From NCBI RefSeq assembly GCF_002028405.1, contig NZ_CP020046.1:1736001-1800000 (forward strand): DNA of 64,000 nucleotides, given 5' to 3'. A program made the translations under genes and the position numbers. Source of the stretch: Thiomonas intermedia (GTDB lineage: Bacteria; Pseudomonadota; Gammaproteobacteria; Burkholderiales; Burkholderiaceae_C). The notes below the pieces were generated by a model. It was not told where the DNA came from, ran no database searches, and worked only from the letters and a program-made list of their open reading frames with translations. Shown here in pieces: positions 1 through 64,000 of the stretch; the stretch's first letter is position 1, and every line of letters begins with the position of its first letter.

Positions 1-54
1 GGCAGCCGCTGTTGTTTTTGCGTTGCAGCAATTGTGCCGCGGTCACGCCAACCG

Positions 55-68
55 TTGCGTCAGATCAA
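55..68 (+). promoter_or_regulatory. FNR/Anr-like box upstream of hemN
   Basis: The 14-bp sequence TTGCG-TCAG-ATCAA fits the FNR consensus TTGAT-N4-ATCAA, with a perfect right half and three of five bases in the left half. It ends 37 bp before the hemN start. Oxygen-independent coproporphyrinogen oxidase genes are commonly FNR-activated, which makes the site plausible. No gene is recognised in bases 1-105. Confidence 0.4.
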
Positions 69-105
69 AACCTCAGGGTCGTCTTTGAGCAAACATTCAA
101 TCATT

Positions 106-1509
106 ATGATGAATCAATCTCTCGACTTCCAGCCCGAGCTGCTCCAGCGTTTCGACATCTCCGGGCCGCGTTACACCTCCTACCCCACGGCCGACCGCAT
201 GCATGCCGGCTTCGGGCCGCGCGACTATGCCGAGGAGTTGCGGCGCCGCGCCCAGCGCCCGGACGAGCCGGTGTCGCTGTATTTCCATGTGCCGTTCTGC
301 GAAACCCTGTGCTACTACTGCGGCTGCAACAAGATCCCCACCAAGAATCACGGCCGCTCTGCGCCTTACCTCGACAGCGTGGAGCAGGAGCTCAAGCTGA
401 TTGCCGGCATCCTGCAGGCTCGCCTGCCGGTGACGCAGTTGCACTGGGGCGGCGGCACCCCGACCTTTCTGAATGACGAGGAGGCCGCGCGGCTCATGGC
501 CATGACGCGCGACCATTTCGACCTTCAGCCGGGCGGCGAATTCTCGATCGAGATCGACCCGCGCAAGGTGGACGAGCGGCGCGTGGCCCACCTCGCCCGC
601 CTGGGCTTCAACCGCATGAGCGTGGGCGTGCAGGATTTCGCGCCGGAAGTGCAGCAGGCGGTCAACCGCATCCAGAGCGTGGACGAGACCCGTCTGGTCA
701 TCGACGCCGCGCGCGCCCACGGCTTCGGCTCCATCAGCCTCGACCTGATCTACGGCCTGCCCTTCCAGAACCTGGACTCGTTCGCCCGCACGCTCGATCA
801 GGTCATGGAACTCTCGCCCGACCGGCTTTCGCTCTACAGCTACGCGCATCTGCCGCATCTGTTCAAACCCCAGCGCCGCATCAACGCCGAGGATCTGCCT
901 TCGGCCGACATCAAGCTCGGCCTGCTGGGCCTGGCCATCCGGCGGCTGCAAGAGGCCGGCTATGTCTACATCGGTATGGATCATTTCGCCAAGCCCGACG
1001 ACGAGCTCGCCCGCGCCCAGCGCGAGGGCAAGCTGCACCGCAATTTCCAGGGCTACTCCACGCAGGCCGAACTCGATCTGCTGGCCTTCGGCGTGTCGAG
1101 CATTTCCAATGTCGGCAACTGCTACGCGCAAAACGCCAAGACCATCGACGAATACACCGAGATGCTGGCGTTCAACAAACTGCCGACCGCTCGCGGCGTG
1201 CACCTCACCCCCGAAGACCACCTGCGCCGCACCGCCATCCAGCGGTTGATGTGCGATTTCCACCTCGATCTCGTCGCCCTTGCCGACGCCTTCAAGGTGG
1301 AGGCCGCCACGACCTTCGCCCTCGATCTGCAGCGCCTCAAGCCGCTGGAGGAGGCGGGACTGGTCGTGCGCGAAGGGCCGCATGGCCTGCAGGTTCGCGT
1401 CACGCCGCAAGGCCGTCTGCTGGTGCGCATCGTGGCCATGCAGTTCGACGGCTACCTGCACCAGCCGCGCGAGCAGCTGCTGCAGCCGCGCTATTCAAGG
1501 GTGATCTGA
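106..1509 (+). CDS. hemN: Oxygen-independent coproporphyrinogen III oxidase HemN
   Basis: Radical-SAM enzyme that oxidatively decarboxylates coproporphyrinogen III to protoporphyrinogen IX without oxygen, in cytoplasmic haem synthesis. The HemN-specific cluster motif C-x3-C-x2-C-x-C is seen as CETLCYYCGC near residue 63, followed by the glycine-rich GGGTPTFL and later SAM-binding segments. Length is 467 aa against 457 in E. coli. The reading frame is open further upstream (to 34), but ATGATGAATCAATC at 106 begins the conserved N-terminus that leads into the RYTSYPTAD segment, so 106 (or the ATG at 109) is chosen. An FNR-like box lies just upstream. The enzyme suits a facultative lifestyle, supplying haem when the oxygen-dependent HemF cannot work. 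Confidence 0.95.
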   Translation: MMNQSLDFQPELLQRFDISGPRYTSYPTADRMHAGFGPRDYAEELRRRAQRPDEPVSLYFHVPFCETLCYYCGCNKIPTKNHGRSAPYLDSVEQELKLIAGILQARLPVTQLHWGGGTPTFLNDEEAARLMAMTRDHFDLQPGGEFSIEIDPRKVDERRVAHLARLGFNRMSVGVQDFAPEVQQAVNRIQSVDETRLVIDAARAHGFGSISLDLIYGLPFQNLDSFARTLDQVMELSPDRLSLYSYAHLPHLFKPQRRINAEDLPSADIKLGLLGLAIRRLQEAGYVYIGMDHFAKPDDELARAQREGKLHRNFQGYSTQAELDLLAFGVSSISNVGNCYAQNAKTIDEYTEMLAFNKLPTARGVHLTPEDHLRRTAIQRLMCDFHLDLVALADAFKVEAATTFALDLQRLKPLEEAGLVVREGPHGLQVRVTPQGRLLVRIVAMQFDGYLHQPREQLLQPRYSRVI

Positions 1510-1602
1510 GCGCAACGCCTGCGGGTGCGAGAAGGGCCGGGAACGGGGTTGAGCCGCGCGGTGCGCTGATAATGAGGTCCGCGCACGCTCCCGTTCAAAC
1601 CC

Positions 1603-2226
1603 ATGAATCTGGTCAAACCGTTGATCGCCCTGCTGGCGATTGTCAACCCCCTGGGCATCATCCCCTTTTTCATCCTGTTCACCGAAAATTTCACGCGCGA
1701 ACAGAAGAAGCGGACCATCCTCGTCAGCTCGATCTCGGCGTTTCTGGTCATCGCCCTCAGCACAGTGGTGGGCGCCGACCTGCTGCATTTCTTTGGCATT
1801 TCCATCGCGTCCTTCCAGGTGGGCGGCGGCATGCTGCTGTTGATCAGTGCCATCAGCATACTCAACGCCAAGACCGGCGCGACCAAATCGACCAGCGACG
1901 AGGTGGAAGAGGCCGCCGATCGCGCCAGCGTGGCGGTGGTGCCGCTGACCATTCCCCTGCTGACCGGTCCGGCCACCATCAGCACGGTCATCATCTATGC
2001 CAGCAACACCCATCATTGGTGGCAGCATGCGGTGCTGATCAGTTACGGCGTCATCATTGCGGTCGCGGCCGCGCTTTGCTTCATGGCGGCCGAGCCGATT
2101 GCGCGCTTCCTCGGCAAAACCGGCATCAACGTGATGACCCGCCTGATGGGCCTGATTCTCTCGGCACTCGCGGTGGAGATGATGAGCGATGGCCTGCTCA
2201 AGCTGTTTCCAGGGCTGGGGCGCTGA
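1603..2226 (+). CDS. MarC/YhgN-family integral membrane protein
   Basis: A 207-aa protein of the MarC family (UPF0056), inner-membrane proteins with about six helices and no settled function; the old link to multiple antibiotic resistance was not upheld. Visible family features are the N-terminal AIVNPLGIIPFF segment, the glycine-rich GGGMLLLISAI helix near residue 75, the PLTIPLLTGPATIST motif near residue 115, and the C-terminal GLILSALAVEMM helix. A hydrophilic loop with acidic residues (DEVEEAADR) lies in the middle, as is usual. It follows hemN by 93 bp on the same strand and is probably transcribed alone or as readthrough. Confidence 0.85.
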   Translation: MNLVKPLIALLAIVNPLGIIPFFILFTENFTREQKKRTILVSSISAFLVIALSTVVGADLLHFFGISIASFQVGGGMLLLISAISILNAKTGATKSTSDEVEEAADRASVAVVPLTIPLLTGPATISTVIIYASNTHHWWQHAVLISYGVIIAVAAALCFMAAEPIARFLGKTGINVMTRLMGLILSALAVEMMSDGLLKLFPGLGR

Positions 2227-2327
2227 AATCGCTCCGCATGCACCAGCGTGAAGCTCTCAGGGTTCGCCCCTAGTGCGGGCGACGCACAAAGTTTGAACAA
2301 TACTTTTCATTGCGATTGGATGCATCC

Positions 2328-2461
2328 GACGCACCCCAGCAAGAGGGACTGAGGAGACAAACAACCCGAAGTCAAGGTTGTTTCATGACAAAGGCGCTGC
2401 ACTTGATTGCAGCGCAGGCAACACCCCGAAGCACCGCGAACACCCGTTCCGGTGCTTTTTT
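2328..2461 (+). ncRNA. Candidate structured small RNA or attenuator leader
   Basis: The MarC-TSUP gap holds no convincing ORF but three successive hairpins: AAACAACC (2359-2366) with GGTTGTTT (2376-2383); GCGCTGC (2394-2400) with GCAGCGC (2409-2415); and a terminator hairpin followed by a T run (2429-2461). A possible promoter is TTGAAC at 2293 and TTGGAT at 2316 with 17-bp spacing, giving a transcript of about 130 nt. It could be a stand-alone sRNA or a terminator-controlled leader of the TSUP gene, whose ATG lies 32 bp after the T run. I do not recognise the family; the 5' end is an inference. Confidence 0.4.
2429..2461 (+). terminator. Rho-independent terminator between marC-like and TSUP genes
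   Basis: AAGCACC pairs with GGTGCTT, with an inner GAAC/GTTC stem around an ACCC loop, followed directly by a T run (TTTTTT). It is the 3' hairpin of the candidate RNA and lies 32 bp before the TSUP start codon, so it could act as a simple terminator or in attenuation. Confidence 0.75.
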
Positions 2462-2492
2462 ACTTCTCGCCCATCACATCCCCCCTTTGTCC

Positions 2493-3248
2493 ATGGAATT
2501 GATCCTGCTCGGCCTCGCCGCATTGTTCGCCGGGTTTGTAGATGCCATCGTTGGCGGGGGCGGATTGGTTCTGGTCCCGGCCCTCTTTGCTGCGTTTCCC
2601 AACGCCGCCCCGGCCACGCTTTTTGGCACCAACAAGGGCGGCGCGATCTGGGGCACCTCGGCCTCGATGTGGTCCTATGTGCGGCGGGTTCAACCGCCCT
2701 GGTCCACCGTCGTCCCGGCCGCCCTCGCCGCCTTTTTCGGTGCGCTCTGCGGCGCCTGGCTCATCACCCAGGTCAAATCAAGCGACTTCCGCCAGGCCCT
2801 GCCCTTCATCCTGCTGGCCGTGCTGCTCTACACCCTCAAGCGCAAGGATCTGGGCCATCATCATGCCCCCCATCTCAGCGGCAGAGCCGAGCGGCTGCTC
2901 GCTCTTGGCGGTGGTCTGCTCATCGGGTTTTACGACGGCTTCTTCGGCCCGGGCACGGGCAACTTCCTGATCTTTCTGTTTGTGCGCGGCTTCGGCTTCG
3001 ATTTTCTGCACGCCTCGGCAAGTGCCAAGGTCGTCAATGTCGCCTGCAATCTGGCCGCGTTGCTGGTGTTTGCCAGCAAGGGTCATGTCATGTGGCCTTA
3101 CGCGGCCCTCATCGCCGTGTGCAATATCGCCGGAAGTCTTCTGGGAACGCGGCTGGCCTTGCGCCGCGGCACGCACTTTGTGCGAGCGGTGTTTCTACTG
3201 GTGGTGGCCGCGCTGATTCTCAAGACCGCGCATGACGCTTTCTTCTGA
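2493..3248 (+). CDS. TSUP (TauE/SafE) family membrane transporter
   Basis: A 251-aa polytopic protein of the TauE/SafE permease family (formerly DUF81), linked to export or uptake of sulfonates, sulfite, sulfoacetate or other organic anions. Family features seen are the N-terminal GFVDAIVGGGGLVLVPAL repeat motif, FGTNKGGAIWGT near residue 45, and the second-half counterpart GFYDGFFGPGTGNFL near residue 145. About eight hydrophobic helices are visible. The frame is open from 2310, but the MELILLGL start at 2493 gives the family N-terminus and falls after the terminator. No clear Shine-Dalgarno sequence is seen before it. The substrate cannot be told from sequence; sulfur compounds are a family-based guess. 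Confidence 0.85.
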   Translation: MELILLGLAALFAGFVDAIVGGGGLVLVPALFAAFPNAAPATLFGTNKGGAIWGTSASMWSYVRRVQPPWSTVVPAALAAFFGALCGAWLITQVKSSDFRQALPFILLAVLLYTLKRKDLGHHHAPHLSGRAERLLALGGGLLIGFYDGFFGPGTGNFLIFLFVRGFGFDFLHASASAKVVNVACNLAALLVFASKGHVMWPYAALIAVCNIAGSLLGTRLALRRGTHFVRAVFLLVVAALILKTAHDAFF

Positions 3249-3291
3249 ATCCCCGGACAGGACCACCCGGGCGCCTTCTCATGGGCCAAGA

Positions 3292-3326
3292 AAAACGGCG
3301 TCCCCATGAAGGGTGACGCCGTTTTC
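3292..3326. terminator. Bidirectional terminator between TSUP and DUF2892 genes
   Basis: GGCGTC (3297-3302) pairs with GACGCC (3315-3320), extended by flanking AAAA/TTTT, so the hairpin has a T run on both strands. It sits between two convergent genes and can stop transcription from each side. Confidence 0.8.
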
Positions 3327-3351
3327 AGACCCGAGCCGCGCGCGGCCTGTC

Positions 3352-3543
3352 TTACTTTTTCATCGAGCAGGTCTTTATGCCGATCAGGGAATACACCGGG
3401 CAGAACTTGAACAGGCCCGTGACCAACGGCACGATGCCGATCCAGCCCCAGACACCGATGGTGCCCATCAGCGTCAGCGCGATCAGAACAATACCCACAA
3501 CAATGCGAAGAATGCGGTCGATGCCGCCAACGTTGAGTTTCAT
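3352..3543 (-). CDS. Small DUF2892 inner-membrane protein
   Basis: A 63-aa protein with the DUF2892 (YgaP transmembrane-like) pattern: N-terminal MKLNVGGIDRILRIVVG, a hydrophobic stretch with GTIGVWGWIGIVPLVTG, and a C-terminal FCPVYSLIGIKTC motif with two cysteines. Two transmembrane helices are likely. The start at 3543 is preceded by AGGAG at a 6-nt spacing; a longer frame starting at 3573 lacks this. Proteins of this type are often found with rhodanese domains and sulfur or redox genes, but the function is unknown. A perfect CRP-type box lies 56 bp upstream and a Crp-family gene sits immediately beyond it, so this is probably a direct target. Confidence 0.85.
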   Translation of the reverse strand: MKLNVGGIDRILRIVVGIVLIALTLMGTIGVWGWIGIVPLVTGLFKFCPVYSLIGIKTCSMKK

Positions 3544-3598
3544 GGCCCACTCCTTGAAAAAGAATGTCGCCATTTGACACCGATTGGCGCGACACCAC

Positions 3599-3614
3599 TG
3601 TGACTCCGGTCACA
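3599..3614. promoter_or_regulatory. Perfect CRP-type box (TGTGA-N6-TCACA)
   Basis: TGTGA-CTCCGG-TCACA is a perfect inverted repeat with the CRP half-site. It lies between the stop of the Crp/Fnr-family gene and the DUF2892 start. The neighbouring regulator carries a CRP-like recognition helix, R-E-I-V-T-R, in which the Arg-Glu-x-x-x-Arg pattern reads GTGA cores. Site and regulator therefore agree. Confidence 0.7.
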
Positions 3615-3638
3615 TGGCTGCGGCGCGGCCAGAGCGTG

Positions 3639-4310
3639 TCAGCCCGAAAGGTCTCCCGCCGCCACTTGCCGCAACACGGCCGGCTGCAGGATGTCGATCC
3701 TCTCCCGAGAAAGAGCCACCCAGCCGGCCGCCTCGAAGCGTTTGAGCAGGCGGGTGACGATCTCGCGTGCGGTGCCCAGACGGTCGGCAAGTTGTTGATG
3801 CGTGCTCTGCAGGCGCGGCCCTTGACCCAGTAGCGCCTGCGCCAGGCGCTGGTCCAGTCGGTGAAACGCCAGGGCGTCGATGAGTGCGGTGAGGTCGGCC
3901 ATGCGCGTGGCAAATTGCCCCAGGACGAAGCGGCGGAAGGCCGGGGTATGCTGAATCCATTGCTCAAACAGTGACGGGCGAATCATCCACAAGGCCCCGT
4001 CAGCCTGCATCTCCGCATGCGCCGAAAGTGTCTCGCCTGAAAAGAGGCTGGCCGATGAAACCAGGCAGATCTCGCCCGGCGTCAGGCGGTACATCTCCAG
4101 CTGTCGCCCCGAGGCTGCCATGCGGAACACCCGGGCCTCGCCTGAAAGCACCAGAGGAAACCCGCCACAATGCGCCCCGGGGGCAAACAGCTGCATACCC
4201 CTTGGCACCTGCATCGCAGCCGTGCCGCCAGCCCATTCCGCTTGCAATTCGGCGGTCGGCACGGCCGAGAGGGCCGGGTAAAGTTCTTGTAGTTCGTTGA
4301 GGGTTTCCAT
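3639..4310 (-). CDS. Crp/Fnr-family transcriptional regulator
   Basis: A 223-aa regulator with an N-terminal cyclic-nucleotide-binding-like beta roll (to about residue 120), a dimerisation helix ([21 protein letters not shown]) and a C-terminal winged helix. The recognition helix, [17 protein letters not shown], carries Arg-Glu-x-x-x-Arg as in CRP, not the Glu-x-x-Ser-Arg with preceding Val of FNR. There is no N-terminal cysteine cluster, so it is not an Fe-S oxygen sensor. The effector is unknown. The frame is open from 4370, but that extension translates a parS site; [12 protein letters not shown] at 4310 is the better start. It precedes the DUF2892 gene on the same strand. Confidence 0.85.
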
Positions 4311-4353
4311 GAAGATGGGGCGTGGTTGCGCAACAATGCCAGCGGGGACGGGA

Positions 4354-4369
4354 TGTTTCACGTGAAACA
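4354..4369. promoter_or_regulatory. parS: parS site 1 (ParB-binding centromere)
   Basis: TGTTTCACGTGAAACA is a perfect 16-bp match to the bacterial chromosomal parS consensus. It lies just upstream of mnmG, about 2.7 kb before parA. ParB, encoded at 8508-9407, would load here and form the origin-segregation complex. Confidence 0.95.
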
Positions 4370-4433
4370 AAGCCCCTCAAACCCACCGCACAGGGTTAAC
4401 CCGCATAAAATAGATTGGTTGAGGAGGCACACA

Positions 4434-6368
4434 GTGGATTATCCGCGTAACTTTGATGTCGTCGTCATCGGCGGCGGGCACGCTGGCACCGAGGCGGCGC
4501 TGGCCGCCGCGCGCATGGGTTGCGCAACGCTGCTGCTGACCCACAATATCGAAACTCTGGGGCAGATGTCCTGCAATCCTTCCATCGGCGGCATCGGCAA
4601 GGGCCACTTGGTCAAGGAGGTGGACGCGCTGGGCGGGGCGATGGCCGAAGCCACCGATGAGGCTGGCATCCAGTTTCGCATTCTCAACGCCAGCAAAGGG
4701 CCTGCGGTGCGCGCCACACGGGCGCAAGCCGACCGTCAGCTCTACAAACGCGCCATTCGGGGAAGGCTGGAGGATCAGCCCAATCTCTGGCTGTTCCAGC
4801 AGGCGGCCGACGATCTGCTCGTGGAGTCGACCGGCCATGGCGACCGGGTCACGGCCGTGGTCACGCAGACGGGGATCCGCTTTCGCACCCGCACGGTGGT
4901 GCTGACCGCCGGGACATTTCTGGACGGCAAGATCCATATCGGCCTCGACCACTACGCCGCCGGCCGTGCGGGTGATCCTCCGGCGCAGCGCCTGTCCGCT
5001 CGCCTCAAGGCCCTCGCCCTGCCTCAGGGCCGCCTCAAGACTGGCACGCCGGCCCGGATCGACGGACGCACCATCGACTTCTCCAAGCTGGTCGAGCAAC
5101 CGGGCGATCTCAACCCCATGCCCGTGTTCAGTTTTCTCGGCTCGGCCGATCAGCATCCGCCGCAAGTGGCGTGCTGGATCACCCACACCACACCGCAGAC
5201 GCACGACATCATTCGCGCCGGGCTGGATCGCAGCCCGATGTTCACCGGGGTGATCGAAGGTGTAGGCCCGCGGTATTGCCCCAGTATCGAGGACAAGATT
5301 CACCGCTTCGCCGACAAAACATCGCATCAGATTTTTCTAGAGCCGGAAGGCCTGCAGACCAACGAGTTCTATCCCAACGGCATCTCCACCAGCCTGCCCT
5401 TCGATGTGCAGATTGCCATGGTGCACTCGATTCCGGGGCTGGAGCATGCCCACCTGCTGCGCCCCGGCTACGCCATCGAGTATGACTATTTCAACCCCAT
5501 GGCGCTGAAGACCTCGCTGGAGACCAAGGCCATCGATGGCCTGTTTTTCGCGGGGCAAATCAACGGCACCACCGGCTACGAGGAGGCTGCGGCCCAGGGC
5601 TTGCTGGCGGGCATCAACGCGGCGTTGCAGGTTCAGGGTCGTGAGGCCTGGTGCCCACGGCGCGATCAGGCCTATCTGGGCGTGCTGGTCGATGACTTGG
5701 TGACCAAGGGCGTCAGCGAGCCTTACCGCATGTTCACCAGCCGGGCCGAGTACCGCCTCAGCCTGCGCGAGGACAACGCCGATCTGCGCCTGACCGAGAT
5801 CGGTCGCGAACTGGGCGTGGTGAGCGACGCCCGCTGGGACGCCTTCTGCCGCAAGCGCGATGCCATCGAGCGCGAGATTCAGCGCCTGCGATCCACCTGG
5901 GTCACCCCGCAAAGCCTGCCGCCCGACCAGGCGCAGGCGCTGCTGGGCAAGACCATCGAGCGCGAATACAACCTCGCCGACCTGCTGCGCCGGCCCGAGT
6001 TGCGGTACGACGCGTTGGCGGCCTTCCCCCATCCCGCGTTTGCGCCGGATGCGCCCCTGGGCGAAACCGAACGCGAACAGGTCGAGATTCACATCAAGTA
6101 TGCCGGTTATATCGAGCGGCAGCAGGATGAAGTGGATCGGGCCGCGCAACAGGAATCGCTGCGCCTGCCCGCCGATCTCGATTACCGCGAGGTCTCCGGC
6201 CTGTCGATCGAAGTGCAGCAGAAGCTCAATCAGGCGCGCCCAGAAACTTTGGGACTGGCTTCGCGGCTCTCGGGCATGACGCCCGCCGCGGTGTCCTTGC
6301 TCCTGATTCATTTGCGCAAGGGGGTGCTCAAGCAGGCCCTGAAGCTGGAGAAGGATGCCGTCGCGTGA
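4434..6368 (+). CDS. mnmG: tRNA uridine-5-carboxymethylaminomethyl modification enzyme MnmG (GidA)
   Basis: FAD-dependent partner of MnmE that installs the cmnm5 group on wobble uridine 34 of several tRNAs. The N-terminal dinucleotide-binding motif [21 protein letters not shown] and the [18 protein letters not shown] signature are intact; the second signature, YNPNGIS-like [11 protein letters not shown], is near residue 305, and the C-terminal helical MnmE-binding region ends normally. Length is 644 aa (E. coli 629). The frame is open from 4326, but the GTG at 4434 has GAGGAG seven bases upstream and gives the usual MxYPxxFDV start. It overlaps rsmG by four bases (GTGA), so the two are translationally coupled, and parA follows. 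Confidence 0.96.
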
Positions 6369-7033
6369 GCACCGCCAGCACGCAGACCGCAGCCGACTTC
6401 TCGCTCGAACGCTTCCTCCATCAGACCCTGGACGCGCTCGGTCTGACACTCGACGAGCACCAACAACGCCAGTTGCTCGATTTCACCGCACTGCTTCAAC
6501 GCTGGAACAGCGTCTTCAATCTCACGGCGGTTCGCGATGTCGAAGGCATGGCGCGCCTGCATCTGGCGGACTGCCTGGCCGCCCTGCCCGCCCTTCAGCG
6601 CCTTGCCCCCCGGCGCCTGCTCGACGTCGGCTCGGGCGGCGGCCTCCCGGGCATCGTGTTCGCCATCGGGCTGCCCGATACCGACATTCATCTGGTCGAT
6701 ACCGTCCAGAAGAAGTGCGCTTTTTTGCAGCAGACGAGCGGCAGCCTGAGGCTCAAGCAGGTCCAGGTCCATCATGCGCGGGTTGAGGCCCTCACCGATC
6801 CGGCCGGTTTCGACTGCATCACCAGCCGCGCCTTCAGCGATCTGCCCCTTCTGGTGAACAGCACGTCGAGCCTGCTCGCACCTGGCGGGCAGTGGTGCGC
6901 GATGAAGGGCCGCCCGCCCGCCGACGAAATTGCCGCCTTGGGCGACGCCGTGCTTTCGCGCATCGAACCCCTGCAGGTACCCGGACTGGAAGCACAGCGT
7001 TGCCTGGTCTGGCTGCGGCGAGCAACGCGCTGA
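6365..7033 (+). CDS. rsmG: 16S rRNA (guanine527-N7)-methyltransferase RsmG (GidB)
   Basis: SAM-dependent enzyme methylating G527 of 16S rRNA in the 530 loop; its loss gives low-level streptomycin resistance in other bacteria. The SAM motif [17 protein letters not shown] is at about residues 80-96, preceded by the typical FNLTAVRD segment and HLADCL. Length is 222 aa (E. coli 207). The GTG start overlaps the mnmG stop codon as GTGA. Gene order mnmG-rsmG-parA-parB is conserved in many proteobacteria. Confidence 0.95.
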
Positions 7034-7087
7034 GTTCCACCGGGCTACGGCACAATACAGGCAGAGAGGCTCACACCTCCTCAACCC

Positions 7088-7103
7088 TGTTTCACGTGAA
7101 ACG
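7088..7103. promoter_or_regulatory. parS: parS site 2 upstream of parA
   Basis: TGTTTCACGTGAAACG matches the parS consensus at 15 of 16 positions. It lies in the short rsmG-parA gap, 21 bp before the parA start codon, so ParB bound here could also repress parAB. Confidence 0.93.
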
Positions 7104-7124
7104 TCCGTTTTCTGGAGAGTCGGC

Positions 7125-7898
7125 TTGACGCAGATTTTTTGCATTGCGAATCAGAAGGGTGGCGTTGGTAAAACCACCACCAGTGTCAACCTGGCCGCCG
7201 CTCTCGCTCGCATCGGCCAGCGCGTCCTCCTGGTCGACATGGACCCCCAAGGCAATGCCACCATGGGCTCCGGCGTGGACAAACACACGCTCGAAGCCTC
7301 GATCTACGAAGTGCTGATCGGCCAGACCGAGCTTGCGCAGGCCCGGCAGCGCGGCACCAAGGCGGGCTATGACGTGATCGGGGCCAACCGCGAGTTGGCC
7401 GGTGCCGAGGTCGAACTCGTCGATCTTCCTCAACGCGAGCGCCGACTCAAGTCAGCGCTCGCCACCGTCGAAGCCGACTACGACTTCATCCTCATCGACA
7501 GCCCGCCCGCCCTTGGGCTGCTGACGCTCAATGGACTGTGCGCCGCACACGGCGTCATCGTGCCCATGCAATGCGAGTATTTCGCACTCGAAGGGCTGTC
7601 CGACCTGGTCAACACCATCAAACAGGTGCACGCCAATCTCAACCGCGATCTGCGCATCATCGGTCTGCTACGGGTCATGTTCGATCCCCGCATCACCCTG
7701 CAGCAGCAGGTCAGCGAGCAGATCAAGGGCCATTTCGGCGACAAGGTATTCAACACCGTCATTCCGCGCAATGTCCGGCTCGCGGAGGCCCCCAGCTACG
7801 GGCTGCCCGGGGTGGTGTTCGATCCCAGCAGCCGGGGCGCCAAAGCCTTCATCGAATTTGCCCAGGAAATGGTGGACCGCCTTGCGGTCGCCGCATGA
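7125..7898 (+). CDS. parA: Chromosome-partitioning ATPase ParA (Soj)
   Basis: Deviant Walker-A ATPase that, with ParB and parS, segregates newly replicated origins. The motif KGGVGKTTTS directly follows IFCIANQ at the N-terminus; Walker A' DMDPQGNATMGSGVD and the Walker B segment YDFILIDSPPALGLLTLN are present. The start is taken at TTG 7125, which has GGAGAG five bases upstream and gives 257 aa, the usual Soj length; the open frame upstream translates rsmG and parS sequence. It overlaps the next gene by four bases (ATGA). Confidence 0.95.
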   Translation: MTQIFCIANQKGGVGKTTTSVNLAAALARIGQRVLLVDMDPQGNATMGSGVDKHTLEASIYEVLIGQTELAQARQRGTKAGYDVIGANRELAGAEVELVDLPQRERRLKSALATVEADYDFILIDSPPALGLLTLNGLCAAHGVIVPMQCEYFALEGLSDLVNTIKQVHANLNRDLRIIGLLRVMFDPRITLQQQVSEQIKGHFGDKVFNTVIPRNVRLAEAPSYGLPGVVFDPSSRGAKAFIEFAQEMVDRLAVAA

Positions 7899-8482
7899 CA
7901 CAGCCAACCATGATCCCACCGCGCATTCTGCTGCTGCCAGGCTGGCTCGGCTCCGGCGACAAACACTGGCAACGGCGCTGGGCGGCGCTTTACGGCGATA
8001 CCGTGGTCGAGCAGGCCGACTGGGACTTACCTCGCCGCGGCGACTGGGTTGCCCGCCTGGAAGACGTGATACTGGCGCAGACCGGGCCCGTCGCCCTCGT
8101 GGGACATAGCCTGGGCTGCCACCTGATCGACGCCTGGGCCAGCAGCTCGCGGCATGCCGACCGGGTCGCATGCGCCCTGCTCGTCGCGCCGCCCGATCTG
8201 CATGGCTCGCAGCTCCCCGCAGTCCTGCACCCGTGGCGCCGCCCCCTCGCGCAGCCACCGTTCCCCTTCCCCGCCACGGTCGCCGCCAGCACCGATGATC
8301 CCTACTGCCGGTATGGCGCCGCAAAGCGCCTGGCCGAACGCTGGGGCGCGTCCTGCGTCGACCTCGGCGCCTGCGGCCACGTCAACACCGACTCGGGTCT
8401 GGGCGACTGGCCGCACGGCCGCAGCCTTCTCGACGACCTGCTCCGGCGCGGGCAGCGCCCAGGCGGCTCTCTCTCCCATTGA
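7895..8482 (+). CDS. RBBP9/YdeN-family alpha/beta serine hydrolase
   Basis: A 195-aa small alpha/beta hydrolase. Visible are the N-terminal ILLLPGWLGSGDKHWQ strand-turn typical of the RBBP9/YdeN group, the nucleophile elbow VGHSLG with Ser72, an Asp in the ASTDDPYC segment after the lid, and the catalytic His in CGHVN. The natural substrate is unknown; the family includes carboxylesterases. It starts inside the parA stop codon and ends 25 bp before parB, so it is embedded in the partition operon and presumably co-expressed. No link to segregation can be read from the sequence. Confidence 0.85.
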   Translation: MTQPTMIPPRILLLPGWLGSGDKHWQRRWAALYGDTVVEQADWDLPRRGDWVARLEDVILAQTGPVALVGHSLGCHLIDAWASSSRHADRVACALLVAPPDLHGSQLPAVLHPWRRPLAQPPFPFPATVAASTDDPYCRYGAAKRLAERWGASCVDLGACGHVNTDSGLGDWPHGRSLLDDLLRRGQRPGGSLSH

Positions 8483-8507
8483 TCCGGCTTCAACACGCCT
8501 CACGCAC

Positions 8508-9407
8508 ATGGCAACCAAAAAACCCAAAGGACTAGGCCGCGGCCTCGACGTTCTGCTCGGCCCCTCCGTCGAGCTGACGGACACCGATGCCGCCGCCCTG
8601 CGCGAGCTGCGCCTGGACGATCTCGTGCCCGGCCGCTACCAGCCTCGCTCGCAAATGGATGAGGGCGCCCTCTATGAGCTGGCGCAGAGCATCAAGACGC
8701 AAGGCGTGATGCAGCCCGTGCTGGTGCGCTCCCTGCCCGACGGCCGTTTTGAAATCATCGCCGGGGAACGCCGCACCCGCGCCGCCCGCCTCGCTGGGCT
8801 CGACACCGTCCCCGCGCTGGTCAAGGAAGCCGACGACCGGTCCACCCTGTCCATGGCGCTGATCGAAAATCTTCAGCGCGAGGATCTCAATCCGCTGGAA
8901 GAAGCCCGCGGCATCGCCCGCCTGATCGATGAATTCGGCCACACCCATGAACAGGCCGGGCAGGCGGTCGGCCGCTCGCGCACCGCCACCAGCAACCTCC
9001 TGCGCCTGCTGCAACTAGCCGATGCGGTGCAGACCATGCTGCTGGCCGGCGACCTCGACATGGGACACGCCCGGGCCCTGCTGTCGCTGGACAAGGCGCA
9101 GCAGGTTCAGGCGGCGCAGCAGATCCTGGCCAAGCGACTGAGCGTGCGCGAGGCCGAAAAACTGGTTGCGCGAACCCACCAGGGCGAACAAGCCGCCCGC
9201 CCCGTCAAGGCCGCCGCAGCCGCCAAAGACCGCGACTGGAAACGGCTGGAAGAGGAACTGTCCGAGCACTTCACCGCGCCGGTTGAAATCCGCGCCAAAG
9301 CGGTTCGCAAAGGACACCAAAGCGGTGAAGTCGCCATCCGGTTCAGCACCCTGGACGAACTCGACGGGCTGCTCGCCCTGCTGCGCGGCCATCCTGCGGA
9401 TGCCTAG
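8508..9407 (+). CDS. parB: Chromosome-partitioning protein ParB (Spo0J)
   Basis: CTPase and sliding clamp that loads at parS and spreads. The N-terminal KKPKGLGRGLDVLLG is the ParA-interacting segment. The CTP-binding domain holds the GERRTRAARLAGL motif (about residues 85-97) and the ENLQREDLNPLEEA segment, followed by the helix-turn-helix QAVGRSRTATSNLLRLL and a C-terminal dimerisation domain. Length is 299 aa. The ATG at 8508 gives the family N-terminus; the frame is open from 8154 only as a shadow of the hydrolase gene. Its sites, two parS, lie upstream in the same locus. Confidence 0.96.
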   Translation: MATKKPKGLGRGLDVLLGPSVELTDTDAAALRELRLDDLVPGRYQPRSQMDEGALYELAQSIKTQGVMQPVLVRSLPDGRFEIIAGERRTRAARLAGLDTVPALVKEADDRSTLSMALIENLQREDLNPLEEARGIARLIDEFGHTHEQAGQAVGRSRTATSNLLRLLQLADAVQTMLLAGDLDMGHARALLSLDKAQQVQAAQQILAKRLSVREAEKLVARTHQGEQAARPVKAAAAAKDRDWKRLEEELSEHFTAPVEIRAKAVRKGHQSGEVAIRFSTLDELDGLLALLRGHPADA

Positions 9408-9576
9408 AGCGCCGCACCCTTCGCCCCCTTAGGCCTGCTGGCGCCCTGCCGCGCCCGAGCCAGCGCTGGGGCCTCCCAAAAATCGCATGGCTGGCATCTG
9501 TGCCGGAGGACTGGTCCACACAAGGGCTGGCGAGCAAAGCTGCGAGAAATCATGGGCGGACCCGGCGGCCCACGGC

Positions 9577-9771
9577 CTACTTGGTCAAAATCAGCTTGTC
9601 CTGGCGGGTCAGGCGCAGTTGGTAGACCTGTCCCTGATGACGGATCTGCACCACCGCGCCCTGCCGAAACAACTCGCGCGAATGCAGCGTCAGCCCGGGG
9701 TGCGTCATCGACTCGGGAACCGCACCCGTCATCGCCGAAAGCGGCGCCGCCTTACCTGGCGTGGGATTCAT
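9577..9771 (-). CDS. hemP: HemP-family haemin uptake/regulatory protein
   Basis: A 64-aa protein ending in YQLRLTRQDKLILTK, the HemP hallmark, preceded by an SRELF segment as in family members. HemP genes usually stand with haem-uptake receptors, and in Burkholderia a HemP was reported to act in expression of the haem receptor. Here no receptor is adjacent; parB lies downstream on the other strand. The start ATG overlaps the stop codon of a 25-codon upstream ORF (ATGA), so translation is probably coupled. A Fur-like palindrome lies about 155 bp upstream, consistent with iron control. Confidence 0.85.
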   Translation of the reverse strand: MNPTPGKAAPLSAMTGAVPESMTHPGLTLHSRELFRQGAVVQIRHQGQVYQLRLTRQDKLILTK

Positions 9772-9845
9772 TTGGACCACTCCATCACGACCCAGGTCAG
9801 CAGCAGCGCCGCCAACAGACTGAGTCCAAGTTCTGCAAATCCCAT
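9768..9845 (-). CDS. Candidate 25-aa membrane peptide coupled to hemP
   Basis: On the minus strand, ATG at 9845 opens a 25-codon ORF whose product is a single hydrophobic helix (core LGLSLLAALLLTWVVMEW) with a charged C-terminal SK. GGAG lies seven bases before this ATG; an alternative ATG sits two codons earlier at 9851. The stop codon overlaps the hemP start in an ATGA arrangement. The good ribosome-binding site, the transmembrane composition and the coupling argue that it is translated. I recognise no family. Confidence 0.5.
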   Translation of the reverse strand: MGFAELGLSLLAALLLTWVVMEWSK

Positions 9846-9925
9846 CGCCATTCTCCAGGGCTAGCGCCCCGGCAGGCTGGGGCCTCGGCACGGCCCCTAC
9901 TTGGCCGCGTGACGACCATCTTATT

Positions 9926-9944
9926 GCGAATAATTCCTATTCGC
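9926..9944. promoter_or_regulatory. Fur-like operator upstream of hemP
   Basis: GCGAATA-ATTCC-TATTCGC is a perfect 7-bp inverted repeat around an AT-rich centre, in a locally AT-rich patch (9921-9951) between the GGDEF gene stop and hemP. Size (19 bp) and AT-rich symmetry resemble a Fur box, and the hemP neighbour fits iron control. The match to the classic Fur consensus is only partial. Confidence 0.5.
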
Positions 9945-9990
9945 TTAATTGCCCTCGAAGGCGTAGGGATTAGCGCCTGTCAACGCCCGA

Positions 9991-11562
9991 TCAGGCGCAG
10001 TGCATCTCAGTCCGGTTGCGCCCGCCCAGCTTGGCGCGGTACATGGCCTGATCGGCCATCGACAGCACCTCATCAATGTTCCGCGCCGGCCCATCACATC
10101 CCGCGAGACCCAGACTCAGACTCAGGCGCACCACACCGGCCGAGGTCTGGAAGGGATGGGCCGCCACGAACTCCCGGATGCGCTCGGCCACTTCCAGAGC
10201 CTGCGCCGCACGCGCATGCGCAAGCAAAAGGCAGAACTCCTCGCCCCCCATGCGCGCCATCACATCGCCTTCGCGCAACAGCGACAGCACCACCTGCGCG
10301 AACTCCACCAGCACCTCATCGCCCACCGGATGACCATACCGGTCATTGATCAGCTTGAAATGATCGAGGTCGATCAGCACGACGCAAGGTCCTGGCGCTC
10401 CAGGCGGCGCGGCGCGCATGGCCTGCTCGCTCATCGCAAAAAAGCCGCGCCGGCTCTGCAGACCCGTAAGCGGGTCAGTGAACGCCAAGACACGCAACTG
10501 ATGTTCCAGACGCTTCTGCGCCGAAATCTCCACCATGCCCGAGACGATGCAGTCCTCCCCGGCAAACCGCAGCAGACGCATCGAAAACAGCACATCGATG
10601 ACCTGGCCCGACACCGTCTTCAGTCGAACCTCCTCCTGGCGCACGGCCCCCTCGGTCCGCAGGCGCGCGAGCAGCCGCGCACGCAGCGTAGGGTCCTCGT
10701 AAAAATCGGTGCTGAAAACCTCGCCCTGCTTCCTGCCCTGCGGATCGATCAGGTTCTTCGCCGCCGCGTTGAAGCGCAGGACCTTGGCATCCGCCACCCG
10801 AACCAGCACCAGCGGCATGGGCGTGGCATCGAACAGCCGCGCGAGATTCTCCTCACTCTGCTCGGCCTGCTGCCGCGCGTCCTGCGCCGCCTGCGCCTCG
10901 AACTCAAGCCGACGCCGGTCCAGCCAGGCCGTGCGCAGACCCCGACTGAGAGAGACCGCAATCTGCCACCCCGCCACGTTCGCGAACCCGAACAGCACCA
11001 ACGCGATATTCACGTATTTGGTGTCGAACCGCAGCGAACTCCAGACAACCACGGCGAACAGAGCCGTAAAAATGCCACCAATCCACATCGCCTCACGGCG
11101 CAGCACAGGCACATAGGCATAGCCCGCGAAAATCAGCGCCAGCGCCGTGATGGAGTGATAGTCCGCACCGCCCCCATACGCCAGCACCACCAGCAGGAAC
11201 AGCACCATGATGCTGAGCTCGAAACCCAGCAGCGCCGCCCCCACCCGACGGATCGGCGGCGCCGGGCGCGCACTCCCCATGCGCGCGAGCCAGAGGCCCC
11301 AGCCCAGAATCATGAACCGCGCGGCCAACAGACTCCAGTACACCGCAGTGGCCCCGAGGACGGAAAGGTCGGTGAACGTCGCAGAAAGAAAAGCCACTGA
11401 GCCGTAGAGCCCGATCTGCCGTACCCGCGGCCCGAACACGCCCCATTCCGCGCGGATGAAAGCCTCGTCCTGCTCGCGGTCGATGAAAAGGCCATTGCGG
11501 CCGATGCGCCAAGATGTCTCGGGAAGGCCAGATTGGGCCGCGGCGTTTGGGGCAACAGACAT
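9991..11562 (-). CDS. Membrane-bound PAS-GGDEF diguanylate cyclase
   Basis: A 523-aa protein predicted to make cyclic di-GMP. The N-terminal part has about six hydrophobic helices (residues roughly 40-210), then a coiled-coil-like linker (LEFEAQAAQDARQQAEQSEENLARL), a PAS domain (about 235-345) and a GGDEF domain. The active-site loop reads GGEEF and is preceded five residues earlier by REGD, an RxxD inhibitory site, so product feedback is expected. The frame is open to 11862, but MSVAPNAAAQ at 11562 is the first sensible start; its ribosome-binding site is weak. It diverges from the NRPS gene. Confidence 0.88.
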   Translation of the reverse strand: MSVAPNAAAQSGLPETSWRIGRNGLFIDREQDEAFIRAEWGVFGPRVRQIGLYGSVAFLSATFTDLSVLGATAVYWSLLAARFMILGWGLWLARMGSARPAPPIRRVGAALLGFELSIMVLFLLVVLAYGGGADYHSITALALIFAGYAYVPVLRREAMWIGGIFTALFAVVVWSSLRFDTKYVNIALVLFGFANVAGWQIAVSLSRGLRTAWLDRRRLEFEAQAAQDARQQAEQSEENLARLFDATPMPLVLVRVADAKVLRFNAAAKNLIDPQGRKQGEVFSTDFYEDPTLRARLLARLRTEGAVRQEEVRLKTVSGQVIDVLFSMRLLRFAGEDCIVSGMVEISAQKRLEHQLRVLAFTDPLTGLQSRRGFFAMSEQAMRAAPPGAPGPCVVLIDLDHFKLINDRYGHPVGDEVLVEFAQVVLSLLREGDVMARMGGEEFCLLLAHARAAQALEVAERIREFVAAHPFQTSAGVVRLSLSLGLAGCDGPARNIDEVLSMADQAMYRAKLGGRNRTEMHCA

Positions 11563-11703
11563 GAAAAGTCGCGAGAACTTCCCCGCAAAGTAAGGGAAAC
11601 AGCATGCCATCGTAGCCCGATGGAAAACCCGTCTTGAACCCCATGAGGCCGAAAGGAGGAATAGTTCACAGATCCGGTCAGTGTTCGGGCCAAGACGCAG
11701 CAA

Positions 11704-14700
11704 ATGCAAGCCAAAATAGACGCCCGCAAGGAGAATCTTCCTGCATCGCTGCGCAACATCACTCGCCGAATGTCCAACGCTCTTCCGGTTCCTGTGCCTG
11801 ACTGTTCTGCTTCGCAGAACGGTGCCGACATGCGTTGGCCCTTGAGTGAAGTTCAGAACCACATGCTGCTGAGGCAGGAACTGTTCGGCAGCGCCATTTA
11901 CAACATCGGTGTTTCTGTCACCCTAGATGGCCCTTTGGATCAGGCCCTGCTGGAGCAGGCCATTTGCGACATCGTCGTCGCAGAGCCGATGCTGCGCGCA
12001 CGCGTGTTGCAGACACCAGAGGGCCCTTGCTGGCACTTCGACGCGTTCACGACATGGCGCTTGGCTTACACCGACCTCTTTGCGCAGTTCGGATCCTCGT
12101 CGCGCGCCATTCAGGAAGCCGAGCATGCCGTCGCCAAGATAAAAAGCGCACCGATCCAGCCCTATGGCACCGGGCTCTGGAAGAGCGTCCTCTTTCGAAT
12201 TGACGCGCAGCAACACGTCTGGTTGATGTGCTTCAACCACCTACTCCTCGATGGCTATGGGGAGATGCTGCTCGGACAGCGTATCGCCCAGCGCTATAAC
12301 GCCCTGCTCTCCTCGACCACGCAAACCCAGGAACCCGGCCCCCTCTTTCTGCGCTTTATCGAAAGAGAGCAAGCCTACTTGCGCTCGCCCCGCTTCGCTT
12401 CAGACCAAGCGTTCTGGCGAGAGCGCTTTCCTGACAGCGGCGCTGCAAAGGCCCTCTCGCCACCTCACCTTGAGGCCCTTCCCACGCCAATTCAACACCG
12501 GTGGACCCCACCCCCTGCGCAATGGGAAGCCTTCCTGCAGGCGGCAGCCTCCTACGGCTTGACGCCCGCTTTGGCCGTTCTCTTTTTCCTCGCAACCTAT
12601 CTGGCGAGGGTCACCGGCCAGATCGACCTGCTTATTGGCATGCCGCTGCACAACCGAAAGGATCCGGTCGATAAACAGACCCTCGGCCTCTTTGCCAACA
12701 CCCTGCCACTGCGATTGACGGCAACCGGTGACCAAAACCTGCCGTCGATCATGCGTGCTCTGGCAGACGATGCCCGTCAGGTCTGGCGCCACCTGCAATT
12801 CCCGCTCGACCGCGCGCTCGCCGGTCTACCGGCGAAACATGCGGTCTCAGGCATGCCCTTCGACTTGATGGTCTCCTTCGAGCCCTTTCATCCCCACGTG
12901 GCCCTGGGTTCGGCCCGTATGACGTTCTCCCCGTTCAGCGGTCACCCGGGACTCGCGCCCGTTGCCGCCTATGTGCGTGACTATGGCGATTCGCAGAGTG
13001 TGCCCATCGACCTGGTCCTTGATCCGCGCGCGCCCGCCGCGATGACGCACACCGAGCACCTCAGCGATCGACTCGATCGACATCTGTCCAACCTGCTCGC
13101 GCGCCCGGAGCAGCGTCTGTGCGATCTCGACGTCCTGCCAGATCGCGAAAGGGCGGCGTTGGCCGCACTCAACCTGACAGCGCAACCCCGCGCCGGCACC
13201 CAGTGCCTTCACCATCTCGTCTCAGAGCAAGCGCGGCGCACGCCCGATGCGATCGCCGTCCGATTCGGCACAACCCGACTGAGCTACCACGCGTTGGAGC
13301 AGGCCGCTGATCGCCTGGCGCTCAACTTGCGCCGCCTCGGCGTAGGACGCGACGTCAACGTACCCGTGATGATGGAGCGCTGTCCGGCGCTCGTCGTGGC
13401 GCTGCTCGCCGTGCTCAAGGCCGGCGGCGCCTATGTGCCGCTCGATACCGATATTCCCACCGAGCGCCTGCGCCGCATTTTGCAGGACACCGATGCACGC
13501 CTCGTGCTCGCGCAGGAAAGTCTGCATCCCGTCCTCCGCGAAGCCTCGCCCGCAGACCGTACCCCCTTGCAGCTTTTGGACGCCGACCTTGCGGCCACGA
13601 GTGCCGACCTTGGCGACACGCCTTCGGCCGACTGCAGCTCCGACGACCCGGCCCTGGTGATCTTCACCTCGGGCTCCACCGGCCAGCCCAAGGGCGTGGT
13701 CATTCCGCACCGCGCCCTGTGCAACCACAAACTGTGGAATGTGCGCGCCGTGCGGTTCGGCCCCCAAGACCGACTGCTGCAGAAATCGTCGCTGAGCTTT
13801 GACGCCTCGATCTCCGAAATCTTCATGCCACTGATCTGCGGTGCTGCCGTTTACCTGGCCCCACCCGGCCTGCAGCGCGACCTTCCTGCGATGCTGCAAA
13901 CCGTGCGCCATCAGGGCATCACCCATCTCACCCTGGCCCCCTCGACCGCGCGCGCCTTGGTGGACGATCCCTTGCTGCCCTCGTGTACCCGTCTGCGCTA
14001 CCTCCAGTTCGGGGGAGAGCCGCTGGACGCTGCGCTGGCCGCACGCTTCCAGGCCCTGCTGCCCAACGCCCGGCTGCTGAACTTCTACGGCCCGAGTGAA
14101 ACCACCGAAGACAGCACCCTCTACGTCGTCGACGGCCTGATCACCCAGGCGCGCGGCAACCTGCCCGTGGGGCGACCCATCGACAACACCCGCGTCTATG
14201 TCCTCGACGAACAACTGCGCCCGCAACCCTTTGATGTCGTCGGGGAGATCTGCATCGCTGGCTTGGGCGTAGCCCTGGGCTATCTCGGCCAGCCCGAGCG
14301 CACCGCCGAGCGCTTTTTGCCCGACCCCTTCGAGCCGGGCGATCGGATGTACCGCAGCGGCGACCTCGGCTACTGGTCAGCCGACGGACAACTGCACCTC
14401 GTCGGCCGCAACGACGATCAGATCAAGATCCGCGGCTTTCGCATCGAAATTGGAGAGATCGAGCGCAGCCTGTCTGCGCATCCCGCAGTTGCCCAGGCCG
14501 CCGTTGCCGTCTGGATGGCGCAGGCGAACGACCCGCAACTTGCCGCCTACGTCGTGCTGCGCGAAGCGCATGCCGACACCCCGCTGACCGAGCTGCGACA
14601 GGCCCTGGAAGCCAGCCTGCCGCACTACATGGTGCCCAGCGCCTGGCAGGCCCTGCCCGCCCTGCCCCTGACCGCCAGCGGCAAGATCGACAAGCGTCGA

Positions 14701-17700
14701 CTGCCCACGCCGCAAGTGAAAGCGTCCTCGGCCGTCGCCCGCCTGCCGCCCAGAAACCCGACCGAGCAAACATTGTGGTCCATCTGGCATGACGTCCTCG
14801 GCATTGAGGCCTTCGGGGTGCTCGACTCCTTTTTTGAGCTGGGTGGCCATTCGCTCTCCCTGACCCAGGTCCGTTCGCGCATCCTGCAGCAACTCGGCAT
14901 CGAGCTGCCCCTGATCGATCTGTTCAGCCATCTGACCGTGGCCCAGCTGGCGGCGCACATCGACCAGAAGGATCCCGTCGATCACGCCGACGTCATTCCC
15001 GCCGTGCCGCGAGGCGCACCGCTGCCAGCCTCGCTGTCCCAACGCCGCATGTGGGTCATCCAGCAGTTCCACCCGGAATCGGTTGCGTACAACGTCAGCG
15101 GGTCGTTGCGGTTCCGGGGGCCGTTCCACATCGAGCTGTTCGCGCAGGCGCTGGCGCTACTGGTGGCGCGGCACGAAGGTCTGCGCACCTGCTTCACCCT
15201 GCAGGGCAACGAGCCGCGCCAAGTGATCCTCCCCGAACTGCGGCCCCGCTTCGACCTGCGCGATCTGAGCGGCCTGCCTGCCGAGGCTCGCGAATCTGCC
15301 GCGCGGCAGGCGGCGTCCACGTTCACGGCAGAACCCTTCGACCTTTCGGCGGCGCCGCTGTTTCGTCTTTGCCTCATGCGCATGAGCGACGACGAGCACA
15401 TCATGCTCTGGGTCCTGCACCATGCCATCGCCGACAACTGGGCCATGGCCATACTCTCCCGCGACGTGCTCCAGCTCTACGCGGGTCTGCTACAGGGGCG
15501 GACCGACCCTGCCGACATGGGCCTGGCGCCGCTGAGCATCCAATATGCAGACTACGCCGCCTGGCAGCGCAGCGCACCCGCCGCCGCCCGCGAAAACTCT
15601 CTCGAAGATTGGCTGGGCCGTCTGCGAGGCCTGAGCGATCTCCCCTTGCCCACCGACTTTCCACGACCAGCGCAGCCCAGCCACATGGGTCATGCGTTGT
15701 TTGCGCCGATGTCCGAGTCGTTGCAGCAGGCGCTGCGCGACTACGGTGCCAGGCATGGCGTCACCCCCTTCATGCTGCTGCTGGCCAGCTTCAATGTGCT
15801 GCTGGCCCGCATCTGCCGCTGTTCTGACATTGCGGTGGGCACGCCCATAGCCAACCGTCACCATGCCGCGACCGAGCAGCTCGTGGGCACGCTGGTCAAC
15901 ACCCTGGTGATGCGCAACACGGTCGAGATGCAAGCCTCCTTCGACCAGCTCGTGCAACAGGTGCGCGCCACCGCCCTGCACGCCTACGCCCACCAGGACG
16001 CGCCGTTTGACGAGCTGGTCGAGCGCCTCGAGGCCCAGCGCGCCGATCACCCGCAGGGCCTGGTGCGGGTGCTGTTCAACGTGCTCAACGCGCCCACGGG
16101 CAAGCTCGCCGATGTGCCCTTCACCTACGAGGCCTTCGACTTCGACCGGGTCGCCGCGCAGTTCGACCTGTCCATTCACGTCGACACCGAGTTCACCCGG
16201 CGCATCCACCTTGAATACGCCACCGATCTGTTCAGCGCCGAGACCGCCCAGCGTCTGCTCGACAGCTACGTCTTCCTCACCGAACAGCTTCTGGCGCAAC
16301 CCGCACGGCCGGTCTCCAGCCACGCGCTGGTCACGCCCGCGCAGCGCGCCCTGCTCGACCAGTGGAACGCCACGCCGCAGCCGCTGCCCGCCCCGCTGAC
16401 CCTGCCGGCCGCCCTGCAGCTCGACGCGCCCGACCGGCGTGACCGCCCGGCCCTCACCGACGCGCAGGGCCACACGCTGCGCTACGGCGATCTCCACACC
16501 CGCGCCCTCGGCATCGCCCATCACCTGCGCCGCATGGGCGTGGGCCGCGGTGATCGCGTCGGCCTCTGCCTGCATCGCCAGCCGGACATGATGGCCGCCC
16601 TGCTGGGCGTGCTGCACGCCGGGGCCGCCTATGTGCCGCTCGACCCCGGCTTTCCGCCCGAGCGCTTGCGCTATATGGCCACCGACGCGCAACTGCGCTG
16701 CCTGCTCACCCAGGCCGATCTCATGGCCCTGATGGCCGAGACCGGCGTGCCCCAGCTTGCGCTCGACCGCGCGCCGCTGGCGCATCTGCGCTGCGAAGAC
16801 GCCCTCGCGCCCGACCCCGTCCGCGACGCCCGCCCCGACGATCCGGCCTACATGATCTACACCTCCGGCTCGACCGGACGGCCCAAGGGCGTGCAGGTGC
16901 CGCATCGCGCCGTGGTCAACTTCCTGCGCAGCATGGCGCGCGAACCCGGGCTGCGGCGCGAAGACGTCCTGCTGGCCGTCACCACGCTCTCCTTCGACAT
17001 CGCCGTGCTCGAACTGCTGCTGCCGCTGACCGTGGGCGCCCGCGTGATCCTGGCCGACCTGGCCCAGTCGCGCGACCCCTTTGCGCTGCGTGAGCTGCTG
17101 CATGCCCGCCAGCCCACGGCGCTCCAGGCCGCGCCCTCGACCTGGCGCATGCTGCTCGACGCGGGCTGGCGCGGCCAGCGCGGGCTGCGCGCCCTCATCG
17201 GCGGCGAAGCCCTGCCCGCCGACTTGGCCCCGCGTCTGCTGCAGGCCTGCGACGAGGTCTGGAACCTCTACGGCCCGACCGAGACCACCGTCTGGTCGAC
17301 CTGCTGGCGGGTGCAGCCCCGGCAGGCCATCGTGATCGGGCGGCCCATCGCCAACACCCAGGTCTGGATCCTCGACCCCCAAGGCCAGCTCTGCCCCATC
17401 GGCACGCCGGGCGAGATCCACATCGGTGGCGACGGTGTGACACTGGGCTATTTCCAGCGCCCCGAACTCACCGCCGAGCGCTTCATCGCCGACCCTTTCA
17501 GCACCGATCCGCACGCCCGCCTCTACAAGACCGGCGACCTCGGGCGCTGGCGGCACGACGGCCAGCTCGAACACCTCGGCCGTCTGGACCACCAGGTGAA
17601 AATTCGCGGCTTTCGCATCGAGCTCGGCGAAATCGAGGCCGTGCTGCGCGAGCAGGCCGGCGTCGCCAGCTGCGTGCTCACCACCTATGCCCCCACGCCG

Positions 17701-18168
17701 GACGATGTGCGTCTGGTGGCCTACATCGTGCCCCCGCCGGGCACCGCCGCGCCGCTTCCGGGCGACCTGCGTCAGACGCTGCGCCTGCGCCTGCCCGATT
17801 ACATGGTGCCCCAGCACATCGTGCCGCTCGACGCCCTGCCCCTGCTGCCCAACGGCAAACTCGACCGCGCTGCCTTGCCCGCGCCGCGGGCCGATGCGCC
17901 CGCCCGCAAGGCCGGGGCGACGGGTTCGGAACAGCCCGGCACGCCCGAAGAGCACCAGATCGCCGAGATCTGGCACGAGCTGCTCGGCGTCGATCAGGTT
18001 CTGCTCACCGACAACTTCTTCGATCTCGGCGGCCATTCCCTGCTGGCCATGCGCGCGGTCATCGCCATCGAGCAGCAACTGGGCTGGCGCATCGCGCCGC
18101 GCCGTCTCATCTTCGAAAGCCTGGGGCAGATTGCCCGCCCGGCCCTCGGTCGCGGCGACGCCGCCTGA
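11704..18168 (+). CDS. Two-module non-ribosomal peptide synthetase (C-A-T-C-A-T)
   Basis: A 2,154-aa NRPS. Domains in order: C1 (about 45-470; NHLLLDG near 178, keeping the catalytic second His), A1 (495-1010; FTSGSTG near 654, YGPSETT near 794), T1 (LGGHSL near 1048), C2 (1110-1530; HHAIADN near 1239), A2 (1545-2050; YTSGSTG near 1720, YGPTETT near 1856) and T2 (LGGHSL near 2110). No thioesterase, reductase or epimerase follows T2. Hand alignment to GrsA gives the specificity code D-I-L-Q-L-G-L-V-W-K for A2, close to the glycine code, and D-A-S-T-Q-G-F-E-D-K for A1, which I cannot assign. Start choice is uncertain (also ATG 11770 or 11830). The product may be an acyl-X-Gly dipeptide. Confidence 0.9.
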   Translation: MQAKIDARKENLPASLRNITRRMSNALPVPVPDCSASQNGADMRWPLSEVQNHMLLRQELFGSAIYNIGVSVTLDGPLDQALLEQAICDIVVAEPMLRARVLQTPEGPCWHFDAFTTWRLAYTDLFAQFGSSSRAIQEAEHAVAKIKSAPIQPYGTGLWKSVLFRIDAQQHVWLMCFNHLLLDGYGEMLLGQRIAQRYNALLSSTTQTQEPGPLFLRFIEREQAYLRSPRFASDQAFWRERFPDSGAAKALSPPHLEALPTPIQHRWTPPPAQWEAFLQAAASYGLTPALAVLFFLATYLARVTGQIDLLIGMPLHNRKDPVDKQTLGLFANTLPLRLTATGDQNLPSIMRALADDARQVWRHLQFPLDRALAGLPAKHAVSGMPFDLMVSFEPFHPHVALGSARMTFSPFSGHPGLAPVAAYVRDYGDSQSVPIDLVLDPRAPAAMTHTEHLSDRLDRHLSNLLARPEQRLCDLDVLPDRERAALAALNLTAQPRAGTQCLHHLVSEQARRTPDAIAVRFGTTRLSYHALEQAADRLALNLRRLGVGRDVNVPVMMERCPALVVALLAVLKAGGAYVPLDTDIPTERLRRILQDTDARLVLAQESLHPVLREASPADRTPLQLLDADLAATSADLGDTPSADCSSDDPALVIFTSGSTGQPKGVVIPHRALCNHKLWNVRAVRFGPQDRLLQKSSLSFDASISEIFMPLICGAAVYLAPPGLQRDLPAMLQTVRHQGITHLTLAPSTARALVDDPLLPSCTRLRYLQFGGEPLDAALAARFQALLPNARLLNFYGPSETTEDSTLYVVDGLITQARGNLPVGRPIDNTRVYVLDEQLRPQPFDVVGEICIAGLGVALGYLGQPERTAERFLPDPFEPGDRMYRSGDLGYWSADGQLHLVGRNDDQIKIRGFRIEIGEIERSLSAHPAVAQAAVAVWMAQANDPQLAAYVVLREAHADTPLTELRQALEASLPHYMVPSAWQALPALPLTASGKIDKRRLPTPQVKASSAVARLPPRNPTEQTLWSIWHDVLGIEAFGVLDSFFELGGHSLSLTQVRSRILQQLGIELPLIDLFSHLTVAQLAAHIDQKDPVDHADVIPAVPRGAPLPASLSQRRMWVIQQFHPESVAYNVSGSLRFRGPFHIELFAQALALLVARHEGLRTCFTLQGNEPRQVILPELRPRFDLRDLSGLPAEARESAARQAASTFTAEPFDLSAAPLFRLCLMRMSDDEHIMLWVLHHAIADNWAMAILSRDVLQLYAGLLQGRTDPADMGLAPLSIQYADYAAWQRSAPAAARENSLEDWLGRLRGLSDLPLPTDFPRPAQPSHMGHALFAPMSESLQQALRDYGARHGVTPFMLLLASFNVLLARICRCSDIAVGTPIANRHHAATEQLVGTLVNTLVMRNTVEMQASFDQLVQQVRATALHAYAHQDAPFDELVERLEAQRADHPQGLVRVLFNVLNAPTGKLADVPFTYEAFDFDRVAAQFDLSIHVDTEFTRRIHLEYATDLFSAETAQRLLDSYVFLTEQLLAQPARPVSSHALVTPAQRALLDQWNATPQPLPAPLTLPAALQLDAPDRRDRPALTDAQGHTLRYGDLHTRALGIAHHLRRMGVGRGDRVGLCLHRQPDMMAALLGVLHAGAAYVPLDPGFPPERLRYMATDAQLRCLLTQADLMALMAETGVPQLALDRAPLAHLRCEDALAPDPVRDARPDDPAYMIYTSGSTGRPKGVQVPHRAVVNFLRSMAREPGLRREDVLLAVTTLSFDIAVLELLLPLTVGARVILADLAQSRDPFALRELLHARQPTALQAAPSTWRMLLDAGWRGQRGLRALIGGEALPADLAPRLLQACDEVWNLYGPTETTVWSTCWRVQPRQAIVIGRPIANTQVWILDPQGQLCPIGTPGEIHIGGDGVTLGYFQRPELTAERFIADPFSTDPHARLYKTGDLGRWRHDGQLEHLGRLDHQVKIRGFRIELGEIEAVLREQAGVASCVLTTYAPTPDDVRLVAYIVPPPGTAAPLPGDLRQTLRLRLPDYMVPQHIVPLDALPLLPNGKLDRAALPAPRADAPARKAGATGSEQPGTPEEHQIAEIWHELLGVDQVLLTDNFFDLGGHSLLAMRAVIAIEQQLGWRIAPRRLIFESLGQIARPALGRGDAA

Positions 18169-18181
18169 TGCGGCCACCGCC

Positions 18182-19024
18182 ATGACCGTGCGCGACGCCC
18201 TCGGCCAGCCCGTGGTTGCGGCGGGTCCGCAGGCGCGCATCGCCAGCCTGGTGCCCAGCTTGACGGAAACCCTGTTCGCCCTCGGCCTGCAAGCGCAGAT
18301 CGTTGCCCGCACCGGCTTTTGCATCCACCCCCGCGCCGAAGTCGCTGGCGTGCCCAAGGTCGGCGGCACCAAGGACGTCCACCTCGACGCCCTGCGTGCC
18401 CTGCGGCCCAGCCATGTGCTCGTCAATGTGGACGAGAACACCCGGGACACCGTGGAGGCTCTGCGCCACTTCGTGCCCCGGATCATCGTCACCCACCCGC
18501 AGACGCCGCGCGACAACCTCGGCCTGTTCGATCTGCTCGGCGCCGCCTTCGCCCGCGTGCCCGGCGTGCCAGAGCGCGCCGCCACGCTGCGCGAGGCGAT
18601 GCGGTCCGTGCTCGACAGCCTGCCCGCGCCCGCCGCCGCACCGCGCCGGGTGCTCTACCTCATCTGGCGCGATCCGTGGATGACCGTCGCGCGCGACACC
18701 TACATCAGCCGCAGCCTCGCCGCCGTGGGCTGGCACACCGTGCCCGAAGTACGCGGCGGCGACGGGCTGCACCAACCCGGCCACACCCGCTATCCGGCGT
18801 TCGACTGGTCTGCCGACTGGCTGGCCGGGGTGGACACGGTCCTGCTGTCGAGCGAGCCCTATCGCTTCGGCGCGGTCCATGCCGACGAAGTGCGCGGGCT
18901 CCTCGCCCGGCGCGGCCTGCATCCCGTGGTGCGCTGCATGCCCGGCGAATGGGCCAGTTGGTACGGCGTCCGCGCCGTGGACGGGCTGCGCCAGCTCGCC
19001 GCACTCGCACAGACGTCAGGCTGA
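18182..19024 (+). CDS. BtuF-like helical-backbone metal-receptor protein without signal peptide
   Basis: A 280-aa protein of the periplasmic-binding fold used for corrinoids and iron chelates (PF01497): RIASLVPSLTETLFALGL near residue 21, a RTGFCIHP segment, VGGTKDVHLDALRALRPSHVLVN near 70, and a C-terminal lobe with SSEPYRFG. The N-terminus lacks a signal peptide, so as annotated it would stay in the cytoplasm; such BtuF-like cobalamin-binding proteins are known in betaproteobacteria. It starts 13 bp after the NRPS stop and is probably co-transcribed, which hints that the peptide could be a metal chelator, but no receptor or permease is nearby. Confidence 0.75.
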   Translation: MTVRDALGQPVVAAGPQARIASLVPSLTETLFALGLQAQIVARTGFCIHPRAEVAGVPKVGGTKDVHLDALRALRPSHVLVNVDENTRDTVEALRHFVPRIIVTHPQTPRDNLGLFDLLGAAFARVPGVPERAATLREAMRSVLDSLPAPAAAPRRVLYLIWRDPWMTVARDTYISRSLAAVGWHTVPEVRGGDGLHQPGHTRYPAFDWSADWLAGVDTVLLSSEPYRFGAVHADEVRGLLARRGLHPVVRCMPGEWASWYGVRAVDGLRQLAALAQTSG

Positions 19025-19053
19025 AACCCGCCCGGCCGCGCGTCGGCCCGCGT

Positions 19054-19533
19054 TCAAAGCCGCGAACGTGCAAACACGCTGCGGTGCCGCTGCGCGCGGA
19101 ACTGCCAGGCCAGCAGCGCGAAGCCCACCAGTGGCAGCAGCAGATCGCCGGGGCCGAACAGACCGGGCTGCCCCATCGCCCGACCCACCAGCGCGCCGAC
19201 GATCCAGACCGTCGGCGCGATCAACGCCGCCAGCCGCATGCCCACGCCGCCCCAGGCGCCGACGATGCCCACCGCGGCCACGCCAACCGCCGCCAGACCG
19301 AGCTGAAACTGCACCGGATCGGGCGACTCGCCCGGCAGCAAGTGCTGCGCACTCACCCCCAGGAAACCCACGCCGACCACGCACAGCAGAAACCACCGCA
19401 GCAGCACCTGCGCCACCCGCAGATCGTGCGACGCGCGCGGGCTGGTGAGCAGGGCCAGTCCGGCCAGCATCAGGCCGATGACGATCAGGGTGAATGTCCG
19501 GTAGTGCACTGCAAGGTGCCAGAACTGCGTCAT
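19054..19533 (-). CDS. Unknown small membrane protein (about four helices)
   Basis: A 159-aa hydrophobic protein starting MTQFWHLAVHYRTFTLIVIGLML, with about four to five membrane helices separated by short loops (SPRASHD, PGESPDPVQF). I do not recognise a characterised family. GGAG precedes the ATG at good distance, supporting the start at 19533. It lies 37 bp downstream of the AhpD-like gene on the same strand and is probably in one operon with it. The C-terminus is basic (RAQRHRSVFARSRL), suggesting a cytoplasmic end. Confidence 0.7.
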   Translation of the reverse strand: MTQFWHLAVHYRTFTLIVIGLMLAGLALLTSPRASHDLRVAQVLLRWFLLCVVGVGFLGVSAQHLLPGESPDPVQFQLGLAAVGVAAVGIVGAWGGVGMRLAALIAPTVWIVGALVGRAMGQPGLFGPGDLLLPLVGFALLAWQFRAQRHRSVFARSRL

Positions 19534-19570
19534 GCCTTCTCCTCGTCGTTGCGGTGTCTGCCGCCCGGCC

Positions 19571-20128
19571 TCAATGCGCGGGCTCCGAACCAGACCGGTC
19601 TTCGATGCCCACGTCGAGCGCCACCAGAAACCGCGACACCATGTTGTACGTCGCCACCACGCCCACCAGCTCCACCACCTGCTGTGCGGGCAGCAGGGCG
19701 CGAATGGCGGCGAAATGCGCTTCGCTGACCCGTACACGACGCGTCATCTCATAGGTCAGCGCGATCACCGCCCGCTCGCGGGTGGAGAACGCCAGCCGAT
19801 TCTCCACCGCGGCGGGAATGTCGTGCAACAGGGCGAGCTGTTCGGCCTCGCCGCCGGCCGCCAGAAACAGCGGCGCGTGATGCATGAATTCATAGTCGGC
19901 GCCGTTGAGCCGCGCCACCACGCAGATCGCCAGCTCGCGCAGATCGGCATCGAGTTCGAGCTCGCCGCGCACCGCGCCCAGCAGGCCGTTCCAGCCGCGC
20001 GCAAAGGCGGGGCTGTGCAGCAGCATGCGATCGAGATTGAGCAGCTCGCCGCCGCGCCGCCGGCGTATGGCCGCCACCAGATCCTCGGGCTCGGCGTGGT
20101 GTTGGGGCAGATAGGCGATTCTTGGCAT
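19571..20128 (-). CDS. Carboxymuconolactone decarboxylase (AhpD-like) family protein
   Basis: A 185-aa all-helical protein of the CMD/AhpD-like superfamily. Typical segments are HSPAFARGWNGLLGAV (about residue 38), LRELAICVVARLNGADYEFMHHAPLF (about 63-88) and the C-terminal QVVELVGVVATYNMVSRFLVAL. The CxxC of true alkylhydroperoxidase AhpD is not present, so a peroxidase role is doubtful; members without it include decarboxylases and unknown enzymes. The start at 20128 gives the normal N-terminus. It diverges from trxC and precedes a membrane protein gene. Confidence 0.8.
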   Translation of the reverse strand: MPRIAYLPQHHAEPEDLVAAIRRRRGGELLNLDRMLLHSPAFARGWNGLLGAVRGELELDADLRELAICVVARLNGADYEFMHHAPLFLAAGGEAEQLALLHDIPAAVENRLAFSTRERAVIALTYEMTRRVRVSEAHFAAIRALLPAQQVVELVGVVATYNMVSRFLVALDVGIEDRSGSEPAH

Positions 20129-20269
20129 GATGAGCGGGACAAAGGTCTGACGATGACCGCAATGTACGCCGGACGGGCAAGGCTCCTGGGCCTGCGGCCC
20201 GCCCTTGAAAATCATCGCGCCGCGCCGCATGTTCGTGGCTCCTGCTTTCCTGATCTTTGATCGCCCGCC

Positions 20270-20686
20270 ATGCTCGTCGTCTGCCCCCATTGCGCCACGC
20301 TCAACCGCGTCCCCGAAGAACGCCTGGGCGATTCCCCGGTCTGCGGTCAATGCGGCCAGGATCTGCTCCCGGCCTCGCCCGTCACCCTCACCGACGCCAG
20401 CTTCGATCGCTTCATCGCCAAGAGCGAGCTGCCCGTTCTGGTGGACTTCTGGGCCGAATGGTGCGGGCCCTGCAAGATGATGGCGCCGCCATTCGCCCAG
20501 GCCGCCGCGCAGCTCAAGGGCCGCGCGGTCCTGGCCAAGGTGGACACCGACGCCAATCCGCAGGTCTCGGTGCGCAACCGCATCCGCAGCATTCCCACCC
20601 TCGCGCTGTACCGGCACGGCCAGGAGGTGAAGCGCCAGTCCGGCGTCATGCCCGCGCAGGAACTGGTTCGCTGGGTCGGCGTTTAA
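20270..20686 (+). CDS. trxC: Thioredoxin 2 (TrxC) with N-terminal zinc finger
   Basis: A 138-aa thioredoxin of the TrxC type. The N-terminal zinc site is CPHC at residues 5-8 and CGQC at 25-28; the catalytic WCGPC is at 64-68, followed by the cis-proline loop SIPTLALY. TrxC reduces disulfides in the cytoplasm and is often induced by oxidative stress. The stop codon is followed immediately by an inverted-repeat element. It diverges from the AhpD-like gene, with a 141-bp shared upstream region. Confidence 0.93.
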   Translation: MLVVCPHCATLNRVPEERLGDSPVCGQCGQDLLPASPVTLTDASFDRFIAKSELPVLVDFWAEWCGPCKMMAPPFAQAAAQLKGRAVLAKVDTDANPQVSVRNRIRSIPTLALYRHGQEVKRQSGVMPAQELVRWVGV

Positions 20687-20860
20687 CCCAGATTGTCCAA
20701 TAGGCGGCGCGTTGCGCCTACGCGGGCGCTGGCGGGTGTTTTGGGGCGTCTTTGGCCCCGTGCTTCGCGCCCATAGCTTGGGCTATGGGCTTGTCGCCCG
20801 CAGCCCAATCCATCCCCAATCCACCGCGCCATCATCCCGCGTCCTATTGAACAAGCTGGG
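20687..20860. repeat. 174-bp element with 18-bp terminal inverted repeats
   Basis: The left end CCCAGATTGTCCAATAGG (20687-20704) and the right end CCTATTGAACAAGCTGGG (20843-20860) are inverted repeats matching at 16 of 18 positions. A near-central palindrome pairs GCCCATAGC (20769-20777) with GCTATGGGC (20782-20790). The element begins directly after the trxC stop codon and fills the gap to phaM. It has no ORF and resembles a miniature mobile or interspersed repeat. No second copy is seen in this window. Confidence 0.55.
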
Positions 20861-20875
20861 TTCAATCGGCGCGGT

Positions 20876-21529
20876 TCAGCGTGCGGCCTTGCCGCGCTTT
20901 GTAGCCGACTTGGCCGTCGGCTTGGCCGCGGGCTTGGCGCGGGCGCCCGTCTTGCGCGCGCCAGCGGCGGCGCGGGGCTTGGCCGCCGCCTTTCGGGCCG
21001 CGGGTTGGCGGGCCGCGGGCTTGCCGGACGCGGCGGCCGTCGCGCTCTGCGCACGCACCGCCCCGCCCTCCTGCAGCGCCAGGTTCGCCAGTTCGGTGAA
21101 CTGCTGGGTCATGGCGTTCCACCACTGCATCGGATCGAACAAGGGAGCGGCGCCCGCGGCCGACGCTTCCTTTTGCGCGGGAGCTTCGGGCTCTGCCGCA
21201 GGCTGTTCCGCAGCCGCGGCGGGCGCGGCCTGGGGCTCAGCCACCATGCCCTTGGCGAAGGCCTGCAGATCCACGTTCATGGTCTTGAGCGCCTGCACCG
21301 TCATGCGCTGCACCTCCAGCGCCTGAATCATGTTTTGCGTCATACGTGCGTGGGTTTCGAGCCAGCCCAGCACGGCCTTGAGATCGGTGATCTTCTGCTC
21401 CAGCTCTTCCACGTCTAGCGTCGGCGCCACCCAGTTGGCAAACTGCGAGGGCATGCCCGCGCCCTTGAGCAAGGTCTGGAAAAACTCCATGCCGGGCATG
21501 AAATCCTTGAACTCCGGTATCTGCGCCAT
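20876..21529 (-). CDS. phaM: PhaM-like polyhydroxyalkanoate granule/nucleoid protein
   Basis: A 217-aa protein matching the PhaM layout: an N-terminal region with the conserved PTLDVEELEQKITDLKAVLGWLETHARM and IQALEVQRMTVQALK segments (about 37-85), an Ala/Pro-rich linker, a PMQWWNAMTQQF segment near 135, and a lysine- and alanine-rich histone-like C-terminus with AKPAAK-type repeats. In Ralstonia, PhaM binds PHB synthase and the nucleoid and distributes granules at division. The low-complexity tail fits DNA binding. It suggests that the organism stores PHB; no phaC is in this window. Confidence 0.85.
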   Translation of the reverse strand: MAQIPEFKDFMPGMEFFQTLLKGAGMPSQFANWVAPTLDVEELEQKITDLKAVLGWLETHARMTQNMIQALEVQRMTVQALKTMNVDLQAFAKGMVAEPQAAPAAAAEQPAAEPEAPAQKEASAAGAAPLFDPMQWWNAMTQQFTELANLALQEGGAVRAQSATAAASGKPAARQPAARKAAAKPRAAAGARKTGARAKPAAKPTAKSATKRGKAAR

Positions 21530-21643
21530 GGTTCACTCCTCGTGGGTGTTGCGGTTCCAGGGCGCAGCATACGCGCGGCACATCGCCGCGAATACCCGTG
21601 CCAACTCGGCGCTCAACGACAGGCGCACGGCAGAATAAAGGGC

Positions 21644-22906
21644 ATGTCAGCCCGCCACCAGCCCCCCAGGCTTCGCGCCAAACCGGCACGGGTCCGCCCT
21701 GGCTGGCTGACCATCGGCCTGCTCGGTCTGGGCGTGTTGTTCCTGCATCTGGTGGCACTGGCATGGCTGGGCGCGGCGTTTTCACCCTGGGCCAGAGGCC
21801 GACTGCCCGAGCCGATCTACACCCGGTTGCTCAAGCCCGCGCCCGTCATGGCCCATCCGTCGCAACGAACGGCGCCGCCCCGGCCCGCCCCCGCGCCCAA
21901 GCCGTCGCGGGTGGCGCCGCCGCCTCAGGCCGCCCCTGTGTCGGTGCCGAAGACCGAGACGCCATCGCCCCCACCTCCGCGCCAGACCCTGCTCGCGGAC
22001 GCCGCGCAGGCCGTGCCCACCCCCGCACCCCAGACCCGCGCGCCGCCTCCGCCCGCGCCCGCACCCAGCGCAGCCGTGGCGTCAAGCCTCGGCGACGAGG
22101 CCTCGCCGGGCGCGCTGAGCCAGCCGGGCGCGGGCCTGTCGAGTCGCGCCCCCGGCAGCGTGGCCCCCCCTGTCGCGCCCCTTCTATCGGCCTCGCATCC
22201 CGCCTCGTATCCCCTCGGCAACGCGGCACCCGCGCCGCCTCGCGCCTGGCCGCCGTCCACACGGCTGAGCTACACCATCACGGGCTACTGGCGAGGCGCC
22301 CTGCACGGCAGCGGCGCGCTGGTGTGGACCGTCGACGGCGACCACTACGAAGCCACGCTCTCCGGCCATGCGCTGATCGGCTTTGCCTACCGCAGCATCG
22401 GCCGTATCGACGGCCATTGGCTCGCCCCCTCGCACTACACCGAGCGTCTGTTCACCCGCGAAAAGTCGGTGCGTTTCGACCGCGGCGACGACACCCTGCA
22501 CTTCAGCGCCAGCCCCGACGTCGTGCCCCTGCCGCCCCATGTGCAGGACAGCGCCAGCCTGTTCCTGCAACTCGCCAGCCGCCTCACCCGCCATCCCGAA
22601 GCCTTCCACCCCGGAGCCACACTCACTTTTGACGTGGCACGGCCCAGCGGCATGACCCGCTGGACCTTCACCGTTGCCGGCATGGAGACCGTGGCCACCC
22701 CGGCGGGGCCTCTGTCGTGCTGGCACATCGTGCGGCACGCCGCCGACCCCAACCAACTCGGCGCGCAGATCTGGCTGTCGCCGCAAATGCAGAATCTGCC
22801 GGTGCAGATCCGACTGCAACATTCCGCCGACAGCTATCTGCTCTTCACCCTCGATCACGCCGAACAGCAAGCCCCGCCCCAAAGTCCAGCCTCGGCAGCC
22901 CCATGA
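21644..22906 (+). CDS. DUF3108 domain protein with membrane anchor and proline-rich linker
   Basis: A 420-aa protein. An N-terminal basic stretch is followed by one hydrophobic helix (WLTIGLLGLGVLFLHLVALAWLGAAF, about 21-46), then a long Pro/Ala-rich linker (about 60-200) reminiscent of TonB-type spanners, and a C-terminal DUF3108 domain of beta strands (SYTITGYWRGALHGSGALVWTVDG onward). The domain is probably periplasmic; its function is unknown. The ATG at 21644 is chosen because it directly precedes the basic-hydrophobic anchor. It stands between phaM and lldP with no clear operon partner. Confidence 0.75.
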   Translation: MSARHQPPRLRAKPARVRPGWLTIGLLGLGVLFLHLVALAWLGAAFSPWARGRLPEPIYTRLLKPAPVMAHPSQRTAPPRPAPAPKPSRVAPPPQAAPVSVPKTETPSPPPPRQTLLADAAQAVPTPAPQTRAPPPPAPAPSAAVASSLGDEASPGALSQPGAGLSSRAPGSVAPPVAPLLSASHPASYPLGNAAPAPPRAWPPSTRLSYTITGYWRGALHGSGALVWTVDGDHYEATLSGHALIGFAYRSIGRIDGHWLAPSHYTERLFTREKSVRFDRGDDTLHFSASPDVVPLPPHVQDSASLFLQLASRLTRHPEAFHPGATLTFDVARPSGMTRWTFTVAGMETVATPAGPLSCWHIVRHAADPNQLGAQIWLSPQMQNLPVQIRLQHSADSYLLFTLDHAEQQAPPQSPASAAP

Positions 22907-22931
22907 AAAACGCCGCGCGGCGCGCGGCGTT
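22906..22931 (-). terminator. Terminator of lldP
   Basis: AACGCCGCGC (22909-22918) pairs with GCGCGGCGTT (22922-22931), and on the minus strand the stem is followed by a T run (TTTTT). It overlaps the end of the convergent DUF3108 gene. Confidence 0.75.
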
Positions 22932-22953
22932 CACAGCGTTGAGCCAAGCGCGC

Positions 22954-24561
22954 TCAATGCGGCGGCAGAACCGGAATCATCCAGCTCAGCACATGCTGCT
23001 GCAAATACACCAGGATGCCCAGCAGGAAAGTGAGGAACACGCTGTGCTTGAAGGTGCGGGCGAACACCACGCCTTCCTTGCCCTTGAGCGCGGTGGTCGA
23101 CACGCCGGTGGCGATGTTCTGCGGCGAAATCATCTTGCCCATCACCCCGCCGGACGAATTGGTCGCCGCCATCAGCACCGGATCGAAACCCAGCTGCCGC
23201 GCCGCCACCACCTGCAGATTGCCGAACAGGGCATTGCCCGAAGTGTCGCTGCCCGAAAGGAACACCGCCACCCAGCCCAGGAAGGCCGACACCAGCGGGA
23301 ACAGCGCGCCCACCCCCGCCACGCCCAGACCCAGCGTGTAGCTCATGCCGGAATAGTTCAGCAACAAAGCCAGTCCGACGATCATGCACACCGTGAGCAC
23401 GGCAATGCGCACCTGCACCCAGGCGTCGCGCATCGCGGCGAAGAACTGCCCCACCGGCAGCCGCACCATCACCGCCGTGATCACGGCCGACAGCAGAATC
23501 GCCGTGCCCGTGCCCAGAGGCTGGAAATCCCACAGGGCGGCGTAGGGCTTGTTGTAGAGCGTGATGAACACCTGCTTGTCCAGACCGGGCCACAACACCT
23601 TGACTTCGCCGACGGTAAAGACCTTGGCGTAAACCCAGAAGATCACCACCACGGTGATGACCACCCAAGGCAGCCAGCCGCCATAGCCCACGCGCGGCAC
23701 CCCGGGCGCACGCGCCGGCCGGTCGATGGCAAACGCCGGATCATGGGCCGGCGACCAGACCTTGAGGAACGCCACCGTCAGAATCAGCGAGAACATCGAG
23801 GCGAGCACATCGGTGAGCTGGTAGCTGATGAAGTTCGACGACACGAACTGCGCCAGCGCGAAGCTCCCGCCCGCCACGAACAACGCGGGCCACAGCGCGC
23901 GAATCGAGCGCCAGCCGCCGTAGATCGCGATGACATAGAACGGCAGCAGGAAGGCAAAGAACGGCAACTGCCGCCCCACCATGGCCGCCAGCGGCTCCGC
24001 CGGCATGCTCGTCACCGCGCCCAACACCGTCAGCGGCACGCCCAGCGCGCCGAACGCCACCGGTGCGGTGTTGAAAATCAGGGTGAAAGTCAAAGCTTCC
24101 AGCGCGGGAAACCCCAGACCGATCAGCAGCGCGCTGGTGATCGCCACCGGCGTGCCAAATCCGGCGATGCCCTCGAGCAGACAGCCGAACGAGAACGCCA
24201 CCACCAGCAACACCAGACGCCGGTCGTTCGGCAGATGCTCCAGCATCCACTGCCGGAACAGCTCGAACCGCCCCGACTTCACCGCCACGTTGTAGAGCAC
24301 CAGCGCGCCATAGACGATCCACATCACCGGCAGCAGCGCAAACACCACGCCGAACGCCACGGCATTGAACGCCAGCCCCGCCGGCAATTGCCACACCGTG
24401 ATGGCGATGACGAGTCCGGCGATCAGTCCCGCGGCCGAGGCCTGCCAGGCGGGCCGCCGCAAGACGCCCAGCATCAGCAGCACGACGGCGATTGGAATGG
24501 CGGCCACCAGGAACGACGGCAACAACGCGCCCCCGACCGGTGTCAGAAGTTGATGAAACAT
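22954..24561 (-). CDS. lldP: L-lactate permease (LctP family)
   Basis: A 535-aa polytopic protein of the lactate permease family, importing lactate (often also glycolate) with protons. Family segments seen include AFSFGCLLEGIAGFGTPVAI (about 123-142), FNTAPVAFGALGVPLTVL (about 163-180), the FLSGSDTSGNALFGNLQ motif (about 430) and the LMAATNSSGGVMGKMISPQNIA block (about 460). About 12-14 helices are apparent and the length is normal. It is transcribed alone, with its own terminator. No lactate dehydrogenase or LldR-type regulator is adjacent. Confidence 0.93.
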   Translation of the reverse strand: MFHQLLTPVGGALLPSFLVAAIPIAVVLLMLGVLRRPAWQASAAGLIAGLVIAITVWQLPAGLAFNAVAFGVVFALLPVMWIVYGALVLYNVAVKSGRFELFRQWMLEHLPNDRRLVLLVVAFSFGCLLEGIAGFGTPVAITSALLIGLGFPALEALTFTLIFNTAPVAFGALGVPLTVLGAVTSMPAEPLAAMVGRQLPFFAFLLPFYVIAIYGGWRSIRALWPALFVAGGSFALAQFVSSNFISYQLTDVLASMFSLILTVAFLKVWSPAHDPAFAIDRPARAPGVPRVGYGGWLPWVVITVVVIFWVYAKVFTVGEVKVLWPGLDKQVFITLYNKPYAALWDFQPLGTGTAILLSAVITAVMVRLPVGQFFAAMRDAWVQVRIAVLTVCMIVGLALLLNYSGMSYTLGLGVAGVGALFPLVSAFLGWVAVFLSGSDTSGNALFGNLQVVAARQLGFDPVLMAATNSSGGVMGKMISPQNIATGVSTTALKGKEGVVFARTFKHSVFLTFLLGILVYLQQHVLSWMIPVLPPH

Positions 24562-24934
24562 GCGAGTCTCCTGCCCTGGCCACCGTGCCTGGCGTCGGGC
24601 TTATCGAAAGGGAATGTTCTGCGGCCCCTGGCACGCCTGTGAACGATGGATCGGGGTCTCGCTGGCACGGCGCGGCAAGCCTATCGGCCACGCCCTGGGC
24701 GGGCAAGACAAACACGGCAATTTTTACGTCTTGTTTCCAACGCGGGCATTCAGTGCAAACAGAGCTGCGCTTTGCAGCACGAATCCCCTGAGCTGTTCCC
24801 GATTGACAACGGCAGGGGTCAACCCGCGCGAATCCGGTGCCGTTAAGCGAGATAAGCGGGGCTGGCGGAAATGTCTTCCGGCTTGATATTTGCTTAGGCA
24901 GCCCTATCTCCCCACCATCCAGCGGAGGAACACC
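24562..24934. other. 373-bp intergenic region between divergent lldP and DUF3567 genes
   Basis: No credible ORF on either strand. It must hold both divergent promoters. An inverted repeat CAAGAC/GTCTTG surrounds an AT-rich core (about 24707-24734) and could be an operator for lldP, but I cannot match it to a known regulator. A ribosome-binding site (GCGGAGG at 24922) precedes the DUF3567 start. Confidence 0.5.
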
Positions 24935-25216
24935 ATGCAAACCATGATCTATGACTCAGACGCTTTCTGTGTCCTGCAGCTCGACTGGTCGGGCGCACAG
25001 GCTGCGCAGGATGGCGCCGAAGCCGATCTGTCGCGCGGGGGTTACGAAATCGTCGACAAATTCGCCCGCAAGGAAATTTTTCTGGGCGGCCGCGCGGCCG
25101 AGGGTTTTCGCCACAGCGTGCAGCAACTCATCGCCCAGGAGCCCAGCAGCGAAGAGATCGACGATTTTCTCGACCGCTATTCGGCGCTATCACGTCAATC
25201 GCTGCAGGCCCACTGA
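24935..25216 (+). CDS. DUF3567 family protein
   Basis: A 93-aa protein with the betaproteobacterial DUF3567 pattern: MIYDSDAFCVLQLDW near the start, GGYEIVDKFARKEIFLGG (about 37-54), and a C-terminal helical part (RHSVQQLIAQEPSSEEIDDFLDRY). No function is established for the family. GCGGAGG lies six bases before the ATG at 24935, which is preferred over an upstream in-frame start at 24890. It is single-gene and convergent with the MFS transporter. Confidence 0.85.
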   Translation: MQTMIYDSDAFCVLQLDWSGAQAAQDGAEADLSRGGYEIVDKFARKEIFLGGRAAEGFRHSVQQLIAQEPSSEEIDDFLDRYSALSRQSLQAH

Positions 25217-25241
25217 GAGCCCGCGGGTCGGCTCCTCTCAG
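25213..25241. terminator. Possible hairpin between convergent genes
   Basis: CTGAGAGCC (25213-25221) can pair with GGCTCCTCTCAG (25230-25241) with one bulge. It sits between the DUF3567 stop and the MFS stop but has no T run, so its role as a terminator is uncertain. Confidence 0.3.
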
Positions 25242-26530
25242 CTCGCCGCCGCAAGCGGAGTGGCATGCGTCTCGCGCGCCAGCAACACACACAGCACCGA
25301 CACCGCAATCCAGGCCAGCAACACACCGTTGGCCGCCTGAAACGCCGCCCCGTCGTACAAACGCACGCCTCCGGACTGCTGGCCCTTCCAGAACAGATCG
25401 AGCACCCAGCCCAGCAAGGGCAGCTGCACCAGCGCCCCCACCATCACCCCGGTGTTGTGCACGCCCGACGCCGTGCCGGCAAGCCGCTGCGGCACCGACT
25501 CCTTGGCCCAGGCGAACCCCACCACCATGCCGCCAGACCCCACCGAACTCAGCAACAGCGCAAACAGCAACCAGGCCCAGGGCGCCTGAGGCCAGAGCAC
25601 CAGCAGGGCAAAGCCTGCCAGCATCATCACGCCGCCCAGCAGATAGGGTGCCTTGCGTCGACGCCAACGGTCTGAAGCCCGGCCCCACCACACCCCGCCG
25701 ACGGAAAACGCCACCAGCATCGACGCCACCACCCACGAGGCCTGGCCCGCGGGCAGGTGTCGCTGCTGCGTCAGAAACGGCATGCCCCAGAGCGTGGTGA
25801 ACGTCAGGAAGGCACCACACACCCCGCCCGGCGCGATGAACAACAAGCCAGTATTGCGGTAACGCCAGACTTCGCCCAGACCACGGCCGACCTCCGCCAG
25901 CGTGGGCGCCTTGCGCGTGGGCAGGTATCCCTCGTAGCCCAATTCCTCCGGCCGGTTGCGGATGCGCAGCAATGCCAGCAGCGACAAGCCCAGACACAGC
26001 ACCCCGACCGCGCCAAGCACCCAGCGCCAGCCGAAGCTGTGCGACAGCATCAACAAAGGCGCCTGCGCCAGCACCGCCCCGAGCGTGCCCAAGGCCAGCG
26101 ACAAGCCCGACATGGTGCCGAACACCCGGGGCGCAAACCAGGCGGCCGAAAGTTCCAGTAAGGACACCCAGGCCACCCCATGCCCCAGGCCGATCAGGGC
26201 GCGCGCCACCGCCGCCGATTCGAAGCTGCCGGCCAGCGCGAACAACAGCGCACCGATCCCGGTGATGGCCTGGCCGACCACGATGAGGATCTTGGGACCA
26301 AAGCGATCGTTGGCGATCCCCGTCGGGATCTGTGAGGCGGCGTAGAAATAGAAATAGAACGACGCCAGATTGCCCAGTTGCGCGGCATTGAGATGAAAAT
26401 CCCGCATCAAATCGACATTGAGCACGCCCGGCGTGACCCGCAGAAAGAACCCCACCATATAGGCCGCAGCGCCAATGCCCCAGAACAACAGGGCCAGGCG
26501 TACTGGGGGATGACGGAGAACGTGGCTCAT
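25238..26530 (-). CDS. MFS transporter
   Basis: A 430-aa major facilitator with about 12 helices in two halves. The loop 2-3 signature is seen as GIANDRFGPKILIVVG (about 72-87) and its second-half counterpart as WGRASDRWRRRKAPYLLGG (about 278). The YFYFYAASQIPTG segment in helix 2 is typical of proton-driven organic-anion and nitrate/nitrite-porter-like subgroups. The substrate cannot be told. The gene diverges from the ArsR-family regulator with 177 bp between start codons, so it may be controlled by it. Confidence 0.85.
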   Translation of the reverse strand: MSHVLRHPPVRLALLFWGIGAAAYMVGFFLRVTPGVLNVDLMRDFHLNAAQLGNLASFYFYFYAASQIPTGIANDRFGPKILIVVGQAITGIGALLFALAGSFESAAVARALIGLGHGVAWVSLLELSAAWFAPRVFGTMSGLSLALGTLGAVLAQAPLLMLSHSFGWRWVLGAVGVLCLGLSLLALLRIRNRPEELGYEGYLPTRKAPTLAEVGRGLGEVWRYRNTGLLFIAPGGVCGAFLTFTTLWGMPFLTQQRHLPAGQASWVVASMLVAFSVGGVWWGRASDRWRRRKAPYLLGGVMMLAGFALLVLWPQAPWAWLLFALLLSSVGSGGMVVGFAWAKESVPQRLAGTASGVHNTGVMVGALVQLPLLGWVLDLFWKGQQSGGVRLYDGAAFQAANGVLLAWIAVSVLCVLLARETHATPLAAAS

Positions 26531-26686
26531 GGAAGGCGTTGGGCAATGGCGAGAAAGCCTGTCAGCTTACTCAAACGGGCGCCGCGCCGCGCGAGGCCGG
26601 CCCCACCGGGCCAACGGACGAGCCTTATCCGGCGCGACCCAGGGTGAAAATTCTTTTTATTGTGTTGAATCAAAACCTTGGGAATT

Positions 26687-26716
26687 GATATTCATAGACT
26701 CCAAACTATGAATATC
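26687..26716. promoter_or_regulatory. Operator: perfect 11-bp inverted repeat over the arsR-type start codon
   Basis: GATATTCATAG (26687-26697) and CTATGAATATC (26706-26716) are a perfect 11-bp inverted repeat with an 8-bp spacer. The right arm covers the ATG of the ArsR-family gene, and a likely -35 (TTGAAT at 26665) puts the -10 inside the left arm. Binding would block both transcription and its own gene, as in ArsR autoregulation. Confidence 0.7.
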
Positions 26717-27058
26717 GTCCCTCAGTCCATTGCGACCGCGCCGAATCTCATCCTGCCGACGCCGCAGCACCGGCTGGCACGCCTGGAACGCATGGCCGGC
26801 GGGGATGTGGTGCGCATCCTCAAGGCGCTGGCGCACCGCGAGCGACTGGCCATTCTCTGTCTGCTGCTTGATGGCGAGCGCTGCGTGCGCGAGCTCGAAC
26901 ACGAAGTCGGCATGCGCCAAGCCGCCCTGTCACAGCAACTGGCCAAGCTGCGCGCCGAGAACATCGTCGAAGCCACCCGCCGCGGGCGCTTCGTGCATTA
27001 CCACATCAAGAGCCAGCAGGTGCTCAACGTGGTTCGCGCGTTGTGCCCCGCCGAATAA
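26708..27058 (+). CDS. ArsR/SmtB-family regulator, possibly a thiol/persulfide sensor
   Basis: A 116-aa winged-helix repressor. The HTH is CVRELEHEVGMRQAALSQQLAKLRAENIVEATRRGRFVHYHI (about 59-100). It has a Cys at 51 in the helix ILCLLLDGE and a C-terminal Cys at 113 (ALCPAE), the same general places as the dithiol of SqrR/BigR persulfide sensors, although the spacing (62) is four shorter than in those proteins. No CxC metal motif of ArsR is seen. Start at 26708; an upstream TTG at 26678 is in frame but lies in the promoter. It is divergent from the MFS gene. Confidence 0.8.
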   Translation: MNIVPQSIATAPNLILPTPQHRLARLERMAGGDVVRILKALAHRERLAILCLLLDGERCVRELEHEVGMRQAALSQQLAKLRAENIVEATRRGRFVHYHIKSQQVLNVVRALCPAE

Positions 27059-27115
27059 GGCCGGGCCACGGGGTCGATCGGAAGTCTGGCGTGCCCGCCC
27101 GAACTCCGCGGCAAC

Positions 27116-27685
27116 TCACCAAGTGCCGTGCAGGCCCCAGTACACGATGAACACCAGCACCAGGGTGGACACGGCCCACCCCCAGGGCGGCATCATGCCC
27201 CAAACGCGGTCGAGCACGCCGGCCCCGTCGTCCACCGGAAGCTGCCCGCGCATGACCTGATCGAAGCGCGAAAAAAACGTCTCCGTCAGACTCTGCGCCG
27301 TACTGTCGACCGTGCCCTTGCCCAGCTGCCCGATGGCGCCGCCCACCTCGGCCGTGGCCTGGTAGTTCATCTGCGTACCGCCGTCAGCCGTCGGTTGCAG
27401 GGCCACCAAGGCGCGCCCCAGGCCGAACCCAGCGCTTCCCGCGTTGCCTTCGAAGCGCAGCACATAGCTGTGCGGCGGGTTGGGATCTTCCAGGGTGAGC
27501 GTGCTGCTGAAGCGGGTCTTGAAGCCACCCACGGCCAGCACCTGCACGACCTCGAAATGGCCGGACCCGGTATCCGTGATCGATTCGCAGCCTGGAATGC
27601 AGGCCTTGAGCACCTCCGGGTTGTTGAGCGCCTCCCAGGTCTTCTGCGGGCTTGTCGGCAACAACCATTTCCCTTTGACATCCAT
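27116..27685 (-). CDS. CoxG-like SRPBCC protein with C-terminal membrane anchor
   Basis: A 189-aa protein of the CO dehydrogenase subunit G (CoxG) family. MDVKGKWLLPTSPQKTWEALNNPEVLKACIPGCESI is the standard N-terminus; the SRPBCC fold continues to about residue 150, with the GTVDSTAQSLTETFF helix, and a C-terminal hydrophobic segment (WAVSTLVLVFIVYWGLH) anchors it. CoxG recruits CO dehydrogenase to the membrane, but no coxMSL genes are here, so a related role with another molybdo-enzyme or none can be argued. The start at 27685 has GGAG six bases upstream. Confidence 0.8.
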   Translation of the reverse strand: MDVKGKWLLPTSPQKTWEALNNPEVLKACIPGCESITDTGSGHFEVVQVLAVGGFKTRFSSTLTLEDPNPPHSYVLRFEGNAGSAGFGLGRALVALQPTADGGTQMNYQATAEVGGAIGQLGKGTVDSTAQSLTETFFSRFDQVMRGQLPVDDGAGVLDRVWGMMPPWGWAVSTLVLVFIVYWGLHGTW

Positions 27686-27919
27686 TCCAGCCTCCATGTC
27701 GTCTGACCGTTGCCGCATCGATTTCAAACGGGGCGGCAGACAGGCATATATCAAGCGCTACTTATATTCTGTGGGCGATGGCAGATGCAAGCTGCAACGC
27801 AGCAAAATCGGGTAACTCCTAATCGGGGCATTACGGATCGTTACGGTCCGGCGACTCTCTGCAGCGCATTGGCGAGGGTCTACACTGATCGGCTCTGCGG
27901 CTTCTCCGGACCGACCACC

Positions 27920-28930
27920 ATGCAGATCACCGTGCTCGACGACTATCAGGATGCCGTGCGCAAACTCGACTGCGCGCAGCAGCTCGATGGCCACGATCTC
28001 AAGATCTTCAACAACACCGTCAAAGGCGTGGGCCAGCTCAGCGTGCGCCTGCGCGACACGCAGGCGCTGGTCCTGATCCGCGAACGCTCGGTGCTGAACC
28101 GGCAATTGCTGGAGAAGTGTCCCAAACTGCAACTCATCGTCCAGACAGGGCGGATCGGCCCGCATGTGGACGTGCAGGCCTGCACCGAACTGGGTATAGC
28201 GGTGGCGGAGGGACAGACCGATCCGGGCGTCACCGCGGAATTGACCTGGGCGCTGGTGCTGGCCGCCATGCGTCGGCTGCCGCAATATGTCGCCAGTCTC
28301 AAGCATGGTGCATGGCAGCAGGCCGGGCTGAAATCACAGTCGATGCCGCCGAATTTCGGTCTGGGCCAGCGACTGGCCGGCAAGACGCTGGGCTTGTGGG
28401 GTTATGGCCGCATCGGCCAGCGCGTCGCCCGATACGGCCAGGCCTTCGACATGCAGGTGCAGGTCTGGGGCAGCGAGGCCTCGCGCGCGCTCGCGGAGAC
28501 GCACGGGTTCAAGGCCGCAGGTTCTCGGGAGGATTTTTTCTCCAGCAGCGATGTGCTCAGCCTGCATCTGCGCCTGAACGACGCCACGCGTCATCTCATC
28601 ACCCTGGCCGACCTGTCGCTGATGCAGCCCACGGCGCTGCTGGTCAACACCGCCCGCCCCGAACTCCTCGCGCCCGACGCCCTGGTGGCCGCGCTCAACC
28701 GCGGGCGACCGGGCCTGGCCGCGGTGGATGTGTTCGAGGCCGAGCCCATCCTGCAGGGCCATCCTTTGCTGCGACTCGAAAACGCCATCTGCACCCCCCA
28801 CATCGGCTTTGTCGAGCAGGAGCACTATGAACAAATGTTCGCCCAGGCGTTCCAGACCATCCAGCAGTTCGCCGCGGGCGATTTGAGCGCCGTGCTCAAC
28901 GCGCAAGAACTCATCCCGCGGCGGGCTTGA
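27920..28930 (+). CDS. D-2-hydroxyacid dehydrogenase family protein
   Basis: A 336-aa NAD-dependent oxidoreductase of the phosphoglycerate/hydroxypyruvate dehydrogenase family. The Rossmann motif GLWGYGRIGQRVA is at about 155-167; the catalytic trio is Arg in NTARPELL, Glu in FEAEP and His in TPHIGF. MQITVLDDYQDAV is the usual N-terminus of the subgroup annotated as D-2-hydroxyacid dehydrogenase. The substrate is not evident. The ATG at 27920 is chosen; the longer open frame upstream has no family similarity. Confidence 0.88.
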   Translation: MQITVLDDYQDAVRKLDCAQQLDGHDLKIFNNTVKGVGQLSVRLRDTQALVLIRERSVLNRQLLEKCPKLQLIVQTGRIGPHVDVQACTELGIAVAEGQTDPGVTAELTWALVLAAMRRLPQYVASLKHGAWQQAGLKSQSMPPNFGLGQRLAGKTLGLWGYGRIGQRVARYGQAFDMQVQVWGSEASRALAETHGFKAAGSREDFFSSSDVLSLHLRLNDATRHLITLADLSLMQPTALLVNTARPELLAPDALVAALNRGRPGLAAVDVFEAEPILQGHPLLRLENAICTPHIGFVEQEHYEQMFAQAFQTIQQFAAGDLSAVLNAQELIPRRA

Positions 28931-28945
28931 TCCCGCGCGTCAACG

Positions 28946-30364
28946 CTACTTGCCGATACAGAAGCTCGAGAAGATCGCGCCGAGCAGATCGTCGGGGGTG
29001 TATTCCCCGGTGATGGTCATCAGCGCCTGATGCGCCAGTCTCAGCTCCTCGGCCAGAAGGTCGAGCGGCGCCTGAGCATCCAGCTCGATGAGACGCACGG
29101 CCGCATCGAGGTGCTGCCGCGTTTGCGCCAGCGCCTGCACATGCCGCTGCCGCGCGATGAACACCCCTTCACTGCCCTGCTGCGCTCCGGCCAACGTCAA
29201 CAGCTTGTGGCGCAAGGTCTGCAGGCCCTCGCCGCTGGCGGCCGAGATCCAGACCGCCTCGCCCGCCTCCAGCCCCCAATCCGCCCAGACCCTGGGCAGT
29301 TGCAAGGCCAGTGCGTCCGCATCGACCCGGTCGCGCTTGTTGAACACATGCAGCACCGGTGCGCCCCGGGGCAGACCACGGGCGATGTCAGCCTCGGCCT
29401 GGGCGTAGCCGGGAGCATGCAGGCGGCTGAGATCGTGCAGGAACAGCACCACGTCGGCGTCGGCAATCGCGTGCCAGCTGCGCTCCACACCGATGCGCTC
29501 CACCACGTCGGCGCTATCGCGCAGTCCGGCGGTGTCGACGATGTGCAGCGGCACGCCCTCGATCTGGATGGTCTGGCTGACCTTGTCACGCGTGGTGCCG
29601 GCGATGGGCGTGACGATGGCCAGCTCGGCGCCCGCCAGGGCGTTGAGCAAAGAGCTCTTGCCCACGTTCGGCTGGCCCGCCAGAACCACCCGCAGCCCTT
29701 CGCGCAGCAGGGCGCCCTGCCGGGTCCTGGCCTGCACCTGTTGCAAGGCCCGCTCCAAAGTCTGCAAGCGCTGTTGCGCCTGGGCCTGCCGCAGAAAATC
29801 AATGTCTTCCTCGGGAAAATCGAGCGTGGCTTCGACCAGCAGTCTCAGTTCGACCAGCTCGGCGGCGAGCTGACCCACGGCGCGCGACAGCTCGCCGGCC
29901 AGCGCCCGGGTGGCGCTGCGGGCGGCCGCCTCGGTGCTGGCATCGATCAGATCGGCCACGCTCTCGGCCTGCGCCAGATCGAGCTTGCCATTGAGAAACG
30001 CGCGGCGGGTGAACTCGCCGGGCTGCGCCACCCGCAGGCGCGAAGACGCACCCAGTTCGAGCAGCCGGGCGAGCAGCAGCTGCAGCACCACCGGCCCGCC
30101 GTGGATCTGCAGCTCCAGCACATCCTCGCCGGTGTAGGAATGCGGCGCCGGGAAGTACAGCGCCAGCCCCTGATCGATCACCCCGCCCTGACCATCGCCG
30201 AACGGCAGATAGGTGGCATGGCGCGGCACCAGCGCCCGGCCGCTGATGGCCTGGGCCAGGGCCCCGAGCGATTTGCCCGAAGCCCGCACGATGCCCACGG
30301 CACCACGCCCGGGCGCCGTGGCAATCGCCACGATCGGATCGCCGTCCTGCGCCAGCAGATTCAT
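28946..30364 (-). CDS. mnmE: tRNA modification GTPase MnmE (TrmE)
   Basis: A 472-aa GTPase that works with MnmG on wobble uridine 34. The N-terminal formyl-THF-binding domain begins [19 protein letters not shown]. The G domain has P-loop [12 protein letters not shown], switch GTTRDKV and DTAGLR, and NKRD. The C-terminal FCIGK motif with its cysteine is intact. It starts 30 bp downstream of yidC and ends the rpmH-rnpA-yidD-yidC-mnmE series. Confidence 0.96.
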
Positions 30365-30394
30365 GGCCTAGCGCCAGCGCCGTTCAGGTCGGCC

Positions 30395-32098
30395 TTACTT
30401 GGTCGGCGTGCTGGCCGCGGCGTCGGTCAACACGCCGACACCCATCTTCTTGTTGATGAACCACTGCTGGGCAATGGACGTCGTGTTGTTGGTCAGCCAG
30501 TACAGCACCAGGCCTGCCGGGAAGAAGAAGAACATGATGGAGAACGCCGCGGGCATGATCCACATCAGCCGCGCCTGCATCGGGTCGGGCGGCGTCGGAT
30601 TGAGCTTGACCTGCAGGAAGGAGGTCGCGGTCATGACCGCGGGCAGGATGTAGAACGGATCTTTGGCCGACAGGTCGTGAATCCACAGAATCCAGGGCGC
30701 GCCGCGCAACTCCACGCTCGACAGCAGCACCCAATACAGCGCGATGAACACCGGAATCTGGATCACGATGGGCAGGCAGCCGCCCAGCGGGTTGATCTTC
30801 TCCTTGCGGTACAGCTCGACCATGGCCTGGTTCATCTTGGTCTGATCGCCCTTGTACTGCTCACGCAGCGCGTTGATGCGCGGGCCGACCGCCTTCATGC
30901 GGGCCATCGACTTGTAGCTGGCCGCCGTCAGCGGGAAGAACGCCAGCTTGATCAACAGGGTCAGCACGATGATGGACCAGCCCCAGTTCTGCACCACGCG
31001 ATGAATCACTTCCAGCAGCCAGAAAATCGGCTTGGCCAGAATGGTGACCCAGCCATAGTCCTTCACCAGCTCCAGGCCGGGGGCGAGCGCGCCCAGCGTG
31101 CTCTCCAGCTCGGGGCCGACGAACAGCTTCGCATTCGTGGTGATGCTCTTGCCCGGCGCAATCTGCGCCAGGGGCTGGATCACCCCCACCGCGTACAGGT
31201 TGTCGCCCAGCTTGCGGGTATAGAGATCGCGCGTGCCTTCATAGGGCTCGGGCACCCAGGCCGAGACGAAGTAGTGCTGAATCATGGCGACCCAGCCGCT
31301 GTCGGCCTTCTTGGGCGTCTCGTTGGTCTTCAGATCCTTGAACTCGAACTTCTGGAACTTGTTGGCGTTGTCGTAATACGCCGGTCCGGTGTAGGTGTGA
31401 TAGAAGTGCGAATCGTCGCCCGGAGGCGTGTTGCCGTCGCGCACGAGCTGCATATACATCTGCGGCGTCACCGCGGCACTGCCGGTGTTGGTGATGGTGT
31501 TCTGCACATCCACCACATAGCTGTCACGGGTGAAGGTGTAGGTGCGCTCGAGTTTGATGCCGCCCAGATCGGGCGAAACCAGCTTGACCTGCAAGGTCTT
31601 GGCGTTGCCCATGTCGCGTGGACCGGGCTGCACCGTCATCTCGGTTTCATGGTTGGGAAAATCGCCGCCGATCAGGCCGGACTGCGCCATGTATTTATTG
31701 CTCGCCGAGTCGTCGAACAGCACCACATTCTTGCCCGGCTCGGTGCGGCTCTCATACTTGAGCAGCTTGGCGTACACCAGATTGCCGCCGCGAGAGGAAA
31801 TCTTCACCTCCATCAAGTCGGTGTGCAGAGTAGTGATCTGCGCCGCGGGTGCCGATGACGCTGCGCCGACCGGCGCGGCCAGAGGAGCGCCAGTGGCCGC
31901 GCTTGTGGTGCCCGGCAGCGTGGCCGCACTCGGCGCGGCCTGCGGCACGGCGCTGGTCGGCGCACTCGCCACCTGCGCGGGATGGGCCGGCGGGGTTCCG
32001 AACAAGTCGGTCTCACCGTTGTAGCGCAACCATGCGTTGTACAGAAAAATCATCGACATGGCGAATACCACCCAAAGAACCGAACGGCGGAGATCCAT
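30395..32098 (-). CDS. yidC: Membrane protein insertase YidC
   Basis: A 567-aa inner-membrane insertase. The N-terminal anchor (SVLWVVFAMSMIFLYNAW) precedes a large periplasmic domain (about 60-360), followed by the conserved five-helix core containing LIKLAFFPLTAASYKSMARMKAVGPRI (basic hydrophilic-groove region) and LGGCLPIVIQIPVFIALYWVLLSSVELRGAPW. MDLRRSVLW at 32098 is chosen over an upstream TTG. The gene is in the conserved order rpmH-rnpA-yidD-yidC. Confidence 0.96.
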   Translation of the reverse strand: MDLRRSVLWVVFAMSMIFLYNAWLRYNGETDLFGTPPAHPAQVASAPTSAVPQAAPSAATLPGTTSAATGAPLAAPVGAASSAPAAQITTLHTDLMEVKISSRGGNLVYAKLLKYESRTEPGKNVVLFDDSASNKYMAQSGLIGGDFPNHETEMTVQPGPRDMGNAKTLQVKLVSPDLGGIKLERTYTFTRDSYVVDVQNTITNTGSAAVTPQMYMQLVRDGNTPPGDDSHFYHTYTGPAYYDNANKFQKFEFKDLKTNETPKKADSGWVAMIQHYFVSAWVPEPYEGTRDLYTRKLGDNLYAVGVIQPLAQIAPGKSITTNAKLFVGPELESTLGALAPGLELVKDYGWVTILAKPIFWLLEVIHRVVQNWGWSIIVLTLLIKLAFFPLTAASYKSMARMKAVGPRINALREQYKGDQTKMNQAMVELYRKEKINPLGGCLPIVIQIPVFIALYWVLLSSVELRGAPWILWIHDLSAKDPFYILPAVMTATSFLQVKLNPTPPDPMQARLMWIMPAAFSIMFFFFPAGLVLYWLTNNTTSIAQQWFINKKMGVGVLTDAAASTPTK

Positions 32099-32139
32099 AC
32101 GCAAATCCTGTTGTAGTGATGCAGAAGTGCCCGAAGACT

Positions 32140-32553
32140 TCAGGGCTTGGAAGAGAGGAATGAAGCTGGGGGTTTCGAAGCCCTCGCGCCGGTGCCAGAC
32201 ACCCCGGGCGAAACCGATTCATCAGACGTCGACGCGCTATTGTGCATGGCGGCCGGAGACGGTTCCTGAACCGCCTCCGACACCGCGGGCTCCGCCGACG
32301 CATCGGCATCGCCGCGATGACGCCAGGGCGCCCAGGTAAAACTCTCGGGCACCGGCTCATGCCCGCCGCGACACCACGGCTGACAGCGCAGGATTCTCGC
32401 GGCTCCCAGATAGGTTCCCGCCGCCGCGCCGTGCCGTTCCAGCGCGTCGATGGTGTACTGCGAGCATGTCGGGTAAAAGCGGCACTGCCCACCCACCCAG
32501 GGACTGAGCAGCAGCCGATACAGCCGCACCAACCCGATCAGCATCTGCTTCAT
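32140..32553 (-). CDS. yidD: Membrane protein insertion efficiency factor YidD
   Basis: A 137-aa protein; the first 80 residues are the family core (MKQMLIGLVRLYRLLLSPWVGGQCRFYPTCSQY..., RHG, GxRILRCQPW, GGHEPVP). It assists YidC-dependent insertion. About 55 extra C-terminal residues, rich in Ala, Ser and Pro, are longer than in E. coli (85 aa). Its ATG overlaps the rnpA stop codon (ATGA), so the two are coupled. Confidence 0.92.
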   Translation of the reverse strand: MKQMLIGLVRLYRLLLSPWVGGQCRFYPTCSQYTIDALERHGAAAGTYLGAARILRCQPWCRGGHEPVPESFTWAPWRHRGDADASAEPAVSEAVQEPSPAAMHNSASTSDESVSPGVSGTGARASKPPASFLSSKP

Positions 32554-32969
32554 GCGGAACTCCGCCCGGTCACGATCACCGTGCGTTCGATCCAGGCCTG
32601 GAGCAAAGCGTTCACCGCCTGCTGCACATAAGCCAGCAGGGCCGGCGAACGGGCGCTGCGGAAATCCGCCGGAAGCTTGCGCGTCAGACGCAGCATCAGC
32701 ACCGGCGCCTGCAACTGCGCGGCCTCCGGAAGACGCAGTTCGCGCAGCGCCTGGCGCATCACCCGCTTGATGAGGTTGCGGCGCACAGCGGCCTTGCAGA
32801 ATTTTTTCGGGATGACCAGTCCGAGCCAGCAGCGCGACGGCGCCGCGCCCACCTGCTGCCACTCGGCCGAGGCCGCGCGGTAATGCAGTCGGAACTCCGC
32901 CTGCTGAATGTGGCGCGCAGCAAAAAGCGCGGCAAACGCGTCGGGTTGCCGCAGCATTTCGATATTCAT
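32550..32969 (-). CDS. rnpA: Ribonuclease P protein component RnpA
   Basis: Protein subunit of RNase P, which trims 5' leaders of tRNA precursors. The RNR-type signature is present as AAVRRNLIKRVMRQALRE, preceded by LGLVIPKKFCKAA. Starting at MNIEMLRQPDAF (32969) gives 139 aa; a second ATG at 32957 is possible and the frame is open further upstream to 33074. No strong ribosome-binding site decides between them. Confidence 0.92.
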   Translation of the reverse strand: MNIEMLRQPDAFAALFAARHIQQAEFRLHYRAASAEWQQVGAAPSRCWLGLVIPKKFCKAAVRRNLIKRVMRQALRELRLPEAAQLQAPVLMLRLTRKLPADFRSARSPALLAYVQQAVNALLQAWIERTVIVTGRSSA

Positions 32970-33087
32970 GGCACTCGGAAGTGCGGTGGAAGGATCGGAC
33001 GTCGCGTCTTCGGCTCGCGCATGCGCGACCCCGCCAGACTGCAAGCCAGAAACCCGCAGACCGCTCAAACCCAACGGTCTGCCGACT

Positions 33088-33222
33088 TCAGACTGCCAGA
33101 CGCTTGCGACCCTTGGCGCGGCGGGCGTTGATCACCGCACGGCCACCCTTGGTCTTCATGCGCACCAAAAAGCCATGGGTGCGCTGACGGCGGGTCTTCG
33201 AAGGTTGATACGTACGTTTCAT
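33088..33222 (-). CDS. rpmH: 50S ribosomal protein L34
   Basis: A 44-aa protein beginning [18 protein letters not shown] and ending [11 protein letters not shown], the universal L34 pattern. It is too short for most ORF cut-offs but unmistakable. It is the first gene of the minus-strand series rpmH-rnpA-yidD-yidC-mnmE and diverges from dnaA. Confidence 0.97.
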
Positions 33223-33641
33223 GAAACTCACCTTGATTGAAAAACGGCCCGGACGAATGCTGTCCAGAAAAATGCGCTCGAATCCGGGTCAAACGAAGGC
33301 CGGGATTCCGAAAAAAAGCCCTCCATTGGACTGATCTTTACCCTGTTTGTCAAACAAGACCCCATTTTCTCATGCCTCTACGCCCTATCCAGAACGCCCC
33401 AGGCCTCGGCGGCCCAAGCCACATCGCCGTCATCCCGGCGTCTCCGGCGGACATGAAAAAAAGCGTCCTCGGTCTGTGGATAACCTGTGCAGCGGAGTTA
33501 AACTCAATCGCTTGCGCAAGGCGTTCACGGTCCGTGATTCGCCCTTTCGCCACTCCCCGCACCGCCGTAAAAAACTCCGTTTTCCGACCCTATCGTCACA
33601 GACGAGACGCCTCGGAACCTGCCTCTTTCCTTGTTTTCTGC
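33223..33641. promoter_or_regulatory. rpmH-dnaA divergent promoter region with one DnaA box
   Basis: This 419-bp gap holds no credible gene. A perfect DnaA box (TGTGGATAA, reverse complement of TTATCCACA) lies at 33475-33483, 159 bp before the dnaA ATG. It fits autoregulation of dnaA, and the region could also contribute to the origin. Confidence 0.65.
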
Positions 33642-35090
33642 ATGACTCACGAACAATCCTGGCAGCAGTGCTGCGCCCAGCTGGCCACGGTCATTCCCGA
33701 TCAACAGTTCGCGGCCTGGATCAAGCCGCTGTCCACCCCCCAATGGAGCGATGACGGCAGCACCGCCGTGCTCAACGTACCCAACCGCTTCAAGCTCGAC
33801 TGGCTGCGCTCGCAGTATGGCGCCCGCATCACCGAATCGCTCAGCTCCGTCATGGGCCGACCCGTGCAGGTCGATTTCATGGTGCAGAAAGTACCGGCCC
33901 GTCCGGCCCTGCACCACAGCGGTGGCCAAGGGCTGCAGCCGGGCCAGGGCGGCGCGGCGTCATCGCCCCGCCCCGGGACGCCGGTCAGAGAGCTGGCCGA
34001 TGGGTCTTCCGCGCCGCCCACCGACACCCCCATCTCGGCCCGGGACTCCGCCGAGGCCGACGCGCTCGAACGCTCCCGCCTCAACCCGATGCTCAACTTC
34101 GAGACGCTGGTCACCGGCAAGGCCAACCAGCTCGCTCGCGCCGCGGCCATCCAGGTCGCGGAGAACCCCGGGCGCTCCTACAACCCGCTGTTCATTTACG
34201 GCGGCGTCGGTCTGGGCAAAACTCACCTGATGCACGCCGTCGGCAACGCCCTGCTGGCGCAACAACCGGGCGCCCGCATCCGTTACCTGCAGGCCGAGCA
34301 GTTTGTGAGCGAAGTCGTGCGTGCCTATCAGCGCAAGGCCTTCGAGGAATTCAAGCGCTACTACCACTCGCTCGACCTGCTTTTGATCGACGATGTGCAG
34401 TTCTTCGCCGGCAAGGACAAGACGCAGGAAGAGTTCTTCTACGCCTTCGAGGCCCTCATCACCAAGCGCTCGCAGATCATCCTGACCAGCGATACCTACC
34501 CCAAGGAATTGCGGGAGATGGATCAGCGTCTGGTTTCCCGCTTCGATTCCGGTCTGACGGTGGCCATCGAACCGCCCGAACTGGAGATGCGCGTGGCCAT
34601 TCTGCTGCGCAAGGCCGATGCCGAACTGACCAGTCTGCCGGAAGAAGTGGCGTTTTTTGTCGCCAAGAATGTGCGCTCCAACGTGCGCGAACTCGAAGGT
34701 GCGCTGCGAAAAATCCTGGCCTACGCGCGCTTCAGCGGGCAAGATGTCTCGATTGGTCTGGCCAAGGAGGCGCTCAAGGACCTTCTTTCACTGCAGAATC
34801 GCCAGGTCTCCGTGGAGAACATCCAAAAGACCGTGGCCGACTTCTACAAAATCAAGGTGGCCGACATGTATTCCAAAAAACGTCCCGCCAGCATCGCCCG
34901 GCCTCGCCAGATTGCCATGTATCTCGCCAAGGAGCTGACGCACAAGAGCCTGCCGGAGATCGGCGAACTGTTCGGGGGGCGCGATCACACCACGGTCTTG
35001 CACGCCGTGCGCAAGATCGGACAGGAGCGCACCAAGCTGCAGGAACTCAACCAGCAGCTCCACGTACTGGAACAAACGCTCAAAGCCTGA
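33642..35090 (+). CDS. dnaA: Chromosomal replication initiator DnaA
   Basis: A 482-aa AAA+ initiator. Domain I ([24 protein letters not shown]) is at the N-terminus, then a variable linker (about 90-140); domain III has Walker [17 protein letters not shown] and Walker [13 protein letters not shown]; the domain IV signature [15 protein letters not shown] binds DnaA boxes. The ATG at 33642 gives the standard N-terminus; an open frame extends upstream without similarity. It is followed by dnaN and gyrB in the classical order. Confidence 0.97.
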
Positions 35091-35345
35091 TGCCGGGCAG
35101 CCGCGGAATCGGTGGCAAGGCGCCGAAAAAGAACAAGTCGTTGTGTAGGGTGTGAAGAATTTCTGGATAAGTCGGCAGATCCTGCAACTTGAGGCAAGTT
35201 GTTCCAAACCGTCCTTTTGCTCCCGGCCGTTTGTCCACAGACCTCTGTAACGATGCAAGCCGCATGAATACAGCGCTTTTTGTCTTATCCACAAGCCGGG
35301 GCGCCCCTTACTATCAGTCCTATTCTGAATAAAGGAAAAGAAAGA
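35091..35345. other. oriC: Candidate oriC in the dnaA-dnaN gap
   Basis: The 255-bp gap carries a perfect DnaA box TTATCCACA (35285-35293), TTGTCCACA (35231-35239, one mismatch) and TCTGGATAA (35162-35170, one mismatch on the opposite strand), with an A-rich stretch just before dnaN. Clustering of boxes next to dnaA/dnaN is typical of bacterial origins. The upstream rpmH-dnaA gap, with a single box, is the alternative. Confidence 0.5.
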
Positions 35346-36461
35346 ATGAACAGATTGACGTCTTCCCGTGATGAACTGCTCAAACTGCTCGGCCAAGGCG
35401 CAGGTATCGTCGAACGTCGCCAAACCCTGCCCATCCTGGCCAATGTGCTCATCCAGCACAACGTCCATGGCACCCAGTTCATCACCAGCGACATGGAAGT
35501 GCAGATTCGCCTCCAGGCGGGTGAGGCGGTTCAGACCAGTGCGGAAGATGCGGCCATCACGGTCAATATGCGCAAGCTGCTCGACATCCTGCGCGCGGCC
35601 AGTCCGGGCAACGTTACGCTGGAATGGTCTGAAGGCAAGATGACGGTTCGCGCTGCCAAGAGCCGCTTCAGCCTGCAGACCTTGCCGGCCGAAGACTTTC
35701 CGCTGGTGCGCGCCGCGGCCGATTTCAGCGACCATGTGCTGCGACTGCCGCAAAAACTACTCAAGCGACTGCTCGGCCTCACCCACTTCGCCATGGCGCA
35801 GCACGATATCCGCTACTACCTCAACGGTATGCTGTGGGTCGCTGAAGGGCAGCAGATGCATCTGGTGGCCACCGATGGACACCGCATGACCCTGGCCACC
35901 GCCCCGCTGGAAAAATCGGTTGAACGTCGCGAAATCATCCTGCCGCGCAAGACCGTGCTCGAACTCTCGCGCCTGTTGGGCGACGACGACGAGGCCATGA
36001 TCGACATCGCGCTGGCCAGCAACCAGGCCCGCCTGAGCATGGACGGCCTCGAATTCACCAGCAAGCTCATCGAAGGCAAGTTTCCCGACTACCAGCGCGT
36101 CGTGCCGAAAGGCCACCGCAATATGCTTCAGGTTGAGCGCACCACCCTGCAGGCGGCGCTGCAGCGCGTGGCCATTCTCACCAACGACAAGTTCAAGGGC
36201 GTGCGCGTGAACCTCGAACCGGGTCTGCTGCGGCTGACCTCCATCAACGCCGAGCAGGAGGAAGCGCAGGAAGAGATCGACGTCGATTACGGCGGCGATG
36301 CCATCGAGATCGGCTTCAATATCGCCTATCTCATCGATGCCCTGGCCAATATGACCTCCGATCAGGTGCGCCTCGAACTGCTCGACGGGGCCAGCAGCGC
36401 CCTGTTCACCATGCCCGACGAACCCAATTTCAAGTACGTGGTCATGCCCATGCGGATCTGA
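35346..36461 (+). CDS. dnaN: DNA polymerase III beta sliding clamp
   Basis: A 371-aa ring-forming processivity clamp with three repeated domains. Family segments include RRQTLPILANVLI near residue 24, the ATDGHRMTLA motif near 178, and the C-terminal FKYVVMPMRI. The ATG at 35346 follows AAAGGAAAAG and gives the normal length; a frame open from 35280 is not needed. It lies 255 bp from dnaA and 84 bp from gyrB. Confidence 0.97.
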   Translation: MNRLTSSRDELLKLLGQGAGIVERRQTLPILANVLIQHNVHGTQFITSDMEVQIRLQAGEAVQTSAEDAAITVNMRKLLDILRAASPGNVTLEWSEGKMTVRAAKSRFSLQTLPAEDFPLVRAAADFSDHVLRLPQKLLKRLLGLTHFAMAQHDIRYYLNGMLWVAEGQQMHLVATDGHRMTLATAPLEKSVERREIILPRKTVLELSRLLGDDDEAMIDIALASNQARLSMDGLEFTSKLIEGKFPDYQRVVPKGHRNMLQVERTTLQAALQRVAILTNDKFKGVRVNLEPGLLRLTSINAEQEEAQEEIDVDYGGDAIEIGFNIAYLIDALANMTSDQVRLELLDGASSALFTMPDEPNFKYVVMPMRI

Positions 36462-36536
36462 CCAGGCGCCCACCGCGCTTCACCCGGCGTCACCGTATCG
36501 ATTTTTTCCATGGAGGCCCATGGAATCCGTTTTTGA

Positions 36537-39029
<2,493 letters not shown>

Positions 39030-39075
39030 GTCTGCCCGCCCGCGCGCGGCACCATGAACCAACTTTACTGACCCC

Positions 39076-39105
39076 CCAATGCCCGGCCTTCCGGGCATTG
39101 GCGTT
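39076..39105 (+). terminator. Terminator after gyrB
   Basis: CCAATGCCCGG (39076-39086) pairs perfectly with CCGGGCATTGG (39091-39101) around a 4-base loop. Only a short T stretch (CGTTT) follows. It separates gyrB from the restriction-modification operon. Confidence 0.75.
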
Positions 39106-39130
39106 TCTGGCACACCCACAACACGTCATC

Positions 39131-40882
39131 ATGCAAGCAGTTGAGCAAGACTTCTTCAACGACCTCGAAAAAAAGCTCTGGACCGCCGCCAACAAGCTGC
39201 TTCCCAGCCTGGACGCCGCCGTCTACAAGCACATCGTGCTCGGCCTGCTCTTCATCAAGTACGTGTCCGACGCGTTTGAAGAACGGCAGAAGGCGCTGCG
39301 CGGGCAATTCAAGAACCCCGACCATGATTACTACATGGCGCCGCTGGACTACGCCGACGACTACGACGGCCACATCGCCGCCGAGCTGGAAGTGCGCGAC
39401 TACTACACCGAAAAAAACGTCTTCTGGGTGCCGCTGGAAGCCCGCTGGCAAACCCTGGTGAACTGCGCCCAGCTGCCGCCCGGCGCGGCCCTGCCGTGGC
39501 CTCAGCCGGGCAAGGCCGAGCCCGAGAAAATGCGCACCGTGGGCTGGCTTATCGACAACGCCATGGAAGCCATCGAGCGCGAAAACCCCAAGCTCAAGAA
39601 CGTCCTCAACAAGACCTTCGTCAACTCGCAGATCGAGTCGCCCAAGCTGGCCGACCTCATCGCCCTGTTCTCCGACACCAATTTCCACGCCACCGAACAC
39701 CGGGGCCAGCCGCTCAACCTCAAGGCCAAAGACATCCTGGGCCATGTGTACGAATACTTCCTCGGCCAATTCGCGCTGGCCGAAGGCAAGAAGGGCGGCC
39801 AGTACTACACGCCCAAGGCCATCGTCGGCCTCATCGTCAACATGCTCCAGCCCTTCAAAGGCCGTGTGTACGACCCGGCCATGGGCTCCGGCGGCTTCTT
39901 TGTGCAGAGCGAAGACTTCATCGAGCAGCACGCGGGGGTGGCCGCCCAAAACCAGGGCAACAAGGCCAGCGGCCAGATCAGCGTCTACGGCCAAGAGAGC
40001 AACCCCACCACCTGGAAGCTCGCGGCCATGAACATGGCCATCCGCGGCATCGACTTCAACTTCGGCCCCGGCCCTGCCGACACCCTGCTGAACGACCTGC
40101 ACCCCGACCTGCGGGCCGACTACGTCATGGCCAACCCCCCCTTCAACATGAAGGAGTGGTGGAACGCCAAGCTGGAGAAAGACCCGCGCTGGATCGCCGG
40201 CACCCCGCCCCAGGGCAACGCCAACTTCGCCTGGCTGCAGCACATGCTCTACCACCTGGCGCCCACCGGCAGCATGGCCCTGCTGCTGGCCAACGGCTCC
40301 ATGAGCAGCAACACCAACTTTGAGGGCGAAATCCGCAAGCGGCTGGTGGAAGACGACTACGTCGAGTGCATGGTCGCCCTGCCTGGCCAGCTCTTCACCA
40401 ACACGCAGATCCCCGCCTGCATCTGGTTCCTCACCCGCGACAAGGCCAACGGCTTCAACCTCAGCAAAAAGAAGCGCGACCGGCGCAAGCAGTTCCTCTT
40501 CATCGACGCCCGCCAGATGGGCTACATGAAAGACCGCGTGCTGCGCGACTTCACCGACGCCGACATCCAGAAGATCGCCGACACCTTCCACGCCTGGCAG
40601 CAATCGGCCCCCTCGCCCCAGGGGGGAGAGGGCGGGGGTGAGGGGGCTTACCAAAACATTCCCGGCTTCTGCTACTCAGCCAGCCTGGACGACATCCGCA
40701 AGCACGAACACGTGCTGACCCCGGGGCGCTACGTGGGCGCTGAAGACCAGGCCGAAGACGCCGAAGCCTTCGCCGACAAGATGGCGCGGCTGACGACGCA
40801 GTTGGCGGAACAGTTCGCGGAGAGCGCGAAGCTGGAGGGCGAGATCAAGAAGAACTTGGCGGGGTTGGGATATGCAGTCTGA
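39131..40882 (+). CDS. hsdM: Type I restriction-modification DNA methyltransferase HsdM
   Basis: A 583-aa N6-adenine methyltransferase. The N-terminal HsdM domain (DLEKKLWTAANKLLP..., LGLLFIKYVSDAFEE) is followed by GQYYTPKAIVGLIVNML, the SAM motif YDPAMGSGGFFVQ and the catalytic NPPF. With HsdS it forms the modification enzyme and with HsdR the nuclease. A GC-rich palindromic repeat at 40607-40647 is translated in frame as a Gly/Pro-rich insertion (SAPSPQGGEGGGEGAYQ) between the catalytic domain and the C-terminal helices. It overlaps hsdS by 11 bases. Confidence 0.95.
   Translation: MQAVEQDFFNDLEKKLWTAANKLLPSLDAAVYKHIVLGLLFIKYVSDAFEERQKALRGQFKNPDHDYYMAPLDYADDYDGHIAAELEVRDYYTEKNVFWVPLEARWQTLVNCAQLPPGAALPWPQPGKAEPEKMRTVGWLIDNAMEAIERENPKLKNVLNKTFVNSQIESPKLADLIALFSDTNFHATEHRGQPLNLKAKDILGHVYEYFLGQFALAEGKKGGQYYTPKAIVGLIVNMLQPFKGRVYDPAMGSGGFFVQSEDFIEQHAGVAAQNQGNKASGQISVYGQESNPTTWKLAAMNMAIRGIDFNFGPGPADTLLNDLHPDLRADYVMANPPFNMKEWWNAKLEKDPRWIAGTPPQGNANFAWLQHMLYHLAPTGSMALLLANGSMSSNTNFEGEIRKRLVEDDYVECMVALPGQLFTNTQIPACIWFLTRDKANGFNLSKKKRDRRKQFLFIDARQMGYMKDRVLRDFTDADIQKIADTFHAWQQSAPSPQGGEGGGEGAYQNIPGFCYSASLDDIRKHEHVLTPGRYVGAEDQAEDAEAFADKMARLTTQLAEQFAESAKLEGEIKKNLAGLGYAV
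40607..40647. repeat. 41-bp GC-rich palindromic repeat inside hsdM
   Basis: The ends GCCCCCTC and GAGGGGGC are perfect inverted repeats around a C-rich/G-rich core. The sequence type (CCCTC...GAGGGG with GGGGAGAGGG) resembles interspersed intergenic repeats seen in many proteobacterial genomes, whose translations give the familiar LTPALSPLGRG peptide on the opposite strand. Here it lies inside a coding region and keeps the frame. Confidence 0.6.
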
Positions 40883-42182
40883 CTGGCGTGAGTTGACGCT
40901 CGGTGAGTTTGTTCGACTACAGCGAGGTCACGATCTCACTGCGAGCGAGCAACGACCCGGGCCATTTCCAGTCATGGGGTCAGCTGGGCCTAACGGAAAT
41001 CACCATGAGTACAAGGCGGTTGGCCCGGGCGTCGTTATCGGACGCAGCGGTGCGTCAATGGGCAGGGTCCACTACTGCGAGCAGGACTTCTGGCCACACA
41101 ACACTTGTATGTATGTCACGGACTTCCAGGGAAACAATCCACTGTTCGTGTACTACAAGCTGGCTGAGCTGGATCTCGCTAGATTCAACTCTGGCAGCGC
41201 ACAGCCTTCGCTAAATCGAAACTACATCTATGGCATGTCGCTACGGGTTCCCACAAGGGCGCTCCAGGACGCGATAGTGAGCACGGTGTGCTCTATTGAC
41301 CAGAAGATTGACATCAACCACCGCATCAACCAAACCCTCGAAGCTATGGCGCAAGCCATCTTCAAATCGTGGTTTGTCGATTTCGACCCCGTCAAAGCCA
41401 AGATCGCCGCCAAGGCCGAAGGCCGCGACCCGCTGCGCGCCGCGATGACCGCCATCAGCGGCAAGCCCGACGCCGAACTCGACACCCTGCCCCCCGACCA
41501 GTTCGCCCCCCTCGCCGCCACCGCCGCGCTGTTTCCGGATGAGATGGAGGACTCGGAACTGGGGGAGATTCCGAAGGGATGGGCAATCAATCAAATCAAT
41601 CAGTTCGGAGATGTCGTTTGTGGGAAAACCCCATCCAAAATGAACCCCGAGTTCTTTGGTAAAGGTATTCCATTCATAAAAATTCCGGACATGCACCACA
41701 GCGTGTATGTTGTAAGCCCATCGGAACAGTTGTCGATGAGTGGCGCAACCTCACAAGCAAAGAAGACGATTCCGTCTGGTTCGATTAGTGTGAGCTGCAT
41801 CGCGACAGTTGGCAAGGTGGTCATAACCCACGAACCATCGCAAACAAACCAACAAATAAATAGCATTGTTCCAAGGCATCCTCAATACACCGCCTACCTA
41901 TACTTCCAGATGATGGAGAAAGAAAAGGAATTTCACGATTTGGCTAGTGGAGGCAGTGCAACGTTAAACATGAATACCTCTACCTTTTCGAAGGTGAGTG
42001 TTCTCGCTCCCGCATTCAATGTGCTGGAAGAATTTAGTGTGATTGTTGAACCGCTATTCAGTGAAATCTTGGCAAGGCAAAAGGAGTCTGCGCTTCTATC
42101 TGAAATGCGCGACACCGTTCTTCCCAAGCTCCTCTCGGGTGAACTTCAAGTCCAGCCCGCCGAGGCAGAAGCCACCGCGTGA
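40872..42182 (+). CDS. hsdS: Type I restriction-modification specificity subunit HsdS
   Basis: A 436-aa subunit with two target-recognition domains (about 1-120 and 225-345) separated by conserved helices (INHRINQTLEAMAQAIFKSWFVDFDPVKAK, about 148-178, and the second copy SEILARQKESALLSEMRDTVLPKLLSGEL near the C-terminus). Each TRD reads half of a bipartite site. Codon and base use in the TRDs is visibly less GC-rich than in the helices, as expected if TRDs are exchanged by recombination. The recognition sequence cannot be read. It overlaps hsdM and the next gene by a few bases. Confidence 0.95.
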   Translation: MQSDWRELTLGEFVRLQRGHDLTASEQRPGPFPVMGSAGPNGNHHEYKAVGPGVVIGRSGASMGRVHYCEQDFWPHNTCMYVTDFQGNNPLFVYYKLAELDLARFNSGSAQPSLNRNYIYGMSLRVPTRALQDAIVSTVCSIDQKIDINHRINQTLEAMAQAIFKSWFVDFDPVKAKIAAKAEGRDPLRAAMTAISGKPDAELDTLPPDQFAPLAATAALFPDEMEDSELGEIPKGWAINQINQFGDVVCGKTPSKMNPEFFGKGIPFIKIPDMHHSVYVVSPSEQLSMSGATSQAKKTIPSGSISVSCIATVGKVVITHEPSQTNQQINSIVPRHPQYTAYLYFQMMEKEKEFHDLASGGSATLNMNTSTFSKVSVLAPAFNVLEEFSVIVEPLFSEILARQKESALLSEMRDTVLPKLLSGELQVQPAEAEATA

Positions 42183-42535
42183 GCGACGCGCATCGACAAG
42201 GGCAACCCATGATCGATCTTCAATCGCTCGAAGACTTGTCGCTGCTGCGCGAATCCGTTTCGCTCGAATGCAAGCTGGCCAACGGCCGCGATGGGCAGGG
42301 CGCCTTGCCGGACGACTTCTGGCCCACCTACAGCGCCATGGCCAACGCCGATGGCGGTGTGGTGGTGCTGGGGCTGCGCGAGCGCCAGGGGCGCTTTGAG
42401 CCAGCGGGCATAGCGAACGCCGAGAAGGTGCGAACCGAGCTGTTCAACAACCTCAACAACCGCCAGAAGGTCAGCGTCAACCTGTTGACCGATGCCCACG
42501 TGCGCGAGTGGGTGGTGGACGGCAAGACCTTGCTA
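42179..42535 (+). pseudogene. N-terminal part of AlbA_2/COG2865 gene, cut by an IS630 element
   Basis: A GTG at 42179 overlaps the hsdS stop (GTGA). The fragment encodes 119 codons with the Schlafen AlbA_2 DNA-binding pattern (ESVSLECKLA, DDFWPTYSAMANADGGVVVLG, LNNRQKVSVNLL, VDGKTLL). The frame breaks at the CTA codon whose TA is the insertion target. Removal of the element and one TA joins it in frame to the downstream part at 44020, giving VDGKTLLVVEIPRA. As it stands, the product is truncated and runs into IS sequence. Confidence 0.9.
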
Positions 42536-42557
42536 GTACAACATCCCTTAAATAGAG

Positions 42558-42854
42558 TTACAGCTCAGGATCAAGGTATGGCGCCAGCATGGCGACCACG
42601 ATCTCGGCGGTTTGGTGCAGGTTGCCGGAGGCGGGCAGTGGCTCCCAACGCCCTGAATGGGTTCGAAAGGCAGCCACGTAGTGGTCGCGCCCTGTCTCGG
42701 TCAATCGGGCGACGGTGTCGAGGGATTCGTCGCGCTGCATCTGGATGAGCAGATGCTTGCCATAGCGGCGCACTCGGGCGGCGGCGTGCCCGGTCAACTG
42801 GGCGAGCAAGCCCTGCAATTCACTGGCGGGGTCGGGGACGAGGGGTGCGGTCAT
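42558..42854 (-). CDS. Accessory 98-aa ORF of the IS630 element
   Basis: The ORF starts with ATG at 42854, overlapping the end of the transposase gene by 35 bases in another frame, and its TAA lies within the left inverted repeat. The product (MTAPLVPDPASELQGLLAQL, then a middle RVRRYGKHLLIQMQRDES segment and a TETGRDHYVAAFRTHSGRWEPLP segment) has no family known to me. The overlap and fit inside the element suggest that it is a real IS-borne gene. Confidence 0.55.
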   Translation of the reverse strand: MTAPLVPDPASELQGLLAQLTGHAAARVRRYGKHLLIQMQRDESLDTVARLTETGRDHYVAAFRTHSGRWEPLPASGNLHQTAEIVVAMLAPYLDPEL

Positions 42855-43965
42855 GGCGAGAGCAATGGACGTGATGCCTAGGCTCCCCAGTTTGCAACTC
42901 GAAGCCTGCAAACGTCCAGCGGAACGGTCGCGGATCGAGGTTGCGCTGGGCAATGAAGTCCTCGGTGCGCTCGCGCAGATGGTGCACCGAGATGTGGCTG
43001 GCACGGCGCAGCACCCGGCGGGCGTAGATGCCGAACAGCAACTCGATCTGGTTGACCCAACTGGCATGCAGCGGGGTGTAGTGAAAGACGAAGCGTCCGC
43101 CGTGTCGGGCATTGAACGCCTGCCACACGCCCCAGGCGCGATGGGTATTGAGGTTGTCCCAGATGACATGCACGGGCCCGCTGGGATATGCGCGCGCGAC
43201 GTCTTCCATGAAAGCCACGAGGTCGGCCTGGGTGCGGCGATCGGTACAGCGCCCCAGCACACGGCCGGTATGCACGTCCAGCGCCGCGGTCAGCGCCTGT
43301 GTACCGTGGCGGATGTATTCGAATTCGTGGCGGCGCAGTCGCCCGGGTTGCGCGTGGCGATCCGCATGCTTGCGCTCGATGGCCTGGATGCCGGTCTTCT
43401 CATCGACGCTCAGCACCACGCTGCCCTTGGGCGCGCGCCGGTACAGCGCGCAAATCGCGTTGACCTTCTCGCGGAATTGCGGGTCGGGCGAATGCAACCA
43501 TTGCCGAACGCGGTGCGGCCGCACGTCGCCAGCCTGCAAAATGCGCTGCAAGTGGCTACGGCTGATGTGCTTGACCACGCCTCGCTCCACTGCGCGCACG
43601 CACAACTCATCCAGCGTCGGCAGCGTCCCGGCGCGATCCTCGCCGGTCTCGCACGCTAGCGCCAGCAGTTGCAAACGCTGCGCCGGGTCAATCTGTCGAG
43701 GTCGGCCCGGGCGCAGCCCCTCGTGCAGGCCTTCCACACCCGATTGCGCAAGCCGCTCTCGCCAGCGCATCACGGTCGGCCGCGACACCTGCAACGTCGA
43801 TGCGATCGACGAGATCGTGTGTCCATCGTGGAGCAGCAACGCGATCCGCGCTCGCAGCGCGTCGCGCTGCGGCGCCGTACCCCGACGCAGCGTATCTCGC
43901 AGCTTCGCCTGATCCTTCCTCGACAACTTGATGACTGATGCCACGCGCTCACGACTCATGGCCAA
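42820..43965 (-). CDS. IS630-family transposase
   Basis: A 381-aa transposase. The N-terminal helix-turn-helix (HTISSIASTLQVSRPTVMRWRERL, about 50-72) is followed by a linker with GRPRQIDPAQ and the DDE domain, seen as VVLSVDEKTGIQA (first Asp), HVIWDNLNTHRA (second Asp) and ASWVNQIELLFGIYARRVL (Glu). It cuts and pastes the element into TA sites. The frame is intact. Confidence 0.93.
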   Translation of the reverse strand: MAMSRERVASVIKLSRKDQAKLRDTLRRGTAPQRDALRARIALLLHDGHTISSIASTLQVSRPTVMRWRERLAQSGVEGLHEGLRPGRPRQIDPAQRLQLLALACETGEDRAGTLPTLDELCVRAVERGVVKHISRSHLQRILQAGDVRPHRVRQWLHSPDPQFREKVNAICALYRRAPKGSVVLSVDEKTGIQAIERKHADRHAQPGRLRRHEFEYIRHGTQALTAALDVHTGRVLGRCTDRRTQADLVAFMEDVARAYPSGPVHVIWDNLNTHRAWGVWQAFNARHGGRFVFHYTPLHASWVNQIELLFGIYARRVLRRASHISVHHLRERTEDFIAQRNLDPRPFRWTFAGFELQTGEPRHHVHCSRHDRTPRPRPRQ

Positions 43966-44019
43966 ACAGTCTACTTCATGCCCCTCTCTATGTAACGGTA
44001 TTTCAGGGATGTTGTACTA

Positions 44020-45705
44020 GTGGTGGAGATTCCGCGCGCCCGGCGGCAGCAGCGCCCGGTGTACCTCACCACCAACCCCTTGGGCGGCAACACCTACCGG
44101 CGCTTGAACGAGGGCGACCGGCCGCTGGCAGACGAAGACGTCAAGCGCATGCTGGCCGAGCAGGTAGAGGACAGTCGGGATGACCGCATTTTGCGCAACT
44201 TTGGCTTTGACGACCTGGACATGGGCAGCTTCCGGGCCTATCGCCAGGTGTTCGCTAACCGCGACCCGGGTCATCCCTGGAACGAAGAGAACGACCAAGC
44301 CTTTTTGCGCCGCATTGGCGGTTGGCGCATGGATCGGGAAACCGGGGACGCTGGTCTGACCTTGGCAGGTTTGCTCATGTTCGGTCAGATGAGCGTTGTC
44401 CAGGAAGTGTTGCCCAACTACGTGCTGGACTATCAGGAGCGTCCAATGGCCAAGGCAGAGCGCCGGTGGGTGGACAGGCTGACGCTGGATGGCAAATGGT
44501 CCGGCAACCTGTACGACTTCTACCGTAAGGTCTACCTGAAGCTCACGGCCGATCTGAAAGTTCCTTTTCAGTTGGAGAAAGGTGAGCGGCAGGACGAGAC
44601 CCCTGTGCACGTGGCGCTGCGCGAGGCGTTGGCCAATGTGCTGGTCCACGCCGATTACAGCGAGCGGGCATCGGTCCTGGTGGTCAAGCGGCCGGACATG
44701 TTCGGGTTTCGCAACCCGGGCTTGATGCGCATTCCGGTGGAGGTGGCTTTGCACGGCGGGGAGCCGGACTGCCGCAACCGGAACCTGCACAAGATGTTCC
44801 GCTTTGTCGGTGTGGGTGAACAGGCCGGAACGGGCATTCCGCGCATCCTCCAGGGCTGGAATTCGCAGCACTGGAATCCGCCCAAGCTGTACGAGTCGTC
44901 TACGCCTTACAACCAGACGCTGCTGGAGTTGCGGATGATCGATCTGTTCCCGGTCGAGGTGATCGCTGATTTGCGCGCCCGTTTTGGCGCTCAGTTTGAT
45001 CAGCTTAAACATGAGGAGCGCGTGGCCCTGGCGCTCACGGGTAGTGAGGGCACCGTCAACCACGCACGCCTGTGCACGGTATCCTCCGCCCACCCGGTGG
45101 AGTTGACCCGTACGTTGCAGCACCTAACCCAGCTAGGGATGCTGGATTCAACGGGATCGGGCCGAGGGGCGGTGTATTTTCTGCCGGGCCAGCATTTACC
45201 GACTCCGGATGATGTGTTTGGGCCTCCTTCTCAGGCCGTCGGTCCCAGCTCCTCAGGTTTGGACGGTAGCTCCTCAGTTTTGAGCGCGAGCTCCTCAGTT
45301 TTGACGGGTAGCTCCTCAACTTCCGACCAGCAACGGGATGAAGATGGCTATCTGGTCACAGATCAGCTGCCGTTGCCCGTCATCAGCGACTTGAACTCAC
45401 TGTCGCCATCCTTGCGGACAAGGCTTGAAGAGCTGGCAGCCGAACCAAGGCAAAAAAAGAAGCTGGATCGGGAAAGCTTTGAGGCAGCCGTTTTGGCGGT
45501 TTGCGCCGGGCACTATCTGACATTGAATGCCTTGGCGGAACTCCTCAACCGCAAGCCGTCTTCCTTGAGAAACGAGTATCTGACGCCCATGGTGCGCCAG
45601 AAGACATTGAGCTTGGCGTTCCCGACGACCCCGACTCACGAAAGGCAAGCGTATTGCACGACCAGTTCGGTGGCACAGGAGGCTCAGGATGGAAAGGTGC
45701 TTTAA
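44020..45705 (+). pseudogene. C-terminal part of AlbA_2/COG2865 gene, downstream of the IS
   Basis: This 561-codon open frame continues the interrupted gene. It has a PVYLTTNPLGGNTYRR segment, an ATPase-like region (HVALREALANVLVHADYSERASVLVV, FRNPGLMRIP, GEQAGTGIPRIL) typical of COG2865 proteins annotated as ATP-binding transcriptional regulators, a winged-helix stretch, a Ser-rich repeat linker and a C-terminal HTH-like part (LNALAELLNRKPSSLRNEYL). GTG codons at 44020/44023 could start it, so a partial product may still be made. COG2865 genes are often found within type I RM operons; their role there is unsettled. Confidence 0.85.
45247..45330 (+). repeat. Four tandem 21-bp repeats coding a Ser-rich linker
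   Basis: AGCTCCTCA recurs at 45247, 45268, 45289 and 45310, each the start of a 21-bp unit. The units encode SSSGLDG, SSSVLSA, SSSVLTG and SSSTSDQ. They lie between the winged-helix part and the C-terminal HTH of the COG2865 protein. The last unit is degenerate. Confidence 0.9.
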
Positions 45706-45801
45706 CGCAAACCTGAATCGTCCGACTGGGCGTGGGAAAAACAATAAAAATCAACAACTTATGTGCTTTAACGCAAGCTTTCAAAGTTCCGGTGCTCCAT
45801 C

Positions 45802-48800
45802 ATGCTGAACGAACAACAACTCGAAGACCTGTGCATCGGCTGGTTCCAGCAGACGGGCTGGCAATTCGCCCACGGACCAGACATTGCGCCCGAAGGCGAC
45901 CGGCCCGAGCGGGCGGACTTTGGGCAGGTGATCCTGCGCGAGCGGCTGCTGGCGGCGCTGGCGCGCATCAACCCGCAGATTCCGGCCGCCGCGCTGGAGC
46001 AGGCGGCGCACACGCTGCAGACGGTGAGCGAGCCGTTGCTGGTGGTGCGCAACCGGGCGGTGCACCGGCTGCTGCTGGGCGGGGTGGACGTGAGCTTTGC
46101 CCAGGCCGATGGCGAGGGCAAGGTCAGCGATCTGGTCAGCTTGATCGACTTTGCCCAGCCATCGAACAACGAGTTTCTGGTGGTCAACCAGTTCACCGTG
46201 GCGGGCAGCAAGCAGCCGCGCCGGCCGGATCTGGTGGTGTTCGTCAACGGGCTGCCGCTCGCGGTGATCGAGCTGAAGAATCCGTCCAACGAGCAGACCG
46301 ACATCTGGGACGCGTTCAACCAGCTGCAGACCTACAAGGATGAAGCGGCCGACCTGTTCAACGGCAACGCGGCGCTGGTGATCAGCGATGGCTTCACCGC
46401 CCGGGTGGGTTCGCTCACGGCCGATGCCGAGCGCATGCTGCCCTGGCGCACCATTGCCAACGAGAACGACCGCCCGCGCCTGCAGATGGAGCTGGAGACG
46501 CTGGTGCGCGGCTTCTTCAAGCCCGAGCTGTTTCTGGACTACGTGCGGCACTTTGTGCTGTTCGAGCAGGACGGGGACCGCATCGTCAAGAAGATCGCGG
46601 GCTACCACCAGTTCCACGCGGTGCGCGAGGCGGTGCGCGCCACCGTGATCGCCGCGCAGGACGCCGACAGGGGCTTGCTGGAGGTGCGCGAAGAACGCGC
46701 CACCTACGGCCGCGAGGTGCAACCGGGCTCGCGCAAGGCGGGCGTGGTGTGGCACACGCAGGGCTCGGGCAAGAGCATCACCATGGCCTGCTACGCGGGC
46801 AAGCTGCTGCCGCAGCCCGAGATGAAGAACCCCACCCTGGTGGTGGTGACCGACCGCAACGACCTGGACGGCCAGTTGTTCGGCACCTTCAGCGCCGCCA
46901 GCGACCTGCTGCGAACCACGCCGGTGCAGGCCACCGGGCGCGACGAGCTGCGCGACATGCTGGCCTCGCGCGAGGCGGGCGGCATCATCTTCACCACGGT
47001 GCAGAAGTTCGCCTTGCTGGAGGGTGAAGCCGCGCACCCGTTGCTGTCGGGTCGATCAAACATTGTGGTGATGTCGGACGAGGCGCACCGCAGCCAGTAC
47101 GGCATGAAGGGCCGGCTGGACACCAAGACCGGTAAGTACGTTTACGGCTACGCCAAGCACCTGCGCGACGCGCTGAAGAACGCCACCTTCATCGGCTTCA
47201 CCGGTACGCCCATCGCGCTGGAAGACAAAGACACCCGCGCGGTGTTTGGCGACTACGTCAGCATCTACGACATCCAGGACGCGGTGGACGACGGTGCGAC
47301 GGTGCCGATCTTTTACGAAAGCCGCCTGGCCAAGCTGGACGTGAAGCAGGCCGAGATCGACGCGCTCAATGCGCAGGTGGACGAGGTCTTTGAAGACGAA
47401 GAAGACGTGGCCGTCCGCGAAAAGTCCAAAAGCGAATGGGCGGCACTGGAGAAGCTGGTGGGCGCCGAGCCGCGCCTGCAGCAGGTGGCCAAGGACTTGG
47501 TGCAGCACTTCGAGGCGCGTATCAGCGTCATCGACGGCAAGGCCATGATCGTCTGCATGAGCCGCGAGATTTGCGTGCAGCTCTACAACGCCATCGTGGC
47601 GCTGCGACCCGACTGGCACAGCACCGACCCGGAACAAGGCGTCATCAAGGTGGTGATGACCGGATCGGCCGCCGACAAGGCGCTCCTGCAACCGCACATC
47701 TACACGAACCAGGTGAAGAGGCGGCTGGAGAAGCGCTTCAAGGACCCGAAGGACTCGCTGAAGCTGGTGATCGTGCGCGACATGTGGCTGACCGGTTTTG
47801 ACGCGCCGTCGTGCCACACCATGTACGTGGACAAACCCATGAAGGGCCACAACCTGATGCAGGCCATTGCGCGGGTGAACCGGGTATTCAAGAACAAGCC
47901 CGGCGGCCTGGTGGTGGACTACATCGGCATTGCCAACGAGCTGAAGGCGGCGCTGAAGGACTACACCGACTCCAAGGGCAAGGGCGACCCGGCGCACAAC
48001 GCGGCCGAGGCGCTGGCGGTGCTGCTGGAGAAGATGGACATCGTGCGCGGCCTGATGCACGGCTTGGACTACAGCGCGTTCACGACCAACGCCGTACCGC
48101 TGCTGGTGCCCGCGGCGGAACACATCCTGGGCCAGAAGGACGGCAAGACGCGCTTCCTGGACACCATGACGGCGGTGAGCAAGGCGTTTTCGCTCTGCGG
48201 CACGCTGGACGAGGCCATCGCGCTGCGCCAGGAGATCGCGTTCTTCGCGGCCATCAAGGCGGCCATCAACAAGTTCACCACGGTGGACAAGAAGCGCAGC
48301 GATGCGGAGAAAAGCAGTGCGCTCAAGCAGATCCTGGACAACGCCATCGTGGCCGATGGCGTGGCCGACATCTTTGCGCTGGCGGGGCTCGACAAACCCA
48401 ACATCGGCTTGTTGTCAGAAGAGTTCCTCGAAGACGTGCGGCAGATGAAGACCAGGAACCTGGCCGTGGAACTGCTCGAAAAGTTGTTGCGCGACGAGAT
48501 CAAGGCGCGGGCGCGCAACAACGTGGTTCAAGAGAAGAAGTACGGCGACCGCCTGCTGGAGACCCTGCGCAAGTACCACAACCGGGCCATCGAGACGGCG
48601 CAGGTGATCGAAGAGCTGATCGAGATGGCCAAGGAGTTCCAGGCGGTGCTGGAGCGCGAGGCCGCGCTGGGCCTGAGCCCCGACGAGATCGCGTTCTACG
48701 ACGCCCTGGCCAACAACGAGAGCGCGGTGCGCGAGCTGGGCGACGACATCCTGAAGAAGATCGCCGTCGAGATCACCGAGAAACTGCGTGCCAGCACCAC

Positions 48801-48957
48801 GGTGGACTGGCAGGTGCGGGAAAGCGTGCGTGCGCGTCTGCGCATCCTGGTGCGCCGCACGTTGCAGAAGTGGAAGTACCCGCCCGATCAGCAGCCGGTG
48901 GCGGTGGAACTGGTGCTCCAGCAAGCCGAGAAGTTCGCGAGCGACTGGACCGCTTGA
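45802..48957 (+). CDS. hsdR: Type I restriction endonuclease subunit HsdR
   Basis: A 1,051-aa motor and nuclease subunit. The PD-(D/E)xK nuclease centre is seen as RPDLVVFVNGLPLAVIELKNP (about 140-160). The SF2 helicase part has Walker A WHTQGSGKSITM (about 317), DEAH as VVMSDEAHRSQYG (about 420), motif III GFTGTPI, and motif VI ARVNRVFKNK. The C-terminal helical domain binds the methylase. The gene is intact. It starts 96 bp after the interrupted COG2865 gene, so IS insertion may reduce its expression by polarity unless a promoter lies in that gap. Confidence 0.95.
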   Translation: MLNEQQLEDLCIGWFQQTGWQFAHGPDIAPEGDRPERADFGQVILRERLLAALARINPQIPAAALEQAAHTLQTVSEPLLVVRNRAVHRLLLGGVDVSFAQADGEGKVSDLVSLIDFAQPSNNEFLVVNQFTVAGSKQPRRPDLVVFVNGLPLAVIELKNPSNEQTDIWDAFNQLQTYKDEAADLFNGNAALVISDGFTARVGSLTADAERMLPWRTIANENDRPRLQMELETLVRGFFKPELFLDYVRHFVLFEQDGDRIVKKIAGYHQFHAVREAVRATVIAAQDADRGLLEVREERATYGREVQPGSRKAGVVWHTQGSGKSITMACYAGKLLPQPEMKNPTLVVVTDRNDLDGQLFGTFSAASDLLRTTPVQATGRDELRDMLASREAGGIIFTTVQKFALLEGEAAHPLLSGRSNIVVMSDEAHRSQYGMKGRLDTKTGKYVYGYAKHLRDALKNATFIGFTGTPIALEDKDTRAVFGDYVSIYDIQDAVDDGATVPIFYESRLAKLDVKQAEIDALNAQVDEVFEDEEDVAVREKSKSEWAALEKLVGAEPRLQQVAKDLVQHFEARISVIDGKAMIVCMSREICVQLYNAIVALRPDWHSTDPEQGVIKVVMTGSAADKALLQPHIYTNQVKRRLEKRFKDPKDSLKLVIVRDMWLTGFDAPSCHTMYVDKPMKGHNLMQAIARVNRVFKNKPGGLVVDYIGIANELKAALKDYTDSKGKGDPAHNAAEALAVLLEKMDIVRGLMHGLDYSAFTTNAVPLLVPAAEHILGQKDGKTRFLDTMTAVSKAFSLCGTLDEAIALRQEIAFFAAIKAAINKFTTVDKKRSDAEKSSALKQILDNAIVADGVADIFALAGLDKPNIGLLSEEFLEDVRQMKTRNLAVELLEKLLRDEIKARARNNVVQEKKYGDRLLETLRKYHNRAIETAQVIEELIEMAKEFQAVLEREAALGLSPDEIAFYDALANNESAVRELGDDILKKIAVEITEKLRASTTVDWQVRESVRARLRILVRRTLQKWKYPPDQQPVAVELVLQQAEKFASDWTA

Positions 48958-49042
48958 GGGGCGCGGCTTGCTCGTCATGATGGCGACAGCAGCGTCACGT
49001 CCTTGCTTTCTTCCCCCGAGCAAAAACGCGGCTTGCGGCGGA

Positions 49043-49723
49043 TCACCGCGGCCGTAGGGCTTCGATCGAAGCCACCCAGCCAACGATGCCGCCTTGCGCC
49101 ACGATCATGTCGAGCGTGGCCTGCTTGAACGCGGGGAAGTAGCTGGCGGTGGCTTCTTCGACCAGCAGGCCGTCGAAGCCGCGGTCGTTGGCTTCGCGCA
49201 TGGTGGTCTGCACGCAGACTTCGGTGGTCACGCCGCCGAAGATCAGCTTGCGGATGCCGCGCTCAGCCAGCACCTGCGACAAGGGCGTGTTGTAGAACGC
49301 GCCCTTGCCGGGCTTGTCGATCTCGACCTCGCCTGCAATGGGCCGCAAGGCTTCGACGATGCCGTTGCCCGGTTCGCCCCGCACCAGGATGCGCCCCATC
49401 GGCCCGGCGTCGCCGATGCGCAGGCGGGGTGTGCCGCGGCAGCGCTTGGCGGGTGGGCAGTCCGAAAGGTCGGGCGCGTGCGACTCGCGGGTATGCACGA
49501 CCAGCAGGCCGTGCTCGCGCGCCCAGGCCAGCAGCCGGGCTGCCGGCTCGACCGCGGCGGCGAGCAGCGACACGTTGTTGCCCAGGGTTTCGCCGAAGCC
49601 GCCGGGCTCGATGAAGTCGCGCTGCATGTCGATGAGTACCAGCGCGGTGTCGTCCGAGCGGCAGTGGAAGGGCTCGGGCCGTGCGGCGATGGTGAAGCTG
49701 CGCGGGGTGTCGGCGCTGCTCAT
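49043..49723 (-). CDS. Isochorismatase-like cysteine hydrolase, possible triuret hydrolase (TrtA-like)
   Basis: A 226-aa isochorismatase-like hydrolase with catalytic Asp32 ([10 protein letters not shown]), Lys137 ([10 protein letters not shown]) and Cys170 ([18 protein letters not shown]). It is about half-identical in outline to the biuret hydrolase gene next to it, sharing [12 protein letters not shown] and the [11 protein letters not shown] segments, but differs around the lid ([21 protein letters not shown]). Known pathways pair biuret hydrolase with a related triuret hydrolase, TrtA, so this is the natural candidate; another ureide amidohydrolase cannot be excluded. It overlaps the upstream gene by four bases (ATGA) and is last in the BMP-transporter operon. 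Confidence 0.7.
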
Positions 49724-50433
49724 GCTTGCGTCTCCAGCGCGCGCAGCAGTTCGGCGGAGTTGGCTACCGCGCCGAAGACGCCGCCCTGCAGGGTCACCAT
49801 CTTGAGGGCGGCGGCATGGTTGGTGGCGTCGGTGGCGCCGCAGCAGTCGGCCAGCAGCAGGCACTCGAAGCCGCGGTCGTTGGCCTCGCGCATGGTGGTG
49901 TGCACGCAGACGTCGGTGGTGATGCCGGTGAGCACGAGGTTGCGGATGCCGCGCTGATGCAGGATGAGTTCCAGATCGGTCGCGCAGAACGAGCCCTTGC
50001 CTGGCTTGTCGATGATGATCTCGCCGGGCCGCGGCGCCAGCTCGGGAATGATGTCCCAGCCCGGCTCGCCGCGCACCAGAATTTTGCCGCAGGGACCGGG
50101 ATCGCCGATGCCCGCGCCGATGCGCTGGCTGCGCCAGCGCTTGTTGGCGGGCAGGTCGGACAGGTCGGGGCGGTGGCCTTCGCGGGTGTGGAAGATGGTG
50201 TAGCCGCCCGCGCGCATGGCGGCGAGCACGCGGCCGATGGGCTCGATCGGCGCCCGGGTGAGCGACAGGTCGTAGCCCATGCGGTCCACATAGCCGCCGA
50301 TGCCGCAGAAGTCCGTCTGCATGTCGATGACGATGAGTGCCGTGTTGGCGGGCCGCAGGTCGCCATCGAAGGGCCAGGGGTAGGGGTTGGCGGCGACCGG
50401 GCCGGCCGCCGCATCGCTGGAGAAGTCGGCCAT
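49720..50433 (-). CDS. biuH: Biuret amidohydrolase (BiuH-like cysteine hydrolase)
   Basis: A 237-aa hydrolase converting biuret to allophanate and ammonia. Asp37, Lys143 and Cys176 align, with a constant offset of one, with the Asp36-Lys142-Cys175 triad of Rhizobium BiuH as I recall it. Long blocks match my memory of that enzyme: [54 protein letters not shown] and [19 protein letters not shown]. The allophanate formed would pass to the hydrolase encoded at 61507-63306. It lies 11 bp downstream of the BMP binding protein gene in the sigma-54-promoted minus-strand operon. Confidence 0.85.
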
Positions 50434-50444
50434 GTCCGTACGGC

Positions 50445-51515
50445 TCACTTCAGGGTGCCAACCACGCCCTTGACGAAGAAGTTCATGGCGTCGACCTTGT
50501 CGCGCGGCAGCTTGCTGCCGGCCGGCACGAGTTCCTTGCCGTCCTGCCCGTAGATCGGGCCGGCCCACACGTCGAGCTTGCCGTCCTTGATGGCGGCCTC
50601 CTTGTCCAGGATCAGCTTGCGGGTGGCTGCATCCACCGAGGGGCCGAAGGGGGCGAGCTTGGCCGCGCCGGTCTTGAGATTGCCGTAGATGGCCTGCGAT
50701 TTCCAGGTGCCCGCCTCCACTTCCTTGACCACGCTGGCCATGATCGGGCCCCAGTTCCAGTAGCCGCCGGTCAGCCAGCCCTGCGGGTAGAAGTGCATGT
50801 CGTCGAAGTGATAGCCGATGACCTTCACGCCGCGCTTCTTGGCCGCCTCGATCACCGGGATCGGCGAGTCCACATGCATGCCCACCACCGAGATGCCCTG
50901 GTCCACCAGGGTGTTGACCGCCGCCACGTCCTTGGACGGGTCGTTCCACGCGCCGGTGTAGACCACGGTCACGGTGGCCTTCGGGTTGACCGACTGCGCG
51001 CCCAGCGCGATGGCGTTCACGTCCTGCAGAATCTGCGGAATCGGGTGCGCGGCGACGAAGCCGATCTTGCCGTTGGCCGCGGCCTTGCCCGCGGCGATGC
51101 CCGAGAGGTACATCGCCTCATACATGTCGGCGAAGTACGTGCCTAGATTGGGGGCGAGCTTGGCGCCGCCGCAATGCATGAAGGTGACCTTCGGGTACTT
51201 CTTGGCCAGATCGAGCGCGTAGGGCAGATAGCCGTAGCTGGTGGCGAAGATGATCTTGTCGCCCGCGCCGATCATGCGTTCCATGGCCTGCGTGACCTGG
51301 GCGCTCTCGGGCACGTTCTCCAGGTAGTTGGTCTTCACGCCGGGGACGGACTTCTGCACGTACAGCCGTCCCGCGTCCTGCGCCTCGTTGTAGCCGCCAT
51401 CGGTCTTGGCGCCGACATAGACATAGCCCACCATGACGTCGGCGCGTGCGGGCTGCATGGCCAGGGTGACCGCGGCCGATGCGGCGGCGATCAGGGCGAG
51501 GAATCGAAGGTTCAT
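50445..51515 (-). CDS. BMP-family ABC transporter substrate-binding protein
   Basis: A 356-aa periplasmic protein with a signal peptide (about 1-25, cleavage near PARA-D). It belongs to the basic membrane protein/PnrA family, whose known ligands are nucleosides, purines and related compounds: [21 protein letters not shown], the [23 protein letters not shown] segment, and [32 protein letters not shown]. The genomic partners (biuret-type hydrolases, AtzGEH) suggest a small ureide ligand such as biuret, triuret or a purine-derived ureide. Terminator not seen; the hydrolase genes follow directly. Confidence 0.88.
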
Positions 51516-51546
51516 GCTGTTCTCCAGGAATGTGAAGGGATGTCGC

Positions 51547-52470
51547 TCAGGACATGCCGCGGAACACGCCGGCGAGCTCCTGAGGCATGGAGGTGCCGCG
51601 CTGGCTGGCCCGGTAGCTCAGCAACAGCACGATCAGCGGCACCAGATAGGGCAGAGTGCCGAGCAGATAGGGAGAGAGGTCGGAGCCCATCGACTGCAGC
51701 CGCAGCGATAGCGCCTCCGACAGCCCGTAGATCAGCGCGACCGGCAGGGCCAGCCAGGGGTTCCAGCGCGCCACGATCACCAGGCCCACGGCGAGCAGGC
51801 CGCGACCGGCGGTCATCTGCTCGACCCAGGTCCGGGTGTAATCCACCGACAGGGCTGCGCCGGCCAGGCCGGTGAAGGCGCCGCCCGTGAGCACCGCGGT
51901 CACGCGCAGACGCATCGGGTGTTTGCCCAGCATGCGCAGCGCATCGGCCGACTCGCCCGCCGAGCGCCAGACCAGGCCCCACTGCGTGCGGTAGAGGAAC
52001 AGGCCGCAGACCACCACCAGCGCCAGCCCGAGGTAGACCGTGGGCGTGAGTTGCGAGAGAAAGCCGCCGACCACCGGCAGGTCGGCCAGCCAGCCGTGGC
52101 GCAGGCTGTGAAAGCCCTCGATCTGCTGGCCGACCAGGGAGGTGCCGTAGAACGACGACAGCCCGTTGCCGAGAAACAGGATGGCCAGGCCGCTGGCGAT
52201 CTGGTTCACACCCAGGCCGAGGCAGAGCAGCGCGTGCACCGACGACAGCGCCACGCCCGCGGCGGCACCCACGGCCAGCCCCGCCCAGGGGCTGCCCGTG
52301 ATGTGGGTGGCCGCGAACCCGGCGGCCGCGCCGACGAGCATCTGCCCTTCCACGCCGAGGTTCACCACCCCGGCCCGCTCGGTGAGCGTTTCTCCGAGCA
52401 TGGCCAGCAGCACCGGCGTGGCCGTAAGCAGGGCGATGGACAACAGGCCGAGAAGCAGTCCCCCGTTCAT
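51547..52470 (-). CDS. BMP-type ABC transporter permease (second)
   Basis: A 307-aa permease of the BPD_transp_2 group used by nucleoside and ureide importers. About eight to nine helices; the typical segment LTERAGVVNLGVEGQMLVGA (about 28-47) and GLGVNQIASGLAILFLG (about 85-101) are seen. Its start overlaps the stop of the first permease gene by four bases (ATGA). The binding-protein gene follows 31 bp downstream. Confidence 0.9.
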   Translation of the reverse strand: MNGGLLLGLLSIALLTATPVLLAMLGETLTERAGVVNLGVEGQMLVGAAAGFAATHITGSPWAGLAVGAAAGVALSSVHALLCLGLGVNQIASGLAILFLGNGLSSFYGTSLVGQQIEGFHSLRHGWLADLPVVGGFLSQLTPTVYLGLALVVVCGLFLYRTQWGLVWRSAGESADALRMLGKHPMRLRVTAVLTGGAFTGLAGAALSVDYTRTWVEQMTAGRGLLAVGLVIVARWNPWLALPVALIYGLSEALSLRLQSMGSDLSPYLLGTLPYLVPLIVLLLSYRASQRGTSMPQELAGVFRGMS

Positions 52471-53516
52471 ACCGCCGCCTTTCGCCTGGCGCGCCAGGCA
52501 CCCACGCCGAGCACGCTCATGAACAGCAGGGCCTGCATCACCACGGTGTTGGCGAAGGGCAACTGGGCAAACAGCTGCAGCGCGTCACCCGCAGAAAGAA
52601 GGCCGCCCATGACCAGTGCCAGCGGAATGATGCGCAGGAAGTTCTGTCCGGCCAGCCACGCCACCAGAAAGCCGACATAGCCGTAGCCGGACGAGATGTC
52701 GGGTTGCAGATGCGTCTGCACGTTGGCGGTCTGCACATAGCCCGCCAGCCCGGCCAGCCCACCCGCGAGCGCCATGACCAGAAGGGTCTGACGGGTGTAG
52801 GACAGCCCGGCCATGCGGGCCACGCGCGGATTGCTGCGCAGCAGGTCGAGGCCGGTGCCCCAGCGGCTCTTTTCCACCAGCACATGGAGCGCCACGGCCA
52901 GCAGCACGGCAAGGGGCAGCGCCCAGTCTGTGCTCAGGCCGCCAAGGTTGATGGAGGGGAATTTCGCGGCTTCCGGGAAGGCGATGGTGGCGGGCCAGCC
53001 CAGGTTGCCCGCATCCTTCCACGGCCCATACACCGCGTACTGGACGAGCTGGATGGCCACATAGTTCATCAGTATGGTGACGATGGTCTCGTTCACGCCC
53101 AGCACCGCCCGCAGCAGGCCGGGAATGGCGCCCCAGAGGCCGCCGCCCAGCAGCGTGAGCAGCACCGCGGCGGGCAAGAGTTGCCAGATCGGCGCCGAGG
53201 TCATGTGCAGCACGATGGCGGTGCCTGCCAGCGCGCCGAAGTAAAGCTGCCCTTCCGCGCCCACCGAGATCAGGCCCATGCGCGCGGGCAGCGCGGTGGC
53301 CAGAGCGCAGAACAGGATGGGGATGGTCTTGGTCAGGGTGGTGTTGATCGACAGGGCATTGCCGAAGGCGCCCTGCACGATCTGGTTGAAGATGGTCAGC
53401 GGCGCGTAGCCGTTGAAGAAAAAGAACGCCGCGGCGAGCAGCAGAAACACGCCGATGCCGCCCGCCGGAACGGTGAGCCGGTCGGCCAGGGTGCGCCAGG
53501 CGGTGGACGTGCTCAT
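52467..53516 (-). CDS. BMP-type ABC transporter permease (first)
   Basis: A 349-aa permease paired with the next gene. The family motif is visible as PARMGLISVGAEGQLYFGALAGT (about 79-101) and LGVNETIVTILMNYVAIQLVQY (about 138-159). MSTSTAWRTL at 53516 is chosen because its ATG overlaps the ATPase stop codon (ATGA); the upstream open frame is a shadow. About nine to ten helices. Confidence 0.9.
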   Translation of the reverse strand: MSTSTAWRTLADRLTVPAGGIGVFLLLAAAFFFFNGYAPLTIFNQIVQGAFGNALSINTTLTKTIPILFCALATALPARMGLISVGAEGQLYFGALAGTAIVLHMTSAPIWQLLPAAVLLTLLGGGLWGAIPGLLRAVLGVNETIVTILMNYVAIQLVQYAVYGPWKDAGNLGWPATIAFPEAAKFPSINLGGLSTDWALPLAVLLAVALHVLVEKSRWGTGLDLLRSNPRVARMAGLSYTRQTLLVMALAGGLAGLAGYVQTANVQTHLQPDISSGYGYVGFLVAWLAGQNFLRIIPLALVMGGLLSAGDALQLFAQLPFANTVVMQALLFMSVLGVGAWRARRKAAV

Positions 53517-54997
53517 GGTGTAGCTCCGTGGGTCATCAGGTGGCCGATCTGCATGCGGTCGGCCGCGGCTGCGGGCAGCACGCCGACGACCTTGCCGTGA
53601 TAGAGCACCGCGATGCGGTGGGCATAGCGCAGCAGATCGTCGAGGTCTTCCGAGATCCACAGCACGGCGGCGCCGCCTGCGGCCTGGCGGAACAGGGCGT
53701 CGTAGACGGCCTGGGTGGCCTGCAGGTCCAGCCCCATGGTCGGGTAGCAGGCCACGACGAAGCGCCGCGGCTCCGACAGCTCGCGGGCGATCACCAGCTT
53801 CTGCAGATTGCCCCCGGACAGCCGGCCCGAGGCCAGCCGTGTCTGGCGCGGGCGCACGTCGAACTGTTCCATGAGGTCCCGGGCGCGCAGCTCCAGCGTG
53901 TCCCAGCGCGGGAACAGCGGCATGCCGCCGAGGCGGCGAAGCGCAAGATTCAGGCTGTTGCGCATGTCGGCGGCCACCGCGTTCTTCAAGGGGTATTCGG
54001 GGATGTAGCCCTGGCGGGCGTCGTGCGGCCGCGCGGTGTCGTGGCTGTGCAGCACCTCGCCGTCGAGCAGTACGTCGCCCGCGCTGATCGGCGCCATGCC
54101 GGTCACGGCGTCGGCCAGAAGATCTTGCCCGTTGCCCGATACACCGGCGATGCCGAGCACTTCGCCCGGCGCAATGTCGAGGTCGATGCCTTCGAGCGCG
54201 AGCGTGTCGGCCTGGCTGCGCAGCCCGCGGATCGAGATGCGGGCCACCGAATCGTCGGGCGGCGCGGTCTGTGCGACCGAGCGCAGCTGGGTGTTGCCCA
54301 CCATGAGCGCGACCAGCTTCTCGGCGTCGATGCCGCGCGCATCGGCCTGGTCGACCAGTCGGCCGCCCCGCATCACCGCCACGCGGTGCGCGCAGGCCCG
54401 CACGTCTTCGAGTTTGTGGGTGATGAACACCACGCTGCGGCCCGATTCGGCCAGCCGCCGCACCACCGCATGCAGGCGCTGCACTTCCTCCGGGGCCAGC
54501 ACCGAGGTCGGCTCGTCGAGGATGACCAGCTGCGCATCGAGGTTGAGCACCTTGACCAGTTCGACCTGCTGCTTCTGCCCGACCGACAGGTCGGCGACGC
54601 GCCGGTCCGCGGCCACACCGGGCGCGAACTCCGCAAGCAGGCGCACCGCCTTTTCGGTGTTGCGGCGGCTGTGCCAGATTGGCGGCTCGGGGTAGGCCAG
54701 CAGCAGGTTGTCCAGCACGGTCAGCGCCGGAATCAGGCTGAACTGCTGAAACACCATGCCGATGCCCTGGGCCATCGCATCGCGCGGGGAGTCGATGGCC
54801 ACCTCGCGCCCATCCACCAGCACCTGTCCGCCGTCGGCCCGGTAGTAGCCGTAGAGCACCTTCATCAGGGTGCTCTTGCCGGCGCCGTTCTCGCCCAGCA
54901 GGGCCAGCACTTCGCCGTCGCCGATCTCCAGCGACACGGCGTCATTGGCCAGGACGGGGCCGAAGCGCTTGCTGATGTCGATGAGCTGGACGTGCAT
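53513..54997 (-). CDS. BMP-type ABC transporter ATP-binding protein (two ABC domains)
   Basis: A 494-aa ATPase of the sugar/nucleoside type, with two fused nucleotide-binding domains. Domain 1 has Walker A GENGAGKSTLMKVL (about 34-47), signature LSVGQKQQVELVKVL and Walker B LVILDEPTSVLAPEE. Domain 2 has the degenerate GVSGNGQDLLADAV Walker A region, LSGGNLQKLVIAREL and CYPTMGLDL in place of the usual Asp-Glu, the normal decay of the second domain in this family. It is the first gene of the operon, preceded by the sigma-54 promoter at 55052-55067. Confidence 0.92.
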   Translation of the reverse strand: MHVQLIDISKRFGPVLANDAVSLEIGDGEVLALLGENGAGKSTLMKVLYGYYRADGGQVLVDGREVAIDSPRDAMAQGIGMVFQQFSLIPALTVLDNLLLAYPEPPIWHSRRNTEKAVRLLAEFAPGVAADRRVADLSVGQKQQVELVKVLNLDAQLVILDEPTSVLAPEEVQRLHAVVRRLAESGRSVVFITHKLEDVRACAHRVAVMRGGRLVDQADARGIDAEKLVALMVGNTQLRSVAQTAPPDDSVARISIRGLRSQADTLALEGIDLDIAPGEVLGIAGVSGNGQDLLADAVTGMAPISAGDVLLDGEVLHSHDTARPHDARQGYIPEYPLKNAVAADMRNSLNLALRRLGGMPLFPRWDTLELRARDLMEQFDVRPRQTRLASGRLSGGNLQKLVIARELSEPRRFVVACYPTMGLDLQATQAVYDALFRQAAGGAAVLWISEDLDDLLRYAHRIAVLYHGKVVGVLPAAAADRMQIGHLMTHGATP

Positions 54998-55021
54998 GGG
55001 AATGGCGCAGATCGGGGGTAA

Positions 55022-55037
55022 TCATGCATACATGATG
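55022..55037. promoter_or_regulatory. Candidate GntR operator at the BMP-operon transcription start
   Basis: ATCATG-CATA-CATGAT has perfect 6-bp arms. It lies 14 bp downstream of the -12 element of the minus-strand sigma-54 promoter, so it covers or follows the expected transcription start. Its core (GCATACATG) is related to the GTATACAT site at 55187. A GntR-type repressor gene is in the divergent operon. Confidence 0.45.
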
Positions 55038-55051
55038 GATGCTCGATCTAT

Positions 55052-55067
55052 GCAAACGGCGTGCCAA
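55052..55067 (-). promoter_or_regulatory. Sigma-54 (-24/-12) promoter for the BMP-transporter/biuret hydrolase operon
   Basis: On the minus strand the sequence is TGGCAC-GCCGT-TTGCA, an exact match to the sigma-54 consensus TGGCAC-N5-TTGCA with GG and GC ten bases apart. It lies 55 bp upstream of the ATPase gene start. Sigma-54 promoters need an enhancer-binding activator, most likely NtrC in this nitrogen context. Confidence 0.85.
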
Positions 55068-55162
55068 TGGTGTTCGCCCTCGCTGGATGCGCAGAGGCCG
55101 GCCGTGCCTAAATGATTGAAAGACCTGAGATCAAGGCCTTCTTCAGGATGAAGGGACTGTTT

Positions 55163-55178
55163 TGGCACGCGGCTTGCA
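55163..55178 (+). promoter_or_regulatory. Sigma-54 (-24/-12) promoter for the atzG-atzE-atzH-gntR operon
   Basis: TGGCAC-GCGGC-TTGCA is an exact sigma-54 match with correct spacing. It is 157 bp upstream of the atzG-like start and points away from the BMP promoter; the two share the 337-bp divergent region 54998-55334, which holds no gene. The GntR-type palindrome TTGTATACAT follows immediately. Confidence 0.85.
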
Positions 55179-55185
55179 TAATCTC

Positions 55186-55195
55186 TTGTATACAT
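55186..55195. promoter_or_regulatory. Candidate GntR operator after the atz-operon promoter
   Basis: TTGTATACAT contains the palindrome TGTATACA and fits the general FCD/GntR pattern TNGTNNACNA. It lies 7 bp downstream of the -12 element, where a bound repressor would block open-complex formation or escape. A similar site (TTGTGCACAA) sits at the same position of the third sigma-54 promoter. Confidence 0.5.
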
Positions 55196-55236
55196 ATTGT
55201 GGCAACGCCATGGGCACGGTCAGCGAGGCTCGCAGC

Positions 55237-55251
55237 GCACCGGCACAGTGC
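55237..55251. promoter_or_regulatory. Weak candidate NtrC enhancer site
   Basis: GCAC-CGGCACA-GTGC fits the core GCAC-N7-GTGC of NtrC sites such as those at glnA. It is about 170 bp upstream of the -24 element of the BMP promoter and inside the leader of the atz operon; NtrC sites can act from either side. The short match could be chance in GC-rich DNA. Confidence 0.3.
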
Positions 55252-55334
55252 GAAGGGGGCCTGAAAACGGTGCGGGTGCACCAACCCCTCCGGCCTCGGC
55301 ATCCCGCATGAGCCGATCAGATGAAGGAGACTGC

Positions 55335-55559
55335 ATGAACGATTCCACGCGACTTCCCACGCCAGCCGCTCCGGCCGCTGAGCTGGTCGACTGGGGTGCG
55401 CGTCAGCACGGACTGCCGCTGGATGCCGCGGCCCGCGTGCGGATTGCGCAGCAGGTCGAGCGCCTGCAACAGGTGATGGCCGTGCTCGATGGCGTGGCCT
55501 TGACGGTGCATGACGAACCGGCGCCGGACTTTGTGCCCGACGCGGAGCCCGCGCCATGA
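55335..55559 (+). CDS. atzG: AtzG-like small partner (DUF4089) of the AtzE amidase
   Basis: A 74-aa protein with the DUF4089/AtzG pattern, a GatC-like helical hairpin: ELVDWGARQHGLPLDAAARVRIAQQVERLQQVMAVLDGVAL and a tail DEPAPDFVP that in AtzG wraps the amidase. In Pseudomonas ADP, AtzG stabilises AtzE, a relationship descended from the GatCA complex. AAGGAG lies six bases before the ATG. The stop overlaps the atzE start (ATGA), ensuring equal synthesis. Homologues are also annotated HpxX in ureide pathways. Confidence 0.88.
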   Translation: MNDSTRLPTPAAPAAELVDWGARQHGLPLDAAARVRIAQQVERLQQVMAVLDGVALTVHDEPAPDFVPDAEPAP

Positions 55560-56950
55560 GCGGCCCCTCTGCGCCAAGCTGTGTGCCGCCGTTCGGCGAC
55601 CCCTCGCTGCGGTCGGCCCTCGACATGGCCGGGGCCATTGCGTCGGGCACCCTCGGCGCAGCCGAGCTGACCCAGCACGCGCTGGACCGTATCGCCCTGG
55701 TCAATCCGCGTCTGAACGCCTTCACCTCGGTGACGGCGGATCGAGCACGGCGCAAGGCGCGCGACATCGACGCGGCGCGTGCGCGGGGCGAGCCCCTGCC
55801 GCCGCTGGCCGGCGTGCCCTACGCGGTCAAGAATTTGTTCGATGTGGCGGGCCTGACCACGCTGGCAGGCTCGCGGGTGCTGGCCAGCGCGCCCGCGGCA
55901 AGCGCCGACGCCGTGCTGGTCGACCGCATGGAACGGGCCGGTGCGGTGCTGGTCGGTGCGCTCAATATGGACGAATTCGCCTACGGCTTCACCACGGAGA
56001 ACACGCACGCCGGCCCCACGCGCAACCCGCATGCCCTAAGCCACAGCGCCGGGGGCTCGTCGGGCGGTTGCGGCGCGGCGGTCGCGGCGGGTCTGGTGCC
56101 GCTGAGCCTGGGTTCGGACACCAACGGCTCCATCCGGGTGCCCTCCTCCGTCTGCGGCATCTTCGGCCTCAAGCCCACCTTCGGGCGTCTGCCGCGGCAG
56201 GGCAGCTACCCCTTTGTCTACAGCCTGGATCATCTGGGGCCCTTCGCGCGCAGTGCCGATGATCTGGCGCGTTGCTTTGCCGTCCTGCTGGGCGACGCCG
56301 CTCCCGCCGCAGGTCTGTTGGGCGAGGCCGGGCCGCTGCGCGCCGCCCTGCTCGGAGGCTACTTCCAGCAGTTTGCCGGACCGCAGGCGCGAGCCGCCGC
56401 GCGGGCCGCGGCCATCGCGCTCGGCGCGGCCGACGAGGTCGAGTTCACCAGCGCTGCCGCGGCACGGGCTGCGGCCTTCATCATCACCGCGTCGGAAGGC
56501 GGCCAGCTGCACCTCGACCATCTGCGCGACCATTACGACGCGATGGAGCCGCTATCGCGCGACCGTCTGGCCGCCGGGGCGCTGTTGCCGGCCTCGGCCT
56601 ACATCCGGGCGCAGCGGGTTCGCGCCCTGGCGCGTGCCGAGGCGCGCCGATTGTTCGAGCGCTTCGACCTGCTGATCGCCCCGGCCACGCCCGTTGCGGC
56701 ACAGCCTCTGGGCAGCGAGTCCTTCGATCTCAACGGTACGTCCGTGCCGACGCGCCCGAACATGGGCCTGCTGACCCAGCCCATCTCCTGCATCGGCCTG
56801 CCGGTGGTCGCGGCGCCCATGCGCGTGGCGCCCGGCGAGCTGCCCATCGGCGTGCAACTGATCGCCGCGCCGGGCCGGGAGGAGGTGGCGCTGCGCGCGG
56901 CGCGGATGCTGGAAGCCGCAGGGGCCACGGCCGCGGGCGGTGCCGCATGA
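55556..56950 (+). CDS. atzE: AtzE-family amidase (1-carboxybiuret hydrolase-like)
   Basis: A 464-aa amidase-signature enzyme with Lys92 (YAVKNLFD), cis-Ser168 ([10 protein letters not shown]) and nucleophile Ser192 ([14 protein letters not shown]), the last two 24 residues apart as in the family. With AtzG it deaminates 1-carboxybiuret to 1,3-dicarboxyurea in the cyanuric acid pathway; the same type (HpxY) is placed in oxalurate catabolism in other bacteria. The neighbouring biuret-type hydrolases favour a carboxybiuret-like substrate here. It overlaps atzG by four bases and a 28-codon ORF at its end. Confidence 0.88.
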
Positions 56951-57033
56951 GCGCCCACGCCTGGGCGCCCGAAGAGGGCGCTCTCCTTCCCTCGGGGCAG
57001 CGGTCGCGCGGCGACCGGAGGGTCGCCCAGTGA
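56947..57033 (+). CDS. Possible 28-codon coupling ORF between atzE and atzH
   Basis: An ATG overlaps the atzE stop (ATGA) and opens a 28-codon frame ([17 protein letters not shown]...) whose TGA overlaps the atzH GTG (GTGA). It may serve only to carry ribosomes from atzE to atzH. CTGGGCG near its start can pair with CGCCCAG just before the atzH GTG, which could hide that start unless the ORF is translated. The peptide has no recognised family. Confidence 0.35.
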
Positions 57034-57425
57034 GCCTCGCCCTCAGCGCGGTGAACCTGCCCGAGGTGGTGGCGGAAGTGGAGGCCGTCTTCGCGCAATA
57101 CGAAGCGGCCTTGGTGGGCAATGACGTGGCGATGCTCGACCTTCTGTTCTGGGACCACGCCGCGACCCTGCGCTACGGCGCGACCGAGAACCTCTACGGC
57201 TACGCCGAGATAGCCGCCTTCAGGGCCCAGCGCCCCGCGCAGGGGCTGGCGCGCACCCTTCGTAGGCGCAGCCTGACCACGTTTGGTCACGACTTCGCGG
57301 TCGCTAATATCGAGTTCGTCCGGGACGGCTCGACCCGGATCGGCCGACAGTCCCAGACCTGGGTCAGGCTGGCCGAAGGCTGGCGGGTGGTCGCCGCCCA
57401 CGTGAGCTGGTTGGACCCCCTATGA
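57030..57425 (+). CDS. atzH: AtzH/HpxZ-like DUF3225 protein
   Basis: A 131-aa SnoaL-fold protein of the DUF3225 family. In the Pseudomonas ADP pathway, AtzH is reported to turn 1,3-dicarboxyurea into allophanate. Tyr24 (VFAQYEAAL) and Arg48 (AATLRYG) have the same 24-residue spacing as the Tyr22 and Arg46 reported as needed in AtzH (from memory). [27 protein letters not shown] is the usual C-terminus. The GTG at 57030 has GGAGGG seven bases upstream; the frame is open from 56940 but unsupported. It overlaps the regulator gene (ATGA). Confidence 0.88.
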
Positions 57426-58168
57426 CGCCACCGAATCCCAGTCCACGTGAACAAGCGCTTGCCGCAGGGCGCGGCAAGCCGACATCGCGGGCCGTCGCGC
57501 TCTACGCCCAATTGCGGGAGGACGTGTTCGAGTTCCGGCTGCTGCCCGGCGAGCGTTTCACCGAATCCGAAATCGCCGAACGCTACGGCGTCTCGCGCAC
57601 CCCGGTGCGCGAGGCCCTGTTGCGGCTGCAGACCGAGGGCCTGGTGCGCGGCTACTTCCGCAGCGGCTGGGAGGTGGTGCCCATCGACTTCGCGCGCTTC
57701 GACGACCTCTACGAGCTGCGCAAACTGATCGAGGTGCATGCCGTGCGCCAGCTGGCGGGCGGTGCCGTCGACGAGGCCAGCCAGCAGCGGCTTGGCGCGC
57801 TCGTCGCCGACTGGATCGTCGACAAGAGCGCGCGTCTCAGCGATGCCCGCGTGGTGTCCGGGCTCGACGAGGTGTTCCACACCGAACTCGTGGCCGCCGC
57901 GGGCAATCAGGAGATGCTGCGCGTGCACGCCGAGGTGACCGACCGCATCCGCATCATCCGGCGTCTGGATTTCACTTATCCCCACCGTGTGAGCACCACC
58001 TACGACGAGCACGCCGCCATTCTGCGAGCCATCCAGCGCCACAAGCCGGATCAGGCCGAGCTGCTCATCCGCGCCCACATCGACCGCAGCCGCCAGGAAA
58101 CGCGCAAGATCACCCTGCATCGGCTGCAGACGGTGCGCACCGAGGCGAAGCAATACGCACCAGCGTAG
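57422..58168 (+). CDS. GntR-family (FCD/FadR subgroup) transcriptional regulator
   Basis: A 248-aa regulator: an N-terminal winged helix ([31 protein letters not shown], about 40-70) and an all-helical FCD ligand-binding domain ([18 protein letters not shown]..., [42 protein letters not shown]) with the Asp and His residues that usually hold a metal ion and a carboxylated ligand. It is the last gene of the atz operon and so autoregulated. Candidate operators lie right after all three sigma-54 promoters. A dicarboxyurea- or allophanate-like ligand is a reasonable guess. Confidence 0.9.
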
Positions 58169-58245
58169 GCCGGTTTCGCCCCGCCTTTTGCGCGGCGGCA
58201 CCCCATCGTCCGCCTGCTTGGTAGTCGCAACCGGATGTGTCCGCG

Positions 58246-58261
58246 TGGCATGCAACTTGCA
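58246..58261 (+). promoter_or_regulatory. Sigma-54 (-24/-12) promoter for the NMT1-type ABC transporter operon
   Basis: TGGCAT-GCAAC-TTGCA matches the sigma-54 consensus (one usual C/T variation) with GG and GC ten bases apart. It lies 67 bp before the binding-protein start, downstream of gntR, so the transporter genes form their own transcription unit. Confidence 0.83.
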
Positions 58262-58263
58262 TT

Positions 58264-58286
58264 CGTTCTTGTGCACAAGTTTGTGC
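58264..58286. promoter_or_regulatory. Candidate GntR operators: CTTGTGCACAAG and a second half-copy
   Basis: CTTGTGCACAAG (58264-58275) is a perfect 12-bp palindrome of the TNGTNNACNA type; TTGTGCACCG (58277-58286) repeats it 12 bp further on. Both lie just after the -12 element of the sigma-54 promoter, the same arrangement as at 55186. Confidence 0.55.
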
Positions 58287-58328
58287 ACCGATCCATAGCG
58301 CTTTTCACTCCAAGGCGAGGATGCAACC

Positions 58329-59330
58329 ATGACCGATACCCTTCACTCCGTTCCTTCACGCCCTGACCGCCGCCGCGTCGTGGCCGCCGGTCTGTGCCTG
58401 GCCGCAGGCGCTGCGCTGAGCCGGGTCGCCCGTGCCGACACCCCGATCCGCATCGGCTTCTGGCCAATCGCCGGCGGCATTCCGCTCTACGCCGGGGTGA
58501 ACCATGGCGTGTTCAAGCAGGCGGGGTTGCAGGTCGAGGCGGTGAAATTCGCCAGCGCACAGCAGGTGGTGGAGGCGATGATCGCCGGACGCATCGACGG
58601 CTCGGCCAATGGCACGGCGTCGGCAGCGCTGGGGCTGGGCGACATCGCCGAACCGGGGTTGTGCAAGATCATCGCCTCCAACCCGTCCAACGCCAAGCTG
58701 GTGCTCGACGAAGTGCTGGTCGCGGCCAAGAGCGGCGTCAAGGCCCTCGGCGAACTCAAAGGCAAACGGATCGGCTGTGGTCCTGGTATTCAGAACGTGG
58801 TCCTGGCCAAGATCATTTTCGAGAAAAACGGCTACCCCGACTGCAAGCCCATCGAAATGCCGGTGGGCCAGCATGTCGCGGCCCTAGCCGCAGGGCAGGT
58901 CGACGCCGTCTATACCCTCGAGCCCACCGGCACGGTTGGACGGCTTGGCGGTCTGACCCGCACCCTCGAAGTCGGGGTGATCTCCAAGTACGTGCTTGGA
59001 GATCCAGATGCTCCGTGGTACGGCGGTTCGGCCTCGCTGACAGCCAAGTTCCTGAAGGCCAATCCGGCCCTGGCGCAGCGCTACATCGCCGCCTATCTGC
59101 AGGCCATCGACTTGGTGCTCAAGGAGCCGACCAAGGTGCGCCCCGACCTCGTCGGCTACACCAGCATCGATGCCAAGCTGGCCGAGGCTGTGCCGCTGCC
59201 CGGCTTCACCAACTACACGCAGTTCACGCCCGGCGACGTGGGCTATTTCCAGAAATTTTTCGACGTGTTCACCGAGCGCAAGATCTTCACACGTAAGGTC
59301 GACGTCGGCGCCATGCTCTACAAGGCATGA
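58329..59330 (+). CDS. NMT1/SsuA-type ABC transporter substrate-binding protein
   Basis: A 333-aa periplasmic protein of the NMT1/THI5-like, SsuA/TauA-like fold. An N-terminal twin-arginine-like run (RPDRRRVVAAG) and hydrophobic stretch to about residue 36 (VARADT) suggest Tat or Sec export. Typical segments are IRIGFWPIAGGIPLYAGVNHGVFKQAG, ASAQQVVEAMIAGRIDG and LKGKRIGCGPGIQN. Relatives bind sulfonates, nitrate, cyanate, thiamine precursors and other small nitrogen compounds. Position beside cyanase and allophanate hydrolase points to cyanate, urea or a similar ligand. It overlaps the permease gene by four bases. Confidence 0.87.
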   Translation: MTDTLHSVPSRPDRRRVVAAGLCLAAGAALSRVARADTPIRIGFWPIAGGIPLYAGVNHGVFKQAGLQVEAVKFASAQQVVEAMIAGRIDGSANGTASAALGLGDIAEPGLCKIIASNPSNAKLVLDEVLVAAKSGVKALGELKGKRIGCGPGIQNVVLAKIIFEKNGYPDCKPIEMPVGQHVAALAAGQVDAVYTLEPTGTVGRLGGLTRTLEVGVISKYVLGDPDAPWYGGSASLTAKFLKANPALAQRYIAAYLQAIDLVLKEPTKVRPDLVGYTSIDAKLAEAVPLPGFTNYTQFTPGDVGYFQKFFDVFTERKIFTRKVDVGAMLYKA

Positions 59331-60085
59331 GCCCGCGCCTGATGCGGCTGCTGCCGCTGCTCGGCCCGCTGTTGCTGCTGGTGCTGTGGCAAACTGCCGT
59401 GTCGGCGTACTGGGTCAATCCGGTGCTGCTGCCCACGCCAGGCGCCACGCTGGCCGCACTATGGGGCAGCCTGCTCGACGGCAGCATGTGGCCGGACCTG
59501 CAGGCCACGGTGCTGCGCACCTTCTATGCCTTCGCCATCGCGGCCTTCGTCGGCGTGCCGCTGGGGGTGGCGCTGGGCAGTTCGCCGCCGATCTACCGCA
59601 GCGTCGAATTCCTCATCGATTTCTTCCGTTCGACGCCCTCCTCCGCCCTTATCCCCTTGTTCATGCTGCTGTTCGGTCTGTCGAACCTGAACAAGATCGC
59701 CATCGCCGCGTTCGCCGCGGTGCTGCTCATCCTGTTCAACAGCGCGTATGGCGTGATGCATGCGCGCAAGACCCGGGTGCTGGCGGTGCAGGTCATGGGG
59801 GTGTCGCGCTGGCATGTGTTCAAGGACGTGCTGCTGCTGGAAAGCCTGCCGCAGACCTTCGTCGGCCTGCGCACGGGAGTGAGCATGGCGCTGGTCATCG
59901 TCATCGTCGCCGAGATGTTCATCGGCTCGGACAACGGCCTGGGCCAGCGCATCATCAACGCGCAGCAGGTGCTCAACATCAAGGGCATGTACGCCGCCAT
60001 CTTGCTCACCGGGGTGCTCGGCTATCTGCTCAACCTGCTGTTCTTCCTCATCGAGCGGCGATTCGTGCATTGGGGTGGAAAATGA
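59327..60085 (+). CDS. ABC transporter permease (SsuC/TauC-like)
   Basis: A 252-aa permease with about six helices. The coupling EAA motif is recognisable as VMGVSRWHVFKDVLLLESLPQTFVGLRTGVSMALVIVIVAE (about 150-190). The SPPIYRSVEFLIDFFRSTPSSALIPLFMLLFG segment is typical of nitrate/sulfonate/cyanate-type permeases. It overlaps its neighbours by four bases at each end (ATGA). Confidence 0.9.
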   Translation: MSPRLMRLLPLLGPLLLLVLWQTAVSAYWVNPVLLPTPGATLAALWGSLLDGSMWPDLQATVLRTFYAFAIAAFVGVPLGVALGSSPPIYRSVEFLIDFFRSTPSSALIPLFMLLFGLSNLNKIAIAAFAAVLLILFNSAYGVMHARKTRVLAVQVMGVSRWHVFKDVLLLESLPQTFVGLRTGVSMALVIVIVAEMFIGSDNGLGQRIINAQQVLNIKGMYAAILLTGVLGYLLNLLFFLIERRFVHWGGK

Positions 60086-60924
60086 GCGCATGGTCAAACT
60101 GGTTCGGCGGCAATGCCGCCGCCGCATCTCCCAATGCCGCGCAGCTCGTGCGCAAACCGGCGGCGCCGGGCACCCACGTCACGGTGCGCGGGTTGTGCAA
60201 GGCCTTCCATGGCGCCACGCTCTACCAGGATCTCGACCTCGACATTCCGCGCGGGCGCATCGTCTCGGTGTTTGGCCCCAACGGCTGCGGCAAGTCGACG
60301 CTGATCAATATGATCGCCGGGCTGCTGCCGGTGGACTCCGGCGAAATCCTGTTCGACGGCAAGTCACTCCGTGACACGGTCATCGGCTACGTGTTCCAGA
60401 ACTACCGCGACGCCCTGCTGCCCTGGATGAGCGCGCGCGGCAACATCGAATACCCGCTTCGCCGACGCGGTATGGCCGCGGAGCAGGTGAAGGAGCGCGT
60501 CGACGCCTTGATCGACGCCTTCGACGTGCGCTTCGATCTGAGCCGCCACCCCTACGAGTTCTCGGGCGGCCAGCAGCAACTCGTATCCATCATGCGCGCG
60601 CTCGCCCCGCGGCCCGAAGTGTTGTTTCTCGACGAGCCGTTCTCCGCGCTCGACTATGAGATGACTTTGTTCATCAGAGACCGTCTGCAGCATGTCCAGC
60701 GGCAGGAAAACACCACGACCCTCATCGTCTCGCACGATCTGGAGGATGCCGTGTTCCTCGCCGACCGTATCCTGCTTCTCACACGTCGACCCACCCGTAT
60801 CGCGGCCGAGCTCGAATTTGACATGCCTCGCCCTCGCAGCGCCGAGTCGGTCGCCGATCCTCACTTCGTCGCGGTGAAATCACGAGCGCTGGAGTTGTTT
60901 CGTGAGCAGGTCGCAGTAGGGTAG
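60082..60924 (+). CDS. ABC transporter ATP-binding protein (SsuB/NrtD-like)
   Basis: A 280-aa ATPase. Walker A is FGPNGCGKSTLINMIAG (about 66-82), the Q-loop is VFQNYRDALLPW, the signature is FSGGQQQLVSIMRAL and Walker B is EVLFLDEPFSALD, with the H-loop in IVSHDLEDAVFLADR. It has about 30 extra N-terminal residues (NAAAASPNAAQLVRKPAAPG). It ends the transporter operon; the cynS gene is convergent 94 bp away. Confidence 0.92.
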   Translation: MSAWSNWFGGNAAAASPNAAQLVRKPAAPGTHVTVRGLCKAFHGATLYQDLDLDIPRGRIVSVFGPNGCGKSTLINMIAGLLPVDSGEILFDGKSLRDTVIGYVFQNYRDALLPWMSARGNIEYPLRRRGMAAEQVKERVDALIDAFDVRFDLSRHPYEFSGGQQQLVSIMRALAPRPEVLFLDEPFSALDYEMTLFIRDRLQHVQRQENTTTLIVSHDLEDAVFLADRILLLTRRPTRIAAELEFDMPRPRSAESVADPHFVAVKSRALELFREQVAVG

Positions 60925-61018
60925 ATCTTCGTGAGGAGGAGCCTATCGCCGATCTCCTGCGGCGTACGACCTGCGTTGCCAGGCTGCTCGCAGCGCAGAA
61001 CCTATCCTGCCGTCATCC

Positions 61019-61462
61019 TCAATAGGTCTTGTACGGCAGAAACTTTCCCGACATGATGATGCACACACGGTCGCCTTTGGGGTCGGGCTCGCGGGTGAGG
61101 TCCATCTTGAAATCGATGGCGCTCATGATGCCGTCGCCGAACTCTTCATGGATCAGTTCCTTGAAGGTGGTGCCATACACATTGACCAGTTCGTAGAAGC
61201 GGTAGATCAGCGGGTCGGCGGGTACGACAGTGGGCAGTGAGCCCTTGTAGGGCACGGTCTGCAAGAGCTTGACTTCCATGGCGTCGAGTTCGAACAGCTT
61301 GCCCACCACCTCAGCCTGCTCCGCGGTGAAGGCCATCTGGCCAAGGCAGGCGGCAGTCACCCATTCCTTGCTTTGACCGACGGCCTGGGCCACTTCGGCC
61401 CAGCTGATGCCCTTGGCGATACGCGCGGCGATGAGGGTTTCGGTGACGTCGTTGCGGGTCAT
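61019..61462 (-). CDS. cynS: Cyanate hydratase (cyanase)
   Basis: A 147-aa enzyme that converts cyanate and bicarbonate to carbamate and CO2, releasing ammonia. Arg88, Glu91 (YRFYELVNVYG) and Ser114 (GIMSAIDF) correspond, with a constant offset of eight, to Arg96, Glu99 and Ser122 of E. coli CynS. The N-terminal helical domain (IAARIAKGISWAEVAQAVGQSKEWV) is complete. The ATG at 61462 gives a normal start. It is the last gene of the urea carboxylase-allophanate hydrolase operon, 44 bp after it, which ties cyanate detoxification to ureide breakdown. Confidence 0.95.
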   Translation of the reverse strand: MTRNDVTETLIAARIAKGISWAEVAQAVGQSKEWVTAACLGQMAFTAEQAEVVGKLFELDAMEVKLLQTVPYKGSLPTVVPADPLIYRFYELVNVYGTTFKELIHEEFGDGIMSAIDFKMDLTREPDPKGDRVCIIMSGKFLPYKTY

Positions 61463-61506
61463 GTTGGGCTCCGGATTGAGCGGTGGATGGAACGAAGAGG
61501 CTGGTT

Positions 61507-63306
61507 TCAGCGCGCCGCCAGATAAGCGCGCCAGCCGCCGAAGGCCGTGATGTCGCGCGCGCCTTCCACGCCGATGGGCTCGCAGATGAAGCCGCACACG
61601 GGGGTGCCATCGGCCAGTTGCAGGGTGCCGATGCCCAGCGGTTCGGGAATACCGGCAACGAAGGAGCCGAACTCGGCCGCAGGCAGCTCCCATACCTCGC
61701 AGGCGATGGCGGCGCCGCCATCAGCCACGCGGATCAGGCCGGGGCGCTTGCCGTCCGGCAAGGCGTAGAAGCGATACAGCGGCGCGGTCTGCGTGGTGGC
61801 AACGCACCGCCCGCCACGGCGGGTGAGCTGGTGGTTCAGCGGCAGGCCGCTCAGATGGGCGCCGACGACAGCCACGCGCACCTGTCCGCTGGGCACTGGC
61901 GCGGGGGCATCCGTGTCGGACGGCGCAGGCGCAGGCGCGGGCTCCGCGGTGCCGCAGGGCGCGGCGCGGCTGTCCTGCCAGCGCCCGGCCAGATGCAGCA
62001 GAGGCACGTCCTGGTGCGCGGGGGCGAACAGGGTCACGCCCAGCGGCAGGCCGTCCTGCCGGAATCCGCCGGGCACGGCGATGGCGGCATAGTCCAGCAG
62101 GTTCATGAAGTTGGTGTAGAGGCCGAGGTTGGTGTTGAGCCGGATCGGGTCGGCCAGCATCTGGGCGCGGGTGTAGAGGGTGCCCGCCGTGGGCGTGACG
62201 ACGCAGTCCACCACGTTCCACACCGGCGCGCAGATGCGCTGCAGGGCGCGCAGCTTGTACTGCGCGGCGAAGGCATCCGCCGCCAGCGGCTTGGCGCCGC
62301 CGAGGGTGATGTCGCGCGTCACTGGGAACAGGGCCTCCGGCCGGGCGTCGATGAAGGCGCGGATGGCCTCGTAGCGTTCGGCCACCCAGGGGCCGCCGTA
62401 CAGCAACTTGGCCGTGTCGATGAAGGGCGCGAAGTCGATCGGCACGGCCTTGCCGCCGAGCGACTCCAGCCGCGCAACGCTTTCGCGGAAGAGGCGCTCG
62501 GACTCGGCGTCGCCGAAGAACTCGAGGTCTTTGTCCATCGGCACGCCGAAGCGGAAGGATGCGGCGCGACCGAAGTCGAAGCCGTGGGGCTCGGCGGCGC
62601 GTGAGTACGGATCGGCCGCGTCTTCCGCGGCGGCCACCGCGAGCACGCGCTGCGCATCGGGCGCGGACAGGGCGAAGATGGACACCACGTCCAGCGACCG
62701 GCAGGCCGGCACCACGCCGGTCGTCGAGAGCAGGCCGCAGGTGGGCTTGAGGCCGATGAGGTTGTTGAACGCCGCAGGCACGCGGCCCGAACCGGCGGTG
62801 TCGGTGCCCAGCGAAAAGCTCGCCAGGCCGAGCGCGACGGCCACGGCCGACCCGGAACTGGAGCCGCCGGAAATGAAATCGGGGTCGAAGGCGTTGCGGC
62901 AGGCGCCGTAGGGCGAGCGCGTACCGTTGAGCCCGGTGGCGAACTGGTCGAGATTGGTCTTGCCCATGGCGATGGCGCCGGCCGCTTCCAGCCGCGCCAC
63001 CACGGTGGCGGACTGCTCCGGCATATAGGCGTACTCGGGGCAGGCGCAGGTGGTGGGCACGCCGGCGAGGTCGATGTTGTCCTTGATGGCGAAGGGCACG
63101 CCGAACAGCGGCAGGCCGTCCATGCCTGCCGCCTCCAGCGCCTTCGCGCGGGCACGCAGATGCGCGGCGTCGGGCGGGGTGATCCAGATGGCGTGGTCAG
63201 GGTACTGCGCGGCGCGCTCCAGCAGAGCCTCCACCAGCGCGGTCGGCGTGAGCCGGCCGTCGCGGTAGGCGGTGTGCAGGGCGGGGATGGTGAGGCTGTC
63301 GATCAT
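61507..63306 (-). CDS. atzF: Allophanate hydrolase (AtzF/DUR2-type)
   Basis: A 599-aa enzyme splitting allophanate to ammonia and CO2. The amidase part has Lys75 (PFAIKDNIDL), cis-Ser149 (ISGGSSSGSA) and nucleophile Ser173 (LGTDTAGSGRVPAA), whose spacings equal those of AtzF Lys91-Ser165-Ser189. A linker rich in Pro/Ala (about 455-475) leads to the C-terminal allophanate hydrolase domain (VRVAVVGAHLSGLPLNHQL..., TAPLYRFYALP, KRPGLIRV, and GICEPIG-like FICEPIGVEGARDITAFGGW). It is directly downstream of urea carboxylase (TGAATG, no gap) and receives allophanate from that enzyme, BiuH and AtzEGH. Confidence 0.95.
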   Translation of the reverse strand: MIDSLTIPALHTAYRDGRLTPTALVEALLERAAQYPDHAIWITPPDAAHLRARAKALEAAGMDGLPLFGVPFAIKDNIDLAGVPTTCACPEYAYMPEQSATVVARLEAAGAIAMGKTNLDQFATGLNGTRSPYGACRNAFDPDFISGGSSSGSAVAVALGLASFSLGTDTAGSGRVPAAFNNLIGLKPTCGLLSTTGVVPACRSLDVVSIFALSAPDAQRVLAVAAAEDAADPYSRAAEPHGFDFGRAASFRFGVPMDKDLEFFGDAESERLFRESVARLESLGGKAVPIDFAPFIDTAKLLYGGPWVAERYEAIRAFIDARPEALFPVTRDITLGGAKPLAADAFAAQYKLRALQRICAPVWNVVDCVVTPTAGTLYTRAQMLADPIRLNTNLGLYTNFMNLLDYAAIAVPGGFRQDGLPLGVTLFAPAHQDVPLLHLAGRWQDSRAAPCGTAEPAPAPAPSDTDAPAPVPSGQVRVAVVGAHLSGLPLNHQLTRRGGRCVATTQTAPLYRFYALPDGKRPGLIRVADGGAAIACEVWELPAAEFGSFVAGIPEPLGIGTLQLADGTPVCGFICEPIGVEGARDITAFGGWRAYLAAR

Positions 63307-64000
63307 TCAAGTCTCCGTCAGGATGAGCAAATTCTGGCCCGCGCTCACGGCGCCGCCTTCGCGGCACAGCAGTCGCTCGACCACGCCGGCGGACGGCGCG
63401 GCCACGTTGATTTCCATCTTCATCGATTCGAGGATGCACAGGGTTTCGCCAGCAGCCACGGACTGGCCGGGCTGCGCCAAGATCTTCCACACGCTGCCGG
63501 CCACCTGGCTGGCGATGGGGCGGGCGCCGTCGGGTAGGTCGAGCTCGCTATCGCTGCCGACGTCGGCCACGTTGGCGTCGCTGACCCAGTCGGCCTGGCC
63601 GCTCTGCGCCCAGCGCTCGCGCTCCTCGGCGAAGGCCTGCTGCTGGCTGGCGCGGAACGCCGCGATGGACGGGGCGTTGTCGGCCAGGAAAGCGTGGTAG
63701 TCCGCCGCGCGGAAGCGGTCTTCGGTGATGCGCAGGCGGTAGCGGCCGTGCAGGAAGTCGGCGCGGATGGTCTGCAGCTCCCCGGTACTCACGGGGAAGA
63801 AGCGCACCTGGTCGAAGAAGCGCAGCAGCCAGGGCTTGCCGTCGGTGAACTCGGCGGTCTGCCGCCACCGGTTCCACATCTGCAGGGTGCGGCCGACGAA
63901 CTGGTAGCCGCCGGGGCCTTCCATGCCGTAGACGCACAGATAGGCGCCGCCGATGCCCACGGCGTTCTCGGGCGTCCAGGTGCGCGCGGGGTTGTACTTG
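63307..64000 (-). CDS. uca: Urea carboxylase, C-terminal part (gene runs off the window)
   Basis: The visible 231 residues are the end of a biotin-dependent carboxylase that makes allophanate from urea. KYNPARTWTPENAVGIGGAYLCVYGMEGPGGYQF is the KipA/allophanate-type end of the carboxyltransferase region, and LCILESMKMEINVAAP is the biotin site (Lys of MKM) of the carrier domain near the C-terminus. The start lies beyond base 64000 on the minus strand. Guanidine carboxylases share this architecture and cannot be excluded from the fragment alone. Confidence 0.9.
   Translation of the reverse strand, partial: KYNPARTWTPENAVGIGGAYLCVYGMEGPGGYQFVGRTLQMWNRWRQTAEFTDGKPWLLRFFDQVRFFPVSTGELQTIRADFLHGRYRLRITEDRFRAADYHAFLADNAPSIAAFRASQQQAFAEERERWAQSGQADWVSDANVADVGSDSELDLPDGARPIASQVAGSVWKILAQPGQSVAAGETLCILESMKMEINVAAPSAGVVERLLCREGGAVSAGQNLLILTET

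Follow-up and report, generated by a model that had tools for sequence, protein, structure and literature searches.

Results

The ureide gene cluster and its candidate regulator

The window analysed here, a 64-kb stretch of the Thiomonas intermedia genome, holds three operons around genes for biuret and triuret catabolism, which were annotated from family and structure matches as follows.

49043-49864, minus strand: trtA-like triuret hydrolase candidate (best PDB match 6xix; real start probably near 49690)
49720-50397, minus strand: biuH, biuret amidohydrolase (NF050097 over cut-off; start estimated from domain match)
50445-51515, minus strand: BMP/PnrA-type substrate-binding protein (Pfam Bmp)
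51547-53660, minus strand: two permease genes, 51547-52470 and 52467-53660, the latter with an uncertain start (Pfam BPD_transp_2)
53513-54997, minus strand: ATPase of a BMP/PnrA-type ABC transporter, gene 1 of the minus-strand operon (best NCBIfam match NF047930, below cut-off)
55335-55559, plus strand: atzG-like small subunit (Pfam AtzG-like, 24.1 bits, cut-off 24)
55556-56950, plus strand: atzE, 1-carboxybiuret hydrolase family (NF006631 and TIGR02715 over cut-off)
56940-57425, plus strand: atzH/hpxZ-like protein (NF033625 over cut-off; Pfam AtzH-like; start uncertain, match from residue 37 or 38)
57422-58168, plus strand: gntR, GntR/FCD regulator, last gene of the atz operon (Pfam GntR PF00392 and FCD PF07729 over cut-off)
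58329-60924, plus strand: SsuA/SsuC/SsuB-like ABC transporter operon (subfamily matches below cut-offs)

Judged by these matches, the triuret/biuret pathway set of TrtA, BiuH, an AtzE-type protein and AtzF appears to be present, with TrtA assigned from its best solved match only; that structure, 6xix, is TrtA of Herbaspirillum (available excerpt of PMC7948467). The long leader of the atz operon (55190-55334) was considered as a possible riboswitch and rejected, as an Rfam scan of the whole window gave no hit at or above the gathering score of its family. Two guanidine riboswitches were found, both outside the window. A guanidine operon adjoins the cluster, in which a sigma-54-like site is followed by a guanidine-I riboswitch.

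The start of gntR shares 4 bases with the stop of atzH. Among 399 genomes of the order, 50 (its own included) contain a match to the GntR protein with an E value of at most 1e-40. HutC subfamily proteins carry a UTRA domain, and Asp-His-His-His is the metal-site motif of FCD domains. The protein encoded here falls outside the HutC type: it has an FCD domain and no UTRA match in its Pfam listing, and it scores 19.8 bits on TIGR02018 against a cut-off of 220. D149, H153, H197 and H219 are invariant in 26 aligned GntR sequences (an alignment that omits L042 and, for inner stops in their GntR translations, L029, L038 and L043), and all four align in 7xp0, so that the site residues are in place and a metal site is predicted. 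Some orthologues adjoin urea carboxylase and allophanate hydrolase genes, with no biuret genes within the stretch examined.

Three exact sigma-54 promoter matches

Each operon is preceded by an exact match to TGGCAY-N5-TTGCA that is oriented towards it.

55051-55066, minus strand: sigma-54 promoter of the BMP-type ABC transporter/biuH/trtA-like operon, TGGCACGCCGTTTGCA; predicted start about 55040; matrix rank 1
55163-55178, plus strand: sigma-54 promoter of the atzG-atzE-atzH-gntR operon, TGGCACGCGGCTTGCA; predicted start about 55189; matrix rank 2
58246-58261, plus strand: sigma-54 promoter of the SsuABC-like transporter operon, TGGCATGCAACTTGCA; predicted start about 58272; matrix rank 3

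A preliminary description of this DNA had proposed these sites, and both matching and shuffling bear them out, although it had placed the first one base off (at 55052-55067) while the other two were correct. As in the sigma-54 pattern TGGCAC-N5-TTGCW, GG and GC are ten bases apart in 3/3 sites, each ahead of a gene, as had been claimed, and the measured distances to the first codons (53, 156 and 67 bp, with codons from the ORF list) are close to the 55-157 bp given there. Dinucleotide shuffles of the window (n = 100) contained a mean of 0.14 and a maximum of 2 exact matches, and none reached the 3 observed. Permitting one mismatch yielded 7 matches versus 3.3 expected, a number that was reached in 9 of 100 shuffles; only the exact class is therefore notable. 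A sigma-54 matrix trained on other genomes placed the three sites at ranks 1-3, the first scans having covered window positions 48001-64000 and the matrix ranking all 64 kb.

A scan of the whole genome (3.34 Mb), which the preliminary description had proposed, returned 11 exact matches against 1 for the reversed pattern. Three of the 11 lie within these 3.2 kb, a region for which 0.008 would be expected from the rate of the other 8 (P ~8e-8 for three or more). One of the remaining 8 precedes a urtA gene and one an arsenite oxidase small-subunit gene (both genes over curated cut-offs). Another stands directly ahead of an ORF that resembles shikimate kinase, with family scores under the cut-off. 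Three are intragenic, in ntrB (over cut-off), a murB-like gene and an amidohydrolase gene (Pfam); the last two could be assigned to neither class, one lying ~160 bp downstream of a gene for an NtrC-like activator and the other within ORFs without a Pfam match. Both rpoN and ntrC are encoded by the genome. Correctly oriented sigma-54 promoters, whose start points are predicted about 12 bp past the GC, are strongly supported at all three operons, because the sites are exact, clustered and ranked first to third by the matrix, and because similar sites precede related operons in other genomes.

Palindromes at the predicted start points

The nitrogen control pictured in the preliminary description lacked a second layer, namely a palindromic candidate operator at each predicted start, linked to the GntR protein of the cluster. 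The palindrome, with the consensus CTTGTATACAAG, begins 6, 6 and 16 bp past the -12 elements of the three promoters, and would lie over the expected start points or, at the BMP operon, just beyond the start.

55021-55036, no strand: candidate GntR operator at the BMP-operon promoter, ATCATGCATACATGAT; 12-mer core 55023-55034, about +7 to +18; operator-matrix rank 2
55185-55196, no strand: candidate GntR operator over the atz start point, CTTGTATACATA; operator-matrix rank 1
58268-58279, no strand: candidate GntR operator over the transporter start point, CTTGTGCACAAG, a perfect palindrome; operator-matrix rank 3
58281-58288, no strand: repeat, a second TTGTGCAC beyond the transporter operator

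Palindromes of this sort are typical for GntR/FCD regulators. The GntR/FCD protein of the cluster is the candidate repressor at all three promoters. An operator matrix trained on 40 composites from outside the window (chosen by their likeness to the 12-mer) placed the three operators at ranks 1, 2 and 3 of the 64 kb. The BMP-operon operator is the weakest of the three against the 12-mer consensus (9/12). Composite scores, which combine the sigma-54 and operator elements, were 36-40 bits for these promoters, and the next best in the 64 kb was 8.4. The exact pattern CTTGTRYACAW, which was shaped on these same sites, occurs at two places in the whole genome, the atz and transporter operators. The CTTGTATACAAG 12-mer with two mismatches was rarer than its control genome-wide, at 18 places (two of them here) versus 44 for the reversed pattern; what makes the operator signal strong is its score under the learned matrix and its location downstream of sigma-54 sites, not an enrichment of the 12-mer across the genome.

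Recurrence of the composite promoter

The same composite of sigma-54 site and operator was found before biuret, allophanate and urea-carboxylase operons that have an orthologue of this GntR/FCD regulator. The palindrome was first noticed in a first set of loci, in which 27 of 55 sigma-54-like sites had an operator of at least 9/12 within 44 bp downstream (3/3 in the window, 24/52 elsewhere), compared with 0.5% of random positions. In a second set of 48 loci, gathered afterwards, 16 of 46 sites had an operator (random positions 0.6%), and all 16 composites lay in GntR-holding loci ahead of ureide genes. As a contrast set, 32 loci with more distant GntR genes (L164-L185 and L187-L196, whose identity to GntR does not exceed 38%) were excluded from the orthologue count; none of the 9 sites near them had an operator.

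At the level of whole genomes, a strict composite pattern, which fails to match the window's own sites, was present in 7 of the 50 GntR-encoding genomes and in 2 of the 349 others (P ~1e-5; none for the reversed control). A looser pattern occurred in 14 of 40 versus 2 of 40 (P 0.0015; reversed control 3/80), these being non-random subsets of the 50 and 349 genomes picked in list order and by hand; one of the 14, G097, has its composite ~20 kb away from the GntR gene. Over half of the GntR loci showed no composite (35/57 in the first set, 32/48 in the second), in part where the contig or the examined stretch ended before the operon start and in other cases not. The composites are also partly non-independent: L051:3509 (minus) is one palindrome read from the opposite side, and five (L065, L069, L071, L073 and L095) represent a variant form from one genus.

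NtrC boxes

For the activator, nitrogen control of the NtrC type had been suggested, and this fared differently for the family and for the window. Of 43 composite promoters, 24 have a box resembling GCACCA-N3-TGGTGC at 80-140 bp upstream from the -24 element; 200 shuffles gave a mean of 1.5 and a maximum of 6. NtrC control is supported for the composite-promoter family. The case for NtrC control of the window's own promoters is weak, with boxes that are poor or oddly placed. The one of note is the following.

55237-55251, no strand: NtrC-like box, GCACCGGCACAGTGC; rank 3 of the window by an NtrC-box matrix trained without it

Relative to the BMP operon it lies 170 bp upstream of the -24 element, and relative to the atz promoter 58 bp downstream of the -12 element. 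It is a genuine dyad, but taken alone it is weak, because the plain dyad is frequent across the genome (133 places versus 58 for the control pattern). At the position usual for an NtrC box, about 100-150 bp upstream of the start, two of the three promoters have none and the third a poor match; an upstream scan of the transporter promoter found poor boxes only. Dinucleotide shuffles of the upstream stretches equalled or beat the three best boxes in 26/30, 4/30 and 8/30 cases, and the idea of a clear NtrC box at every window promoter was dropped, as the shuffles do not single these boxes out. Elsewhere in the genome, urtA has an exact sigma-54 site and a GCACACTTCTGGTGC box 172 bp upstream of it. 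A local enhancer-binding protein was sought and rejected, since none of the 38 genome matches to TIGR01818 falls inside the window; besides true NtrC, six of these score above 240 bits. Against NtrC control stands a result from Burkholderia cenocepacia, in which growth on biuret was improved, not impaired, in an ntrC mutant (PMC5491218, available in part).

Discussion

I consider it likely that the three operons are AND gates, in which sigma-54 and NtrC sense nitrogen shortage and the GntR protein keeps the genes off as long as no pathway metabolite is present. Sigma-54 polymerase would sit closed at the -24/-12 element and need an enhancer-binding protein for opening, most likely NtrC, active under nitrogen shortage. 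The GntR/FCD protein would bind the palindrome that lies over or just beyond each of the three start points, and would block opening or escape until a pathway metabolite releases it. As a guess, the effector may be allophanate, or else a carboxylate akin to it, for example 1-carboxybiuret, because orthologues adjoin urea carboxylase and allophanate hydrolase without biuret genes in the stretch examined and because the FCD metal-site residues are invariant. Since gntR sits in the atz operon, it would repress its own expression. Given a sigma-54 promoter, a kind frequently linked to nitrogen starvation, and a probable repressor site, expression is therefore expected only when nitrogen is scarce and biuret or triuret is present.

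The alternative that survives best keeps GntR as repressor and replaces NtrC by another enhancer-binding protein. The weak and oddly placed NtrC boxes of the window and the six extra high-scoring TIGR01818 matches in the genome would agree with it, but none of the 38 matches lies in the window and 24 of the 43 family promoters do show an NtrC-like box where one is expected, which leaves it unlikely. It is less probable again that nitrogen control acts alone and the palindromes have no role: the exact sigma-54 sites, RpoN and NtrC in the genome and the NtrC-like boxes of the family would all be accounted for, but not the palindromes, which are the top three of 64 kb by a matrix trained elsewhere and recur with GntR across genera. 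The palindrome might also be bound by a different regulator, with GntR merely travelling along with the genes, as the presence of the operator may track operon type as well as GntR. Against this, all second-set composites were in GntR loci ahead of ureide genes, sites near distant GntR genes lacked the palindrome, the composite was rare in genomes without GntR, and the palindrome is of the kind typical for GntR/FCD regulators; I give this reading little credence. A chance origin, to which the at least three intragenic genome matches (probably chance, being inside genes) might point, was already called improbable in the preliminary description and has a negligible probability, being ruled out by the shuffles (0.14 expected per window), the genome count (3/11 in 3.2 kb) and the leave-out ranking, and by the second element, learned elsewhere, that accompanies the sites.

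Beyond the AND gate at these operons, a wider proposal is put forward tentatively, at somewhat less than even chances. As a recurring three-part promoter, NtrC box, sigma-54 site and a GntR/FCD operator at or shortly after the start may together define an undescribed regulon of Burkholderiales, Enterobacterales and at least one of the Pseudomonadales, whose repressor would sense allophanate or another ureido carboxylate. Here, a single gate for nitrogen shortage would be coupled to a protein sensor at three operons and to an RNA sensor at a fourth, the guanidine operon, a pairing suggested by the sigma-54-like site and guanidine-I riboswitch next door.

Under the AND-gate reading, the wiring of triuret, biuret and urea-carboxylase catabolism becomes concrete and testable, with an operator sequence, a named regulator, a placement relative to the start and a short list of effectors. 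The GntR/promoter pair could serve as a biuret or triuret sensor. If true, the same logic reaches a pathway of agricultural interest, because biuret and triuret are impurities of urea fertiliser.

Related systems have been described in part. The hpxWXYZ genes of Klebsiella include atzG/E/H-like genes and belong to an oxalurate pathway, and AtzR of Pseudomonas sp. ADP is a LysR-type regulator, whereas the local regulator here is of the GntR/FCD type. The atzDEF/AtzR system leads from cyanuric acid to biuret, and its atz operon is inducible and has a dedicated regulator (PMC4362333). Klebsiella hpxWXYZ is upregulated under nitrogen shortage, possibly by NtrC and sigma-54, and the available text mentions no comparable GntR protein (PMC8381380). 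In clusters of nitrifiers and Herbaspirillum, trtA, biuH and atzF occur together with a BMP-type transporter, and a GntR-family regulator is named in a synteny legend; these clusters use TrtB where the present one has AtzE-type genes, and the available excerpts describe no promoter or operator for them (PMC12625717, PMC7948467). For nitrogen control, atzF is predicted in the NtrC regulon of Rhizobiales (PMC5343134), urea carboxylase expression is strongly reduced in the B. cenocepacia ntrC mutant (PMC5491218), and sigma-54 control is predicted for genes called urea carboxylase (PMC12316311). As far as their available text goes, papers on urea carboxylase, allophanate hydrolase and urea transport in NtrC regulons mention no GntR operator at those promoters, and one on NtrC in Pseudomonas stutzeri (PMC8443478) mentions neither biuret, allophanate, urea carboxylase nor GntR. 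A literature search, with most subscription journals outside its scope, returned no earlier description of this GntR operator.

The closest parallel to the proposed AND gate appears to be the hutU promoter of Pseudomonas, which combines HutC with NtrC/CbrB and sigma-54 and whose logic it resembles. There, the GntR-family protein HutC represses a sigma-54 promoter and is released by a pathway compound, while NtrC activates it from upstream palindromes, and the HutC operator TGTA-N2-TACA resembles TGTATACA here (available parts of PMC12977541 and PMC8871633). Both systems would place a GntR protein on a sigma-54 promoter of a nitrogen-source pathway, which in the present case is predicted from sequence. 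The present regulator differs in its FCD domain, which marks another GntR type, and in serving a ureide instead of a histidine pathway; moreover, one repressor appears to cover three promoters here, with the operator at or just past the start. If true, the HutC-type logic of a local GntR repressor combined with NtrC and sigma-54 extends to a second GntR subfamily.

Sigma-54 sites at the ureide locus

The preliminary description had claimed three TGGCAY-N5-TTGCA sites ahead of three operons and had called them unlikely by chance. All three are real, and the argument about chance held up: they are the sole exact matches in 64 kb, and 100 dinucleotide shuffles had a mean of 0.14, with none (0/100) holding three. 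The minus-strand site had been placed at 55052-55067, which is one base off.

Features of the window
55051-55066, minus strand, sigma-54 site of the BMP operon
55163-55178, plus strand, sigma-54 site of the atz operon
58246-58261, plus strand, sigma-54 site of the SsuABC-like transporter operon
49043-50397, minus strand, tandem pair of isochorismatase-family hydrolases, of which one exceeds the BiuH cut-off and the other is nearest triuret hydrolase TrtA

The minus-strand operon comprises a BMP/PnrA-type ABC transporter, biuH (over cut-off), and a paralogue; among solved structures the latter is closest to 6xix, identified in PMC7948467 as the triuret hydrolase TrtA of Herbaspirillum. The plus-strand operon holds atzG, atzE, atzH, and, with its start overlapping the atzH stop, a GntR/FCD regulator gene. 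An SsuABC-like transporter makes up the third operon, and further on, on the minus strand, lie genes for a cyanase, an allophanate hydrolase, and a carboxylase that fits the urea carboxylase model.

Scanning the genome for the same motif, a check named beforehand, returned 11 exact matches against one for the reversed control (3.34 Mb, two contigs), and the same genome carries an RpoN gene and an NtrC gene above the model cut-off. Three of the other eight matches are intragenic (ntrB, a murB-like gene, and an amidohydrolase gene), a further one has a shikimate-kinase-like ORF directly behind it, and two stand before genes over their curated cut-offs:

genome 258267-258282 (stretch L001), exact sigma-54 site before the arsenite oxidase small-subunit gene
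genome 1311045-1311060 (stretch L003), exact sigma-54 site before urtA

Both urtA and arsenite oxidase genes are plausible sigma-54 targets. Another exact site (stretch L007, genome 1883485-1883500, minus strand) lies ~160 bp beyond the 3' end of an NtrC-like activator gene on the same strand, and the eighth falls in ORFs that lack a Pfam match.

A candidate palindromic operator behind the sigma-54 sites

GntR was searched across 399 genomes of the order, giving 59 matches in 50 positive genomes, one of them the window's own; 57 fetched stretches covering the remaining 58 matches formed the first set. Here, a palindrome close to CTTGTATACAAG was often found downstream of the sigma-54 sites fronting ureide operons. 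Counting operators with at least 9/12 letters matched within 44 bp of a sigma-54-like site, I found one behind 27 of 55 sites (3/3 in the window and 24/52 elsewhere, the 52 including one in the next stretch of the same genome), against 0.5% of random positions; one of the 27 is the same palindrome read from the opposite side, and another five, whose operator has a variant form, belong to a single genus. The 48 named orthologue loci of a second set were retrieved once the motif had been noticed: 16/46 of their sites had the operator, against 0.6% at random. By the same criterion it occurred at none of nine sites near 32 distant GntR loci. All 16 second-set composites (sigma-54 site plus operator) stand ahead of an atzF, BMP or ssuA-like gene, and hosts of this set include Enterobacter, Pantoea, Pectobacterium, Bordetella, Achromobacter, Azoarcus, and Halopseudomonas. 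Composites were present at 22/57 loci of the first set and 16/48 of the second, leaving more than half without one; for some of these the fetched stretch stops short of the operon start, for others it does not. All 43 composite promoters are distinct in sequence.

The 12-mer begins 1-23 bp past the -12 element, most commonly at offsets of 6 (9/43) and 14 (6/43), and at 6, 6, and 16 in the window. As sigma-54 transcription starts ~12 bp past the GC, the candidate operators would sit at the start point or immediately beyond it, and such a placement would fit a repressor better than an activator. The variant operator, around GGTATACC with a near-copy just downstream, sits 16-23 bp past the -12 element (stretches L065, L069, L071, L073, and L095).

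Leave-out matrices built from the 40 composites found elsewhere ranked the window's three operators 1, 2, and 3 of all positions in the 64 kb, a test that speaks for the window and not for the existence of the motif, because the training sites were chosen by likeness to the 12-mer. The three sigma-54 sites were likewise ranked 1, 2, and 3 which, with the exact matches and shuffles, bears out the sigma-54 reading. Composite scores of the window promoters were 40.1, 38.5, and 36.3 bits, with the next best in the window at 8.4. Exact CTTGTRYACAW, a pattern shaped on these very sites, occurs at two places in the genome, both in the window; the neutral 12-mer with two mismatches showed no genome enrichment (18 places vs 44 for the control).

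The strict composite occurred in 9/399 genomes, seven of them among the 50 bearing GntR (P ~1e-5); it misses the window's own sites, whose operators deviate from TTGTATACMA. A looser composite was found in 14/40 GntR-bearing genomes vs 2/40 without (P 0.0015), and its reversed control in 3/80; in one of the 14 (G097) it lies some 20 kb away from the GntR gene. This comparison, which takes operon type and GntR presence together, supports but does not prove binding of the GntR protein to the palindrome.

NtrC-like boxes

Matches of at least 9/12 letters to the NtrC box GCACCA-N3-TGGTGC, a published motif quoted in PMC12977541, were counted upstream of the composite promoters in 20-bp bins. They peaked at -80 to -140 (28 in those three bins vs 17 across all others), where 24/43 promoters had a box, against a mean of 1.5 and a maximum of 6 in 200 mononucleotide shuffles. 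The best box for the window's promoters (GCACCGGCACAGTGC, 55237-55251) ranks third of the window; it sits past the atz start and, seen from the BMP-operon promoter, 170 bp upstream. All boxes at the transporter promoter score low, and dinucleotide shuffles matched or exceeded the window's three best boxes in 26/30, 4/30, and 8/30 cases. The NtrC-type control to which the sites had been said to point is thus supported for the family and weakly so in the window, given the oddly placed best box, low scores, and shuffles. What makes NtrC control of the window promoters likely is the family and the genome, not the evidence at each promoter.

Elsewhere in the genome, an NtrC-like box lies 172 bp before the -24 element of the urtA promoter; it is second best in that 3-kb stretch and similar in score to the window's best. 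The urtA sigma-54 site and its box make a useful positive control within the same genome. Counted from the predicted start, the atz leader (55197-55334) is long, at ~146 nt; it contains GGTGC/GCACC half-sites and the dyad 55237-55251.

Guanidine riboswitches beyond the window

L107:7307-7410, minus strand, guanidine-I riboswitch (81.6 bits), outside the window
L107:7440-7455, minus strand, near-consensus sigma-54 site TGGCACGTTTCATGCA, outside the window
L107:3000-3044, minus strand, guanidine-II riboswitch (47.1 bits)

In this fetched stretch, the guanidine-I riboswitch lies 29 bp behind the sigma-54 site (the pair spanning genome 1807307-1807455), which has two NtrC-like boxes upstream, and is followed by ABC-transporter-like genes whose products share 28-36% identity with the SsuABC-like proteins of the window. 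The guanidine-II riboswitch stands 12 bp ahead of a long ORF that seems to be continuous with the urea-carboxylase-like gene of the window. The operon entering the window at 61019-63960 therefore probably serves guanidine; its layout resembles one described in PMC12186494.

Proposed dual control and comparison with known systems

Under nitrogen shortage, active NtrC would open sigma-54 polymerase at the three promoters, which the GntR protein would block until a pathway metabolite is present, and the position of gntR inside the atz operon would provide negative feedback. I consider such dual control, by sigma-54/NtrC and a local GntR repressor, quite probable from the sequence comparisons; it would be a circuit of a known type, recurrent across genera. 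GntR orthologues co-occur with triuret/biuret genes, and also with urea carboxylase and allophanate hydrolase where the fetched stretch has no biuret genes. Allophanate is the compound common to both settings and, as a guess, may be the releasing metabolite. In the 26 aligned GntR sequences, the four positions of the metal site usual in FCD domains are invariant; such a site suits a carboxylate ligand.

Other work has predicted or observed NtrC or sigma-54 control of atzF or urea carboxylase (PMC5343134, PMC5491218, PMC12316311), and a GntR-family gene is named on biuH contigs (PMC12625717). A contrary result comes from Burkholderia cenocepacia, in which loss of ntrC by mutation improved growth on biuret (PMC5491218). 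No earlier description of a window-type GntR operator was found in the literature searched. Among working models, the Pseudomonas hutU promoter comes nearest: according to PMC12977541 and PMC8871633, HutC occupies a stretch there that overlaps the sigma-54 site, and the activator is NtrC or CbrB; the window's GntR protein differs from that repressor in that, by its profile matches, it is not a HutC.
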